Below are positions 1 to 64,000 of a DNA stretch of 64,000 bases, piece after piece. Below the pieces are notes generated by a model, which was not told where the DNA came from, made no database searches, and saw only the letters and a program-made list of their open reading frames with translations. The position numbers and the translations under genes were made by a program. How positions within the stretch are numbered: position 1 is the first letter of the stretch; the number at the start of each line of letters is the position of its first letter. This DNA comes from Sycon ciliatum (lineage: Eukaryota > Porifera > Calcarea > Leucosolenida > Sycettidae): positions 14,594,231 through 14,658,230 of the forward strand of contig NC_088655.1 in NCBI RefSeq assembly GCF_964019385.1, given 5' to 3'.

Positions 1-889
1 ACCGCACTTCACCTCATCATGTCAAGTTGAACCACTATTTTACCTCCATCCTTCCAGAATTGTAGAGTCAACAAATAGTTCGACCTCGCTGCGAGCTGCA
101 GGCGGAACACAAGATTCTCCTGTGGCTGCAGGTACATCAGCTGTTTTGCAGCACGCCGGGGATTGGGTATCGACCTCAGGCAAAGGGCCTGCATCGATAG
201 GGGCAGCCCGGGCTGAGGCCAGTGATGGAGGCTCGCTTGAGCTGTTCGTCTTCGTCGCTCTGCTCCGCCATGATTAACGGCGAGCGATCGCGGATTTCTG
301 GCAGAACTTTCCACGATACCTGGCGCTGAAGCGGCTTGACGTGCCCATTCCAGGGCTAGGGAGCAGCCACTGCACACTTCGTGCCTTGCTGTACGAGTCC
401 CTCGCCGAGCGCTACGCCATCGCCTTCAGGAAACAGGATCTACGAAAAGGAAACAGTAAGATGGCAGCTACTACAAAGTCACCTTCAAAAATCAAACTAA
501 CTTTGCAGTCCGCGGGACTCCGCGTGCTTGTGCTGACGTTTTGAAGTATTTCTGGAAAAAAGGAAAAAATCGATGTTTTTGAAAAGATGCGCGCAGGAGT
601 CACCTTAACTGCACACATCCGTTTTCACACATCCGTTTTCAACAAAGATATTCGGATAGGCGAGGGAACCGGATAGTCGAACACACATATACGTTATGCA
701 TGAAGGACATACATGTAGAGTCAACTTCGCTTATAACGACACTCGGCGGGGCATCAAAAGGTGTCTTTATTCCCGTAGCTATGCAGAAGACGTTACTTCA
801 GTAACGTCTGGCGCTAGCCAGGGTCCACACAGCTTTAATTTGGTATTTGTGTGTTTGTTTGTGTGTTTGTGTCACGCCTGGCGCTATCC
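1..889. other. No gene recognised
   Basis: No ORF with a recognisable domain was found on either strand. A short open stretch near 330-470 on the plus strand (residues VPIPGLGSSHCTLRALLYES) reads like protein and runs into a possible splice donor (ACAGTAAG near 453), so it could be a decayed exon. I cannot assign it to a family. Confidence 0.4.
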
Positions 890-1143
890 CGTATCTGTCC
901 CGTACCGTACCGTACCGTACCATCAAACACAGCTGGCCACATACAGCTGGCCGCAATATTCAAATAGGGCTTTCAAACGCAAGATCATAACGTGAAGCAA
1001 CTTGGAAGAATGGGTATGAATGCGAAGTGTACGGGGGAATGCATGTAGGGCGTTAGTGCGGGTTCGAATCCCAGGATATGCCTGAAAAAATAGGAGAATT
1101 GAAAAATTTATAACATCCTTATGCTTTTTTTGCCGTCATCAAG
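890..1143 (+). repeat. Box-B-containing dispersed repeat, copy 1
   Basis: This is the first of two neighbouring copies (the second at 1173-1412). Both start with CCGTACC reiterations, run through the stretches TTCAAATAGGGCTTTCAAA and GATCATAACGTGAAGCAACT, and carry a perfect RNA polymerase III B box, GGTTCGAATCC, at 1061-1071. They end in an A/T-rich tail with a run of T. The B box followed by an A/T-rich tail suggests a tRNA-related SINE or a MITE that captured a tRNA fragment. I could not fit a convincing A box or cloverleaf, so it is not called a tRNA gene. Confidence 0.6.
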
Positions 1144-1172
1144 GCGGTAGACGGTGTCGTATTACCCTCGAT

Positions 1173-1412
1173 CGTACCTGTCCCGTACCGTACCATCAAA
1201 GACGGCTGGCCACAATGCATATTCAAATAGGGCTTTCAAATGCAAGATCATAACGTGAAGCAACTTGGAAGAATTAGTGTGTATGCGAAGTGTATCGGGG
1301 GGTGCATGCAGGGCGCGCGATAGTGCGGGTTCGAATCCCAGGTTATGTCTAAAAAAAGGATTTTTTTTAAGAATTTATAACATCCCTATGCTTTTTTTTG
1401 TCTAGGTCATCA
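1173..1412 (+). repeat. Box-B-containing dispersed repeat, copy 2
   Basis: Direct repeat of 890-1143 with scattered substitutions and small indels. The B box GGTTCGAATCC is conserved at 1329-1339. The two copies lie 29 bp apart in the same orientation, which fits a tandem duplication or two insertions of one SINE-like family. Confidence 0.6.
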
Positions 1413-1894
1413 GGGCAAAAAAGCATAGCGTAGGGCCCTGAGCTTCCAAGCTCTCTCGTTCGCGAAGTGTCGCTATACCCGAAGTCTCATTATATTATGT
1501 ATTACAGTGGGATGGGACTTTGCTCTGGGCATGGAAATTCTGTCGTTATTTGCGAATTGTCGTTATATCCGCAGTCGTTATTAGCGAAGTTGACTGTATG
1601 CTGTAAATCGGTAACCAACGATTTGCTTCTGGATGGCGCGGGATCTGGATAAAAGAGGAACGGATAAGCGAGGTCTGACTGTATACACATAAAATGGGCA
1701 TCATGCATTTCAAATGGGTAAATGATTTTTTGCGCACGCGCAAAAATATGTTAACACAGAAGGCGCATGCTCTGTTCCCAACAAACTCTCACACGCTCAT
1801 TGTTCTCCGAAGTCCACTGTTCCTGACTTCAGTTCTTGCTTTGTCCGCATTGGCAGTGGATTTCTTTCTCACGGCTCACTCAGCCTCTCAATAC

Positions 1895-1985
1895 GGCTCA
1901 CTCAGCCTCCGCAGCCGGGCCCTGCCCGGCTGCCTCCATACGGCTCACTCAGCCTCCGCAGCAGGGCCCTGCCCAGCTGCCATAC
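1895..1985. repeat. Short tandem duplication (about 50 bp, GC-rich)
   Basis: The block ACGGCTCACTCAGCCTCCGC followed by GGGCCCTGCCC occurs twice in a row with a few changes. No coding meaning seen. Confidence 0.6.
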
Positions 1986-2119
1986 ACACACATTCACACA
2001 GCTCTAAGCTGTCACTCACTCGGAGCCTGGCAAAGCAATTGACAAACCCTCCTATTCCCCAAACTGGTTGCTCGTTGTGTGAGTGTGGCATGCAGATGCT
2101 TGTGTTAACCATAGATTTC

Positions 2120-2469
2120 AAATTGACACCATTCATTTCAAACGGGATTCGTACATTTCAAATGGCCACCATACATTTCAAATGGGCATCATGCATTTCA
2201 AATAGACACCATGGGTTCAAATGGGCATCACACTTTTCAAATGGGCTCCATACAATTCAAATCAGCTCCACACCTTTCAAATGGGCACCATACATTTCTC
2301 ATGGGTTCACTACATTTCAAATGGGCTCCATACATTACAAATGGCACCATACATTTCAAAATGGCACCACACATTTCAAATATATATACATTTCAAATGA
2401 GCACCATGCATTCAAATGGGCACCATATTTCTCAAAATCGGCTCCATACATTTCAAATTGGCACTATAC
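2120..2469. repeat. 20-bp minisatellite, left block
   Basis: Degenerate tandem copies of a roughly 20-bp unit, close to ATACATTTCAAATGGGCACC. The unit is not a multiple of three, so all frames stay partly open and spurious ORFs appear. The array resumes at 3684-4296 after a transposon-like insertion (2470-3683). A lone unit also lies near 1694-1722. Confidence 0.85.
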
Positions 2470-3683
2470 TAGGGGTTCCAGGATCTGGCCGACTGGGTTC
2501 GAGGACTTTCTCCACGCGCTACACACAAAAGTTTGGTCGCGCGATGACGGCTCATTCTAGGCCAGTGCGCTGGGATATCGTAAGTTCTTGAGGATTTTTG
2601 AAGTCACCAGTGGCTTCCTGAGGTTTTCAGCTGTCCAATGTGGGGTTTTTGATCGCCGTGCGGCGAAATTAGGCCATTGCGATCAGTCAAAGAAGAAATT
2701 GAAGGCGATTTTCAAGTCTAAAATGGCATCTTAGGGGATTCTTAAACCGATTTTCAGCTTCAGCACCCAAAAACCTTTCGGAATAACCCATGCCGGTGTT
2801 TTTCTCAAGCAAGGTAGAGCAGCGCAACAAAATTTGAGTGCGCCGAGTAGGACTAAAAGCACCTCCGACATGGCGATTTTTCAAGTGCGAGGAAGAAGAG
2901 TAGATCTACACTAGAAACTAGGTGTTACCCCCAGCGCAGTCAGCTGATCGCGAGTATCAAGCAGCACGAAGACCAGGATTGCGCTGTGCCTAGTGAGCAC
3001 GACGTAGTACACGATTCTGTCCTATCTCCTGTTTGCGAGGAACAAGGAGAACAGCCGGCGGCTTGGATTTACGACTCGTGCGCTGGCGGAGAACAGTGAG
3101 CTGCCGTCATTACCGATCGAACTGGTTGGTGTTGGAGCTGATGCAGTATCTCTCACCATGATCAGCCTGATCCCAGCTCCCATCGACAGCGTCTTCTGGA
3201 TTTGGTTCGCAACTTGCAAGCTCTGCAGAGGACGGCATCGACAACATCAACATTGGCGTGTTTGTGACTTGCCGTCCTTGTCGGCAATGGCCAAAGCCGT
3301 GCTGGTGACTTGACGTCCTTGTCGGCCAAAACCGTGTGAAGAAGAGGGGTAGGTTCGCCGAATCGAAGCGTGCATATGTAATCCGCTCAAGGCAAGGATA
3401 AGAGGCCGGCTGTAAACTGTGACAAAATTTCATCTGATTCGTGTGAAAATGTATGTAGCTAGGTGGTGGCTGTGCAGTAGTTTGACCATGTTTTGAGCCG
3501 ATTTCCCATTTGATCGCCAGAGAAAAATACACCCATTTCGCTGTAGAAAAATTGCTATAACTTTCAAATGCCTGGACCGATTTTGATAAAATTGGTACCA
3601 TAGGATTTCTCATTTCCTCGGTGACATTGTCCAAGAACAAGCTAGCTTGAATTATGAATTTGAAATTTCGACTGGAATCCCTA
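2470..3683. mobile_element. Non-autonomous hAT-like element inside the 20-bp minisatellite
   Basis: The termini are short inverted repeats: TAGGGGTTCCAG on the left, and TAGGGATTCCAG as the reverse complement of the right end. The insert is flanked by ACTATAC on both sides (2463-2469 and 3684-3690), and the minisatellite resumes immediately outside. A 7-bp perfect duplication, or 8 bp with one mismatch, together with a TAGGG terminus fits the hAT superfamily, whose elements make 8-bp duplications. No transposase ORF is recognisable within the 1.2 kb. The minus-strand open frame at 3110-3697 has no family resemblance that I can see. Confidence 0.65.
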
Positions 3684-4296
3684 ACTATACATTTCAAATA
3701 GACACCATGAAATCAAATGGGCACCATACTTTTCAAATGTGCTCCATACATTTCAAATGAGTGCCATATATTTCTGATGAGCACCATACAATTCAAGTGG
3801 GCACCACACATTTCAAATGGGCTCTATGCATTTCAATTGGGCACCATGCATTCAAATGGGCACCATATTTTTCAAATTGGTTCCATACATTTCAAAGGGG
3901 CTCCATACATTTCAAATGGGCACCATACTTTTCAAATGTGCTCCATGTATTTCAGATTGGCTTCATACATTTCAAATGTGTGCCATGTATTTCTGATGAG
4001 CACCATACAATTCAAGTGGGTGCCACACATTTCAAATGGGCTCTATGCATTTAAATTGGGCACCATACACTCCAAATGGGCACCATACGTTTCAAATGGA
4101 CACCATGCATTTTAAAGGAGCTTAGTACATTTCAAATGGCACCATACATTTAAAATGAGTGCCATATATTTCAAACAAAGCGCCATACAATTCAAGTGGC
4201 CCCAACACATCTCAAATGGGCTCTATGCATTTCAATTGGGCACATACACTTCAAATGTGCACTATACATTTCAAATTGGCTCATACATTTTAAAAA
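3684..4296. repeat. 20-bp minisatellite, right block
   Basis: Continuation of the array at 2120-2469, again about 20 bp per unit with ATTTCAAATGGGCACC as the core. It contains a higher-order duplication: the segment around 3735-3860 and the segment around 3930-4060 share the same order of variant units. Confidence 0.85.
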
Positions 4297-5222
4297 TGGC
4301 AGCAAAAGAATGAAAACCTGAAAAATTTGGCGATAGGTCTCCCCTACTGACCCATTTAGTGTGCGAATTTTTAATCGTGTAGTATTTTTATTACTTTCCA
4401 AGACTTGTTTTGGGTTTTATAAATAAGTCTGATTTGAGTTAAGTCCCAAATACCCCTTTTCTACCCCTCTCAAGGACAGGTATTCCGTTCCATATTTGTC
4501 AGTCAAGCAATGAACCAAGGAGAGATTTATGGCCGTACATGTAAGTGCAAAGCTATTTTCAACAATATTCTCGATTGAAAAAGGCCACAATTCAATCCTC
4601 AATTCACTGCTGACCAACCCCCGGGGACAGTTTTGTGGCAGGCAGCTGCTGGCGACTCCATGTTGATAGTAGTTACCGTCAACGCGAGATATTGTTTCCG
4701 CTCCGCTGATACTGCATTGTGGACACTCAGGTAGAGCATAGAAACATTGTCAGAAAGCATATTGGGGAAATATGGGTATTCAGGTATTCTGATATCATAA
4801 TGGAATTTCCAAAATTGCATACGACACAAGAACATTTTACTGCGGCACAAACGGGTAGTCTCTCCATTTTCTGTGACTATTCCCAATCTGCAATTCAGGT
4901 AACACGGTCTTTTTCGTTATGGACACAAACAGTGGCTATCTGGTTCGGCCTGAGAGAGTTGGGAGATTTTGCATGCAAACTATGATCCCACTTCACAAGC
5001 ACTATTGGACATGCGTTTGATCAAAATGTCACAACGCAGTTTATTTACCGAAGCACAAGCGTCAAGCGACAAACCCGGAGAAGCCAAGTCGCTGCAAATG
5101 TTCTTCATACTAACAAGTTCCCACCCACAAACAAACAAATTATTTACCAGTACGTGCACCAAGAGTACATAACCCCCAGGAGTGTGCATCTGCCTGCACA
5201 ACCTCTATCCAGTGTTGCGACG
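4297..5222. other. No gene recognised
   Basis: Unique-looking sequence with no recognisable ORF. At 5160-5190 lies a partial copy of the foldback terminus found complete at 52867-53148 (AAGAGTACATAACCCCC). Confidence 0.4.
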
Positions 5223-5253
5223 GCAGAACTTTACATCACATGGCATGGTTTAA

Positions 5254-6114
5254 AGGGGAAATTAAGGCAAAAATCAAAATTTCACCAGTTGTAGTCTTCG
5301 GGGTGCTGAGTCGAATGGTCGTGGTCCGAGGAAGCTGAGACACTCCCTTCCTACTTGAATCCCAATCGAACTCGCGCACTTCCACCGAAACTGGGTGACT
5401 GCACCCTACTAGATGGGGATTTGTATGCAAAATGTCACTAAAAGCGCCATTTCGTTCTTATTAAAGCACAGATGACCGCGATTGGCTCATATGTTGTAGT
5501 CTTTTGGACGCCGAGTCGACTGGTTTTGGTCTGAAAAGGCTGCGAAGCAGCGTTCCTCCTTTATTCCCAATTGAACATGGTTGAACAAGCGGTCACGTGC
5601 TCCTGCGTACACCAGTCACCTGGTCACCGTGCCTGCATGGTACAACTTACTAGGCCTGTTTGATCTTTTTTGGGTGCAGTCCTGTCACTCGAGTTGAACT
5701 CGAGTTGAACCTTGGTGTGAAAGTTGTCGCCTGCTGGCGTGGTGACCAGGTGATTTCGGCACTCAGGAGCACATGACCGCTTGTTCAACCATGTTCAATT
5801 GGGAATAAAGGAGGAACGCTGCTTCGCAGCCTTTTCGGACCAAAACCAGTCGACTCAGCGTCCAAAAGACTACAACATATGGGCCAATCGCGGTCATCCG
5901 TGCTTTAATAAGAACGAAATGGTGCTTTTAGTGACATTTTGCATACAAATCCCCATCTCGTAGGGCGCAGTCACCCAGTTTCGGTGGAAGTGCGCGAGTT
6001 CGATTGGGATTCAAGTAGGAAGGGAACGTCTCAGCTTTCTCGGACCAAGACCATTCGACTGAGCATCCCGAATACAACTGGTGAAATTTTAATTTTTGCC
6101 TTAATTTCCCCTTT
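5254..6114. mobile_element. 861-bp TTAA foldback element, copy 1
   Basis: A long palindrome with arms of about 350 bp around a loop of about 160 bp. It starts AGGGGAAATTAAGGC and ends with the inverted complement, flanked by TTAA on both sides (5250-5253 and 6115-6118). The sister copy of the host repeat at 15220-15230 reads GGTTCAATAAG, which is the empty site apart from one C/T change. A TTAA duplication fits piggyBac-type mobilisation. No ORF for a transposase is present. The loop is inverted relative to copy 2 (21915-22775). Confidence 0.85.
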
Positions 6115-6932
6115 TTAATAAGTCAAGCTGGCAAAGAGTGCAAAGTGACCGCAAGAGAGTTGAATCCAAAGCAGGGTTGCATAATTATAACCCTGTGTCT
6201 ATCATGCACAGGGTGCAAATAAATTGTATGAGTTTTGTCACGCGATGTGAAGTTGTTCCTAGGTTAGACAGGCAGGGGGGGGGCAAGAACACTACCAAAA
6301 GCCCTGGGCTAGAAAATGAAGCGTTCAATATCGTTTTCTACATATTTACCTGGATTTTATTTGGGGTGGAGGTGCTTCTTTGGATGCCTCCACCCCCGGA
6401 ATGGAGCGGTGTCTGATGTCGATGGCATAGATCGCGGAGAGTGGATGGCGTTGCCTGAAGGAAATGAACAGGTATACAAAATGAAGAACTGGCAAGTGTT
6501 TCCGAAGCAAAATGCACCAGACTGCAGTTCATTCAAGCACATATCAGGGTTGGCAACGAGACTGGAATTTGAAACAAAACTTGTAGCGGTATTCATTGCA
6601 AGTGACAGTGTAGGAGTGATGTGAAGGTAGCAAACACAAAGGGATAAGGAAAGAACGTGAAATAACTACACAGCTGAAAGTTTACTACAATTGGCATTGA
6701 TTACTTCGGCTCAGAATTCATCCGTATTGTGTCAATCACCCATCAGTCCAACATTCCCACTCACAATGAAGAAGTCACACGAGTAGTGCAAGTACACATG
6801 TGCAAGACACAAAATGAAATGCATGGATCATTAACAGCAGTACTTAACTTTTAGCTCCATTGGTTGGGTTGAAGCGTGAGGTAATGACTTCCCGTGGCGG
6901 GCAGTAGAACTGTGATGTGGGGGCATAGCGGC

Positions 6933-8127
6933 CAATGCCGGTAGTAGCGTAGCGCTGATCAACCCATCCCGATGCCGGTAGTAGCATAGCGCTGATCAAC
7001 CCATCCCCGATGCCTGTAGTGGTGTAGCGCTGATCAACCCATCCCCGATGCCGGTAGTAGCGTAGCGCTGATCAACCCATCTCCGATGCCGGTAGTAGCG
7101 TAGCGCTGATCAACCCATCCCCGATGCCGGTAGTAGCGGAGCGCTGATCAACCCATCCCTGATGCCGGTAGTAGCGTAGCGCTGATCAACCCATCCTCGA
7201 TGCCGGTAGTAGTTGATCAACCCATCCCCTATGCCTGTAGTAGTGTAGCGCTGATCAACCCATCCCTGATGCCGGTAGTAGCGTAGCGCTGATCAACCCA
7301 TCCTCGATGCCGGTAGTAGTTGATCAACCCATCCCCTATGCCTGTAGTAGTGTAGCGCTGATCAACCCATCCCCCATGCCTGTAGTGGTGTAGCGCTGAT
7401 CAACCCATCCCCGATGCCGGTAGTAGCGTAGCGCTGATCAACCCATCCCCGATGCCGGTAGTAGCGTAGCGCTGATCAACCCATCCCCGATGCCGGTAGT
7501 AGCGTAGCGCTGATCAACCCATCTCCGATGCCGGTAGTAGCGTAGCGCTAATTAACCCATCCCCGATGCCGGTAGTAGCGTAGCGCTGATCAACCCATCC
7601 CCGATGTCGGTAGTAGCGTCGCGCTGATCAACCCATCCCCAATGCCGGTAGTAGCGTAGCGCTGATCAACCCATCCCCGATGTCGGTAGTAGAGTAGCGC
7701 TGATCAACCCATCCCCGATGCCGGTAGTAGCGTAGCGCTGATCAACCCATCCCCGATGCTGGTAGTAGCGTAGCGCTGATCAACCCATCCCCGATGCCGG
7801 TAGTAGCGAAGCGCTGATCAACCCATCCCCGATGCCGGTAGTAGCGTAGCGCTGATCAACTCATCCCCGATGCCAGTAGTAGCGTAGCGCTGATCAACCC
7901 ATCCCCGATGCCGGTAGTAGCGTAGCGCTGATCAACCCATCCCCGATGCCGGTAGTAGCGAAGCGCTGATCAACCCATCCCCGATGCTGGTAGTAGCGTA
8001 GCGCTGATCAACCCATCCCCGATGCCGGTAGTAGCGTAGCGCTGATCAACCCATCCCCGATGCTGGTAGCAGTGGAGCGCTGATCAACCCATCCCCGATG
8101 CTGGTAGTAGCGAAGCGCTGATCAACC
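6933..8127 (+). repeat. 38-bp minisatellite array A (about 31 units)
   Basis: Contiguous tandem units of 38 bp, made of GATCAACCCATCCCCGATGC followed by CGGTAGTAGCGTAGCGCT. Each unit juxtaposes two palindromes, AGCGCT and TGATCA. Two shortened units near 7205 and 7315 lack the GCGTAGCGC segment and form part of a higher-order duplicate. There are no spacers between units, so this is not CRISPR-like. Confidence 0.95.
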
Positions 8128-9789
8128 ACCGATGACGGTCATAGTGAAGCATTGGCTGATCTACCGGAGCTGATACTGGTGTAGAGCTGGTTGGCTGGCT
8201 GATGTGGGTAGTAGCGTAGAGCTGGTTGACTGGCTGTTATCGGCGGTAGCATACAGCAGGTTGACCACGCTATACCGGTAGTAGCTGTGAGCTGACAACA
8301 AACTTCGCAAGACACAATCGGTTAGTAGCATACGCCCATGTAATAGCAGCCTGGTAGGACCACTGTCACATGGGGAACCTACCTATGACAACATTACACA
8401 AAATGCCAAACATAGGCAACGTACCGGTATGAGCTGGATGATAGCGATGCCCCAAGACGTCTTGTCGCTAGCTGTGAGGGGTAGGAATTCATCATGACAC
8501 CATTGGTAAGTAGCATACACCCATGCAACAGCAGCCTGCTAGAGCCACTGTCACATGGGGAACCTACCTATGACAACAGTGCATAACCCCACTAAGATAA
8601 TACTATAGTTACCATGGCGATATCGCTGGTTGCCGCGGTGATAGCGTAGCGCTGGGTGTAGAAGAGCTGACCTACAGGGTTTACCTGCCCCTGATCTATA
8701 GGGGGATGTGATATGTGTAGTATTGTGAGAATGGGATGAGTATAAGGATATGTGAGAAAATAATGAAATTGTGAAAGGAAAATGTGAAATTTGATGAATG
8801 ACAAACTGTGAATAGAGTTCTGATGGAATAGTATAGTCATTGTTCTTTGATGTTTGGGCAGCAGCAGTTCCATCCAGCCGCTTCACCGAGTCCAGGGCTG
8901 GGAATTGTTTGAGAGAAGCACTGACTGTCCACAGCGCGGTGAGGTCTGTGTGAGTGATGGGAAAGTGTAATGGAGGGGTCAGTAGAATACCATGCGGTGC
9001 ATCAGATACAGCAATCATCCTGTATGCTAGCACAAAATGACTCACAGTTACATTAGAAATTCAGGTTGTGTCTACATCACTAACCATTTAAAATAAAGAG
9101 AGGAGATATTTACTAGGGATACAGTTCTGATGGTATGCAATGAAAACAGTCATAATTATGTTAACTCTTCTATACCTTCATCAGCCTGTTTTTGACCTTT
9201 TCCTTTGACTGATTCGGGCAAGAGCTGCATTTTTACTCCCCTTCTGGGCGTTTCAACTCACTCACAGACGCCTTCTGGGGATCAACGATATCATAATACA
9301 CGAGCACTCCAACTCTTTACATTCAATGGTCACAACAAATTTGGTGTTTTCACGCGTTTCACTAGCAATGATGTACTTTCGCCGGCTCAAAAAGGAGCTT
9401 TGCTGATCCCCTAAGAGATCAGCAAAAGAACATGGAGTCACCAGCAAGCTGCCTTTCCACTCCCCCCCCCCCCCCCCCCCCACCTCTGTTTAGTTTGTGC
9501 CCAGGGTTGGAACGGAACACCTGTCATTTCCTATTTTCTTAGCAACTACTCAGCAGCAATACTGGATTGCTACTAAGTAGTGCCAACACCCCCTCAAGAA
9601 TAATTTCCAATCGATGCTGGATGATGCAGCCTGCATGATAAGACAAGAAGACACACAGTCATGCGCACACCCACAAGCACCAGGAAGACACAAACAAATA
9701 CATGGGCATCAGCAGGTGCATGACCTGTAAAACTTGTCATAATATGTTCACTGTAGGAAAAGGCAATCCAGTGTGTGGCAAGAATGAGG

Positions 9790-9905
9790 CATGGGTATGT
9801 GTGATCCCCGGCAGCCGATTCGGTAGGGAATTGTCCCGGAAATACAGGGCTGCTGAGTTTGAATTCCGTTCGTGGGTCCTTCTTTTGCAACAAATGGCAC
9901 AATAA
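9790..9905 (+). repeat. tRNA-derived SINE-like segment in composite tail A
   Basis: The stretch from GATCCCCGGCAGCC through GGTAGGGAATTGTCCCGGAA to a degraded B box (GAGTTTGAATTCC) is homologous to 18830-18938 and to the reverse complement of 62530-62645. The 62.6-kb copy keeps a perfect B box and an A-box-like GGTAGCCTAATCGGTAGGG. A tRNA-derived SINE head is therefore embedded in the composite repeat. It is not a functional tRNA gene. Confidence 0.65.
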
Positions 9906-10400
9906 AACCCATAGCAATTGTACATAGCAACAAGATACTTGCTATTCCATCAGCCGCTGACATCGTCATCTTCACCATGACGCTCATCACCGTGATGTGC
10001 GCATTTCCATCCTCTTGTCAACGCGTCAGTGTCGGATGAATTTCCTTTATGAACAACATAAGAAACAAATGGCAGAAATACGACCAATGACATGATGTTT
10101 AGATCCTTGCCGAAAAGAAAGCCACTGTCCAATAATTTTACTGGTATTTCAATAGAACAGACTGACATGTGAAGGTAGCAAACACAAAGGGATAAAGAAA
10201 GAACGTGAAATTATTACACAGCTGAAAGTTTACTGCAATTGGAATTGATTACTTCGGCTCAGAATTCATCCGTATTGTGTTAATCACCCATCCACCAGTC
10301 CAACATTCCCACTCACAATGAAGAAGTCACACGAGTAGTGCAAGTACACATGTGCAAGGCACAAAATGAAATGCATGGATCATTAACCCCTTTAGCGCGA

Positions 10401-10461
10401 GCGTCGTACTAGTACGACGCACATTAGTTGCATGCCCCACGACCGTCGTACTAGTACGACG
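10401..10461. promoter_or_regulatory. Paired perfect palindromes at the left end of piggyBac
   Basis: A 20-bp perfect palindrome (10401-10420) built on GTCGTACTAGTACGAC recurs as an 18-bp palindrome at 10444-10461, with 23 bp between them. They sit just inside the left terminal repeat and upstream of the transposase start. Subterminal repeats of piggyBac elements can bind transposase, so these are candidate binding sites; equally they could be promoter sites. No matching copy is seen at the right end, where only a GCCCCACG motif is shared. Confidence 0.6.
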
Positions 10462-10648
10462 CTGTAGAGCGAAGCTGCCTATCGTGATCGTGGGGTCCGT
10501 ATCGAGTCCCAGTGGCTCTGTCGTGGACCGCTGGCTGTTCGCGGGCTGCTGGGGGCTGCCTGGAACCGGCACGTGATTCGAGGCGGGAAAAATCGAACGA
10601 AAGGAGACGCACGGGGAATAGTTTCAGGCGAGAACATTTTGGTTGAAA

Positions 10649-11018
10649 ATGCTGCGCCGCGCGAGAGGAAGAACTGTGGACGAAGCGCTCCACGAGCTGT
10701 TTCTGAGTTCAGACAGCGATGTGGAGCCGTCAGTGAGTAGCGACAGCGACGAGGAGGGTCTATGGACGCCAGCAAGGGCCAGAGTTCAGAACGAAACTGC
10801 GCCTGATGTGAGTGGCGGAGCAAGCGCCAGTGTCGATGAGTACGTCGCGGAGCACGCGGACATCGATGTTGCGAATGAAGCGCAGCCGGCGGACGTCCGT
10901 GACAGCAGTAGCAGCAGTAGTACTAGTGGCACGGAGAGCGACGATGATGAACAGGCGTCCGAGAGGTCGCATGTCCACATCCAGGAGCAGCTTGCCGCAG
11001 GAGACGATGGGAGCGAAG
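10649..11018 (+). CDS. piggyBac transposase, exon 1 (acidic N-terminal region)
   Basis: Exon 1 starts at the first ATG of the frame (10649) and encodes about 123 residues rich in S, D and E, with runs such as SSDSDVEPSVSSDSDEE. This is typical of the disordered acidic N-terminus of PGBD-like transposases. It ends at a splice donor, AAG|GTAATT (GT at 11019-11020), leaving one base of the last codon. The 298-bp intron ends in TATTAG at 11316, and exon 2 continues in the correct phase. An upstream in-frame TTG at 10643 is not a plausible eukaryotic start. The spliced protein is about 671 residues. Confidence 0.85.
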
Positions 11019-11316
11019 GTAATTATCTTTTCAATAGTATTTATTTGTTCGTGTGAATTTGAGTACGCTGTGTTTGCACTTTGAGCTGAGTAAAACTATT
11101 ATACGTGCGTTTGTACCTTTGTTGAAAGTAGTCTTACTGTAATATTCCTGGCCATCGTTCAAGATCTGTTTGGCGTTATGCATAGCGTAACTGGAGAATT
11201 TTCAAACAAAATGTTGCCTAAATTCCAGAGTATTTGAGACGTACATCAGCCTTCCTACACTGTAGGGCATCATGTGGCCTGATATTTCCTACATTATTCG
11301 TGTTGTGATGTATTAG

Positions 11317-12962
11317 GGCAATGGAAGATGGAAGAAAACCAGCCCTTGCAAGACTCGTTCACTGCCCAGCCCGGTATCAAGGTGCCAGTGCCAGAAAATG
11401 CTGAGCCATATCATTATTTTTGCCTGTTTTTTACTTTACAATTTTGGCAATTGCTCTGCACTGAGACCAATCGATTTGCCCAGCAATATCTAAATGCACA
11501 CCGTGACACACTCCCAGCTCGTAGCAGATTTAGGAAATGGGTAGACGTTAGCGTACAAGAAATGAAAGTGTTCTTTGCTCTATTTTTGCTGATGGGATTT
11601 ATTTGGAAGCCAGAAATCGATCTCTATTGGAACAGGAACCCTCTGATTTTCACCCCTTTATTCCCCGCCTCGATGAAGCGCGACCGATGGATGTGTATTG
11701 CAAGTTTTCTGCACTTTGCAAACAATGAAGACGAGACGGCTAGAACCGACAAGCTTAGGAAAATTCGGCCGTTGATTACATTTTTCCAGGATAAATTTCA
11801 GACCGTGTACATTCCGTATAAACATATCTCTATTGATGAAGAATTAGTGCCATGGAAGGGTAGACTAGATTTTAGGCAGTTTATACCCTCGAAACGAGCA
11901 AGATTTGGTGTCAAGATATATGCTCTGTGTGAGTCTAGTGGTTATATGTCTAACTTTTTTGTTTATGTTGGCCGAGATGATCATGCCTATCAGCCTGGCT
12001 TAGTAGAGAAAGTCGGCAAATCTGGTGCCGTAGTTGTCCATTTATTAGATCCATTATTTTTAGACAAAGGCTACAACGTATACATAGATAACTTTTATTC
12101 TAGTATTGAGCTGGCTGAATACTTGGAGACCAGGAAGACCGGAGTGTGTGGAACAATTAGAAAGAATAGGCGTGGCCTTCCAAAGCGGTTGGTGAACCTC
12201 AAGTTGAAGAAACGCGGATCGTTTGCATATCGTACAATGGGCAGTAAATTATTTGTAAAACTATCGGACACCAAAGAAGTATATTTTCTCACCAATTTGT
12301 TCAAGCCTAATGTTATTGCAACGAATAAACGCGACCGCACCAGGAAACGGGTTCACAAACTCAACCTTGTTCACCAATACAATCAGTACATGGGCGGTGT
12401 GGATCGCAATGATGCTCTTCTGTCGTACTACAGTGCATTGAGAAAATCCATGAAGTGGTACAAAAAAATAGGTGCACATTTTATCGAAGAAGCATTATTG
12501 AATTCATATATATTATATAAAAAGTCCAAGAGTATGCCACACCATGAATATGTTATATCTGTATTATCTGCATTGCTTGCGGATGGCACGGGTCCCGCCG
12601 CTGCTGATGATGTTGCTGTTGCCAACCCTGCTCCTGCGGATGCTGCTGGCCCTGTACCTACCACACCAGTTGTCCCTGCTGCTGCTGCCGCTGCTACTGC
12701 CACACCTGCTACTCCTGCCACTCCTGCCACTGCTCGTGGCCTAGTTGTGTCCTCCAGGCTTGGTGGGCGCAAGGGTCACTACCCCGCACCCGTACCTGCC
12801 TCTTGCGGCAAGCCTGAGGGCAAGTCGCAGCGCCGGTGTGTCGTATGCTCCCACAATGGGGTTAGAAAAATGGTCACAATCTGCTGCCTGGACTGCGTGG
12901 ACATGCCTGGCCTATGTGCCACTCCATGTTTCAGAATTTATCACACATGCGAGAAGTTTTAA
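11317..12962 (+). CDS. piggyBac transposase, exon 2 (catalytic and zinc-binding regions)
   Basis: This exon encodes the RNase H-like DDD transposase that cuts and pastes the element at TTAA. The three catalytic aspartates are visible in spliced numbering: D297 in HISIDEELVPWKGR, D381 in YIDNFYSS and D486 in GGVDRNDALLSYYS. Their spacing of 84 and 105 residues is close to the family pattern. The C-terminus has an alanine/proline-rich linker and then a cysteine-rich domain (CVVCSHNGVR, TICCLDC, CFRIYHTC), the piggyBac zinc finger that contacts the ends. The frame is open throughout and stops at TAA 12960-12962; AATAAA follows at 13109. It could be a live transposase or a host-domesticated copy, but the intact terminal repeats favour a mobile element. 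Confidence 0.95.
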
Positions 12963-13290
12963 TTTTTCATTTATTTCTGTCAAAATCTTGAGATTTCGGG
13001 TTTTTTCAATTACTCCCTTTCCGTGTACATATCCCTCTAAATCCTGTAAATATCATTGTTTTCATCGTTTCTGAACCTCATAGGCCTGTGTGATCAGGAC
13101 AGAAGTCAATAAACTGAATTTTCAAAAATCTCAATTTTGCCCAATTTTGACTGCGTGGGGCAGTGTCAAATGCATGCGCGCTAAAGAGGTTAACAGCAGT
13201 AATTAACTTTTAGCTCCGTCGGTTGTTTTGAAGGGTGAGGTGACGACTTCCCGTGGCGGGCAGTAGAACAATGCTGTGGTGGTATAGCGG

Positions 13291-14126
13291 CCGATGCCGG
13301 TAGTAGCGTAGCGCTGATCAACCCATCCCCGATGCCGGTAGTAGCGTTGCGCTGATCAACCCATCCCCGATGCCGGTAGTAGCGTAGCGCTGATCAACCC
13401 ATCCCCGATGCCGGTAGTAGCGTAGCGCTGATCAACCCATCCCCGATGCCGGTAGTAGTAGCGTAGTGCTGATCAACCCATCCCCGATGCCGGTAGTAGC
13501 GTAGCGCTGATCAACCCATCCCCGATGCCGGTAGTAGCGTAGCGCTGATCAACCCATCCCCGATGCCGGTAGGAGCGTAGCGCTGATCAACCCATCCCCG
13601 ATGCCGGTAGTAGCGTAGCGCTGATCAACCCATCCCCGATGCCGGTAGTAGCGTTGCGCAGATCAACCCATCCCCGATGCCGGTAGTAGCGTAGCGCTGA
13701 TCAACCCATCCCCGATGCCGGTAGTAGCGTAGCGCTGATCAACCCATCCCCGATGCCGGTAGTAGCGTAGCGCTGATCAACCCATCCCCGATGCCGGTAG
13801 TAGCGTTGCGCAGATCAACCCATCCCCGATGCCGGTAGTAGCGTAGCGCTGATCAACCCATCCCCGATGCCGGTAGTAGCGTAGCGCTGATCAACCCATC
13901 CCCAATGCCGGTAGTAGCGTAGCGCTGATCAACCCATCCTCGATGCCGGTAGTAGCGTAGCACTGATCAACCCATCCCCGATGCCGGTAGTAGCGTAGCG
14001 CTGATCAACCCATCCCCGATGCCGGTAGTAGCGTAGCGCTGATAAACCCATCCCCGATGCTGGTAGTAGCGTAGCGCTGATCAACCCATCCCCGATGCCG
14101 GTAGTAGTAGCGTAGCGCTGATCAAC
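13291..14126 (+). repeat. 38-bp minisatellite array B (about 22 units)
   Basis: Same 38-bp unit as array A, here more homogeneous. A TAG-insertion variant (GTAGTAGTAGCG) occurs near 13455 and 14103, and a TTGCGCAG variant occurs at 13650 and 13805, 152 bp (four units) apart. This shows local higher-order duplication. Confidence 0.95.
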
Positions 14127-14832
14127 GGCAACGGCATGAACGGCTGCTGGTTGCACTTGGTCTGTGTTCTAGCCGGGGCGCGGGCGCTGCTGTGCCGACA
14201 GAGACATAGAAAGTGCGTTAGCCCGGCCAAGGCCCGCACCTGTACCGCGTTGTGGGTTGACAAGATTCGACATGTTCAGATGGTGTGGACGGTACTGTGA
14301 TATAGACGATGACAGACTCGATCCAGAACTACGAACGAGATCAGCGCACAAACGCAACACTGCAAAAAAAATAGAACGGGGTCACCAATGTAGGGTCCTA
14401 GCCCTAGCACAACTCTTAAAACGCACACAAATGGCGTAAATCGAGAGAGTTGTATTATTACTGTAATATTGACAAAGCAATGAAAGAGAGATAGAAAGGC
14501 AACTGCCTTCCATGAAACCAAACTATCTACTGGCCTAAAGCTCTAGGTTGAGAATGTCTTGGCCAGTAAGGAAAAGGGTGTACATGTGTAGTAATGACAT
14601 AGTACAGTGACAGTGTGTATATGTCCTATATACAGATACGCTACGGTATAAATGCCTGGCGAAATACTAGGATGCATGATGGGATATATGCGTACAATCT
14701 GGAATCTGAACCAGAAGTAGCGTACACATTATTATTCCGGGAAATGGCCATAAAAATCAAAGTCACCGCTTACGGAAAACCCAGGAGTGAAAACGGAAAA
14801 GTTACAGGTATGGGAACTGCTAAAGTCACCAC
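14127..14832. other. Unique spacer between composite repeat copies B and C
   Basis: About 700 bp unrelated to the composite repeat. It lies between the last 38-bp unit of array B and the resumed leader of copy C. No convincing ORF or RNA gene was seen. Confidence 0.5.
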
Positions 14833-15189
14833 AAAGTCACACGAGTAGGGCAAGTACACATGTGCAAAACACAAAATGACATGCATGGATCATTAACAGC
14901 AGTACTTAACTTTTAGCTCCATCGGTTGTTTTGAAGCGTGAGGTGACGACTTCCCGTGGCGGGCAGTAGAACAATGCTGTGGTGGTATAGCGGCCGATGC
15001 CGGTAGTGGCGTAGCGCTGATCAACCCATCCCCGATGCCGGTAGTAGCGTAGCGCTGATCAACCCATCCCGGTGCCGGTAGTAGCGTAGCGCTGATCAAC
15101 CCATCCCGGTGCCGGTAGTAGATTAGCTCTGATCAACCCATCCCCGATGCCGGTAGTAGATTTGCGCTGATCAACCCATCCCCGATGCA
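14833..15189 (+). repeat. Composite repeat, copy C (truncated), with 5-unit array
   Basis: Starts inside the leader (AAAGTCACACGAGTAG), keeps the TTAA empty site that piggyBac used in copy B (near 14893), then about five 38-bp units from 14993. The last unit passes directly into the leader of copy D. Confidence 0.8.
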
Positions 15190-16054
15190 GAACTTCACAT
15201 CACATGGCATGGTTCAATAAGTTAAACTGGAAAAAAAGTATGAAAAATACAAAGTGACCGCAAGACAGTTGAATCCAAAGCGGGGTTGCATATAACCCTG
15301 TGTCTATCATGCACAGGGCACAAATGAAGTTGATGAGTTTTGTCACGTGATGTGAAGTTCTCCCTAGGTTAGGCAGGCAGGAGGGGGGGGGGGGGGGGCA
15401 AGAACACTACTGAAAGCCGTGGGCAAGAAAATGAAGCGTTCAATATCGTTTTCTACATATTTACCTGGATTAAATTTGAGGTGGAAGTGCTTCTTTGGAT
15501 GACTCCACCCCCGGTATGGAGCGGCGTCTGATGTCGATGGCAAAGATTGCGGAGAGTGGATGGTGTTGCCTGAAGGAGATGAACAGGAATACAAAATGAA
15601 TGACTGGCAAATGTTTCCAAAGGAAAGTTTACCAGACTGCAGGTCATTGAAACACATAATTATCAAGGTTGACAATGAGACTGATATGTGAAACAGGAAT
15701 TGTGTCTGCATTCATTGCATGTGACAGTGTAGGAGTGACGTGAAGGTAGCAAACACAAAGGGATAAAGAAAAAACGTGAAATAATTACACAGCTGAAAGT
15801 TTACTGCAATTGGAATTGATTACTTCGGCTCAGAATTCATCCGTATTGTGTCAATCACCCACCCACCAGTCCAATATTCCCACTCACAATGAAGAAGTCA
15901 CATGAGTAGTGCAAGTACACATGTGCAAAACACAAAAGGACATGCATGGATCATTAACAGCAGTACTTAACTTTTAGCTCCATCGGTTGGGTTGAAACGC
16001 GAGGTGACGACTTCCAGTGGCAGGCAGTAGAACCGTGCTGTGGTGGTATAGCGG

Positions 16055-16965
16055 CCGATGCCGGTAGTAGCATAGCGCTGATCAACCCATCCCCGATGCC
16101 GGTAGTAGTGTAGCGCTGATCAACCCATCCCCGATGCCGGTAGTAGCGTAGCGCTGATCAACCCATCCCCGATGCCGGTAGTAGCGTAGCGCTGATCAAC
16201 CCATCCCCAATGCCGGTAGAAGCGTAGCGCTGATCAACCCATCCCCGATGCCGGTAGTAGCGTAGCGCTGATCAACCCATCCCCGATGCCGGTAGTAGCG
16301 TTGCGCTGATCAACCCATCCCCGATGCCGGTAGTAGGGTAGCGCTGATCAACCCATCCCCGATGCCGGTAGTAGCGTAGCGCTGGTCAACCCATCCCCGA
16401 TGCCGGTAGTAGCGTAGCGCTGATCAACCCATCCCCGATGCCGGTAGTAGCGTAGCGCTGATCAACCCATCCCCGATGCCGGTAGTAGCGAAGCGCTGAT
16501 CAACCCATCCCCGATGCCGGTAGTAGCGTAGCGCTGATCAACCCATCCCCGATGCCGGTAGTAGCGTAGCGCTTGATCAACCCATCCCCGATGCCGGTAG
16601 TAGCGTAGCGCTGATCAACCCCATTCCCGATGCCGGTAGTAGCGGAGCGATGATCAACCCATCCTCGATGCCGGTATTAGTGTAGCGCTGATCAACCCAT
16701 CCCCGATGCCGGTAGTAGCGTAGCGCTGATCAACCCATCCCCGATGCCGGCAGTAGTGTAGCGCTGATCAACCCATCCCCGATGCTGGTAGTAGCGTAGC
16801 GCTGATCAACCCATCCCCCGATGCCGGTAGTAGCGTAGCGCTGATCAATCCATCCCCGGTGCCGGCAGTAGCGGAGCGCTGATCAACCCATCCCCGATGC
16901 CGTTCGTCGCGTAGCGCTGACCAACCCATCCCCGATGCCGGTCGTCGCGTAGCGCTGATCAACCA
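16055..16965 (+). repeat. 38-bp minisatellite array D (about 24 units)
   Basis: Same 38-bp unit as arrays A to C. The last three units are more diverged (GTTCGTCGCG and GTCGTCGCG in place of GTAGTAGCG), as expected for the edge of an array that is homogenised in its middle. Confidence 0.95.
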
Positions 16966-18829
16966 CCGATGACTGTGATAGTGAAGCAGTGGCTGATCTA
17001 CCCGAGCTGATACTAGCATAGAGCTGGTTGGCTGGCTGATGTGAGTAGTAGCGTAGAGCCGGTTGACTGGCTGTTATCGGCGGTAGCATACAGCTGGTTG
17101 ACCACGCTATACTGATAGTAGAGTACGTCAGGCGAAATAGCACGTCATAGTACATTTGAAATCAGTGGGATTCCCCGGAAGATGATGACGTCCACTAATT
17201 TAGTATCTGTGCACACGAATCTGCTGTGTGTGTGACTCTGTGTGTCAGCTATGATATCATCCCCTGTGGTTTCATGCCTAGCATGTACGTCTGAACCATC
17301 CTGCAAAGTTTGAATTACTTAGGTTGAGCGATCGCTCCGCGAAACATACTTTTTGAAATTCTCTTCATAGTGTGTCTTCCACCATTGAAATTTCGGATTT
17401 CTTGCTGAGAGGGGTGGCTTGCAACCTCGATATGGCTTGTTCCAGGCATGCTTTGGAGCCATCTCCTGTTGAAGTAGTGGCGGGGATCTTCCCTGCAACT
17501 GCTTGTCGCTAGCTGTGAGGGGTAGGAATTCATCATGACACAATTGGTTAGTAGCATACACCCATGCCTGCTAGAGCAGCCTGCTAGAGCCACTGTCACA
17601 TGGGGAACCTACCTATGACAACAGTGCATAACCCCACTAAGACTATAGTTACCATGGCGATATCGCTGGTTGCCTCGGTGATAGCGTAGCGCTGGGTGTA
17701 GAAGAGTTGACCTACAGGGTTTACCTGACCCTGATCTTAAGGGGGATGTGATATGTGTAGTATTGTGAGAATGGGATGAGTATAAGGATATCTGAGAAAA
17801 TAGTGAAATTGTGAAGGGAAAATGAGAAATTTGATGAATGACAAACTATGAATAGAGTTCTGATGGCATAATATAGTCATTGTTCTTTGATGTTTGGGCA
17901 GCAGCAGTTTCATCCAGCCGCTTCACCAAGTCCAGGGCTGGGAATTGTTTGAGAGAAGCACTGACTGTCCACAGTGTGGTGGAATCTGTGTGAATGATGG
18001 GAAAGTGTAATGGAGGGGTCAGTAGAATACAATGCGGTGCACAAGATACAGCAATCATCCTCTGTGCTAGCACAAGTGACTCACTGTTACAGGAGAAATT
18101 CAGGTTGTGTCTACATCACTAACCATTTAAAATAAAGAGAGGAGATATTTACTAGGGATACAGTTCTGATGGTATGCAATGAAAACAGTCATAATTATGT
18201 TAACTCTTCTATACCTTCATCAGCCTGTTTTTGACCTTTTCCTTTGACTGATTCGGGCAAGAGCTGCATTTTTACTCCCCTTCTGGGCGTTTCAACTCAC
18301 TCACAGACGCCTTCTGGGGATCAACGATATCATAATACACGAGCACTCCAACTCTTTACATTCAATGGTCACATCAAATTTGGTGTTTTCACACATTTCA
18401 CTAGCAATGATGTACTTACGCCAGCGCAAAAGGAGCTTTGTGTTCCCATAAGAGATCAGCAAAAGAACATGGAGTCACCAGCAAACTGCCTTTCCACCAC
18501 TCTCCTCCCCCCCCCCCCCCCCGGTTAGTTTGTGCCCAGGGTTGGAACGGTACACCTGTCATTTCCTATTTTCTTAGCAACTACTCAGCAGCAATACTGG
18601 ATTGCTACTAAGTAGTGCCAACACCCCCTCAAGAATAATTCCCAATCAATGCTGGATGGTGCAGCCTGCATGATAAGACAAGAAGACACACAGTCATGCG
18701 CACACCCACAAGCACCAGGAAAACACAAACAAATACCTGGACATCAGCAGGTGCATGACCTGTAAAATTTGTCATAATATGTTCACTGTGGGGAAAGGCA
18801 ATCCAGTGTGTGGCAAGAATGAGGCATGG

Positions 18830-18938
18830 GTATGTGTGACCCCCGGCAGCCGATTTGGTAGGGAATTGTCCCGGAAATACAGGGCTGCTGAGTTTGAATT
18901 CCGTTCGTGGGTCCTTCTTTTGCAACAAATGGCACAAT
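18830..18938 (+). repeat. tRNA-derived SINE-like segment in composite tail D
   Basis: Nearly identical to 9790-9905, including the degraded B box GAGTTTGAATTCC, so it was already decayed when the composite repeat multiplied. Confidence 0.65.
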
Positions 18939-19205
18939 AAAACCCATAGCAATTGTACATAGCAACAAGATACTTGCTATTCCACCAGCCGCTGACATCG
19001 TCATCTTCACCATGACGCTCATCACCGTGATATGCACGCATTTCCATCCTCTTGTCAACGGGTCAGTGTCGGATGAATTTCCTCGATGAACAACATAAGA
19101 AACAAATAGCAGAAATACAACCAATGACATAGCGCCAAGATCCTTGCTGAAAAGAAAGCCACTGTCCAATAATTTTACTGGTAGTTCAATAGGACAGACT
19201 GACAT

Positions 19206-20051
19206 AGGTAGGGATCTCATGAAGGGCTGGCTACATATTACAGACTGTAGAACCACTGCTTGCCTTAACCTGAGAGTTTGTACGGCACATTCAGTCAAGT
19301 ATCCAGACCTTGATTCGGAATGGTGAAGAACAGTAGGGAGCCCAAAGTATAGCTGAACTGCCTACAGACCCCATACCACGCCCCCACCACCCACCACACA
19401 GAAATCTGTTCGCCGTAAATCACTGTCTGACATTCACCTGCTTCTTGAAAAGGACAACATGTTGGCACACATGTGCCTCAGCTTTGATGGCGCTTTGCCA
19501 AGTAAACCACCGCAAGCTCAACCCCGCAGGGGCTTCACAAGCCCAAAATGCGCATGAATAGTTGCGTAAGAACATGGCACCGACATCCGTCCATACTGCT
19601 ACATCATGGCTGGTTAGTGTTAGCTGTTCATTAGCAGGTTAGGAGCCGTTAGTTCAGCAAATCATAAGAATAAATAAAGATTGAAATCATAAAATCATAG
19701 TTTATTTTCATTTATTACCTATCTGGATGCTGACAGTAGCTTTGGGATATCAGTGCAATGTGCCATCAATTCAGTCACGCATTCGATATTATCGGCAGTT
19801 CAAGAACACGCTGCTTTTCACTGGTGGTTTATCAGGTGATGGTGCCGCGGGTTATACTGAAAATCTCCTCTGACTTGCTTCCATAGTAATGGAAGCAATA
19901 CAATCATGTACGTGTAGTCAAGACTGAAAGAGGATCATGTCCCTTGAAAGCAAGAAGTTGGGCTGAGACGACTCCCAGTTTACTGTGCACGACTGTAATG
20001 CAGCGACTAACATACCCCCTCCCCGCAAAGCAGTGACTATTACCCCCCCCC
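19206..20051. other. No gene recognised
   Basis: No recognisable ORF or RNA. The stretch ends in C-rich sequence (20011-20051) with a recurring CGCAAAGCAGTGACTATTA motif. Confidence 0.4.
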
Positions 20052-20249
20052 CAGGGGCGTCGCACACGGTACGGTCACTACGGTATTGACCGTACCACTA
20101 TTTGCCCAAAGTACCCCGTAAATCAATAAAATGCACTGATTTGGGCTCTAAATTTCCAATATTTTCGGCTCAGCCACCCCTCCCCCACGAGTAAATTGTG
20201 CTTTCAGATGGCTGACCGTACCACACTAAAATGCCTCCCGACGCCCCTG
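20052..20249. mobile_element. 198-bp hAT-type MITE in a poly-C tract
   Basis: Perfect 11-bp terminal inverted repeats CAGGGGCGTCG (20052-20062 and, inverted, 20239-20249). Runs of C lie on both sides, so an 8-bp duplication of C is possible but cannot be proven. The CAGGGGC terminus is typical of hAT MITEs. A tandem poly-C and AAAGCAG repeat follows on the right (20250-20390). Confidence 0.75.
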
Positions 20250-20449
20250 CCCCCCCCCCTCCCAAAAACAGAGCAGACCACCCCCCCCCCCCCTTTCCCC
20301 AAAGCAGTGACCCCCCCCCCCCCCCCAAAGCAGGGACTATTACCCCACAAAGCAGAGCAATGCCCATCATCCCCCTCCTCCGCAAAGCAGTGCTGCAACC
20401 AGTCTTCCAATGATAAGGACCACCCATTCCTAGCTACATTGACATGAGT

Positions 20450-21382
20450 ATAAATATAAACGCATGCACACAAATCCAACGTTACTTACCGAGACGACTG
20501 CGATGGTATGCGGCACTGGGCTCCGTGAGCAGTGCTCCTCTCACGGACAAATTGGATGATAGCGGTGTGCTTTCTCCTCCCAAGGAGGGGCTGGTAGCAA
20601 AGGGAAAGGGCAGACACTTTGTCCTTTTTCGACCATGCTTGTGGACGAATCACAATGCGGTGGAAGAAGCTTCAGTGCTTTCCAGAGTTTCCTACAGCAA
20701 ATAGACCGGACAGAGCAGAGAGAAGCTACTGTATAAGTAACACGGGCTAGAGTAGAAGAGAGCACTACATTAGCCAGTGCAGGCTAAATTCTATTTTTCA
20801 AGGAAACCCTTCCGGAAAGGTATCAATCGATTCAGTATGCCATTTTCATTCGTCCTGCCAAGCTTCAGCTGATTTGGAGTCATGACAAGGACGCTATGGC
20901 GATTTGAAGATCGAAAAACCTCAGTTGTGTTTGTCACGAAGAAAGGCCATGATTGCACACAAACGGTACAGCCGGTGTGGCACAATGAAGTCCTCCACGG
21001 ACCCCTTGCTCTGCGCACGCACGCATGCACACAAGTGCTGCAAAGGGGTCTTTTTGAACGCAGATAAGTTTTTTTTTTGATTTTTTCACTTTTCGTACAT
21101 TTTTCGATAGCATGAGCCATGCACGATTTCCGAGATCGTCAAGGCAAAATAATACTTTGTAGCACTACCTGTTCTTCCCTTAGCCCTTACTCTGGGCCTT
21201 GGACAGATAATAAACTTAGGAAGATACTTCCTGTGTGAATACTAATCAAGTTAATGCAGTACAAGGCGTGAAACAATACGAGATGGAAAGAGAGCCGAGA
21301 TTGGAGAATATTATCTTCTCAACATTCATTGGTTAGAGGGAATGATGCAAACGGGAAAAGTTTGAAGAAACAATTGACTATA
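20450..21382. other. No gene recognised
   Basis: No ORF with recognisable similarity and no RNA gene seen. Confidence 0.4.
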
Positions 21383-21447
21383 ACCACCAGAACTCGAACC
21401 AGGGACCCTCGCTTATGGTCAGCAATGCTCTAGCCACTGATCTATGG
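21383..21447 (-). repeat. tRNA-like SINE head 1
   Basis: On the minus strand the sequence has an A-box-like CAGTGGCTAGAGCATT and a B-box-like GGTTCGAGTTC, with pairing ends ACCA and TGGT. The anticodon loop lacks U33, so it is not a good tRNA gene. A second copy lies at 21567-21655 in the same orientation, and both are followed by TTGACTATA or TTGACAGT-like sequence. Confidence 0.6.
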
Positions 21448-21566
21448 TGTAGTCGTCATGCAAGCAGCGATCATCTTCTCAATATTATTCACTCGTTGAG
21501 GGAATGGAAATGGAAAGTCTGAAGAAAATTTGACTGTCACCACCAGGACTCGAACGAGAAAAGTCT

Positions 21567-21655
21567 GAAGAGAAAATTGACTGTCACCAACAGGACTCGA
21601 ACCATGGACCTTTGCTTGAGACCAGTGATGCTCTAACCACTGAGCTATGGTGCAG
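21567..21655 (-). repeat. tRNA-like SINE head 2
   Basis: Minus-strand copy with TAGCTCAGTGGTTAGAGCA (D arm and A box) and GGTTCGAGTCC (B box). The D arm is near canonical, but the anticodon stem does not pair. This supports a tRNA-derived SINE rather than a tRNA gene. Confidence 0.6.
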
Positions 21656-21736
21656 CTGTCACACAACGCTCTCTAAGCTGCAATTCCTGGCAGAGAGTGC
21701 TTCTCCAAGTTCTCTCACCACCATCATCTGTTCATG

Positions 21737-23153
21737 CATGGCGCCTAGTCGATGCATGGCTGGTGACATCAACATAGCTGGCTGTTACATCAGTTAGTGC
21801 ATAAGCGATGACACAGCGACGATTTGGCTCGGATTGCGATGTATGTTTCACCCCTCCCAGACTCCTCAGTCATTCATGAACATCTTCAGGTGAAGCTTGA
21901 TGTAGTAGGATTAAAGGGGAAGTTAAGGCAAAAATTAAAATTTCACCAGTTGTAGTCTTCGGGGTGCTGAGTCGAATGGTCGTGGTCCGAGGAAGCTGAG
22001 ACGCTCCCTTCCTACTTGAATCCCAATCGAACTCGCGCACTTCCACCCAAACTGGGTGACTGCGCCCTACTAGATGGGGATTTGTATGCAAAATGTCACT
22101 AAAAGCGCCCTTTCGTTCTTATAAAAGCACGGATGACCGCGGTTGGCCCATATGTTGTAGTCTTTTGGACGCTCAGTCGACTGGTTTTGGTCCGAAAAGG
22201 CTGCGATGCAGCGTTCCTCCTTTATTCCCAATCGAACATGGTTGAACAAGCGGTCACGTGCTCCTGGGTGCCCAAATCACCTGGTCACCACGCCAGCAGG
22301 TGACAACTTTCACACCAAGGTTCAACTCGAGTTCAACTCGAGTGACAGGACTGCACCCAAAAAAGGTCAAACAGACTAGTAAGTTGTACCCTGCAGGCAC
22401 GGTGACCAGGTGACTGGTGCACGCAGGAGCACGTGACCGCTTCTTCAACCATGTTCGATTGGGAATAAAGGAGGAACGCCGCATCGCAGCCCTTTCGGAC
22501 CAAAACCAATTGACTCAGCGTCCAAAAGACTACAACATATGGGCCAATCGCGGTCATCCGTGCTTTTATAAGAACAAAATGGCGCCTTTAGTGACATTTT
22601 GCATACAAATCCCCATCTAGTAGGGCGCAGTCACCCAGTTTGGGTGGAAGTGCGCGAGTTCGATTGGGATTCAAGTAGGAAGGGAGCGTCTCAGCTTCCT
22701 CGGACCACGACCATTCAACTCAGCACCCCGAAGACTACAACTGGTGAAATTTTCATTTTTGCCTTAACTTCCCCTTTAAGACTCCTACGCAGCATCATTA
22801 TGGAAGAGAAATTACCTGGCGAAATGGTGGTGAGTACACGCCTGCCCCTGCAGCACTCTCTAAGCTACAACGGTCTGGCAACCATTGTAGCTTAGAGAGC
22901 TTTGAGTGGGTATGCGTGTATTTACCACCATTTCGCCAGGTAATTTCTCTTCCATAATGATGCTGCGTAGGAGTCTTAATCCTACTACATCAAGCTTCAC
23001 CTGAAGACGTTCATGAATGACTGAGGAGTCTGGGAGGGGCGAAACATACATCGCAATCCGAGCCAAATCGTCGCTGTGTCATCGCTTATGCACTAACTGA
23101 TGTAACAGCCAGCTATGTTGATGTCACCAGCCATGCATCGACTAGGTGCCATG
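21737..23153. mobile_element. Foldback element with arms of about 260 bp, host of the second TTAA foldback
   Basis: The outer arms are inverted copies: 21737-21914 plus 22780-22865 against 22875-23153. They meet near 22868 in a short loop. The left arm is interrupted by the 861-bp TTAA foldback, while the right arm keeps the uninterrupted sequence (reverse complement GGATTAAGACTCC). No ORF is present. Confidence 0.8.
21915..22775. mobile_element. 861-bp TTAA foldback element, copy 2
   Basis: Same family as 5254-6114 and the same length. It is flanked by TTAA (21911-21914 and 22776-22779). The right arm of the host foldback supplies the empty site GGATTAAGACTCC. The ends read AGGGGAAGTTAAGGC and its inverted complement. 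Arms are about 350 bp, and the central loop holds tandem GTTCAACTCGA motifs. Confidence 0.9.
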
Positions 23154-23167
23154 TTTGATGTTCCTGG

Positions 23168-26091
23168 TCACTGCGGAACCATGCCACCATCATCGTCATT
23201 CAGCATGTCGTCCGAATCCGACAGTGCTACATGGTGTGCTGAGGCTGGTGAGAGCTCAAGGAGACGCAGCAGATTCGCTTTCAGCTCGGCGATGGAGAAT
23301 GGCTTGCCGGCTTTCGAGAAGGCAAACAGTGTGTGCGGCGCTTGCTGGACGAGGATTTTCTTCCTGAACTTCAGCTGACACTTCAGAGCGTCTACCTTCG
23401 CCTTGTTTGCAGGAAGCTCAGCCAGTCCCTCAGCTATTCCATCTCCGGTCGTCCAGAGCTCACCAGGAATCCTGGCAAGCTGCTGTGTGATGGTCTCCGC
23501 CTCCGCCACTCGCCGTTGCTCTCTGCTGGTGGGCCTGCTGCTTGGCTTGCACAGTCTTCAGTCGATACTCGTTGATGGCAGACAGCCTGGCTTTCTGGAG
23601 CCTCTTGTGTTCTGGAACCAGCTGCCTGGCAACTTCGAGTATCGCTGATTGCTCCTCTGGTGTGCGGAAGCTCAACCAATCGAGGGGGCGATTGTTCGCG
23701 AGCATAATCTGTGCCTCGATAGCCAGCATGGAAGCATTCGGCTTGCTCCTCAGCAGACGGTCTAGCTGGCCGAAGTCCCGCTCGGACACGACGTTGGTTT
23801 TCGGGACTGTTGCAGTCTGCTCTGGATCCGGTGCACCCTGCTCATACTGCACTTCCCATACTCTGTGGAGATACGTGTTCCATGCTACGGCGAGCAGCTG
23901 CAACAGTCCCTTGACCAAAGCGTCGTCTTGCGTTGGCTCTAGCAGCTTGTCGAGAACAACGTCCGGCTGTGTTATAGTGGCTGCTGCAAATGGCTTCGCA
24001 GTGCCGTCCACGAGCTCACTTGCATCCTCCGACCATCTTGCCAGTTGCGTCTCGACTTCCTGGTACACACTCTGGACAGAGGTGAATGGTGCGTCTGATT
24101 CCAGGAATCGCCACATTGGAGCAGTGACAAATTTGCCGAAAAGCCCTACAGCCCGGCAGCCAGTGACAAATCGTGGGTCGAGGAGGTCCTCTTTGACAGC
24201 AGAAAGCAACCGGTTGCCACAACTAAATGCCAGGTAAGCAGTCATTGTCTCAGCAAGGAAGTAGATTCCAGCAGCGTTGTGGAAAATGATGTTAAACCTG
24301 TTGCCCCTGAACTTGGCAAGCGGGATGTGAGTGAGCCCGTTGGTAGTGGCGAAGGCTTGGAAGCCAGCAGCTTCTCCAACTTGCTCACTCCCATGGCGCT
24401 CGAATGCCTTACACGCAGTTCTGATCAGGCGGTACGTGCCACATTCGTTTGGCTGGTTAGCGCCTGGGCAACTTGCCGAACTCCCACTCTGTGTTGCCTC
24501 CCACTCCTTAATCACGGCACCAGAGTGATCTGCCAGGTTGACCAGTAGATGTAAGCTGCAGAAGAAGTTATTGAGTTAACATGTTTCTTTCTTCTGGGTT
24601 TCGGTGAGGGTGTCCCAATCCTGCTGTATCACGGGCAGCACCGAAGAGCGGTATTCCTGAGGTATGACAGAAAATCAAACGAACAGGAGTGGTCAACATC
24701 ACATGACCATTGCCTTCTATATTGGATACTTCATGCTTCATAGTAGGCTCATAAGGAAGGGTAGACAGATAGACACTGTGTGTGTGTCTGTGCATGTGTG
24801 TCTATGTGTATGTGTGTCTGTACCTGTGTGTGTGTGTGTGTGTGTGTATGTGTGTGCGTGTGTGGTTTGTACATGTGTTTGGCAACAATAATACTTTGCT
24901 GTGCAGATTGCATTTTAATATGAAAAGAAAAGTGGAACAATTGTGTAGACATACCTGAAGCATGTTGTTGAATTTTGTGTTCACTGCAGCTCTGTCAGAC
25001 ATCGTGTTTTTGAGGGCAGCGATCAGACGGTTACCGGACTGTGCATCACCGAGCTTCTCGCCTGCGGCTCCCAACTGGCCAATAGTGTGGTGCAGTAGTT
25101 CCATGGTGTGCTCAGCGCTGCCGGACAGTGCCCCAGACACGGCCAGCGTGAACTGCCCGTCATCAGTTGTCAGCTGAAAGCTTCCATACTTGTGACCATG
25201 CTTGGTTGTACCGTCAAAGTGCAGCGTGTTGTCTGACCCTGCAAGATGGCCAATGTGCAGTAGACCGACTGCTCGGCCTTCTAGCAACATTGTCCTAACC
25301 GATGTCGCACTGGGTGTACTTGATGGCGTTTTACCGGCCAGAGACAGGACCTCCTTCATGACCGGTCCGACGTGGTGTATGCCGACATTGTGAGTGAGTA
25401 AGTAGATACAACATGTTCTCACTCCGTCTGTGTAGCGCCCGTTGTGCATCGTCTCCAGAACTGTCGGGTCATCTTCATTGTCGTCATGTATGTTGTCATC
25501 ATTGTCTGCCAGTCCTTCCTCTAGCTGATTCACCTCTTGCGTAAGCTTTGCTGCTTCTTCCTGTGCCGTTTCTAATGCATTTTCGGTTCTTACAGAGGAT
25601 TGCACTGCTACAGCTGCTTTTCTCTGCCAGTAGGTGCTCATTCGCTTCGCATTGCGCAAATGCTGAGCAAGCTCAATCTGCTTCTCCTTCAAACTCACTA
25701 AATCCTTACTCGTGTCATCCAACTTTGCTATCAAATCTTGCGCTTCTTGCTCTCTCTCTCCCTGCTGCTCTTGGTGAATGCGTAGTTGTTCGGCTGCGTC
25801 TTCCAGTGCGTGCTCCCGCCGACGTAAACGCTTTGTTATGTTGCGCGTCCTGTTGTAACTAGACAATATTCGTTGCTGCAGGTCATCGCACTGCTTGCTG
25901 TCTCCGACATGGTCATTGTGGAGCTCTTGTGTGGCGGCTTGCGTGATGGATGCGGGTTGTTCAACTTGTTGTGAATCTTGCTCTTGACATGACGTAGAGC
26001 TGCGGCGGCCAGGCAGTTCAAAATCTTCCTTCAGGAACCGCTCAAGCGTGTCCTTTCCACCTGGTTTTCCGATATTTTTTCGTAAGGCCAC
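23168..26091 (-). pseudogene. Transposase-like multi-exon gene, broken by one stop and one frameshift
   Basis: The exon at 26091-24955 encodes a coiled-coil region (Q/E/R-rich heptads, about residues 40-210) and then a conserved block with YTDGVRTCCIYLLTHNVG, LHFDGTTKHGHKYGSFQL and MSDRAAVN. It ends in a donor (CTTCAG|GTATGT). The next exon starts at 24656 after an acceptor (CCTCAG) in phase 0, with EYRSSVLPVIQQDWDTL. An in-frame TAA (24578-24576) splits it just before NNFFCSLHLLVNLAD; the reading is open again to 23460. The C-terminal part (GELWTTGDGIAEGLAELP to FRKKILVQQ) lies in another frame, so one base is gained or lost near 23525. I recall similar unnamed proteins in many invertebrates. 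DGTTK and SDRAAVN could be RNase H-fold aspartates of a DNA transposase, which is inference. The 5' end is uncertain: the frame opens after a possible acceptor (CCACAG, near 26103) and has no ATG. Confidence 0.7.
24779..24865 (+). repeat. (TG)n microsatellite in an intron
   Basis: Imperfect TG/TATG repeat lying inside the 298-bp intron (24657-24954) of the transposase-like pseudogene. Confidence 0.9.
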
Positions 26092-26103
26092 ACTGAAGAA
26101 GGT

Positions 26104-28781
26104 CTGTGGTTCGACTCACCCGACCGACCGTACATTTTTCAGCCCGACCGTAACTTTTTTTCGGCGGGCTGTCGTGTGACTGACGTACGTGGACTGAACA
26201 CGTCCACGTCTACGTGCTGTGCAGCGTGAGTCTGCGGACGCAGGCGGCTTCTTTTGGACTTGACTTGTAGTTGTACTGCAGTGCAGTGCAGTGAGTGGTA
26301 CGACTGCTGCCTTGTGCTGGTAGTAGAGTCTACTCGATACGACCACCGGCGGCAGACTGGCGAGACTTATTATGAAGTGACCGTCCGGTTGAGAGTGATT
26401 GCCTCGTTCCAGATTAAGGACGGCCTTCTGTTTTGGGATGAAGGACAGACGAGATTGCACTTTCCTCGTGTATTGGGAACGATATTTCACCTGTACCGGT
26501 AAGTTGCTGCTCCATGTGTGCAAGCACAGGAAGCGTCGATGGAAAAAGCCCATGTATTCGTGCACGCCGACACCAAACTAGCAATACATGTACCGGTACA
26601 TTGTACAATTTGTACTTCGAAGTAGTTCCCGAACTTACTTTCAACTCGCATCGTTCTTCATTTGCTTGATGATTTGGACAGTCAGAGTCACCGCTTGAAG
26701 TTATTCTCTTCTCGTTCTAGAGCTACACAATGTTTCAAAGTATTAGCCAGTGATCCCTTTATACAACATGTATGGCATAACACTGCGTAATAATGCCGAT
26801 GTACTGGGTGTCTAAAGGCAGTACAGTGTATTTACATGTACTAAAAAATATATTTAAAAAAAAATCCGCCCGCCCGCCCGTAAAAAAAATGTCCATGTTA
26901 GTCGAACCACACACCTTCTTTAGTTTGGCCTCATGCTTATTATTTAAAAATACCACCACATGGTGCGTTCCAGCTTTGAGAAGGTTTACCGGGTACATGA
27001 ACTTTGACCTTGACGCGGGGTCAAATGTATGGAGAGAAGGCGGTGTAAACAGTAGCAAAGACTACGGTGAGTGATGGAAAGTAATTGGAATAATTATTGC
27101 TCACAATGGGCGCGTTCGATTACACACAAATCGGTCAATTCTAGAATTAGATATTGTTGATGCACAGTTCAATTACACAAATTCCGTCGTTAGAATTGAT
27201 TTTATCCAATTCCGTCAATTCTGAAGAGAGGGCGGAATTTCTCTAATTCTGGCGCCAGAATTGCACACTCCGTGTGTTCCGGCCTGATCATCATGCATGA
27301 CTCAAAGTCAAGGAAGAGCCTCCTGGCCGGTGTGGCGGAAGGGCTACAACTGCATGTAGTTGCTACTTTTGTCTTCCCGAAAAGCTAATTGCCACAGTTG
27401 CGTTTCCGCTGAGAGCTGAGATATTAGACCAGATCATTTTGGGTGGTCCTTTCGCACACGCGTTCAGCTTTATCGAAGCCCAATATTGTTGCTGACATAG
27501 AGCCTTCGCCGGGATGGTACACGAAGCTGGGTCGACGCGCGCGCGAGGGTGTACGTTATATCTTTTTACGACCAATTTTGTTTGTGATGTGCCATGAATA
27601 AAATGCGTTGTGAATTCCAGTCGTTCGTTTACATGGCCGGAATTCTTACATTTTGGTCATTCGAGGATTACACCCAACACAACAAAAGCACTCAGCTGGC
27701 AGTTCATACACCAATGGAAGTTACAGAGAAATCAAAACTCAACAATGACGTTCAAACTCACCATGCCTAAGGTGCCGGCAGTCTAAGCTAAATTGCTCGT
27801 GGAGAAACCTGGGCAGGAGGTGGAGGCACAGGGCTTGCTACATGTCCGACGCAACAGGAATAGATCAGGACGATTTGTTGCGGCGACGAAACGCTTCGCA
27901 TTGAACTTCGGTGTCCCCCATCGCTAGGGTGGTACTGCGAGACACAGCGTTCTTCCGTTCTGACGGTTATCGAAAGTTTGTGCTCCTGAGGGGAAGACAA
28001 CGAAAATAGAAGTAGCAAACAGAGGTTTTTCTAAACACTACAATAGTCACCAGCATTCACACGATCGTGTTTTCTGCAACACTGAACTATCGATACATAA
28101 CGTACCATTGAAATACGAACTGCTCAAGGCCCGGCTGGAGGAACAGAGTGTTGTAGCCGCACAAAGCAAATGTTACCGCAAAGAACATTTAGCGCGCCGT
28201 CGTTTCTTCTTGACACACTAGCTGGACGAAGTCTTCTTTCTGTCACACGTGCGTTACCTTTCCGCCACTATGAACTTCATTATGCACTATTTGCCGTAGA
28301 ACCCTACATTGGGCAGCCATTGTACGGAACATTTTTCCAGACGAAGAAGAAAGCCATTCTTCCCAACAAGAACATGTAAACAACTGAAAGCGCGCGCTGG
28401 CGCAACAACAACATTGCCCCATGGACGTGCAAGCAGCTGCATTCCACTACTGGGAACTCCGCTGCGTCGTCCAATCATAACAGAGGTCACGAACTTTGGA
28501 GCACCCCCCTAGCCTAGGCCGGGCCCTCAGCGTCATCCGATCCGGTGCATATCCTGAATGTGTAGGGCTCGCCATGCAGGTAACTGGTTAGTCGTCTGGA
28601 TGTCTCTTGCTCTCCAGACTAGATATCTACGGCTGCAACAGTTACTAGACCTAGCTATCTGTGTCACAGTGTGTGTAGTCTATAGATCTACACGACAGTT
28701 GTCAGTAGATGTGGACGTGACTTCCGCAACACCGCAGACCTAATAGAAGTAAAAAGCTAGACTAGCGGTACGTGCGTCTAC
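26104..28781. other. No gene recognised
   Basis: Long stretch without a recognisable gene. At 26858-26890 a CCCGCCCGCCCG run sits between A-rich tracts. At 27112-27122 the motif GCGTTCGATTA, also the terminus of the MITE at 37407-37608, starts an AATTC-rich segment (to about 27290) that may be one end of a related MITE. A minus-strand GTGAGT at 26118-26113 could be a donor of an upstream exon of the neighbouring pseudogene. Confidence 0.35.
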
Positions 28782-28797
28782 ATAGTATTAGTACATA
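28782..28797. repeat. 16-bp target-site duplication, left copy
   Basis: ATAGTATTAGTACATA occurs here and again at 36985-37000, exactly bracketing the hammerhead-bearing repeat and everything nested in it. The last four bases of the element may overlap ATAG, so the true duplication is 12-16 bp. This length is typical of target-primed retroposition. Confidence 0.85.
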
Positions 28798-28803
28798 CCC
28801 AAT

Positions 28804-28851
28804 GCTGTAGACAGCAAGCTGTTTCGGCCATAAAGGCCTCATCAGTACAGC
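28804..28851 (-). ncRNA. Type I hammerhead ribozyme, copy 1
   Basis: Read on the minus strand all invariant parts are present in order: stem I GCTGTA, core CTGATGA, stem II GGCC-TTTAT-GGCC, core GAAA, stem III CAGC-TT-GCTG, then TC, and the stem I partner TACAGC. The A15.1-U16.1 pair is possible and the cleavage site would be after C17 (GTC), between positions 28810 and 28809. Every stem pairs perfectly. Self-cleavage is predicted from the fold, not shown. Confidence 0.93.
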
Positions 28852-29360
28852 TACGAGCTAAATAGGACGAGCTACCAGCCATGGTGCAAAGGAGGCACCA
28901 CAGACATTAAGGTAGCTCGTCGCTCTAGCGCCAGAGTGCTCAAACTACAAAATGTAGCGAGCATTGCGCGATGCAGCAGCACTAGAGCAGCCTACTGAGA
29001 GTGCTCAACAAGGCGAAAGCCGAGGAGCGTGATACCCAATGCTGTAGACCAGGGAGTCGTAAAAGCCCGGGAGAGGACACGGCACACATTCCCAGAAAAC
29101 ATCTTTGCCTCGCGCTGCCGGGGAACGCTGCCAGGGAACGGTGTTGCGAGGCAAGGAAATTATTATTTTCGAAAATTGTGATGTCTTCTTGAAATACTAA
29201 TTGGGACATTCTCCGATTTCTCTTAGAGCACGGAGACGATTGCTCCGTCGAGTCTTCTGATCTCTATTTTCATCCTCATCTTCCAGCTGCCTCACTCATT
29301 CTCTCTCAGTTTATCGAAGTTAATTTATTCTGAGGCGATGGAAATGCAAGACAAATCCCT

Positions 29361-29397
<37 letters not shown>

Positions 29398-29519
29398 GAG
29401 AAACCACGAACCTCGAGAACAGAATACTGCATGGTAGAGGTGGTTGCAGACGCAACTGTGGTGGTGAAAACTGGAGCATAATTGTACTTCACTTTTATTT
29501 GAGTTGGGGTGAACGAAAT

Positions 29520-30020
29520 GAGATTTGTGGAAAATGACGCCACTTCCCGTGTTAGCCGCTGGTCGTATCATACAGCCCATATTCCATTGCAGGTGATGGG
29601 CCAACGTTCGTGTTGAGATCCGCTGAGTTTCCTCGTACTCGTGGAGTTGAATTTGTGGCAGAAATTGCACTGAATTGCAGTCAAATGGTTGTGAATGAAA
29701 CGAGATTTGTGGAAAATGACGCCACTTCCCGTGTTAGCCGCTGGTCGTAGCATACAGCCCATATTCCATTGCAGGTGATGGGCCAACGTTCGTGTTGAGA
29801 TCCGCTGAGTTTCCTCGTACTCGTGGAGTTGAATTTGTGGCAGAAATTGCACTGAATTGCAGTCAAATGGTTGTGAATGAAACGAGATTTGTGGAAAATG
29901 ACGCCACTTCCCGTGTTAACCACTGGTCGTATCATACAGCCCATATTCCATTGCAGGTGATGGGCGAAAGTTCTTGTGGAGATCCGCTGAGCTTCCTCGG
30001 CGTACTCGTGGATTTATGAA
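29520..30020 (-). repeat. Tandem 180-bp repeat in E1 (three copies)
   Basis: Three head-to-tail units sharing GAGTACGAGGAA, ACCTGCAATGGAATATGGGC and CTAACACGGGAAGTGG on the minus strand. They are mirrored by three units at 36036-36545 in E2. Confidence 0.9.
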
Positions 30021-30508
30021 TTTGTGTCAGAAATTGCAGTCGAGTGGACTTCTGTGCGTGTGTTGTGAGTAAATCGCGACGGCTCCCTTCCTTCAGCATC
30101 GTCAAAACGCAACATAGAGCATTATTACGCACTCGTTCCATGATTCATGATAATGCCTGGATTCTTTTAAAAACAATCAATGTGTGTTCCCTATCTATCT
30201 ACATTGTACATGGTTGCAGGTCGTTATTTATAATGGTGTACTAGCTGTGCTAGTACTTGTTAGCAACAATCCGAACTAGCGCACACACTGCACTGCATTG
30301 CTTTGTACTGCATTCAAGACTGACGTCATGCGCTTTGTTTTGCTGCGTAATCACAAATGGCACCAGCCCATTTTGCGGAAAAGAAAAACAAATCTTGCTT
30401 GCCCTGTTGTGCTCTTCCAGACAACGGATCGTGCTTCAGCAGTGTTTCTTTTCCTTTCGTAGCTTTGCTGCCAGCCCGAGTGTCACCTCGACACTGTATT
30501 TCTTCAGT

Positions 30509-31646
30509 ATGTCTGACCTAACTGTCGACACTGTCAAGGCAATGCCTTGCCAAGCCCCCGCGGCGAGCCTTCTCAGCGCGGCTTGAATCCGAAAGGAAAC
30601 TTAGTAAAAGTATTTTACAGGACCGTTTGCTGGCACAACTAGCCCTTGGTAGTGAGGTCTGCTCCGGCCAGGAGAACCAGCAACATGACAGTGCGGACAC
30701 GGCTCGCGAGCCCAGAAGCCCGACTTGCACCAATGCCTCCTCCGCCAGCTCAGGTGACGCGGGCTCAACGGATCTCTGCGCTCCCGTAGATCTACGTGAC
30801 GAGGTGTAGTCGGCTTTGTCGGCCGCCATTTTATTATTATCGGAGAGCATTGTGCCGCTCCTCACCCAAGGCAATGCGGCTGCTGCCGCCACTACGCCAG
30901 GCCAAGCCCTTGTAACCCACCCGATCAGCCACCTGCACCAGCTGTGCCCAAGGCTGTGCAAGAACGTATCTTGCGAGGGGAGTTCGTAGATTTTTCAAGT
31001 TGGTTGCCTGAAATTCTTGCACACTTCCGGCCCAACATTCCGGCTGGCGCACAGCCCGAATAACGATAGCCAGCTAAATATCGTTGAGTCGGATGACCGT
31101 ACGCGAAGCAGGTGCGTCGCAAGGTTCACGATAATTATACATGTAACTACCCGGCTCGAGGCATGGACCACATACATGTCTGTTATCACGGCTGCTGCCC
31201 TACACCGCACTGCTGAACTGATTGCGTACCAGCAGTTGATCCTGACTGCTAACCGCCAGTTCTTCCCAAGCGCGTGGCTAGAGTACGACCGCCAGATGCG
31301 GCTGCTCGTGGCCCAGTAACCAGGCACGAAGAGGTTGGACACCATCGACGTGAACCTATGGCAGATAGCTGTCACAGGCCATGCACACCCAAAATGCGCT
31401 CAATGTAAGACGGCCCATCCAGGGGCGGTTTGTGTCCTTTTCGTCCCCAAGCCAGCAGCATTTACCTCCAGTGGTCGCAACCATACCAGCGACAGCCAAG
31501 AAATCTGCCGCAACTTCAATGGAGGTCGCTGTTCTTCGTCGTCGTGCCGCTTCTCCCACACCTGCAGCCAGTGTGGCAAGGACCACCCATGCATCATGTG
31601 CAACCAGCAGCAGCGCGGAGCCAATCGGCCACCCCGCCGCTCCTAG
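30509..31646 (+). pseudogene. Gag-like region of the YR retrotransposon
   Basis: An ATG at 30509 opens MSDLTVDTVKAMPC but stops within 30 codons. The reading continues in other frames (SERKLSKSILQDRLLAQLAL near 30590; AYQQLILTANRQFFPSAWLE near 31220). The last part (31335-31646) holds a CCCH-type zinc knuckle, CRNFNGGRCSSSSCRFSHTC followed by SQCGKDHPCIMC, as in Gag proteins of DIRS-order elements. Gag coats the RNA genome. Several frameshifts make this copy non-functional. Confidence 0.7.
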
Positions 31647-31779
31647 CAGAATGGCTACTGAATAGCTTGACTCGGTACGTAGCTTCTTTCCTATACACTC
31701 TGCAGACACCACACTGCTAGCTGACCACTTTGCCCGCCTGTTACGTAACCACTCATATCAATAATGCGTTGCGTATGTT

Positions 31780-32660
31780 CTCCATGGGCTGCGCCGTGGC
31801 TTTACTCTTGGATCTGCCGGCCAACACGACATTTCGGTTTTCTCTAATAATCTACCCTTGGCTTTCACTCACTCGGCATTTATATCTGAGCAATTAGCTG
31901 CTTCCTGCGCCCGCAGCGAGACCACAGGCCCATTTCCGTCACCTCCATTTCAGTTCATGCGCCGCTCTGGTATTGGTGCCATCCCCAAAAAGAACGGCAA
32001 GCTGCGAATGATCCACCATCTGTCTAGTCCGGAAGGCACCGGCGCGAACGACAGCATTCCTGCCGAGCCGCTCTCTCTGCACTACGCGCGCATTGACAAT
32101 GCGATCAACATCATCATGTCATGCCCACAGCCTGTGTATTTGTCCAAGCTCGATGTACGCAGTGCATTTCGGCAGATCCCAGTCCGCCGTCAGGACTTCG
32201 CTGGGAAGGCTCCTACTACTACGAGCGCTTTCTGCCTTTCGGCCTCCGCTCCAGCCCAGCCGTCTTTGACTCAGTAGCCACAGCAGTCAACTGGATCATG
32301 CAGCACGAGTTTGCTATAGATCACCGGCTTCATTACCTCGATGACTTTCTCGATATCTCCACTGGTTTGGCTGCAGCCAACCAGCAACTCATCACCCCCC
32401 TCCGGGCATTCACGTATCTCGGCACTCCTCTTTGCTCCATCCCAGCTCGAGGGCCATCACCATCATTGACCTTGGTATTTTCCTAGACTGCGGCTACCAG
32501 AGGACAAGCTGTCCGAGATCCGTGCGCCACTCATGGCTACTATCAGCGAGCGCAGCATCGGCCAGCGTCAACTCGAGTCCCTCCTGGGGAAGCTCACTTT
32601 TGCTGCCCGAGTCATCGTTCCTGGACACACATTCATGCGTGAACTATGATCAGCGTGCCC
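31780..32660 (+). pseudogene. Reverse transcriptase and RNase H region of the YR retrotransposon
   Basis: The frame near 31788 opens with GLRRGFTLGSAGQHD and NLPLAFTHSAFI. It continues with IPKKNGKLRMIHHLSSPEG and VYLSKLDVRSAFRQIPV, which are RT motifs of the DIRS type. A frameshift near 32210 leads to YERFLPFGLRSSPAVF and the catalytic box YLDDFL (near 32335). Remnants of the RT thumb and connection follow (TISERSIGQRQLESLLGKLTF). The sequence then jumps to the recombinase, so most of RNase H is deleted. Confidence 0.8.
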
Positions 32661-32676
32661 TGAACTGTATCTGTGT

Positions 32677-33105
32677 ATGCGAGTGCGGTGCATAAAGCCC
32701 ACCTTGAGAATGGGTTTGCCGGCGTTTACTAGTGACATTGGCCCGTCTGTACCGCCGTACTGCCCGGTCCGTGCCATTGTTAGCTACCCATTTGTCACTC
32801 GTCGCGAGGGACCAGAGCAACTCTTGTTCGTACTCTCGAACAGACAGCAGCTGACCAGGCAGTCATTCACAGTAACAGTATGGTCTCTTGTCGCTGCGGC
32901 CGGTGTACCATCCCAGTCGAACTACTCCGGGCATTCGGTCTACATTGGTGCAGCCACCACCGCTGCTATGGCTAGTGCCCCGACTCCTTCTTCCGAGTGG
33001 CAGGTCAGTGGAAAGAGCGATGCGTGTCTATGCTACACCCGGACTACAACAAGCGCTAAGCGCCAGCTATCGTCCCGGCTTGCTGCCGTGCCATGGATGC
33101 CATGA
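32677..33105 (+). pseudogene. Tyrosine recombinase C-terminal region of the YR retrotransposon
   Basis: Recognisable blocks are YCPVRAIVSY, QLTRQSFTVTVWSLVAAAGV, YSGHSVYIGAATTAA and CYTRTT, matching the core of DIRS-type recombinases. The usual HSFRIGA has become HSVYIGA, so the second catalytic arginine is lost. The likely nucleophile tyrosine is in CYTRT. The N-terminal half is missing. This enzyme would have integrated the circular DNA copy; this copy cannot. Confidence 0.75.
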
Positions 33106-33225
33106 TCCCCAACTCGGGTGAGTAATGAGCTACTGAACTCTAGCTGCGCAATGCTTGCCTGTGCTGACATAAATTGACCCTTGCTGTGCGTCAATAGTGC
33201 TTAGCTAACGGAGTGCTGGTTTCAT

Positions 33226-33840
33226 GGGTCCACTCTCACAACTGGTGTTATCTAGCTATTTGCTGCGGCTCTGCCTTGCGCTATATTACATCCATTTAGC
33301 ATTGCAGCTCTACGTTGAGCTAACAGCAGCTCTACTTTGAGCTAACAGCAGCTCTACTTTGAGCTAACAGCAGCTCTACTTTGAGCTAACAGCAGCTCTA
33401 CTTTGAGCTAACCGCAGCTCTACTTTGAGCTAACAGCAGCTCTACTTTGAGCTAACCGCAGCTCTACTTTGAGCTAACCGCAGCTCTACTTTGAGCTAAC
33501 AGCAGCTCTACTTTGAGCTAACAGCAGCTCTACCTTGAGCTAACAGCAGCTCTACTTTGAGCTAACAGCAGCTCTACTTTGAGCTAACAGCAGCTCTACT
33601 TTGAGCTAACAGCAGCTCTACTTTGAGCTAACCGCAGCTCTACTTTGAGCTAACAGCAGCTCTACTTTGAGCTAACAGCAGCTCTGCTCTGAGCTAACAG
33701 CAGCTCTGCTCTGAGCTAACAGCAGCTCTGCTCTGAGCTAACTCCAGCTCTACTTTGAGCTTCAAACCAGTTGTTTCGAAACCAGCACTCCTCAATCCAA
33801 AGATGCCTCTTTGTTGACTTGTTTGTGTGAGGGATGGGGC
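33226..33840 (+). repeat. Split direct repeat B1 with a 22-bp minisatellite
   Basis: Starts GGGTCCACTCTCACAACTGG and ends GTGAGGGATGGGGC. The middle (about 33300-33760) is a tandem array of about 21 units of 22 bp, AGCAGCTCTACTTTGAGCTAAC, with C/A and TCTG variants in the same order as in B2. Confidence 0.93.
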
Positions 33841-33843
33841 TAA

Positions 33844-34064
33844 TGGTGTACTAGCTGTGCTAGTACTTGTTAGCAACAATCCGAACTAGTGCACACACTG
33901 CACTGCATTGCTTTGTACTGCATTCAAGACTGACGTCATGCGCTTTGTTTTGCTGCGTAATCACAAATGGCACCAGCCCATTTTGCGGAAAAGAAAAACA
34001 AATCTTGCTTGCCCTGTTGTGCTCTTCCAGACAACGGATCGTGCTTCAGCAGTGTTTCTTTTCC
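33844..34064 (+). repeat. Split direct repeat A2
   Basis: Direct repeat of A1 (30234-30454): TGGTGTACTAGCTGTGCTAG at the start and GCAGTGTTTCTTTTCC at the end. One visible difference (CTAGTGCAC here, CTAGCGCAC in A1). Confidence 0.93.
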
Positions 34065-34121
34065 CACCATCCCTCCCTATCCAACTTATTCACACCATCA
34101 TAATTATCGTACCCACTAATC

Positions 34122-34736
34122 GGGTCCACTCTCACAACTGGTGTTATCTAGCTATTTGCTGCGGCTCTGCCTTGCGCTATATTACATCCATTTAGCATTG
34201 CAGCTCTACGTTGAGCTAACAGCAGCTCTACTTTGAGCTAACAGCAGCTCTACTTTGAGCTAACAGCAGCTCTACTTTGAGCTAACAGCAGCTCTACTTT
34301 GAGCTAACCGCAGCTCTACTTTGAGCTAACAGCAGCTCTACTTTGAGCTAACCGCAGCTCTACTTTGAGCTAACCGCAGCTCTACTTTGAGCTAACAGCA
34401 GCTCTACTTTGAGCTAACAGCAGCTCTACCTTGAGCTAACAGCAGCTCTACTTTGAGCTAACAGCAGCTCTACTTTGAGCTAACAGCAGCTCTACTTTGA
34501 GCTAACAGCAGCTCTACTTTGAGCTAACCGCAGCTCTACTTTGAGCTAACAGCAGCTCTACTTTGAGCTAACAGCAGCTCTGCTCTGAGCTAACAGCAGC
34601 TCTGCTCTGAGCTAACAGCAGCTCTGCTCTGAGCTAACTCCAGCTCTACTTTGAGCTTCAAACCAGTTGTTTCGAAACCAGCACTCCTCAATCCAAAGAT
34701 GCCTCTTTGTTGACTTGTTTGTGTGAGGGATGGGGC
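34122..34736 (+). repeat. Split direct repeat B2 with a 22-bp minisatellite
   Basis: Same length and same order of minisatellite variants as B1 (33226-33840). It forms the right end of the retrotransposon. Confidence 0.93.
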
Positions 34737-35268
34737 TAAATCTTGATAATTTCAACACTTTTCTACTCGTATACTGAGTACGCGGTGACTTGAGCCGTTT
34801 AGGAAACGGAAGTCTTGGCGAGTGTACAAAAGGTAAACCTATCATTTGTACTTCATAACGGAATTGTGCACAAAAATGCACACACACGTTCGCGCGCACA
34901 CACACAAGCACACACACAAACACTGTACAAACACACACAAAAGTACAAGCACATGTGCACATACACACGCCTCCCCCCCCCCCCCCCCACACACACACAC
35001 TCAACTCCCCACCCCTGTACTGAGTCTGACAGACATACAATCATGTTTATCCTTCCTTCGCCACCAGTTTCGGATAATGGTGTCAACAACGAGTTGTAAA
35101 ATATTGGTATTTTAGGACTCCCTGCCCTGAAGACAAGCACAGCGCCGTGGATCGAGCAGATCCGGCCGCGCCGGCCTAGCGTGCTTCACTTTCTGGCCGA
35201 GGCAAACATCGTCCGCGTGCGCGCATCCCGTGTCCTCTCCCGGGCTTTTACGACTCCCTGCTGTAGAC

Positions 35269-36927
35269 CAGGGAGTCGTAAAAGCCCGGGAGAGGACACG
35301 GGATGCGCGCACGCGGACGATGTTTGCCTCGGCCAGAAAGTGAAGCACGCTAGGCCGGCGCGGCCGGATCTGCTCGATCCACGGCGCTGTGCTCGTCTTC
35401 AGGGCAGGGAGTCCTAAAATACCAATATTTTACAACTCGTTGTTGACACCATATCCGAAACCATGGAAACTGGTGGCGAAGGAAGCATAAACATGATTGT
35501 GTGTCTGTCTGTCAGACTCAGTACACATGGTACAGGGGGTGGGGAGTAGGGTGTGTGTGTGGAGGGGGGGGGGGGGAGGCGTGTGTATGTGCACATGTGC
35601 TTGTACTTTTGTGTGTGTTTGTACAGTGTTTGTGTGTGCGCGTGCATGCGTGTGTGCGCATTTTGTGCACAATTCCGTTATGAAGTACAAATGATAGGTT
35701 TACCTTTTGTACACTCACCAAGACTTCGGTTAGATTCACTGAGAACCTTTCTGGCCAACCTGGAGGCTGAGCCTTCCATTTCCTAAACGGCTAAAGTCAC
35801 TGCGTACTCAGTATACGAGTAGAAAAGTGTTGAAATTATCAAGATTTATAAATAACGACCTGCAACCATGTACAATGTAGATAGATAGGGAACACACATT
35901 GATTGTTTCTAAAAGAATCCAGGCAATATCATGAATCATGGAACGAGTGCGTAATAATTCTCTATGTTGCGTTTTGACGATGCTGAAGGAAGGGAGCCGT
36001 TGCGATTCACTCACAACACACGCACAGAAGTCCACTCGACTGCAATTTCAGTGCAATTTCTGACACAAATTCATAACTCCACGAGTACGAGGAAGCTCAG
36101 CGGATCTCCACAAGAACTTTCGCCCATCACCTGCAATGGAATATGGGCTGTGTGATACGACCAGCGGCTAACACGGGAAGTGGCTTCATTTTCCACAAAT
36201 CTCGTTTCATTCACAACCATTTGGCTGCAATTTCAGTGCAATTTCTGCCACAAATTCAACTCCACGAGTACGAGGAAGCTCAGCGGATCTCCACAAGAAC
36301 TTTCGCCCATCAACTGCAATGGAACATGGGCTGTATGATACGACCAGCGGCTAACACGGGAAGTGGCGTCATTTTCCACAAATCTCGTTTCATTCACAAC
36401 CACTTGACTGCAATTCAGTGCAATTCTGCCACAAATTCAACTCCACGAGTACGAGGAAGCTCAGCGGATCTCAACACGAACGTTCGCCCATCACCTGCAA
36501 TGGAATATGGGCTGTATGATACGACCAGCGGCTAACACGGGAAGTGGCGTCATTTTCCACAAATCTCATTTCGTTCACCCCAACTCAAATAAAATTGAAG
36601 TACAATTAGGGATTTATCTTGCATTTCCATCGCCTCGGAATAAATTAACTTCGATAAACTGAGAGAGAATGAGTGAAGCAGCTGGAAGAATTGAGGATGA
36701 AAATAGAGATCAGAAGACTCGACGGAGCAATCGTCTCCGTGCTCTAAGAGAAATCGGAGAATGCCCCAATTAGCATTTCAAGAAGACATCACAATTTTCG
36801 AAAATAATAATGTCCTTGCCTCGCAACACCGTTCCGGATTCCCTGGCAGCGTTCCCCGGCAGCGCGAGGCAAAGATGTTTTCTGGGAACGTGTGCCGTGT
36901 CCTCTCCCGGGCTTTTACGACTCCCTG
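35269..36927 (-). mobile_element. hAT-like non-autonomous element E2, inverted sister of E1
   Basis: Inverted copy of E1, 1659 bp, without the retrotransposon. It is flanked by CTGTAGAC on both sides (35261-35268 and 36928-36935). E1 and E2 together form a palindrome of about 1.66-kb arms whose centre is the 8-bp CTGTAGAC. Tandem 180-bp units lie at 36036-36545 and a CA/GT microsatellite with poly-G at 35545-35665. Confidence 0.85.
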
Positions 36928-36974
36928 CTGTAGACAGCAAGCTGTTTCGGCCATAAAGGCCTCATCAGTACAGC
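36927..36974 (-). ncRNA. Type I hammerhead ribozyme, copy 2
   Basis: Identical 48-nt sequence to copy 1. The hAT insertion hit stem I, but the 8-bp duplication restores CTGTAGAC, and the last base of E2 (G at 36927) happens to replace the missing G of GCTGTA. The ribozyme therefore remains complete. Cleavage is predicted after GTC, between 36933 and 36932. Confidence 0.9.
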
Positions 36975-36984
36975 TACGAGCTAA

Positions 36985-37000
36985 ATAGTATTAGTACATA
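36985..37000. repeat. 16-bp target-site duplication, right copy
   Basis: ATAGTATTAGTACATA, identical to 28782-28797. Confidence 0.85.
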
Positions 37001-37406
37001 TATACATACACTGACTGTAGTCTGTAGACCATTGTAGACTCTACTACACGGTCTTGTTCTGCCAACCACATAATTGTACTTACTTCTGAGCTAGGCCCGA
37101 AACACCGAGATGCGAGTGTGACGAAACCGACACGTTTGGCTGTCTGCCATCGGCTGCTAGCGCTCCAAACCCGCCACCGGATGCTACTGCTAGCTCTGCT
37201 GAAGACTTGAACAAGTATTAGTTAGTAGTTAGTTGAAGGCAGTACATGTATTGCTACTCATATCATAGGCATATGTAGTATTGTAAGGCTACCCAGCCAT
37301 CGCGAACTAGATTGGATGTGCATTCGACGCTACTTTATTCATGAAGTCGTTGTTCAGCACCCTGATGGATCCATGGACTTCACGTATACCCTTCAAGTAG
37401 TGACTA

Positions 37407-37608
37407 CACTGGCTGCGTTCGATTATGCACTTTGAATCGATTCATGAATCCATTCGCATGCATTCAAGTCGTTCGATTTCACGTCAAGAGCCCTGGAATC
37501 GATTCGGAATCCGTTCACCCTATTCACATGGGGTGATGTGAATAGCGCGAATCGATTCATGAATCGATTCGTGAACCGATTCGCGTGCATAATCGAACGC
37601 ACTCAGTG
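37407..37608. mobile_element. MITE of about 200 bp with CACTG termini
   Basis: Inverted termini read CACTG, two variable bases, then TGCGTTCGATTATGCAC (37407-37430 and, inverted, 37585-37608). The inside is rich in the palindromic unit GAATCGATTC, including GAATCGATTCATGAATCGAT at 37548-37567. No ORF. The target duplication is unclear. Confidence 0.7.
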
Positions 37609-38769
37609 ATTTGAAGTGCGCCAAGTAGGACTTTCGCTGGAAACAGAAATGAATGGGAGTGATGGGAGAATCGAGAAAGACCGCACAGTCAGTGCATGCA
37701 GTAGATCTACAGAGTCAGTGTACAGACAGTGCACACGCCTCGTCACTCGAACTGCGCGTACGAAATTGCATACTTCAAAGTGGTATGCTGGCGCAGAACA
37801 AATTCGCTCGTAGAGGAAGACGAAAGCTTCTCACCGTCTTGTAATTTCACATGGCTAGTAGTTTTTCGACGCTGAAGACGATGGAATAGTCCGCGACGCT
37901 GCGACCCGACCATAACAACCCTAAATTCATACCCTGAAAAAGCGCTGAGCGCAGAGCTCCTAAATTTTGTCGTATGGAAACGGGACTTCGGGTCTCAAGG
38001 GCACGAACATCTCCTCTCTCAGATAAAGCAATTCACTCGATGCGATATGACCTGGCCACGCCGAAAAGCACTGTGATGTCGGATTCTCCCATCGGAAGTA
38101 TAGAAACTTGTTTCCAAAAAATCAGCGTCTGGGTGCGAGTGCTAGCTTCATCTCTAGCTCTGGACACACCCATTCCCATAGCGCTTCACATCCGAACCAG
38201 TTACAACGTTTTCGGCACTTGGCCATCGTCAGGTAATATTATAATGAATACCGTGGAAGCCACATAAGAGCAGTATATATACGCAGAGTGTAGAGCCAAA
38301 AAAAGATGCGACAACTAGCACATCACCATCACGGAGAAGAAGCAGCAGAAGGTAGCGCGCCGTTGCATTGTGCTCTGTGAAGTGAGGGCGCATGCCATGG
38401 CGGTACGCAGAGTGTAGCACCCAAAAAAGGATGCGAGTTATGTCACCTCTATGCAGAGGGGCCTAGGGGGGGGGGGAGAAGGTGTAACTGTGCACATAAT
38501 CATTGTATTTGTATTTTTTTGTATTTTATTATATTAAAAGGATTTCCCAAAGGCTTTGGGCCAGCCTGTCGAGGGGATCTCCTGCAAGAAGAATGAAAAT
38601 TTAATGACAACTTTATGTAGAGGGAGCAGTTAATCGAGGATAGGCTAAGGAAATAGATCGAGACATCACGGAGAACAAGCAGCAGAACTGAAGACAGCGC
38701 GCCATTGTGCTCTGCGAAGTGAGGGCCCAATCTGACGCAGGAGGAGCGGATGGAGCTGAGCGACTTCGC

Positions 38770-39655
38770 ACAGACCAAGAAACCATCATCAAACCATCGG
38801 ATAAAAGTTGTTTAAAAAACTCGTTGCTATGAGACAGGAGCTGTATTTGCAGAAAGTAGAAGACATAATTATGATCGAACATGACCATGTATGAGAAAGA
38901 TTTGACAATAGAGATTTGACAATAGAGTCCTACGAGACCAAGACGCGAGAAGTAATACTGTCAGAGTGCAAGAACATGGATTCAAAACTCCTAAAGTCAA
39001 TCCTACCAAACAGTACGAAGTTCCCCGAGTGGTACGGTCTTCCAAAGGACCATAAACAGAACTTACCATGGCGACCCGTGGAAGCAGCGTGCGACAGCCC
39101 AACGACTGGAGTATCTATTGTATTGGAGCGCATCCTACAGCAGCTCATTCAATTTGTCCCGGCCCACCGGGCTAACACGACAGAAGCAATAACCCACATC
39201 TGTGACGCATGTCCGGGATTGAACGCCCCCGATGGTACCATTGTTATGTCCATGGATGTAGTGGGGTTATATCCGAGCATATCTATTCGGGAGGGCGTTC
39301 CGGCAGTGGTGGATATGCTGCAGCAGTATTCCCAGCGGATCGACATGATTGTTTGGGCGGAGTGTGAGCGTGGTACGGAATCTGCTGCTGTTTGTTCTCA
39401 GCCACAACTATTTCAGATTCGGCCATCAGATCTATCACCAAGTGGACGGGGTTGCAATGGGTAACAATCTTGCACCCCCATTTGCGATTCTATTCATGCG
39501 TACGGTTGAAGCCAGGCTTCTGCAGGATCCTCCGTTAGTACCGCTCCTCTACAAACGCTACATCGACGATATCCTGATGCTATGGACCCACGGCAGAGAG
39601 AGCTTGATGCGGTTTGTGCAGAAAGTGAAGCGAGGATTCATGAGCAATTAAGATT
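38770..39655 (+). pseudogene. Penelope-like reverse transcriptase remnant
   Basis: Frame-shifted remnants run in the usual order: ETIIKPSDKS (38777), RQELYLQKVEDIIMIEHDHV, then SKLLKSILPNSTKFPEWYGLPKDHK, DGTIVMSMDVVGLYPSI, FRFGHQIYHQVDGVAMGNNL and the catalytic LLYKRYIDDILMLW (near 39550). VDGVAMGNNLAPPFA and YIDDI are diagnostic of the Penelope RT, which is related to telomerase. At least two frameshifts (near 38810 and 39360-39410) and one stop break it. Confidence 0.85.
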
Positions 39656-39854
39656 GAACAATTACCCAGAGAATCATTGAAGAGGCACACACTGCCTCCA
39701 CAAAGCCAAAGCATCGTCGCCGTGCAAACACATGCTGCGCATTTCTAAAGCTTCCATATAAGTCAGACAAAGTACGTCAAGCAGTCAATCAGAACGTATA
39801 AAATTCCGGTTTTGAGTCGTAGATGAGCACACTGGTAGCCTGAGGCGTACATTG

Positions 39855-40199
39855 TGTCGCTCGGCCCTCGTTCCTCCTCTATGCGTCAAGGCTGCAAATC
39901 CGCCACAACCGAAAAAGAGAGGTCGCCCAAAGGGGCCGTGTATCTTGTGTATATCCGGGGGACAGGATGTATGCAGAAAAGTGTTATTATATCAGCTGAA
40001 GTGCAAAGAATGTCCGGAACAATATGTTGGTGAGACTGGCCGCTTTCTGGAAACTCGCCTGGAAGAACATAATGGTGAGGCAAGACGACAGGAACTCGAC
40101 AAGCCATGGGGACAACATTTTCGTACCACTCACCCTGGATCCAAGCTCATGAGTGCATTGGCGCATGGGCCTCCGTGCTCCCCTCCTGTAATGTGCTAG
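39855..40199 (+). pseudogene. GIY-YIG endonuclease domain of the Penelope-like element
   Basis: After a gap in which the RT thumb is lost, the reading gives KKRGRPKGPCILC, LLYQLKCKECPEQYVGETGR and FLETRLEEHNGEARR. This is the C-terminal GIY-YIG nuclease, with Y in LLYQL and QYVGETGR as the two signature halves and the R and E of the active site visible. It nicks the target DNA for retroposition. The frame ends at TAG 40197-40199, near the usual end. Confidence 0.8.
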
Positions 40200-40240
40200 A
40201 ATTAACACCATAATTATTTGGCATGTACCCTCACTTCGCA

Positions 40241-41196
40241 GAGCACAATGGTTGTTGTTGTTGTTTCTTTATTTTACTTCACCATATGAACAGGCAAGAC
40301 TGCCTTCTCACCGGGGCTATTGGCCCACGGCTCTCACAATATGATGAAAATGTTTAAAATGTGTATGAAGAAGAAAGGAACGGAAAAGAAGATGAAATGA
40401 AAGGAAAGAAAACAGTAGGTATTAATTTTATGAAGGGGTATGAAATGGGTATTATCATAGTTGATGGGAGAAGTATGATATCCAATATTCTTGTTCTATA
40501 GACTATTTAGTACGGGCATTTCATGAGAGTCATGCATGGGCAAGGCAGGATTTGGACTAGGATAGAGGACAAGAACATACTTGATGAGCATCTGTTCAGG
40601 CAGAATCTGTGAAGAAGACATAGTAGGCACAACATCGGAGAGCTAGTTGAGGAGGGAGATAAGGTCATAGCCAGACAGCAATGCTTGAAACGTGTGGCGT
40701 AGATCTACGTCGCAAGCGCGAATATCAGCAGGGAGAGAGTTCCATGTGGTACTGCCAACAAAGGCGATAGAGCTACGGCCTGAGGGACCAGGTAGGAACG
40801 GCACTCTGAGCAGCTGGCTGACCTGACCACGCGTGACACAACTTCTGTCCACATCCGTGGCAATGAGGGAGTAGTAGGATGTGAACAGTGAGCTGGCTCT
40901 GCCATGAAGGCAGCGGAAGACGAAGAGAAGCAGACGTTGCACGTACAGCTGGTGGAGCTGAGGCATTGATAGTCTGGCAAATAGGGGAGCAGTGGGGGTC
41001 CTTCTGGGGAGTTGGAAGATGGCTCGTATGCCAGACTTAGCAATGCGTAGCAGTCGATGTAGCAGCAGTTTGGATAGAGCGGGAAAGAAACAGTTTGAGG
41101 CATAGCAGAGAACAGACTGGATCATACTCATGTACCAGCCCGGCGGGCATTGAGTGAAAGGCACCGTCCATGGCGCCAGAGCTGCCCGATTGTAGT
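40241..41196 (-). mobile_element. 5'-truncated LINE inserted in the Penelope terminal repeat
   Basis: The minus strand ends in an AAC-repeat tail (plus strand GTTGTTGTTGTTG at 40248-40262). It lies inside the terminal repeat, between GAGCACAATG and CTTCTTCTCCGTG, which are near-adjacent in the uninterrupted copies (38330-38380, 41335-41385). A tail of short repeats and truncation at the 5' end are typical of CR1/L2/Jockey-like elements. Confidence 0.75.
40643..41140 (-). pseudogene. C-terminal end of a non-LTR retrotransposon ORF2
   Basis: Residues LLHRLLRIAKSGIRAIFQLP, MPQLHQLYVQRLLLFVFRCL and TTWNSLPADIRACDVDLRHT show the classic C-terminal region downstream of the RT in CR1/Jockey-like LINEs (the WNSLP box and the preceding tRGQ). 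The RT itself is missing because of 5' truncation. The frame ends at a natural stop at 40643, so the fragment is young enough to keep its frame. Confidence 0.75.
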
Positions 41197-41603
41197 ATGG
41201 CACGCTCTTCTTCTCCGTGGTGTGCACAGTTGCACCTTCTCTCCCCCCTCTACATAGAGGTGACATAACTCGCATCCCCCCTTTTTTTGGCGCTACACTC
41301 TGCGTAACGCCATGGCACGCGCCCTCACTTCACAGAGCACAATGCAATGGCGCGCTACCTTCAGCTGCTTCTTCTCCGTGATGTGCTAGTTGCACCTTAT
41401 CTCTCTCTGTCCCCCCCCCCTTCTGCATACTAGGTGACAAAATTCGCATCTTTTTTTGGCGCTACACTCTGCGTATATATACTGCTCTTGTGTGGCTTCC
41501 ACGGTATTCATTGTTATTGCCTGACGATGGCCACGTGCCGAAACGTTGTAAAAATAACGGAACTGGTTCGGATGTGCAGCGCTATGGGAATGGGTGTGTC
41601 CAC

Positions 41604-44306
41604 CCGAATTCCTTTCAGAGACCTACTAGTACTACATATCGCCCTGCGCGCGTTATTATGTTCATGAGCTGGCTGAGTTTCACTAGCTAACCAGCCCCAA
41701 AGAGCGGTAACCATGGTTACCGCGCCCAATTGAATGACGATGTGATAGCTCGCATTCACCGGCACTAGCACTCTCCGCAAACCATCGCATCTAATCCGGT
41801 CACAGGCCAGCTCGGCGTGTCGAGCAACCAGTGAGTTGTTGGCGTGTGAACCACACCAAGTCCATCGACATTTGACACCAAACCTCTTTACGAACGGGCT
41901 AGCGCTGAAGGTCCGGACCTTCTAGCTGCCTCAGCAAACGTGGTATAGCTGTGGGGAGTTGGCGAAGTGGGTCCATTGGATAGCATGGCATGCACATGTA
42001 CTTCGAAGTAGCAGTGTGGGTGGCGAGAACACCAAAAATCTGACACGTCGTTGAGGTGTCCGTCGGGATGAACGAAAAACAATATTTGCTGAAATCAAGA
42101 GGGGAGCAGGCTAGGCTGAGTGCATACTCGACGAGCAGTTCAACCTACCACTGCCGACTGGACACCATGTAGATCCACCCTTTTTCTGTTTCTACAGCGT
42201 CTACCCCTCTGATTTCCTGACTACTAGAATGTCTAACGCCATGCCGGTACTGTCATGCAGTGTCGGATTGGAAGTGGGTGTTGAGGCTGATTTGGCTTGA
42301 TGCAGTGCGTGCACTCACTGGAAGCAGAAAAGCCCGAGTGCAGAAGATGGAGAGCTCTATCCAGTCCGGTTGGTCAGGGTTAACGGACCAATTTTTCAGC
42401 CACCAACACGTGTTTCCTACTGTGGAAGGCAGGTGTACCCGCCATATCGATACACATTTCCTACTGTGGAAGGCAGGTGTACCCGCCATATTGATACACA
42501 AAGTATGAAAGGCCATGATACTACCGGACCATTTAAAAACTGCTTCCGGCGCCCGGCGGTCCTGTACTAGGTATATGCGGATAATGCCGGCAGAAAAATT
42601 GGCAGAATTCGGTACTTTATCTGGTAAGTTTCATGCATGTTTGGTATGTGGATAAAGAAATGGAGCAGAATTCGAGGAATTGCCCGCCATAAGGTTTGTA
42701 TGGGTCTGCCAATTTCACTGCTTTTCGAGCAGAATCTGCCACCTTTTCGAGCATTATCCGCACACCCCTATCCCGTACTGTAGAAGATGGAGAGCTCTAT
42801 CCAGTCCGGTATACTGAAACTTTGCCGAAAGCTGTGGAACATAACAAACAAAAAATGGGGGTTGTTTTCTGTTGTGCAACCCCTTTCCTCAGCCGTACTT
42901 GTAAATCAGAGAGGTTTTAGCCAGTCGTCGTGCATGTGAGTAAAGTGGTCTTTGTCAGTCGTGCATGTGAGTAGCGATCAGCACCTGTGCTGTAATATAT
43001 GCACCGGATATGCCCAGACACAGCACAACAATGCCTCTGTCATTGTCAATAATGATTACCTGAGTTTTTCATCTCCCCAGAACCCCAGTGCTTCAACTGC
43101 AATGTACACGTACAGCCGTACAGTACTACTAGTAGGAAACTGTAGTTTTGGTCTACCCCTGTTGCACCTGTCATCGATTCTGTTGTTCAGTATATAGAAA
43201 TCTCCCTTTGCTCTTTCTCATGTCATGGCCTCCAAGCACAGTTTTCATCCATACTCGTGGCAGCCGGATTGACAGAAATGCAATCGCTTCACCCTTGTGA
43301 ACAGTATACGCGTTCACGTTGGGCTGGTGGACCTGTGCTGGCAGCGCGTCCTCTATATGAGCACAGCATCTCATCCAATTGCTCTGACCACAATACTGTC
43401 TTGTTGAACCATCATTAATTTATACGAACGCTGGACCAGATCATTACAAGTGTCCTTGAGCCAGAAATCCTGGGGCAGTAATTATGCACTGACATGCTTG
43501 ACAAGCTTTATACACTGACATGCATGTATTTGTGAGTCAAACCTCCGTTCAGGCATCATGTGGTAACGGTAGTAATAAAGGTAATATAAATTTTCATGAG
43601 ACGGGATATACTGGAGTACTGAAACAGCATGAGCAAATTGATTGACCCACGCTAGGAGCAGTGTAAGGACCGCAGGTTGTTTTCAGAGAGGAGGGATAAA
43701 AGCGATCCAATAATAATAGTACTCTTGGGCTTGGAGACTCGTTCCCAGAATGCAGGTGCCTAAAAAAGGACGCATCGAGTGTATAATAATGGTTTGGCTT
43801 ACTGTTCAGTTTTAGGTCGATTTTTAGTTGGGCTGCTGTTTGATCAAAATATGATTATACTCGGATAGCTAGTGGTTGAGGGTGAAATTCAGACGGGTAA
43901 GCAGCCTTTGGGGGGGAGGGGGGTAATAGATTAATTCTGGGGAAAGTGTGGTTGTAAACTGCGCTATGGGGACATGTAGTGGTCATCACAGTTTTCAGGG
44001 TGCACACGCAAATTACTTATATGGAGATCAAATTGTGGTGTGAAATGAAAGCATAATCAAAGGAATGTATATGTACATGTGTGAACTGCATGAACACGAA
44101 CATCACCTTCGCTAGCATATGACACAAGCAGGCATGGACTCCTATTCTTTGGTGAAGCCCTTGATAAACTACATCTACGTCACACTTGTACATACATGTC
44201 CATAGCACGCACTGGCTTCGTGGCGATCGGCTTGTGGAATCCTGGAAACCCAATGGCAATAATAGAGATGATGGTTGCTGGATGATGCTGGTTTCGTTCA
44301 TTTCTT
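41604..44306. other. No gene recognised; one 46-bp tandem duplication
   Basis: No recognisable ORF. At about 42411-42502 a 46-bp block (TTTCCTACTGTGGAAGGCAG, GTGTACCCGCCATAT) is duplicated in tandem. The motif GAGCTCTATCCAGTCCGGT recurs at 42353 and 42791. Confidence 0.4.
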
Positions 44307-45392
44307 CTACCATAGGAAAACGAGTTTGGGGTCTGGGTGTTGAGATCTTTCAGATGCTGCAGTTATGCAGTCAGATCCGAACAAGACTTGCTTCTTTCCT
44401 GCCGGTCCGCAGCAGACTTGCGCCCCTTCCTTGTAGCTTTCCCTCTCACAGCACGCATGACCAAGCTCTGGCCGTCCGCGGACAATGGTCCGGTCGCAGC
44501 ACATCTTCTCTGCCGCTATCGAGGCCATACCATACGCACAGCACTCGTACTCCGCCTCGGGAAAGCCAGGGCGGAGAGCACCGTCGCAGCACGAATCCAT
44601 CTGCTTCTCATAGATTTCATTAGCGCAGCATCCCATTTCCACTTTGTCATAGGTGGCGCCGCCGCAACAGCCGAGTCCGCCGGCATTCTCAAGCACCTGC
44701 CCATCACAGCAGAGCATGTTTTGGGCCTCGATTTCGGCCAGGGCGTAGCTGGTAGCGCCGCAGCACATGTGCGTGTCTACACCTCCCGCAGACGTGATGC
44801 CGCCCTCGCAGCAGAGCTGTGTGGCCTTGTCGAATTCGATACCAGCACAGCATCCCGTGATGTTGTTGTTGAACACGCTGCCAGCGCAACATTGAGCATT
44901 GCTCCGGGGCACAGTACCGAGAGGCTTGGCGGCGGCGCCGCAGCAGAAATCCTTCCTAATGTCAATGACGTCACTGGCACAGCAGCGGTGATGCCTTCTC
45001 TCCGCCCAGCTCACCACATCGGAACGTAGTGAGCCAGCACAACACAACGACGTGCGAATATCGTATGCTGATGAGGCACAGCACCACGCATAGCGTGTGA
45101 TGTCCACTACGGACGAGTCCTTCAATGAGGCCGGAATGTTAACGATGGATCCCTCGCAACAACGCTGTTTGGACGTGTTGTATTCCTGCCCGGCACACAG
45201 GGACATTACGGCGCGTTTGTGACGGATATGATGGAAGTGGTTATCATCTGGTTTGCCATCATCAGCGTACTTGTTACTAGTAGCTTGACAGATAGCGGGC
45301 AGGCTGCACAGTGCTAGACTTACGGCGATATACACTGTTAGCCGCATTGCCATCGACTGGGAGGCGCTGCGGTAGGACGAAGTGGCACACAT
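44307..45392 (-). CDS. Galaxin-like secreted cysteine-rich protein
   Basis: A single-exon ORF of 361 residues on the minus strand, preceded by an in-frame stop 30 bp upstream. The first ATG is at 45392, but M14 or M16 (45353 or 45347) gives the best signal peptide (MRLTVYIAVSLALCSLPAIC). A furin-like RHKR follows near residue 60. The mature part is a tandem series of di-cysteine modules, about 17 CC pairs, often as CCAGxxYD or CCGGATYDK; this is the hallmark of galaxin, an organic matrix protein first described in coral skeletons. Role in biomineralisation is known for some family members and is inferred here. There is no membrane segment and no GPI signal at the C-terminus (DPKLVFLW). It is not nested in a mobile element, so it is a probable host gene. 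Absence of introns could mean a retrocopy, but the ORF is intact. Confidence 0.85.
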   Translation of the reverse strand: MCATSSYRSASQSMAMRLTVYIAVSLALCSLPAICQATSNKYADDGKPDDNHFHHIRHKRAVMSLCAGQEYNTSKQRCCEGSIVNIPASLKDSSVVDITRYAWCCASSAYDIRTSLCCAGSLRSDVVSWAERRHHRCCASDVIDIRKDFCCGAAAKPLGTVPRSNAQCCAGSVFNNNITGCCAGIEFDKATQLCCEGGITSAGGVDTHMCCGATSYALAEIEAQNMLCCDGQVLENAGGLGCCGGATYDKVEMGCCANEIYEKQMDSCCDGALRPGFPEAEYECCAYGMASIAAEKMCCDRTIVRGRPELGHACCERESYKEGAQVCCGPAGKKQVLFGSDCITAASERSQHPDPKLVFLW

Positions 45393-48300
45393 TCTGCGAG
45401 TGTTGAGTATGGGACCCTGTCGTTATGATTGATTGTGTGGAGAGAATGGAACGTGACGGATGCAGCACACGATGCACAGCACTCTGTATTGATGAACAGG
45501 GACAAACCGAATATGGTAGAAAATGCACACGTCTGTCCTCTGGCTACAGTACCCGAAGTTGGTCGATGCCGTCAGCAATAACAGGATGGGTGGAGAATTA
45601 TCAGCAGCGGGTCGGGCGAGGAAATCCTCAGGGAAGCAAACCGGCCGAGTAGAGAACAATAACACGGAGAGCACTAGGCTGGGAAGGGCTGAATAGAACT
45701 TCGCTTGGGGTGTGGAAGTTACCTTCGCTATAGGCAACGGGAAAAGGATATCCGAACCTGGGGCCGAGTCTTAACGAAATGCAACGTGGCTTTATGCGCC
45801 TCCGGAGAAAAGAGAAGGTTGCTGAGAAAGAAGGCACGACCTAAGGCAAGGAAGAGAGGTGGAGAGAGTGCAAGTTCGCTTCACCACTCACAGAAACAAC
45901 TACCTGGACGGTGTGGGTGTAACCCGATGTTTGTACTCTCGTCATGTCCTGCGTCAACCCGTAGATCTACCAGTCAGCCAGCCAGCCAGCCCTGTAGAGT
46001 GTAGTGTTGGGGTTGCTGCTTGGAGCTGAGCGCGCACCGGCGGCTTCCGCTTGTTGGTGGTGCGAACAATCTGTGTGCATGTGCATATGTGATTGTTAGC
46101 AGATAGTGGCAAGGTCGCTCCAGCTAGCCCATGACCACGATTGTAGTCGTCGCCCAATGTCCGTGGTACTCAGTGATACTAGAACATCAATGATGAACAT
46201 CATGTCGGTCCTAGGCATGGCTGCGCTCTAGGTATGGCTGAGTTCTAGGTATGGTCTCTGCCGAGATCATCAGTACGGTGCAGATTGACTGGCTGTGACC
46301 ACTGGTGACTGGAGATAAACGCAGAGAACCCGAGGAGCAGCCTGGTGCAATCCAATCCTCAGCCTGCTCCAGTTCGCAACAAGCGCACGCAGCATGTGTG
46401 GTGTCTTGCAGCGATGCCCGCCTGTCAGGATGACCTTGCAGCAGTACACATAATGTTAGGCAGTCAGCAGAGACTCAGTGAGTTAGGGCAGCAGCCTTGC
46501 AGGATCACAGAGTAGATCCACCCTGTTCTCATGATGTTCGTAGGCCGCCGTCGTGCGGCCTGCTTCGGTTTCCGTTGTGCCGTCGCTATTTCCTTTCAGT
46601 TTCGATCGCCGTCGGGGGTCAGGTTCAAGCTGTGGCAGTGCACGCGCGCGGCGTGATTAGGAGTATGCGTCGCAGCCCTTGTCTCGTGCTGGCTGGTGTC
46701 ACGTAGTTCTAAATACATTACATGAGTGTGTCCATGCACTTAGTCTTTGTATTGCGAGCATCATGCCTTGGCATTGCCTCAGCAGCGGCACTGATCGGTT
46801 GCAATTTTGTTGGTGATATGGTGCACTAGTTGCAGAGTGCAGATGAGGTACGACGATCACTAGACTTGCTGCACAATATGACCACGACCTGTGTTGGTGT
46901 TAATCCATTGTTGTACAGCAAGAAAGTTAGTTCCACAGTATCGATAACATGGCCGCAGTAACATAGTTGGAAGTGCCATCGAGCAGGTGCGTATCCGCCG
47001 GTAGCCAGCTTTGGTAGGGTCATTGGATGTTGCATCCAGGCGTACAGGTACCTTTAAAGAATGGCTACAAGCAACGCAGTGTTACCTCCGTGTATTCTAT
47101 TTCCAACAGCGAGAAGGAGAGAAAACGTGACGTGATCGCTCAGCGCACCTTCATACCTTCCTTCCTCTCTTGTCTCGAAGTAACCGTTAGTTTGTGAAGA
47201 TCTACTGAATACGCCTACTCGCTGGGGTTGCAATCGGGCAGACTGAGCGTATGTGCGCAACGAGTTTTTAAACTGTTTCAGCAGGAGTTGAACCAGCAAC
47301 AATGCGATTCCCAAGCACCTATCTTGACCACCCAGCTTGTTCGCGTTGACATCACCAAGCAAGCCTGGCTAGCCTTCGCATCAGCCAAATGACCTAAAGA
47401 AATGAGGAACCACCCAGCCTCTGCACAGTTTTGATACACTGGTAAACTGTTACACTGATAGTGATACACTGGCACACAGGTACACTCATTGCTAAACTGG
47501 CATATTACGTCAAACAATCGTGTATGCAAGTGCAACAGATTTGTATCCTGTATCAATAGTGTAGGTAGTTATCACCTACAAATGTGCGTATTGTCATCAT
47601 GCACGGTATGTGCAACTTTTAACGCTCTTCAGTGCAGTTAGATAGTGTGTGATAGTTAGGTAGTGTGTAGAATGATGGTCAGGTGGCAGTGCATGACTGT
47701 ATTACTGAGTGGTTGAGTGCAGGTTGTGCTGTCTGACGTGTGCCTCGCGATATCACTCTGCACCTATTACACTGTATAGTTAAACGAGAAATAGAAAGAC
47801 GGCCAGTTTGGATTCGTCGTAGCTCAAAACCGCCCTCAGTCTGTCAATCAGAGTTCAGCAAGTGTTTTCTTCTTGGCTTGCTGATGGCTAAACTCTTGTT
47901 GTTTCCGCTAGAGGAAGGAGAAACAAGCCGGAGAATTCTACTGGAGAAGAAAATCTAATATTTCTACAGTTTCATGCTACTGCAATCATCAGACGACTGC
48001 TACTTTACACTTTGTGAAACATTTCTTAAAGTTGAGCTGATCACTGCTTTTCAGCATGAAACTCGTGAGCAGAGACATTTTTAAAAATCACCTTTTTGTT
48101 CCACCGGATTTTCGTTTGTACTAAGCTCTGCACGCCATGTATTGAGCACTGTGAGCGGTAGGTAGTCAAGGTTCTTTTGTGTGTAAAACTTGAGATTATA
48201 AAAATTGCAGCAAAGAGATCACTTGCGTTGGCGATGATGTAGGGATTTCTGTATTGGTACCAGCGAAGCATTGAAAAGGAGGCAGACACCTCAGCCTTCC

Positions 48301-48591
48301 TGCAGTCACCGTAACGCATGCCCCTTCGCAGTACTGTCTAACGTCTACACTCTGACACCCTGCAGCGGCGGTCTAGTCAGTTGACCGCTAGCGCTGGCAC
48401 CACGCTGGCAATGCTGAACTCGGCCGTATTTAGCTGGTTGTCACAAGCTGACAAAAGCATACCGATAAGGATGTGGCGATGTGGCTCGGTGACGGTGACC
48501 CAATACTGACCTTGGCACTCTTCATGGGGAGATTGAGTACCAATAATCATTCCCGTAGTTATGCAATAGACGGTGGCAGCTCCAAACGTTG
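45393..48591. other. No gene recognised upstream of the galaxin-like gene
   Basis: About 3.2 kb without a recognisable ORF. The first few hundred bases should hold the promoter of the galaxin-like gene, but I could not identify a TATA box or initiator with confidence. The segment 46213-46260 has three imperfect copies of CTAGGTATGGCTG. Confidence 0.4.
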
Positions 48592-48593
48592 GA

Positions 48594-48646
48594 GCTCGCG
48601 CTTCCTGCCAACTGACTGACACTTGAAAGGCAGGAAGCGCGAGAGC
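48594..48646. repeat. GC-rich hairpin
   Basis: CTCGCGCTTCCTGCC (48595-48609) pairs with GGCAGGAAGCGCGAG (48629-48643) around a 19-nt loop. Possibly a very small MITE or a structured RNA segment; nothing else supports either. Confidence 0.6.
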
Positions 48647-48685
48647 CGCTGACCAGCATTTGGAGCAGCAACCTTTGCCCACAAT

Positions 48686-48689
48686 ACAC

Positions 48690-48730
<41 letters not shown>
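48686..48730 (+). repeat. (CA)n microsatellite
   Basis: CA repeat with a few CG steps at the edges. Confidence 0.95.
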
Positions 48731-48732
<2 letters not shown>

Positions 48733-49189
48733 AATAATTATTAGTTAACCTTCTACAATTACCGCCTACGGTCGCAACAGCTTAGTTCAAAAGACGTTAC
48801 GCATAGTAGCGTATGGCGCTACTAGCAAGACTCAGAACGACAGACAAAGGTATGCACGATGCAGGTGCATGTGTGTCGGTATAATAATAGCTAACATTGC
48901 TTTCGCCTCTATTGAGCGGCAGTGTTGGTATAGACTCAAATAGTTTGCGATATGGACACCGCCTAACGTGGCGTGACACTGACAGTTATGCCATATAATT
49001 TGAGTGCTAGAGGTCTTCGCAGTTCTGCACGTAACGGCTTGCGTCGATGTCGACAAAGTAGTGTGGTGTTCCTACTACTACTAGTTCAACTAACTCCTAG
49101 CGAGTAGTGAAGTGAAACAGTCCGTGTATAAGTACGCTGGGAGGAGTATGACGGAATGCCACTGCCACCTTCCCACACTGCAAAACACA

Positions 49190-49415
49190 AACACACACAC
49201 GCGCGCGCGCGCGCGCGCTCACCTTTGCCTTTGGACCTTTGCTTTGGAAAGCCCATCACCGAAAAACACACGCACACGCACACACACACACACATACACA
49301 CACACACGCACACACATACCCCCCCCCCACACACACACACATACCCACATACACACACACACACGCACACACATACCCACACGCGCACACAGACACAGAC
49401 ACACACACTGACACT

Positions 49416-49451
<36 letters not shown>

Positions 49452-49455
49452 GTGA
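49190..49455 (+). repeat. Compound (CA)n/(CG)n/(CACACG)n microsatellite
   Basis: A CG run of about 20 bp (49200-49219) followed, after a unique 48-bp spacer, by CA-rich repeats broken by poly-C at 49320-49329. The alternating purine-pyrimidine sequence has Z-DNA potential. Confidence 0.95.
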
Positions 49456-50410
49456 CACACGCACAATAATAGCATTACTGTTGCTGGACAACAGAAAGAA
49501 AGTCATTGTCATAGTCGCTTCTCGAAGAATGTAGGCACTTCCTGCAGTGACGCGTGTTGTCAGTACAACTCCTGATGTACATTGTCATGTACTGTGTCTC
49601 GCCAAGTTCCGTGTGCTTGTGGGTGTCCGCGACCCGAACATATTAGCTAGCTGCATCCATCACCATCATAGTCACACGCAAAGCAGCAAACAACAGCAGC
49701 GGCCTCCTCCTCCCAAGTTTCTCTCAAGACTAAACTCTCCACAGGCCATTTTCAAACAAGACGGTGTTATTCTAAAACAGACGTTAATTCTGGTGCCGAC
49801 TTAATTGAACTGATCGATTGCCAGGCGTTCCAATCGCCATTCCAACATGGCCACCCCATATGCATATCTACCAGATCCTATCCACTTACCAAGTGCCAAT
49901 ACGGCAATAGACAAACAGTTACAAAGTCATGTTGTAGCTGTTGACAATGTTGTAGTGCAATGCATCAGGGCATACTGCTTTGCTGTACATGCCCCGTTAC
50001 ATTGTGTTCGTCCTCACAAGTCACAGTCTAGAGGTCCACTCCCATGTACATGTATAAGAACAATCATGGTTGTGCACTCTTGCCTCTCTCAATCCTCACA
50101 TAACTACAGTCTATCTATTGTGAAGGTCTTGGTGTGGATGGTGAGATACAACAGAGACTGGACAGTAGCACTAGTACTCAGTACTAGTAGTAGCCACTTA
50201 CCACGCCGATCACTACAAAGTCGTGTGCACGTCGTGAAGTGCTAGTACTAGAGATCGGTTAGAAACTATCCAAGCAGCGAACACACGTACACACTACACT
50301 CGGCGGGGTCGCCACAGCCACCACTCTGTGCTAAAACCAGTCCCCAGCCATCTGGAATGCGCGGGACTTAGCAAAACCATCTTGTTCACAACCATCGTGT
50401 CCATGTTATG

Positions 50411-50435
50411 CTCAGCAGCAGCAGCAGCAGCAGCA
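50411..50435 (+). repeat. (CAG)n microsatellite
   Basis: About seven CAG/AGC repeats in non-coding sequence. Confidence 0.9.
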
Positions 50436-50950
50436 CGTTTTGTACTAGCTTGTTACTCTCACACATCATTAGCTACAGATAAGAGATAGCGGATGTCCCA
50501 ACCTTCTACAAACCATCTCTCCCTGCGACCGACCGGAGGGCCAAGCAGTGGGTATAGGCATAGTGAACTAAGTCTAGTGATGTTGTGATGGTGGGACCAC
50601 GAACATAGACTGATGGTGATAGCCTAGAGAGGAATGCAGTGGATGGTGGATAATGCCAGTGGCAATGGAGTGATCGGGAGAACATGAACGTTTTAAGAGG
50701 CATGTAACGAGCAGGGAGTAGTAAAATACCGGGAGGTGCCACGAGCATGCACGACCAGTTTGACGATTGCCTCAGAACCAGGGAGTGGCAGAAAGGAAAT
50801 GGAAAACAAATACCAATAATCACGTCGTGTGCATGCCACTCAGGAAAGGATTTATAATTATTGCATTCTCCAGTACTTTACTACTCCCTAATAAGCTCCT
50901 GAACACGTCACGTGATACGGCCACGAATCCGGCTAACCTCACTTTAACAA

Positions 50951-51031
50951 TGGGGCTGTTAAGTGTGACGTCACGGCTCCTTCGATACGCATAGCAACGG
51001 AGAGCACTGGGGACAAACAAAAGTCGCGTCC
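50951..51031 (+). repeat. Dispersed repeat with a CRE palindrome, copy 1
   Basis: Matches the reverse complement of 53821-53912 (TGGGGCTGTTAAGTG, TTCGATACGCATAGCAACG, GGGGACAAACAAAAG). It contains TGACGTCA at 50966-50973. Confidence 0.7.
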
Positions 51032-52866
51032 TCTGGTTGGAACCAGATGTCAAGGGCAACAGCATCTAAATGACTGGAGAGACAGTTGTTTTTCTTTGCT
51101 TTTTCTTCAAGCGATTGTTGTCGCTCTTTACTCCTTGTTCTTTCCTCTACAAAACTCCTGTAGTCGTCGAGTGCCTTCATGATGGCTGTGAAATTGGCTG
51201 CCCACAGTAAAACTCCGTGTTTGAGAGTGCTTTGAAGATGTTTCGCGTCCTGATGGATCAAAGTATGAGCGCTCCTTGTGGATTCGATTATATATAGGTG
51301 AGTTGTTCAAGAAATCAGTGTCTTCTTTCTGTCTCTGCCCTCATGCTGGCACAATATCAGCCTCTATCCATGACAGCTCGTACCTCCCGTTAACTGCATG
51401 ACTTAGATATATTTTCGCCCTCCGTGGTGATTGAAGACCCATGGAAGAATTTATTATGTTCAGAATGATGTCCTAAGAATATAAAATAATTCTAGGGAAT
51501 TGTCATAGGGTATTTTTGGAAGGATGGAGACAGAAAGAGAGAACACTGTTTGAAGTGTTTGTCTCACTGTAATTACTCCAGATTATTGAATGTTGTATGA
51601 TCTACTTCAAAAAGAAGTACTCTATATTTTCCATAATGTTTTTTCCTGATTTGCGGGATCTCTTCTTTTGCTGTTTGCGTGTTTACAGGAAGTGGCTGTC
51701 TGGTGTAACTGCACCAGATCCTGGGGAAATTAAGTCAGATGCAGAGGCAGGGTCGTCCAGTGATGCAACACTGCCGTTCTGTGTGCAACGTTACCGCTAA
51801 TACCCCCGGCGAGAACACAAAAAAGACAAACACGTGAAAAGACTACAGTATTGACCGTTCTGCTAATAAATGCAGGACTGCTCCGACAGTCGATAATCGA
51901 AACACAGAGCACCAGCATGATGTTTTCATATTGGGAACCACGCAACAGCTCAATTCTCAAGCCCAAAAATTGATGAACACAAATACAGAGCGACGCAACA
52001 AGAGGTCATCCGGCAACCAAACAAACCTGGGTCTAATGCACTGAATAGTCCTGAAATACGCAGGCCAGACAAAGCAGTGCAAGCACATAATGTTACAAAG
52101 TACATGCATTGCAGAACAAAGTGTAACCAAAGATACACAGGGTTATAGCTGCACACTTGTGCATGTGCTCGCTCAGCCCAAGAACACACGATCATGATGA
52201 TAGAAACAATCCGGGGGAAACACGCTAACAGTAACACCGAAGTAAGCGTCAACACGTAAATAGTGCAGCTCTGAAAAAATTACATTGACATGAACATTGG
52301 TGTGTCGAGTAGTATCAGGCTTGAATAATCATCCAACCAAGACTTCATCAGGTCCCAGACGCTGAGATCGCACGCCGAATGTGAAGTGCATCTAGCCTTG
52401 AACCTGTCGCACAAGGCACACATATATGGCAAAATGACATCCACTCTGATTATTTCCAGAGGCCAATCATGACAGAACACAGAAATGAAACCACGGGCTC
52501 AACCAAGTAAACGCAAAGGAAGTTAGTCAAAATAATCCATGCAGTGCTCTTTTAATTGCAGCGCTGATTGCAGTGTTGCGTCATAGCCCGATACCCGCTG
52601 AGCACGGACACAACTCCATTCGTCAGGGGCAAGACATACTCTTTTGGAATAAAGTCATAAAGTACAGCGTTCCAATGACATTACGGACACCTCGTGTAAA
52701 TGCATGGTCTGTTCATCTGGCCGACTCGGCCACGCATGAGAGTGTGTGCATGTACATGCGCGCGCTTGCGCGCGCGCACACACACACACACCATGTATTC
52801 GGTGCGTATGGTGTACCAGTTGCGGGACAATGAAGATGGAATCATTATCATGATGTTACATGTACA

Positions 52867-53148
52867 CAAGAGTACATAACCCCCCAGAGTGTGCAACGCC
52901 TGATCCAGCTCTGCATAGGGTCTTGGTCGAGCGGAATCGGATCTTTGCGTCATAATACCGTACACATCTGAGGGGAACCCGGGGAGTCGCGGGTACTCTT
53001 GGATCAAAAACAATGGTGCCCTGCCTCGAGACCGGCCTTGCGCTGGTGTGGAGTGTACGCATGACATCAGAAGATCCGATTCCGCTCGACCAAGACCCTA
53101 TGCAGAGCTGGATCGGCGTTGCACACTCTGGGGGGTTATGTACTCTTG
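52867..53148. mobile_element. 282-bp foldback element
   Basis: Inverted arms of about 79 bp, starting CAAGAGTACATAACCCCCC, around a spacer of about 125 bp. Imperfect TTACATNTACA direct repeats flank it (52856-52866 and 53151-53161, one mismatch), a possible target duplication. A partial terminus also occurs at 5160-5190. No ORF. Confidence 0.75.
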
Positions 53149-53820
53149 ATTTACATCTACAGTGTATGTTTGAGTGTAAAGTAAATTTTATTTTATTGGA
53201 CATTTCTTCGACACAACTAATTACTTACTTCACATGTTCGCATTTCTCATAATCGATCCACCTGCACTCCGTATCAGTCGAGGAAAAATTCTCCCAGATA
53301 TACACTAGTCACCACAGCCATGTGATGACATTGGGATGGGCCCCAAGCAGTGCACGATTGCACTCTCTAGTTACAATAAATTTGGCCAGATTATCTGTGA
53401 AGACAAAATGCAATGCATAGCGCCAATCGATGGATGAAGAGAGAGTTTGTAAATACCCATATCTTTCCACTTGTTCAGGAGCTTACCTTTTGGAGTTCAC
53501 ATCGTTTACACGATCTCTCATGCTGTCTTGCACCTTGGTTTTGTTGACCATGGATACGCCAACCCAGAAAACATTCTACAGGAGCTACTAATGCAGAGCG
53601 TTTTTCACGCTCGATCTCGGCGATCTACCTTGTCACGCCAATAAAATCCTCCATGACACTGGCTACAGTCACAAGAGACGTCTCAGTAAGGTAATGAGCA
53701 CGACAACATCGTCGAGATCAAGGACAAAGAGAAAACAAAACACTCACTGAAAACAGCAAAGAAGAAACGAAGAAATGTACACGATTCCTATATGTTGCCA
53801 CTGACAACTGGGTCGGTGGG

Positions 53821-53912
53821 GACGACGCTACTTTTGTTTGTCCCCAGTGGGATCGTTGCTATGCGTATCGAAGGAACTGTGACGTCATCACTTAACAGCC
53901 CCATAGTAATAA
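53821..53912 (-). repeat. Dispersed repeat with a CRE palindrome, copy 2
   Basis: Inverted relative to 50951-51031 and slightly longer. TGACGTCA at 53880-53887. The surrounding 53.2-54.0 kb has no recognisable gene. Confidence 0.7.
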
Positions 53913-54050
53913 GACGAAATAAGAGATCAGTCCTGTGGTAGCGTGGTAAACCCTCCCCAGTACCTATTGTATTACGGGGTAATGCCAGAGGTGTGCGTCC
54001 ATGTGCTGGGGTAGCCGCATGCACACACACACACACCACATACACACACA

Positions 54051-54119
54051 CCTCAGACCTCAGACCTGCCCATCGCGGAAGCGATGCTAGCGAACAGCTA
54101 TGTTAGACATAGCAACTTG
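54051..54119 (+). repeat. 69-bp repeat following a CA tract, copy 1
   Basis: CTCAGACCTCAGACCTGCCC, ATCGCGGAAGCGATG and AGCTATGTTAGACATAGC recur with one mismatch at 63932-64000. Both copies are immediately preceded by a CA repeat and both contain two small palindromes (CATCGCGGAAGCGATG and GCTATGTTAGACATAGC). Confidence 0.85.
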
Positions 54120-54130
54120 TGCTGGGATTA

Positions 54131-55885
<1,755 letters not shown>

Positions 55886-55942
55886 TCGTGTGCAGGATCG
55901 AACGGTGCGTGTGCTGCAATTCCTGCACTGCCATCATGATAT

Positions 55943-55985
55943 CAGGGAGTCGTACCCAAACCATTAAATTGGGTACGACTCCCTG
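55943..55985. mobile_element. 43-bp hairpin MITE of the CAGGGAGTCGTA family, copy 1
   Basis: Perfect 17-bp inverted arms, CAGGGAGTCGTACCCAA, with a 9-nt loop. The first 12 bases are identical to the termini of E1 and E2 (29050, 35269). ACTGCCAT occurs just right of the element and again 9-16 bp to its left, so the target duplication is uncertain. Confidence 0.75.
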
Positions 55986-58182
55986 ACTGCCATGCAATGC
56001 CATAATGCCGCAACTTTCTACTTCTTGTAATTGTACATACCACGAGTACTTGCACCTGTACCACGAGAGAAAGGGAGAAATAAATAAAATTTAATAAAGC
56101 GAAAGAGGAAGAGAGAGAGAGAGGGGGGGGGGGGGGGCGAGAGCCAATAATGGCACTCAGTGACTGGTACTGGTAAGTATACAAAACATCTCAGCCGTGA
56201 CAGTGTTGCATTTTCCATGCTAGAATGAACAATGTACATGTACATGACGAGTATTGTACTACCAGCATCTTGCTGCATCTTGCTGCATCGGTAACGAATT
56301 CCACAAGTCAAGTTGACATACTGAAGACCAAACAAACGTTTTGTGTCCAAGACTTGAATGCCCAAGTTGCATCGTGTTTTTCTCCAAATAATGCAGCGTA
56401 TGCTTAGATCCCGATGGAGCATTATGTGACGTCATCGCACCCTCCTGAACCAATACTGGCAATACCCCTGGTCTACCGGGACCGTTACTCTGCTTTACAT
56501 AACGAAGCATACATACATGTACTTGTCCCACAGAAGAGTGATCTAGGATTGGGGGGGGGGGGGGGGTAACGGCCTCTTTTACGGGCAAAATAAAGTCATG
56601 TCATGTAGTCGTGTAGTGTGATCCAGGATGAGTTCATGGGTGACTTATCCGTACAATGGAGAGTAAGAGTGTAATTCCAAGAGACGTAGCTAAAATCATT
56701 GCGACTGCTAGTGGCGCTGGCAAACTGAATGCATTGTGGATAGTTGGTAACGCATTACACTATCGGTTCACGGAAGGTGCGAATAAGGAGAGAACCCATT
56801 CTCCGCACTGACAGGCCAATCGCCTGGTTCCGCGTTCAAAGGTTATTTAGGGGCATACCAGTACACAATGGACCTGGGAAATGTGCACACAGAAATCGAT
56901 GGTACCCGCCAAGCGGCGGCGTTTTATCAGGCGAGCGGCAAATGGACTTGGCCAGTGATCTAACGTGATAACACGTCATACACGCCTAAAGCCGTCTTCA
57001 GATGTTGAGCTTGGGTGTCACCACTCTGCCTCAAACAGGATCTCACTAATGACGTGTAAAGGAAGCCACTCATAATAGTCATACCATGATCATCTACTGT
57101 ACGATTATACAGGTATGGCTAGGTGAAATCCGACCACAAGTGCATAATAATTATTGTTATTTTGTTGATCGTGGACTTGAACGCCGTACGTATGGCGCTC
57201 TGTAAGTGGTATCGATGCTGCTGGAACGGGTGCACACACCCTACAGGCCTTGTCTAACCCCCAAGACGAAAATGATAGGAGCCGACTGGCCGAAATTAAA
57301 AAAAATACACACATTGAGGAATACAGTGATGTACTGTAGCGGACATGGAAATCCAGTCGATTGACTGGGGCCAGCGCCCACAGCGCGTACAGAACGCTGC
57401 TTGCAGTGCACATGTTGATCCGATGCGACCAGCGGGCTGCAGCGCATAAATGCATGTGTGTCCCGCTTATCCACGGCTGCATGGCCAGCGTCCTGGAGCC
57501 GCTAGACGTGCGACCGGATTTCCATGTCCACAACAGTAGATGCAGCTGGGATGGAAGTACATAAACAAGTTAGTTGTAGAACTTGTTCAGGGCACCAGCC
57601 TGGTGCCTTGGGGTCGGATTTCACCTTAATGAAGCAACTGTACTCACGGTAAAGGCATTCTTAGTACTTGAGGTACATTGTGCAAGACAGAACCTGCCGC
57701 TTGGAAACGGTACCATCAGTCATCATTAGTTTACCCATTTTCCAGGTATCGAGATATTCCTTGCAGGTAACTAACTTTAAAGGGAGGGTGGTACACTGTA
57801 CGTCTTTTTTTGCGCATGGAAGGCACCCGATCTCCGCGATGCCAAAGCAATGCTCCGGATGGGCAGTATCGCCTATCGGTACCTGCACAGGGTGCTACCG
57901 GCTTGTTGTCACTGGAAACAGGCTAATTGAATACAGAATTGGTACGAATAGGTACGTATGAGGACAACACGTAGTGTCTCAGTGACTAGCACAGGTACTA
58001 GGTACGTCGCATCCATCAAACCAAGAAGAGGCAAGAGTACAAAAAAATCCCGTGTACTCTGGTCTTGATCAAACTCACAGTACTGACATTCTTCTAAAGT
58101 AGGAAGTTCGAGAGTGAGATACGGAGCGGGGCTGGCACCCGGAGTAGCAACATACAGATGCTGGTATCTTGCTACTTGCTAT
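55986..58182. other. No gene recognised; poly-G tracts
   Basis: No recognisable ORF. G runs of about 15-19 lie at 56123-56137 and 56550-56567, each a potential slippage or G-quadruplex site. Confidence 0.4.
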
Positions 58183-58225
58183 CAGGAGCAGTACCCTAAC
58201 CAATTGTTGGGGGTACGACTCCCTG
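58183..58225. mobile_element. 43-bp hairpin MITE, copy 2
   Basis: Right arm GGGTACGACTCCCTG is identical to that of copy 1; the left arm is degraded (CAGGAGCAGTACCC). The length is again 43 bp. TTGCTAT flanks both sides (58176-58182 and 58227-58233), an 8-bp duplication with one mismatch, as expected for hAT. Confidence 0.75.
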
Positions 58226-58550
58226 ATTGCTATGAATGAAGCGGAAGCGTGCATTACCCATCTACCATGTACCAAAGAAAGGCTGGACATCACAGCACGG
58301 CACACTAGCGTGAGATAGACAGACGCCTGACGGATAGTGAGTGTACAGAGACATCCATAAAGGTTATGGTCGGAAGGAAGGGATAAGGGAGGGGAGAGTG
58401 TGCATGGGGTATACAACGAGATGAACACAGTTATGAATGGTCGGCTATTTGGCGTAATGAATGCGTTTGTCCTGCCTACGTGCGTAACTAGCTGTTGAAA
58501 CGCGAAAGCGTTATACCAACGCTTGAGTCAGAGTCATGTCACATCCAATG

Positions 58551-58812
<262 letters not shown>

Positions 58813-59494
58813 CACATATACACACATGCACACACGCACACACGCTTGCGTATACCCCCACCATCGGAAGTGGTCCGTGACATGTAATTGTTGCAAAGGA
58901 GACAAAGGAACATGACAGTGTAATACCGAGAGTAAATAAGCTCCCTGGGATACTCTTGGTAGTAGTACTAGAAAGCTGTGTGCCTCTAAATGCACCACAG
59001 TTCTGTGTTCTGTTGCTAGTTATCCCACCATAATGCAGGCCGTTGAGCCACACATATTCTACACACACACGTACATATTCTAACCTCGGCTCGGGTGACA
59101 GGACGTGAAGTACCGCCTATGTCTGTATGTAAGGCTAGCTGGCTCTGCGCAGCCTAACCATGCTTATCAGGAATGTTTGGCGTACCGCGGGGAAATATTG
59201 TGTGTAAGCGGCTTATGGAAATACAGGTGGAAATGCATTCGCTGTGTCCAGGCTAAATCCACTCTTCTTTCCTGTGCCAAGTGCAGCCAAGGAGAACGTG
59301 TGCGTGGATGGCCCATAGGAAGAGGTTTTGGGGAGCCCAAAACTCTCGCAAACACAACATGCAGGTGCATCACCAGCAACGGAACTAATGATGGTAAATA
59401 CATGCGAGTGTGCACAGACCTGTGACCCGAGCAGCATACAGCCGCCATGAAGACTTCACCAAGACTATACGTACACATGTACGAGTACATAGAC
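58813..59494. other. No gene recognised
   Basis: Nothing recognisable beyond short random ORFs. Confidence 0.4.
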
Positions 59495-59672
59495 CAGGGG
59501 CGGATCCAGGAGCGGTTCCAGGGGTCCCCCCCCCCCCGTGGAACCGCTTAAATTTCGTAAATGTACTACACTATACTGGCCACCATATGCGTGTCCATGT
59601 ACATGTATCGGCTATTCAGTTTTGACTATACTGCCCCCCCCTATAGTGTAGAGATCGCTGGATCCGCCGCTG
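59495..59672. mobile_element. 178-bp hAT-type MITE
   Basis: Termini CAGGGGCGGATCCAG and, inverted, CAGCGGCGGATCCAG: the widely shared hAT MITE terminus. It holds two poly-C runs (59527-59538, 59635-59641). I could not see an 8-bp duplication. Confidence 0.75.
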
Positions 59673-60925
59673 TAGTGTAGACTACGAGTCTAGTACTCAT
59701 GTACTCTTGCATAGCACAGTCAATGAATACACAACTTCTGCTACAGTATAAATACGCTGACCAATGAACGAGTCTTGCGTCAGTACATGTACAGTGGAAT
59801 GATATTCAGACTATGCAACTGTACAGTCGACTAGTCATGTATGTAACTTGTTGCTACATGACATTGTAGTCCTGAATATCCGATGACTACATTGTAAGCG
59901 GTACCGCATGGCTGCCTTATTGAATAATCAATCGAGTTGTGCAGGAAAACAGACATAGTAGTGCCCTAGGCTGTTTGCAACATGTAGCCTGTCCCGTCCG
60001 TTCTATCTACCACCCAAGCTGCCACACCCAATGCCATGGTCTGTATCAAGAATACATAAACCCTTCTTTATTTTACTCTTATCTGTATACATTATACATG
60101 TCCGTTCTGGAGCCATCAGTCGCCTGATGATCGTAGTAATACGTGAAACTCAGAGTTGCGACACAGCTTCCAATCTCTCTCTTGTATACATGTACATACC
60201 GCACTGTATTAGCGGACCACTATTCACTATTGTATCGGCTCACTCGTAACCACAGTCAGACAGTACAGCCACTGAGAGTCGGTGTGGGTTATGGACTCTT
60301 GGTACAGTTGATGGCTGTAGATCATAATAATTGTGATTATTGTTAGAATGTAGCTTACTCTAGCCTCTGTCAATCAGTGCAAGCTGCTGTTGCTACTTTT
60401 AGTACCACTGCACACACTGCTACATCCTACTTTTGTCCAGCAGATACGACCACGAGTAGATCATCTCTGCCAGTTCTCTTCAGAGTTCTCAGTACCGCCT
60501 GGTGCTGTTACACCCCACACTACACCGGCAGAGGGTGAGAGAGGGATGCGGTCACCCGTCGAGTAGTTCCCGGACAATTGATATACTCCACGAAGGTGCC
60601 GGCTTGGTTAGTAGACATACGATAGATCAAGTAGTTGAGTTGCGGTGTGGCGTATCGCCTGACCGCAGAGGCAGCGAGTCTCTACCAACAGATTTTTCTA
60701 CCTTCTAGTGTCGTTCTTATCATACTTATAACACTACTATCTCTACTTTACTAGAGCTGGCCAATAGGGTCCGTTCTTCTACCGGTATTGACTAGCATCA
60801 AGTAGTGACTACGGACAGTACGGTCCCATTGTGGCAGGCAGGCAGGGCTACAGGGTATTCCTGATCCCATACTCTAGAGTATTGTGCCTGGACCTGGCCG
60901 GAGAAAGCGGCTGCAGCTGTTCAAG
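59673..60925. other. Upstream region of the split gene; no element recognised
   Basis: No ORF or RNA recognised. If exon 1 at 60926 is right, the promoter and 5' UTR should lie here. Confidence 0.35.
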
Positions 60926-61231
60926 ATGGGACGAAGAGCAGACATTGGGAATGGAGCGGACAACAGCTTGTTTACGTCAAGAAACACTACCTGCGGTGAC
61001 TCCGGCCTTTGTTTTCACTGCAACAAAAGCACCACCACCACCACCAGCAGCAACGGCAGCAGCCGAAGGAGCAGTTGCCGGCATCGGCGCAGCAATACCG
61101 CGAGCGCACCATGTGGCAATACCCAGCAGTCACCGCTGCAGATAGGCGGACACCGCTTGTCATGTGCTACTGTGCTAGCAGTGCTAGCAGTGATGGCATT
61201 ATGCTGCATGCAGACGACAACAGCAACTCCG
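60926..61231 (+). CDS. Split gene, exon 1: N-terminal region with hydrophobic segment
   Basis: The ATG at 60926 follows an in-frame stop. It encodes 102 residues: a basic, serine/threonine-rich stretch with a cysteine cluster (CGDSGLCFHCNKS), then a hydrophobic segment (SCATVLAVLAVMALCC, about residues 77-92), then TTTATP. This suggests a type II membrane anchor or an uncleaved signal. It ends at the donor CTCCG|GTAGGT in phase 0. Exon 2 at 62844 joins in frame. I do not recognise the family. Confidence 0.6.
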
Positions 61232-61537
61232 GTAGGTGGAGAGCAAAAGCTTTAAAAAAAAAACCTGTCTTCCAATAAGGATTGCTTGCATGGAGTACTG
61301 TTATCATGCGTGTTGAAGGTTGGAGGGTTGTAAAATTACCGGTGCATGTGCACCATTCTTTGACTTGTTCTGCACAGAGGCTTAGAGGCTGCATCCCACC
61401 TTGACTGGTTTTCCACTCTATAGAAAACGTACCCCCGGTGAAAACAACATGCATGTATGATGACGTCATCGTTGGCATAATAGCTAGGGCTATAGGGAGG
61501 TTTAGTCCCACGTAATCCGTGTGTACTTTACGTGTGT

Positions 61538-61930
61538 GTACCACGTGAAACTCAGAGTGTGTGTACCACGTGATACTCAGTGTGTGTACCACGTGATACT
61601 CAGTGTGTGTACCACGTGATACTCAGTGTGTGTACCACGTGATACTCAGTGTGTGTACCACGTGATACTCAGTGTGTGTACCACGTGATACTCAGTGTGT
61701 GTACCACGTGATACTCAGTGTGTGTACCACGTGATACTCAGTGTGTGTACCACGTGATACTCAGTGTGTGTACCACGTGATACTCAGTGTGTGTACCACG
61801 TGATACTCAGTGTGTGTGTACCACGTGATACTCAGTGTGTGTACCACGTGATACTCAGTGTGTGTACCACGTGATACTCAGTGTGTGTACCACGTGATAC
61901 TCAGTGTGTGTACCACGTGATACTCAGTGA
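61538..61930 (+). repeat. 23-bp tandem array with a CACGTG box in every unit (17 units)
   Basis: The unit is TACCACGTGATACTCAGTG plus GTGT, repeated about 17 times with almost no variation; the first unit has GAAACTCAGA, and one unit has an extra GT near 61815. It lies in the first intron of the split gene. CACGTG is the E-box bound by USF/Myc/Max-type bHLH factors; the regular spacing of about 23 bp places one site every two helical turns or so. Whether it binds anything is unknown. Confidence 0.9.
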
Positions 61931-62482
61931 CCCATGTGCACGTACAGGCGTTTTCTGATTCACGACATACCGTGTATGGAGGCTCAGCCACGTTCCGCCA
62001 GAACGTGCGTGAAAATCAGAAATTATGGAGCGCATTGTGCAAGCTGTGAGGGTGCTCAGCTGAAGAAGTTTCCGAAGCATGAAATCAAAATATTCGATGA
62101 GCTTCGCGGGAATTCGAAGCTTCGTCTTTGGCCACGTTTTGGGCCTTTCGCTTCATGCTTTTGTTTGTTCCGTGTGACTAAACACAACATTGCGAACGTG
62201 GGTCCATTGCATGAACTTTACGTGTATCACCCACGTTCTCGTTTCCGTTACGTGGGACTAAACCACCCTACTCTCAAAACAATACATGTGTGCATTGCCG
62301 GTTAGCGTATTACTGTAGCAGAAGGTGTGTATCCTTTGCCGCAAAGAGCACACGTTCTAACATCTTGTGCACTGCAAACACATACCTCAGCACTCACAAG
62401 GTCAGTGCAGATGCAATGTATATTATTATGTACATTGTACCTGCATTGACCCTGTGAGTGCATGTATTTCGAAGTATACTTG

Positions 62483-62642
62483 TGCAAACACAAGTTGGAT
62501 GGTACAATTCAGTCATTCTAGTTACACCGTCACCCAGCTGTGTGTCAGCCATCTGTCGCAAAAGAAGGATCCACGAGCGGGATTCGAACCCAGCACCCCT
62601 GTCTTTCCGGGACAGTTCCCTACCGATTAGGCTACCGGGGAT

Positions 62643-62737
<95 letters not shown>

Positions 62738-62800
62738 ACACACACACACACACACGCACGCACGCACACCCGTGGCTCATTCTTGCTACACCTCTACCTA
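62483..62800 (-). repeat. tRNA-derived SINE with an expanded (CA)n tract
   Basis: On the minus strand: AGCAAGAATGAGCCACGGGTG, then an expanded GT tract (62645-62765), then GATCCCCGGTAGCCTAATCG (A-box-like) and GGGTTCGAATCCC (perfect B box, near 62580-62592), then GGATCCTTCTTTTGCGAC. It is the same family as 9790-9905 and 18830-18938, where the GT stretch is only a few bases. It sits in intron 1 of the split gene. Confidence 0.75.
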
Positions 62801-62843
62801 GCACCACACTCTACGTGCATGTTACCTTGGTTACTGTCTACAG

Positions 62844-63144
62844 GCAACTACCACGAGCAGCACCATCGCGCAGTTGAGGATCAAGTTCCTAGAATTGGAG
62901 ACCCTCCGAGCTGCCGACATCGACCTGACTAGCAACTACATGCATATGTCGATAGCGGTGAAATCATCCAGGAACTCCACGCGCTATGTGCACCCGCGTG
63001 ACATGGAATATTCTGCCTTTCCCAAATTTCTCCCGCCGACGTACCAGTACAAGAACTTTGTGCATGTGGGGATAGCGCCGGAGCCAGTCACAGCAATGCC
63101 TGCTGGTGTAGCAGCACAGACCAGACGCTACACATATAACAATG
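62844..63144 (+). CDS. Split gene, exon 2
   Basis: Bounded by acceptor TCTACAG and donor AATG|GTAAGC, with one base left over (phase 1). It encodes about 100 residues starting ATTSSTIAQLRIKFLELE and including LRAADIDLTSNYMHM, ARVHP-like RYVHPRDMEYSAFPKFL and YQYKNFVHVGIAPEPV. The frame is open and the composition is protein-like (few repeats, balanced residues). No family recognised. It would lie on the far side of the membrane from the short N-terminus if exon 1 is a type II anchor. Confidence 0.6.
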
Positions 63145-63778
63145 GTAAGCCGGCGAGCTATTGCAGTGGGTTCAAGACGATGTGAAACAGTGGTGGGATT
63201 ATTTTAAAAAAATTGATAGATAGTATTTTATGGATACGAGTTAAGAGTAACTCTCCATCACTGTAACCAGATACTATAATACAGTCAGAAAGTTCAACAA
63301 CTATGTACTCTTCCTTTCTACATTTATTATTGGCTAGACATCCGAGTTTTAGATAGTATTTTGCTCGACTTTGGCCGCGTGTTTGACCATGCCTAAAGAG
63401 AGCCAATACCCCCTCCCCTGGATCAGTATGCATTGTACTGTTTTCATTTGTTATACTTGAGACTCTAATCACTTAATTGTGTCACCGAAAACGGGGCTTA
63501 TTTGGGAATTGCTAAGGGTTCTACGAGGGTGACAGCACACGGATGTACAGTACAACCTGTCAAGGCGACCACTCAGATAAGGCGACCACCTGTCCCAGAA
63601 GACCACTGAAACCAGGATCAAAGGATGCTATTTCCAGTCAAACGACCCTGGATAAGGAGACCACCTGGTTACAGAGACCACACTTTGAAGGTCACTTGAG
63701 CGGTCGTCTTAGACAGGTTTAATTGTACACCGAACTACTCGTGTCTAAAGTCGGTCATTCTTGTACAATGCCATGCAG

Positions 63779-63861
63779 ATTCGGATCTGTCACGGTATGA
63801 TGACGATCGCCGTGGTGACAAGAGAGTTCCCAATCCCATCAGCGAATCTGTCAGTCAGCTT
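63779..63861 (+). CDS. Split gene, exon 3 (gene continues beyond the window)
   Basis: Acceptor CCATGCAG and donor GCTT|GTAAGT. With the base carried from exon 2 it reads DSDLSRYDDDRRGDKRVPNP and then ISESVSQL, open throughout and ending in phase 0. A dibasic DKR could be a processing site. The intron that follows begins with a CA repeat and the 69-bp repeat, and the window ends there. Confidence 0.55.
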
Positions 63862-63866
63862 GTAAG

Positions 63867-63867
<1 letters not shown>

Positions 63868-63933
<66 letters not shown>
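63868..63933 (+). repeat. (CA)n microsatellite
   Basis: About 32 CA units directly after the donor of exon 3 and directly before the second copy of the 69-bp repeat. Confidence 0.95.
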
Positions 63934-63934
<1 letters not shown>

Positions 63935-64000
63935 CAGACCTCAGACCTGCCCATCGCGGAAGCGATGATAGCGAACAGCTATGTTAGACATAGCAACTTG
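63932..64000 (+). repeat. 69-bp repeat following a CA tract, copy 2 (cut by window end)
   Basis: One mismatch to 54051-54119. Because the window ends inside the match, the repeat may be longer. Confidence 0.85.

What the first reader, a model, noticed from the sequence alone, without database searches (positions are those of the whole stretch)
28798..36984. Retrozyme-like hammerhead dimer with a target-site duplication
Two identical, perfectly paired type I hammerhead ribozymes lie in direct orientation 237 nt apart once the insertions are removed. The unit has no ORF, contains a strong hairpin, and is bracketed by a 16-bp direct repeat. This is the design of a retrozyme: a non-coding element expected to make small self-cleaved (circular) RNAs and to spread by retroposition using another element's enzymes. 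The Penelope-like element at 38.2-41.6 kb is a candidate helper family in the same genome.
Basis: partly seen in the sequence, partly recalled or inferred. Interest (0 to 1): 0.85.

Follow-up and report, generated by a model that had tools for sequence, protein, structure and literature searches.

The report
Retrozyme sharing a Penelope priming module
This is one copy of a tiny non-coding jumping element built around self-cutting hammerhead RNA, and its insertion junctions suggest that it is copied by the enzyme of one particular Penelope-type retrotransposon family, which would help to settle how such elements move.

Summary
Two identical type I hammerheads lie on the minus strand (28804-28851, 36927-36974). 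Not counting two nested transposons, their cleavage sites are 237 nt apart, and a 16-bp direct repeat brackets the insert. The genome has 775 matches to this hammerhead (family RZ1) and 2,540 to that of a 225-nt relative (RZ2); reversed patterns gave 0. Known kind: metazoan-type non-LTR retrozyme.

The junctions add more. Of 66 RZ1 arrays, 58 end at one site, mostly 13-15 nt past the ribozyme cut (GGGTA|), usually in TA-rich DNA. Their 5' ends scatter over the whole unit, and 28 of the 58 carry repeats of 8 bp or more (re-paired control mean 2.1). This fits target-primed reverse transcription starting inside a circular or multimeric RNA.

A Penelope-like family, PLE-B1, ends likewise (GTGTA| into TA repeats) and has the same stem-loop with TTGAGCACT 23 nt past its start; RZ1 and RZ2 have it at 24 and 23 nt. 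The Penelope-like element at 38-41 kb belongs elsewhere and is a poorer helper candidate.

The parts
28783..28797 (.). insertion-site duplication, 3' side of the retrozyme (TAGTATTAGTACATA; one more shared base at 28782)
36986..37000 (.). insertion-site duplication, 5' side of the retrozyme (one more shared base at 36985)
28796..28800 (-). constant 3' end of RZ1 insertions, GGGTA| = inferred start of reverse transcription
   Evidence: 58 of 66 arrays end at unit positions 45-53
28804..28851 (-). hammerhead, downstream copy; cut 28810/28809
36927..36974 (-). hammerhead, upstream copy; cut 36933/36932; its last stem I base is the end of the nested transposon
28796..29049 (-). retrozyme RZ1, downstream segment
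36928..36985 (-). retrozyme RZ1, upstream segment
29003..29028 (-). stem-loop GCTC..GAGC just past the start site, with the motif TTGAGCACTCT at 28998-29008; shared with RZ2 and the PLE-B1 tail
28933..28943 (-). second TTGAGCACTCT of the unit
29050..35260 (.). nested inverted-repeat transposon 1 (6,211 bp; hAT-like by recall: CAGGG end, 8-bp duplication)
35269..36927 (.). nested inverted-repeat transposon 2 (1,659 bp), related to 1 and mostly in the opposite orientation
29042..29049 (.). CTGTAGAC, also at 35261-35268 and 36928-36935: 8-bp duplication lying on hammerhead stem I
38161..41602 (+). Penelope-like element of another group (RT pieces 38916-39651, GIY-YIG 39852-40199, inverted tails at 38161-38177 and 41586-41602); not the favoured helper

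Best explanation
The feature is one insertion (about 1.3 units) of a 237-nt non-coding retrozyme family, RZ1, later split by two inverted-repeat transposons. Shown by sequence: hammerhead dimer, insertion-site repeat, hundreds of copies, a constant 3' end just past the ribozyme cut, 5' ends anywhere on the unit, and a stem-loop with TTGAGCACT shared in place and spacing with the Penelope-like family PLE-B1. Inferred: minus-strand transcripts cut themselves at both hammerheads; the 237-nt RNA is ligated to a circle; a PLE-B1-type protein recognises the stem-loop, nicks TA-rich DNA, starts copying at the GGGTA just upstream of that stem-loop, runs round the circle (or along an uncut multimer) for a fraction of a turn up to about five turns, and the product is joined to the other strand with a repeat of up to about 15 bp. 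The retrozyme thus uses the priming module of a specific Penelope-like family.
For: 775 RZ1 and 2,540 RZ2 hammerheads, reversed-pattern controls 0. 58 of 66 arrays end at unit positions 45-53, 40 of them at 50-51, while the ribozyme cuts after 36; 5' ends from 3 to 230; lengths 56-1,207 nt. 44 of 52 readable ends continue with TA; repeats of 8 bp or more in 28 of 58, re-paired control mean 2.1, maximum 6 in 200. 8 of 23 listed RZ2 pieces end 13-14 nt past their own cut, 12 of 23 at 10-16. PLE-B1 ends at GTGTA| (3 read) or, after a 66-nt tail, TTYTA| (5 read), into TA repeats; 68 and 88 exact junctions genome-wide. TTGAGCACT lies 23 nt past the PLE-B1 start, 24 in RZ1, 23 in RZ2, and the three segments fold separately to one outline; 0 of 200,000 shuffled tails have the motif at offset 22-24, 55 anywhere.
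Against: PLE-B1's RT was not read and Pfam and a profile comparison do not confirm its GIY-YIG-like end. In one of six PLE-B1 tails read (L017) the motif is TTGAGGACT. Penelope-like neighbours are mostly head-to-head (31 divergent, 2 convergent of 300 listed hits), but RZ1 has no divergent pair in the fetched loci. PLE-B1 has a second start site (after its tail) that no RZ1 array in TA repeats uses. RZ1 G+C is 53.6% where published metazoan retrozymes are below 50%. No RNA evidence; LINEs were not searched.
Confidence: 0.68

Rival explanations
1. A retrozyme as above, but copied by a LINE-type or another Penelope-like enzyme; the module shared with PLE-B1 is coincidence.
For: Repeats of 13-15 bp at many RZ1 insertions would also suit LINEs (recall). 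RZ1 lacks the head-to-head pairs common in Penelope-like elements. LINEs were not searched.
Against: Same TA-repeat targets, GTA start, stem-loop outline and 9-base motif at the same spacing as PLE-B1. Fixed internal starts at AT-rich DNA are reported for a Penelope-like protein (PMC11167929).
Confidence: 0.2
2. The module is shared by descent: RZ1 and RZ2 are shrunken Penelope-like elements that kept hammerhead and priming site, whoever copies them now.
For: Same order hammerhead, start, stem-loop in RZ1, RZ2 and PLE-B1. Origin from reduced Penelope-like elements is proposed in PMC11722881 (passages).
Against: Hammerheads differ: canonical with stem III in RZ, a different and minimal-looking one in PLE-B1; beyond the module I saw no similarity, though I ran no dedicated test. 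Compatible with the best explanation rather than opposed.
Confidence: 0.35
3. The template is mainly an uncut multimeric transcript, not a circle.
For: For the Anolis element unprocessed RNA is the main substrate in vitro (PMC11167929). All RZ1 junctions fit a multimer.
Against: Hammerheads are kept intact in most copies read (102 of 119). Units of one array are more alike (98.7%, 22 pairs) than units of different arrays (96.6%, 1,154 pairs), as copying one circle predicts, though tandem source arrays would do the same.
Confidence: 0.35
4. Satellite DNA spread by recombination, not by retroposition.
For: Tandem 237-bp units.
Against: Dispersed short arrays with a fixed 3' end and insertion-site repeats above control.
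Confidence: 0.03

Closest known systems
Metazoan non-LTR retrozymes (Cervera and de la Pena 2020, PMC7229834)
   Same: Type I hammerhead with short stem III, non-coding tandem units of about 170-400 nt, no LTR seen, insertion-site duplications longer than 4 bp, Penelope-like elements in the same genome.
   Different: G+C 53.6%; here the insertion junctions fix the start of copying and point to one Penelope-like family. Circles not tested.
Penelope-like elements with hammerheads (Poseidon of Anolis, PMC11167929; Adineta vaga Penelope, PMC3846280)
   Same: Start of copying at a fixed internal site downstream of a hammerhead, AT-rich targets, tandem copies; PLE-B1 and PLE-902 show two alternative ends with a tail, as reported.
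   Different: RZ1 has no coding capacity, a full hammerhead, a start only 13-15 nt past the cut, and no head-to-head pairs in the loci read.
SINE and LINE pairs (recall)
   Same: A non-coding element carries the recognition end of an autonomous partner.
   Different: Here the module lies inside a circularly permuted unit, downstream of the start, and the partner is Penelope-like.
Plant LTR retrozymes (Cervera 2016, PMC4918200; search listing only)
   Same: Non-autonomous element flanked by hammerheads.
   Different: Plant elements have type III hammerheads, LTRs, PBS, PPT and 4-bp duplications (as told in PMC7229834).

Membership tests
Metazoan non-LTR retrozyme | Type I hammerhead with intact core | tested here: met
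   pairing and core only; Rfam below threshold
Metazoan non-LTR retrozyme | Short tandem units (about 150-450 bp) in many copies | tested here: met
   237-nt units, 775 hammerheads
Metazoan non-LTR retrozyme | No protein-coding capacity | tested here: met
   longest stop-free run 54 codons in RZ1
Metazoan non-LTR retrozyme | No LTR, tRNA primer site or polypurine tract | tested here: inconclusive
   none seen by reading; no formal search
Metazoan non-LTR retrozyme | Duplications longer than 4 bp, when present | tested here: met
   28 of 58 with 8 bp or more, control mean 2.1
Metazoan non-LTR retrozyme | G+C below 50% (descriptive, not defining) | tested here: not met
   53.6%
Metazoan non-LTR retrozyme | Self-cleavage and 170-400 nt linear and circular RNAs | not testable with these tools
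   no RNA data
Metazoan non-LTR retrozyme | Loop I - loop II tertiary contacts | not tested
   not modelled
Plant LTR retrozyme | Type III hammerhead in LTRs, 4-bp duplication | tested here: not met
   type I, longer duplications
Penelope-like element (PLE-B1) | RT and GIY-YIG in one ORF | tested here: inconclusive
   ORFs to 758 aa; GIY-YIG-like motif by eye; Pfam and hhalign do not confirm; RT not read
Penelope-like element (PLE-B1) | Tandem copies, hammerhead near the end, optional tail, inverted ends | tested here: met
   period 2,590; two fixed ends; divergent A-B junction pairs

The most novel reading that the evidence does not exclude
Two retrozyme families carry the RNA priming module of one Penelope-like family (fixed start GTA, then a GCTC/GAGC stem-loop with TTGAGCACT 23-24 nt on) and are copied by its enzyme, which runs round a ribozyme-made RNA circle: a retrozyme-helper pair recognised by a shared cis-acting RNA, the Penelope counterpart of SINE and LINE.
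Probability: 0.5. Interest if true: 0.78.

Novelty: new member of a known kind. Interest (0 to 1): 0.62.

Why it matters
Who copies metazoan retrozymes, and from which RNA, is open in the papers that I read: Penelope-like elements are named as candidates because both have hammerheads, occur in tandem and coexist (PMC7229834). The junctions here give a sequence link to one family, a defined start and a stem-loop that can be mutated, so the question becomes a bench test. They also fit, in a genome, the in vitro result that a Penelope-like enzyme starts copying inside its RNA (PMC11167929).

Tried and rejected
Rfam at gathering threshold finds no hammerhead in the window; permissive searches give a sub-threshold type III match. 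The window's Penelope-like element as helper: less likely than PLE-B1; its ..AATGGGTGTGTCCA end has a faint likeness to the retrozyme's ..ATTGGGTA that I did not test. The nested transposon as a parasite of the retrozyme: not favoured; the genome has 25 exact CTGTAGAC-end junctions among 368 matches to its 33-bp end with up to 2 mismatches, and apart from the two in the window none lies near one of the 100 RZ1 places listed of 775 (by eye), so it looks like the transposon's own target preference. Ribozyme-cut linear RNA as the usual RZ1 template: its 5' ends do not pile up at the cut (1 of 66 exactly there); for RZ2 it is 3 of 23. Satellite by recombination: rejected on junctions. Host identification: one family search, silent in its controls too. 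Paper search for hammerheads in sponges: no paper. A first RZ2 tally used a unit with a nested insert and was replaced; one script timed out.

Caveats on counts. Loci were chosen as best or first-listed exact matches, so intact copies are over-represented. L060/L061 and L066/L067 share flanks and were not merged. Of 66 arrays, 8 with other 3' ends (several interrupted, one cut by its locus end) were left out of the flank and repeat counts, and 6 of the 58 had no readable ATTGGG. Microsatellite targets inflate repeats; the re-pairing control allows for that only in part. The motif was looked for in three Penelope-like families with a readable tail (PLE-902, PLE-B1, PLE-C); one had it. MAFFT aligns the stem-loops poorly; the shared outline rests on separate folds, and the second copy in RZ1 folds less clearly. 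Neighbour counts were first made on selected rows and repeated on all 300 listed rows with the same result. My note gives 59 of 66; the recount is 58. My note gives a 77-nt tail; one search gives 66.
Full report
What is there. On the minus strand the window holds a retrozyme insertion of about 1.3 units. In its own direction it runs from the duplication at 36986-37000 through TTTAGCTCG and a first hammerhead (36927-36974), the body of the unit, a second identical hammerhead (28804-28851), and ends with GCATTGGGTA at 28796 against the other duplication at 28783-28797. Two transposons with 33-bp inverted ends (6,211 and 1,659 bp) sit in tandem inside it, with CTGTAGAC at all three boundaries. 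That octamer spans the cut and the 3' strand of stem I, so the duplication left both ribozymes whole. Not counting the two inserts and two octamers, the cuts are 237 nt apart. A strict descriptor finds no other such place in the window and none in shuffles.

Ribozyme anatomy, read from the sequence: stem I GCTGTA/TACAGC, core CTGATGA, stem II GGCC/GGCC with loop TTTAT, GAAA, stem III ACAG/CTGT closed by CTTG, cleavage after GTC. Rfam scores it below its cut-off, so the assignment rests on core, pairing and conservation: 102 of 119 distinct copies in the fetched loci and window keep core and stems, in loci chosen for good matches.

Family. The genome (538 Mb, 313 contigs, unnamed) has 775 matches to the RZ1 hammerhead with up to 3 mismatches and none to the reversed pattern. 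Forty-nine full monomers average 98.2% identity to their majority sequence, 237 nt and 53.6% G+C; the window's unit differs from it at 2 positions. A second family, RZ2 (225 nt, different stems), was found beside RZ1 and has 2,540 hammerhead matches, reversed control 0. RZ1 and RZ2 both contain TTGAGCACTCT twice per unit.

Junctions. I aligned 66 RZ1 arrays to a repeated unit. In 58 the 3' end lies at unit positions 45-53 (40 of them at 50-51), where the ribozyme cuts after 36; the other 8 end elsewhere, several being interrupted or cut by the locus end. The 5' ends lie from position 3 to 230, and lengths run from 56 to 1,207 nt. Of 52 with a readable end, 44 continue with TA and 17 with TATA; the ten bases after that are 81% A+T against 51% in the window. 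A direct repeat of at least 8 bp at both ends occurs in 28 of 58; re-pairing the flanks 200 times gave a mean of 2.1 and a maximum of 6. Units of one array resemble each other more (98.7%, 22 pairs in 10 loci) than units of different arrays (96.6%, 1,154 pairs).

Meaning. If a cut linear monomer were copied from its 3' end, inserts would end at GTC; they do not. Copying begins 13-15 nt further on, inside the unit, and runs for part of a turn up to about five turns. A circle and an uncut multimer both satisfy this. RZ2 is similar: of 23 listed pieces 8 end 13-14 nt past its own cut and 12 at 10-16; others are split, interrupted or cut by a locus end. Three of the 23 begin exactly at the cut, and L017 holds a palindrome of two RZ2 ends that meet within 2 nt of it, as if a cut RNA had been used there.

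Which enzyme. Fixed internal starts at AT-rich DNA are what the Anolis Penelope-like protein shows in vitro (PMC11167929, parts 1-2 of 4 read). This genome is rich in such elements. The one in the window has weak RVT_1 (below Pfam's cut-off) and GIY-YIG matches and inverted tails ending at 38161 and 41602. Its closest relatives have 85-94% RT identity and ORFs to 971 aa; a further group at about 70% identity, PLE-902, has 902-aa ORFs and a 2,935-bp tandem period. Five PLE-902 3' ends were read (L075-L079): two end at ..GTAATTCT|, one leaves the family at ..GTAATT, two end at ..CACCGCTTC|. The two ends looked at in the window's own family (L080, L081) were not informative.

PLE-B1. This family came to light next to RZ1 in L006. 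The listed protein matches include 67 at 82-100% identity, ORFs to 758 aa and a tandem period of 2,590 bp. Its insertions end at GTCTGAGTGTA| (L006, L017, L086) or, after a 66-nt tail, at TTYTA| (L082-L085, L087), both into TA repeats; exact junctions with TATATATA number 68 and 88 genome-wide, controls 0. Inside that tail, 23 nt past the first start, stands TTGAGCACT; in RZ1 and RZ2 the distance is 24 and 23. Five of six tails read have the motif; the one in L017 reads TTGAGGACT. The three segments fold separately to one outline: outer stem GCTC/GAGC, two bulged T, an inner stem of different sequence in each. I had picked the motif from RZ1 and RZ2 and searched for it before reading the tails. 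Of 200,000 shuffled tails, 55 held the motif anywhere and none at offset 22-24. A third family, PLE-C (L003, L006, L065; RVT_1 E 2.5e-8), also ends in GTA before TA repeats but its tail, as read by eye, lacks the motif.

Limits. PLE-B1 is called Penelope-like from a GIY-YIG-like motif seen by eye, its hammerhead, tandem period and inverted, tailed ends; Pfam and a profile comparison do not confirm the domain, and its RT was not read. A probe composed from recall mainly listed other RT families, not clearly PLE-B1. Penelope-like neighbours within 8 kb are 31 divergent, 2 convergent and 24 tandem among the 300 listed hits. RZ1 shows no divergent pair in the loci and one, 2 kb apart, in the 100 places listed of 775 (by eye); RZ2 shows two within 1 kb in the 100 listed of 2,540. 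So RZ insertion seems mostly to use one strand as primer where the helper often uses both. LINEs were not searched.

Against the literature. Metazoan non-LTR retrozymes with type I hammerheads, units of about 170-400 nt and longer duplications are established (PMC7229834, parts 1-4 of 6 read), so RZ1 is a new member of a known kind. That paper proposes LINEs or Penelope-like elements as helpers on general grounds, and priming of a circle to give tandem cDNA; two reviews repeat this (PMC7761336, passages and section 8; PMC11722881, passages). The searches retrozyme + hammerhead, retrozyme + Penelope, hammerhead + Penelope-like + ribozyme + pLTR, and Penelope-like + GIY-YIG + target site duplication + tail listed no paper whose title or shown abstract reports a shared priming module or a fixed internal 3' end for retrozymes; most of those papers I saw only as listings, and supplements and subscription papers were not searched. 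I moved my confidence in the best explanation from 0.75 (planned) to 0.68 after noting the L017 variant and the unsearched LINEs.

Noticed in passing
G000, places; example L017 about 3933-4150: PLE-B1 insertions have two start sites, A and B, either side of the stem-loop. Of 43 divergent neighbouring junction pairs within 5.5 kb, 39 join one A end to one B end (1 A-A, 3 B-B), many about 200-225 bp apart as short palindromes. It looks as if the two DNA strands use different start sites. PMC3846280 (passages) already says that the tail is optional on one of the inverted repeats.
   Followed up: partly
29050-36927: Two related inverted-repeat transposons inserted in tandem at the same octamer CTGTAGAC; the genome has 25 exact junctions of this octamer with that transposon end, which suggests a target preference.
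   Followed up: partly
L001, L002, L005, L010, L051, L070, L083, L087: Different retrozyme and Penelope-like families pile up in the same TA repeats, in both relative orientations.
   Followed up: partly
31858-33105: Inside nested transposon 1: pieces that read like a DIRS-type RT (KKNGKLRMIHHLS, YLDDF) and a tyrosine recombinase end (GHSVYIGAAT); read by eye.
   Followed up: no
about 23020 (+) and about 21869 (-): Two copies, in opposite orientation, of a minimal hammerhead-like motif (CTGAGGAGTCTGGGAGGGG..GAAAC), perhaps ends of another Penelope-like family.
   Followed up: no
6935-17102: Several arrays of one 38-bp unit, about 5 to 32 copies each.
   Followed up: no
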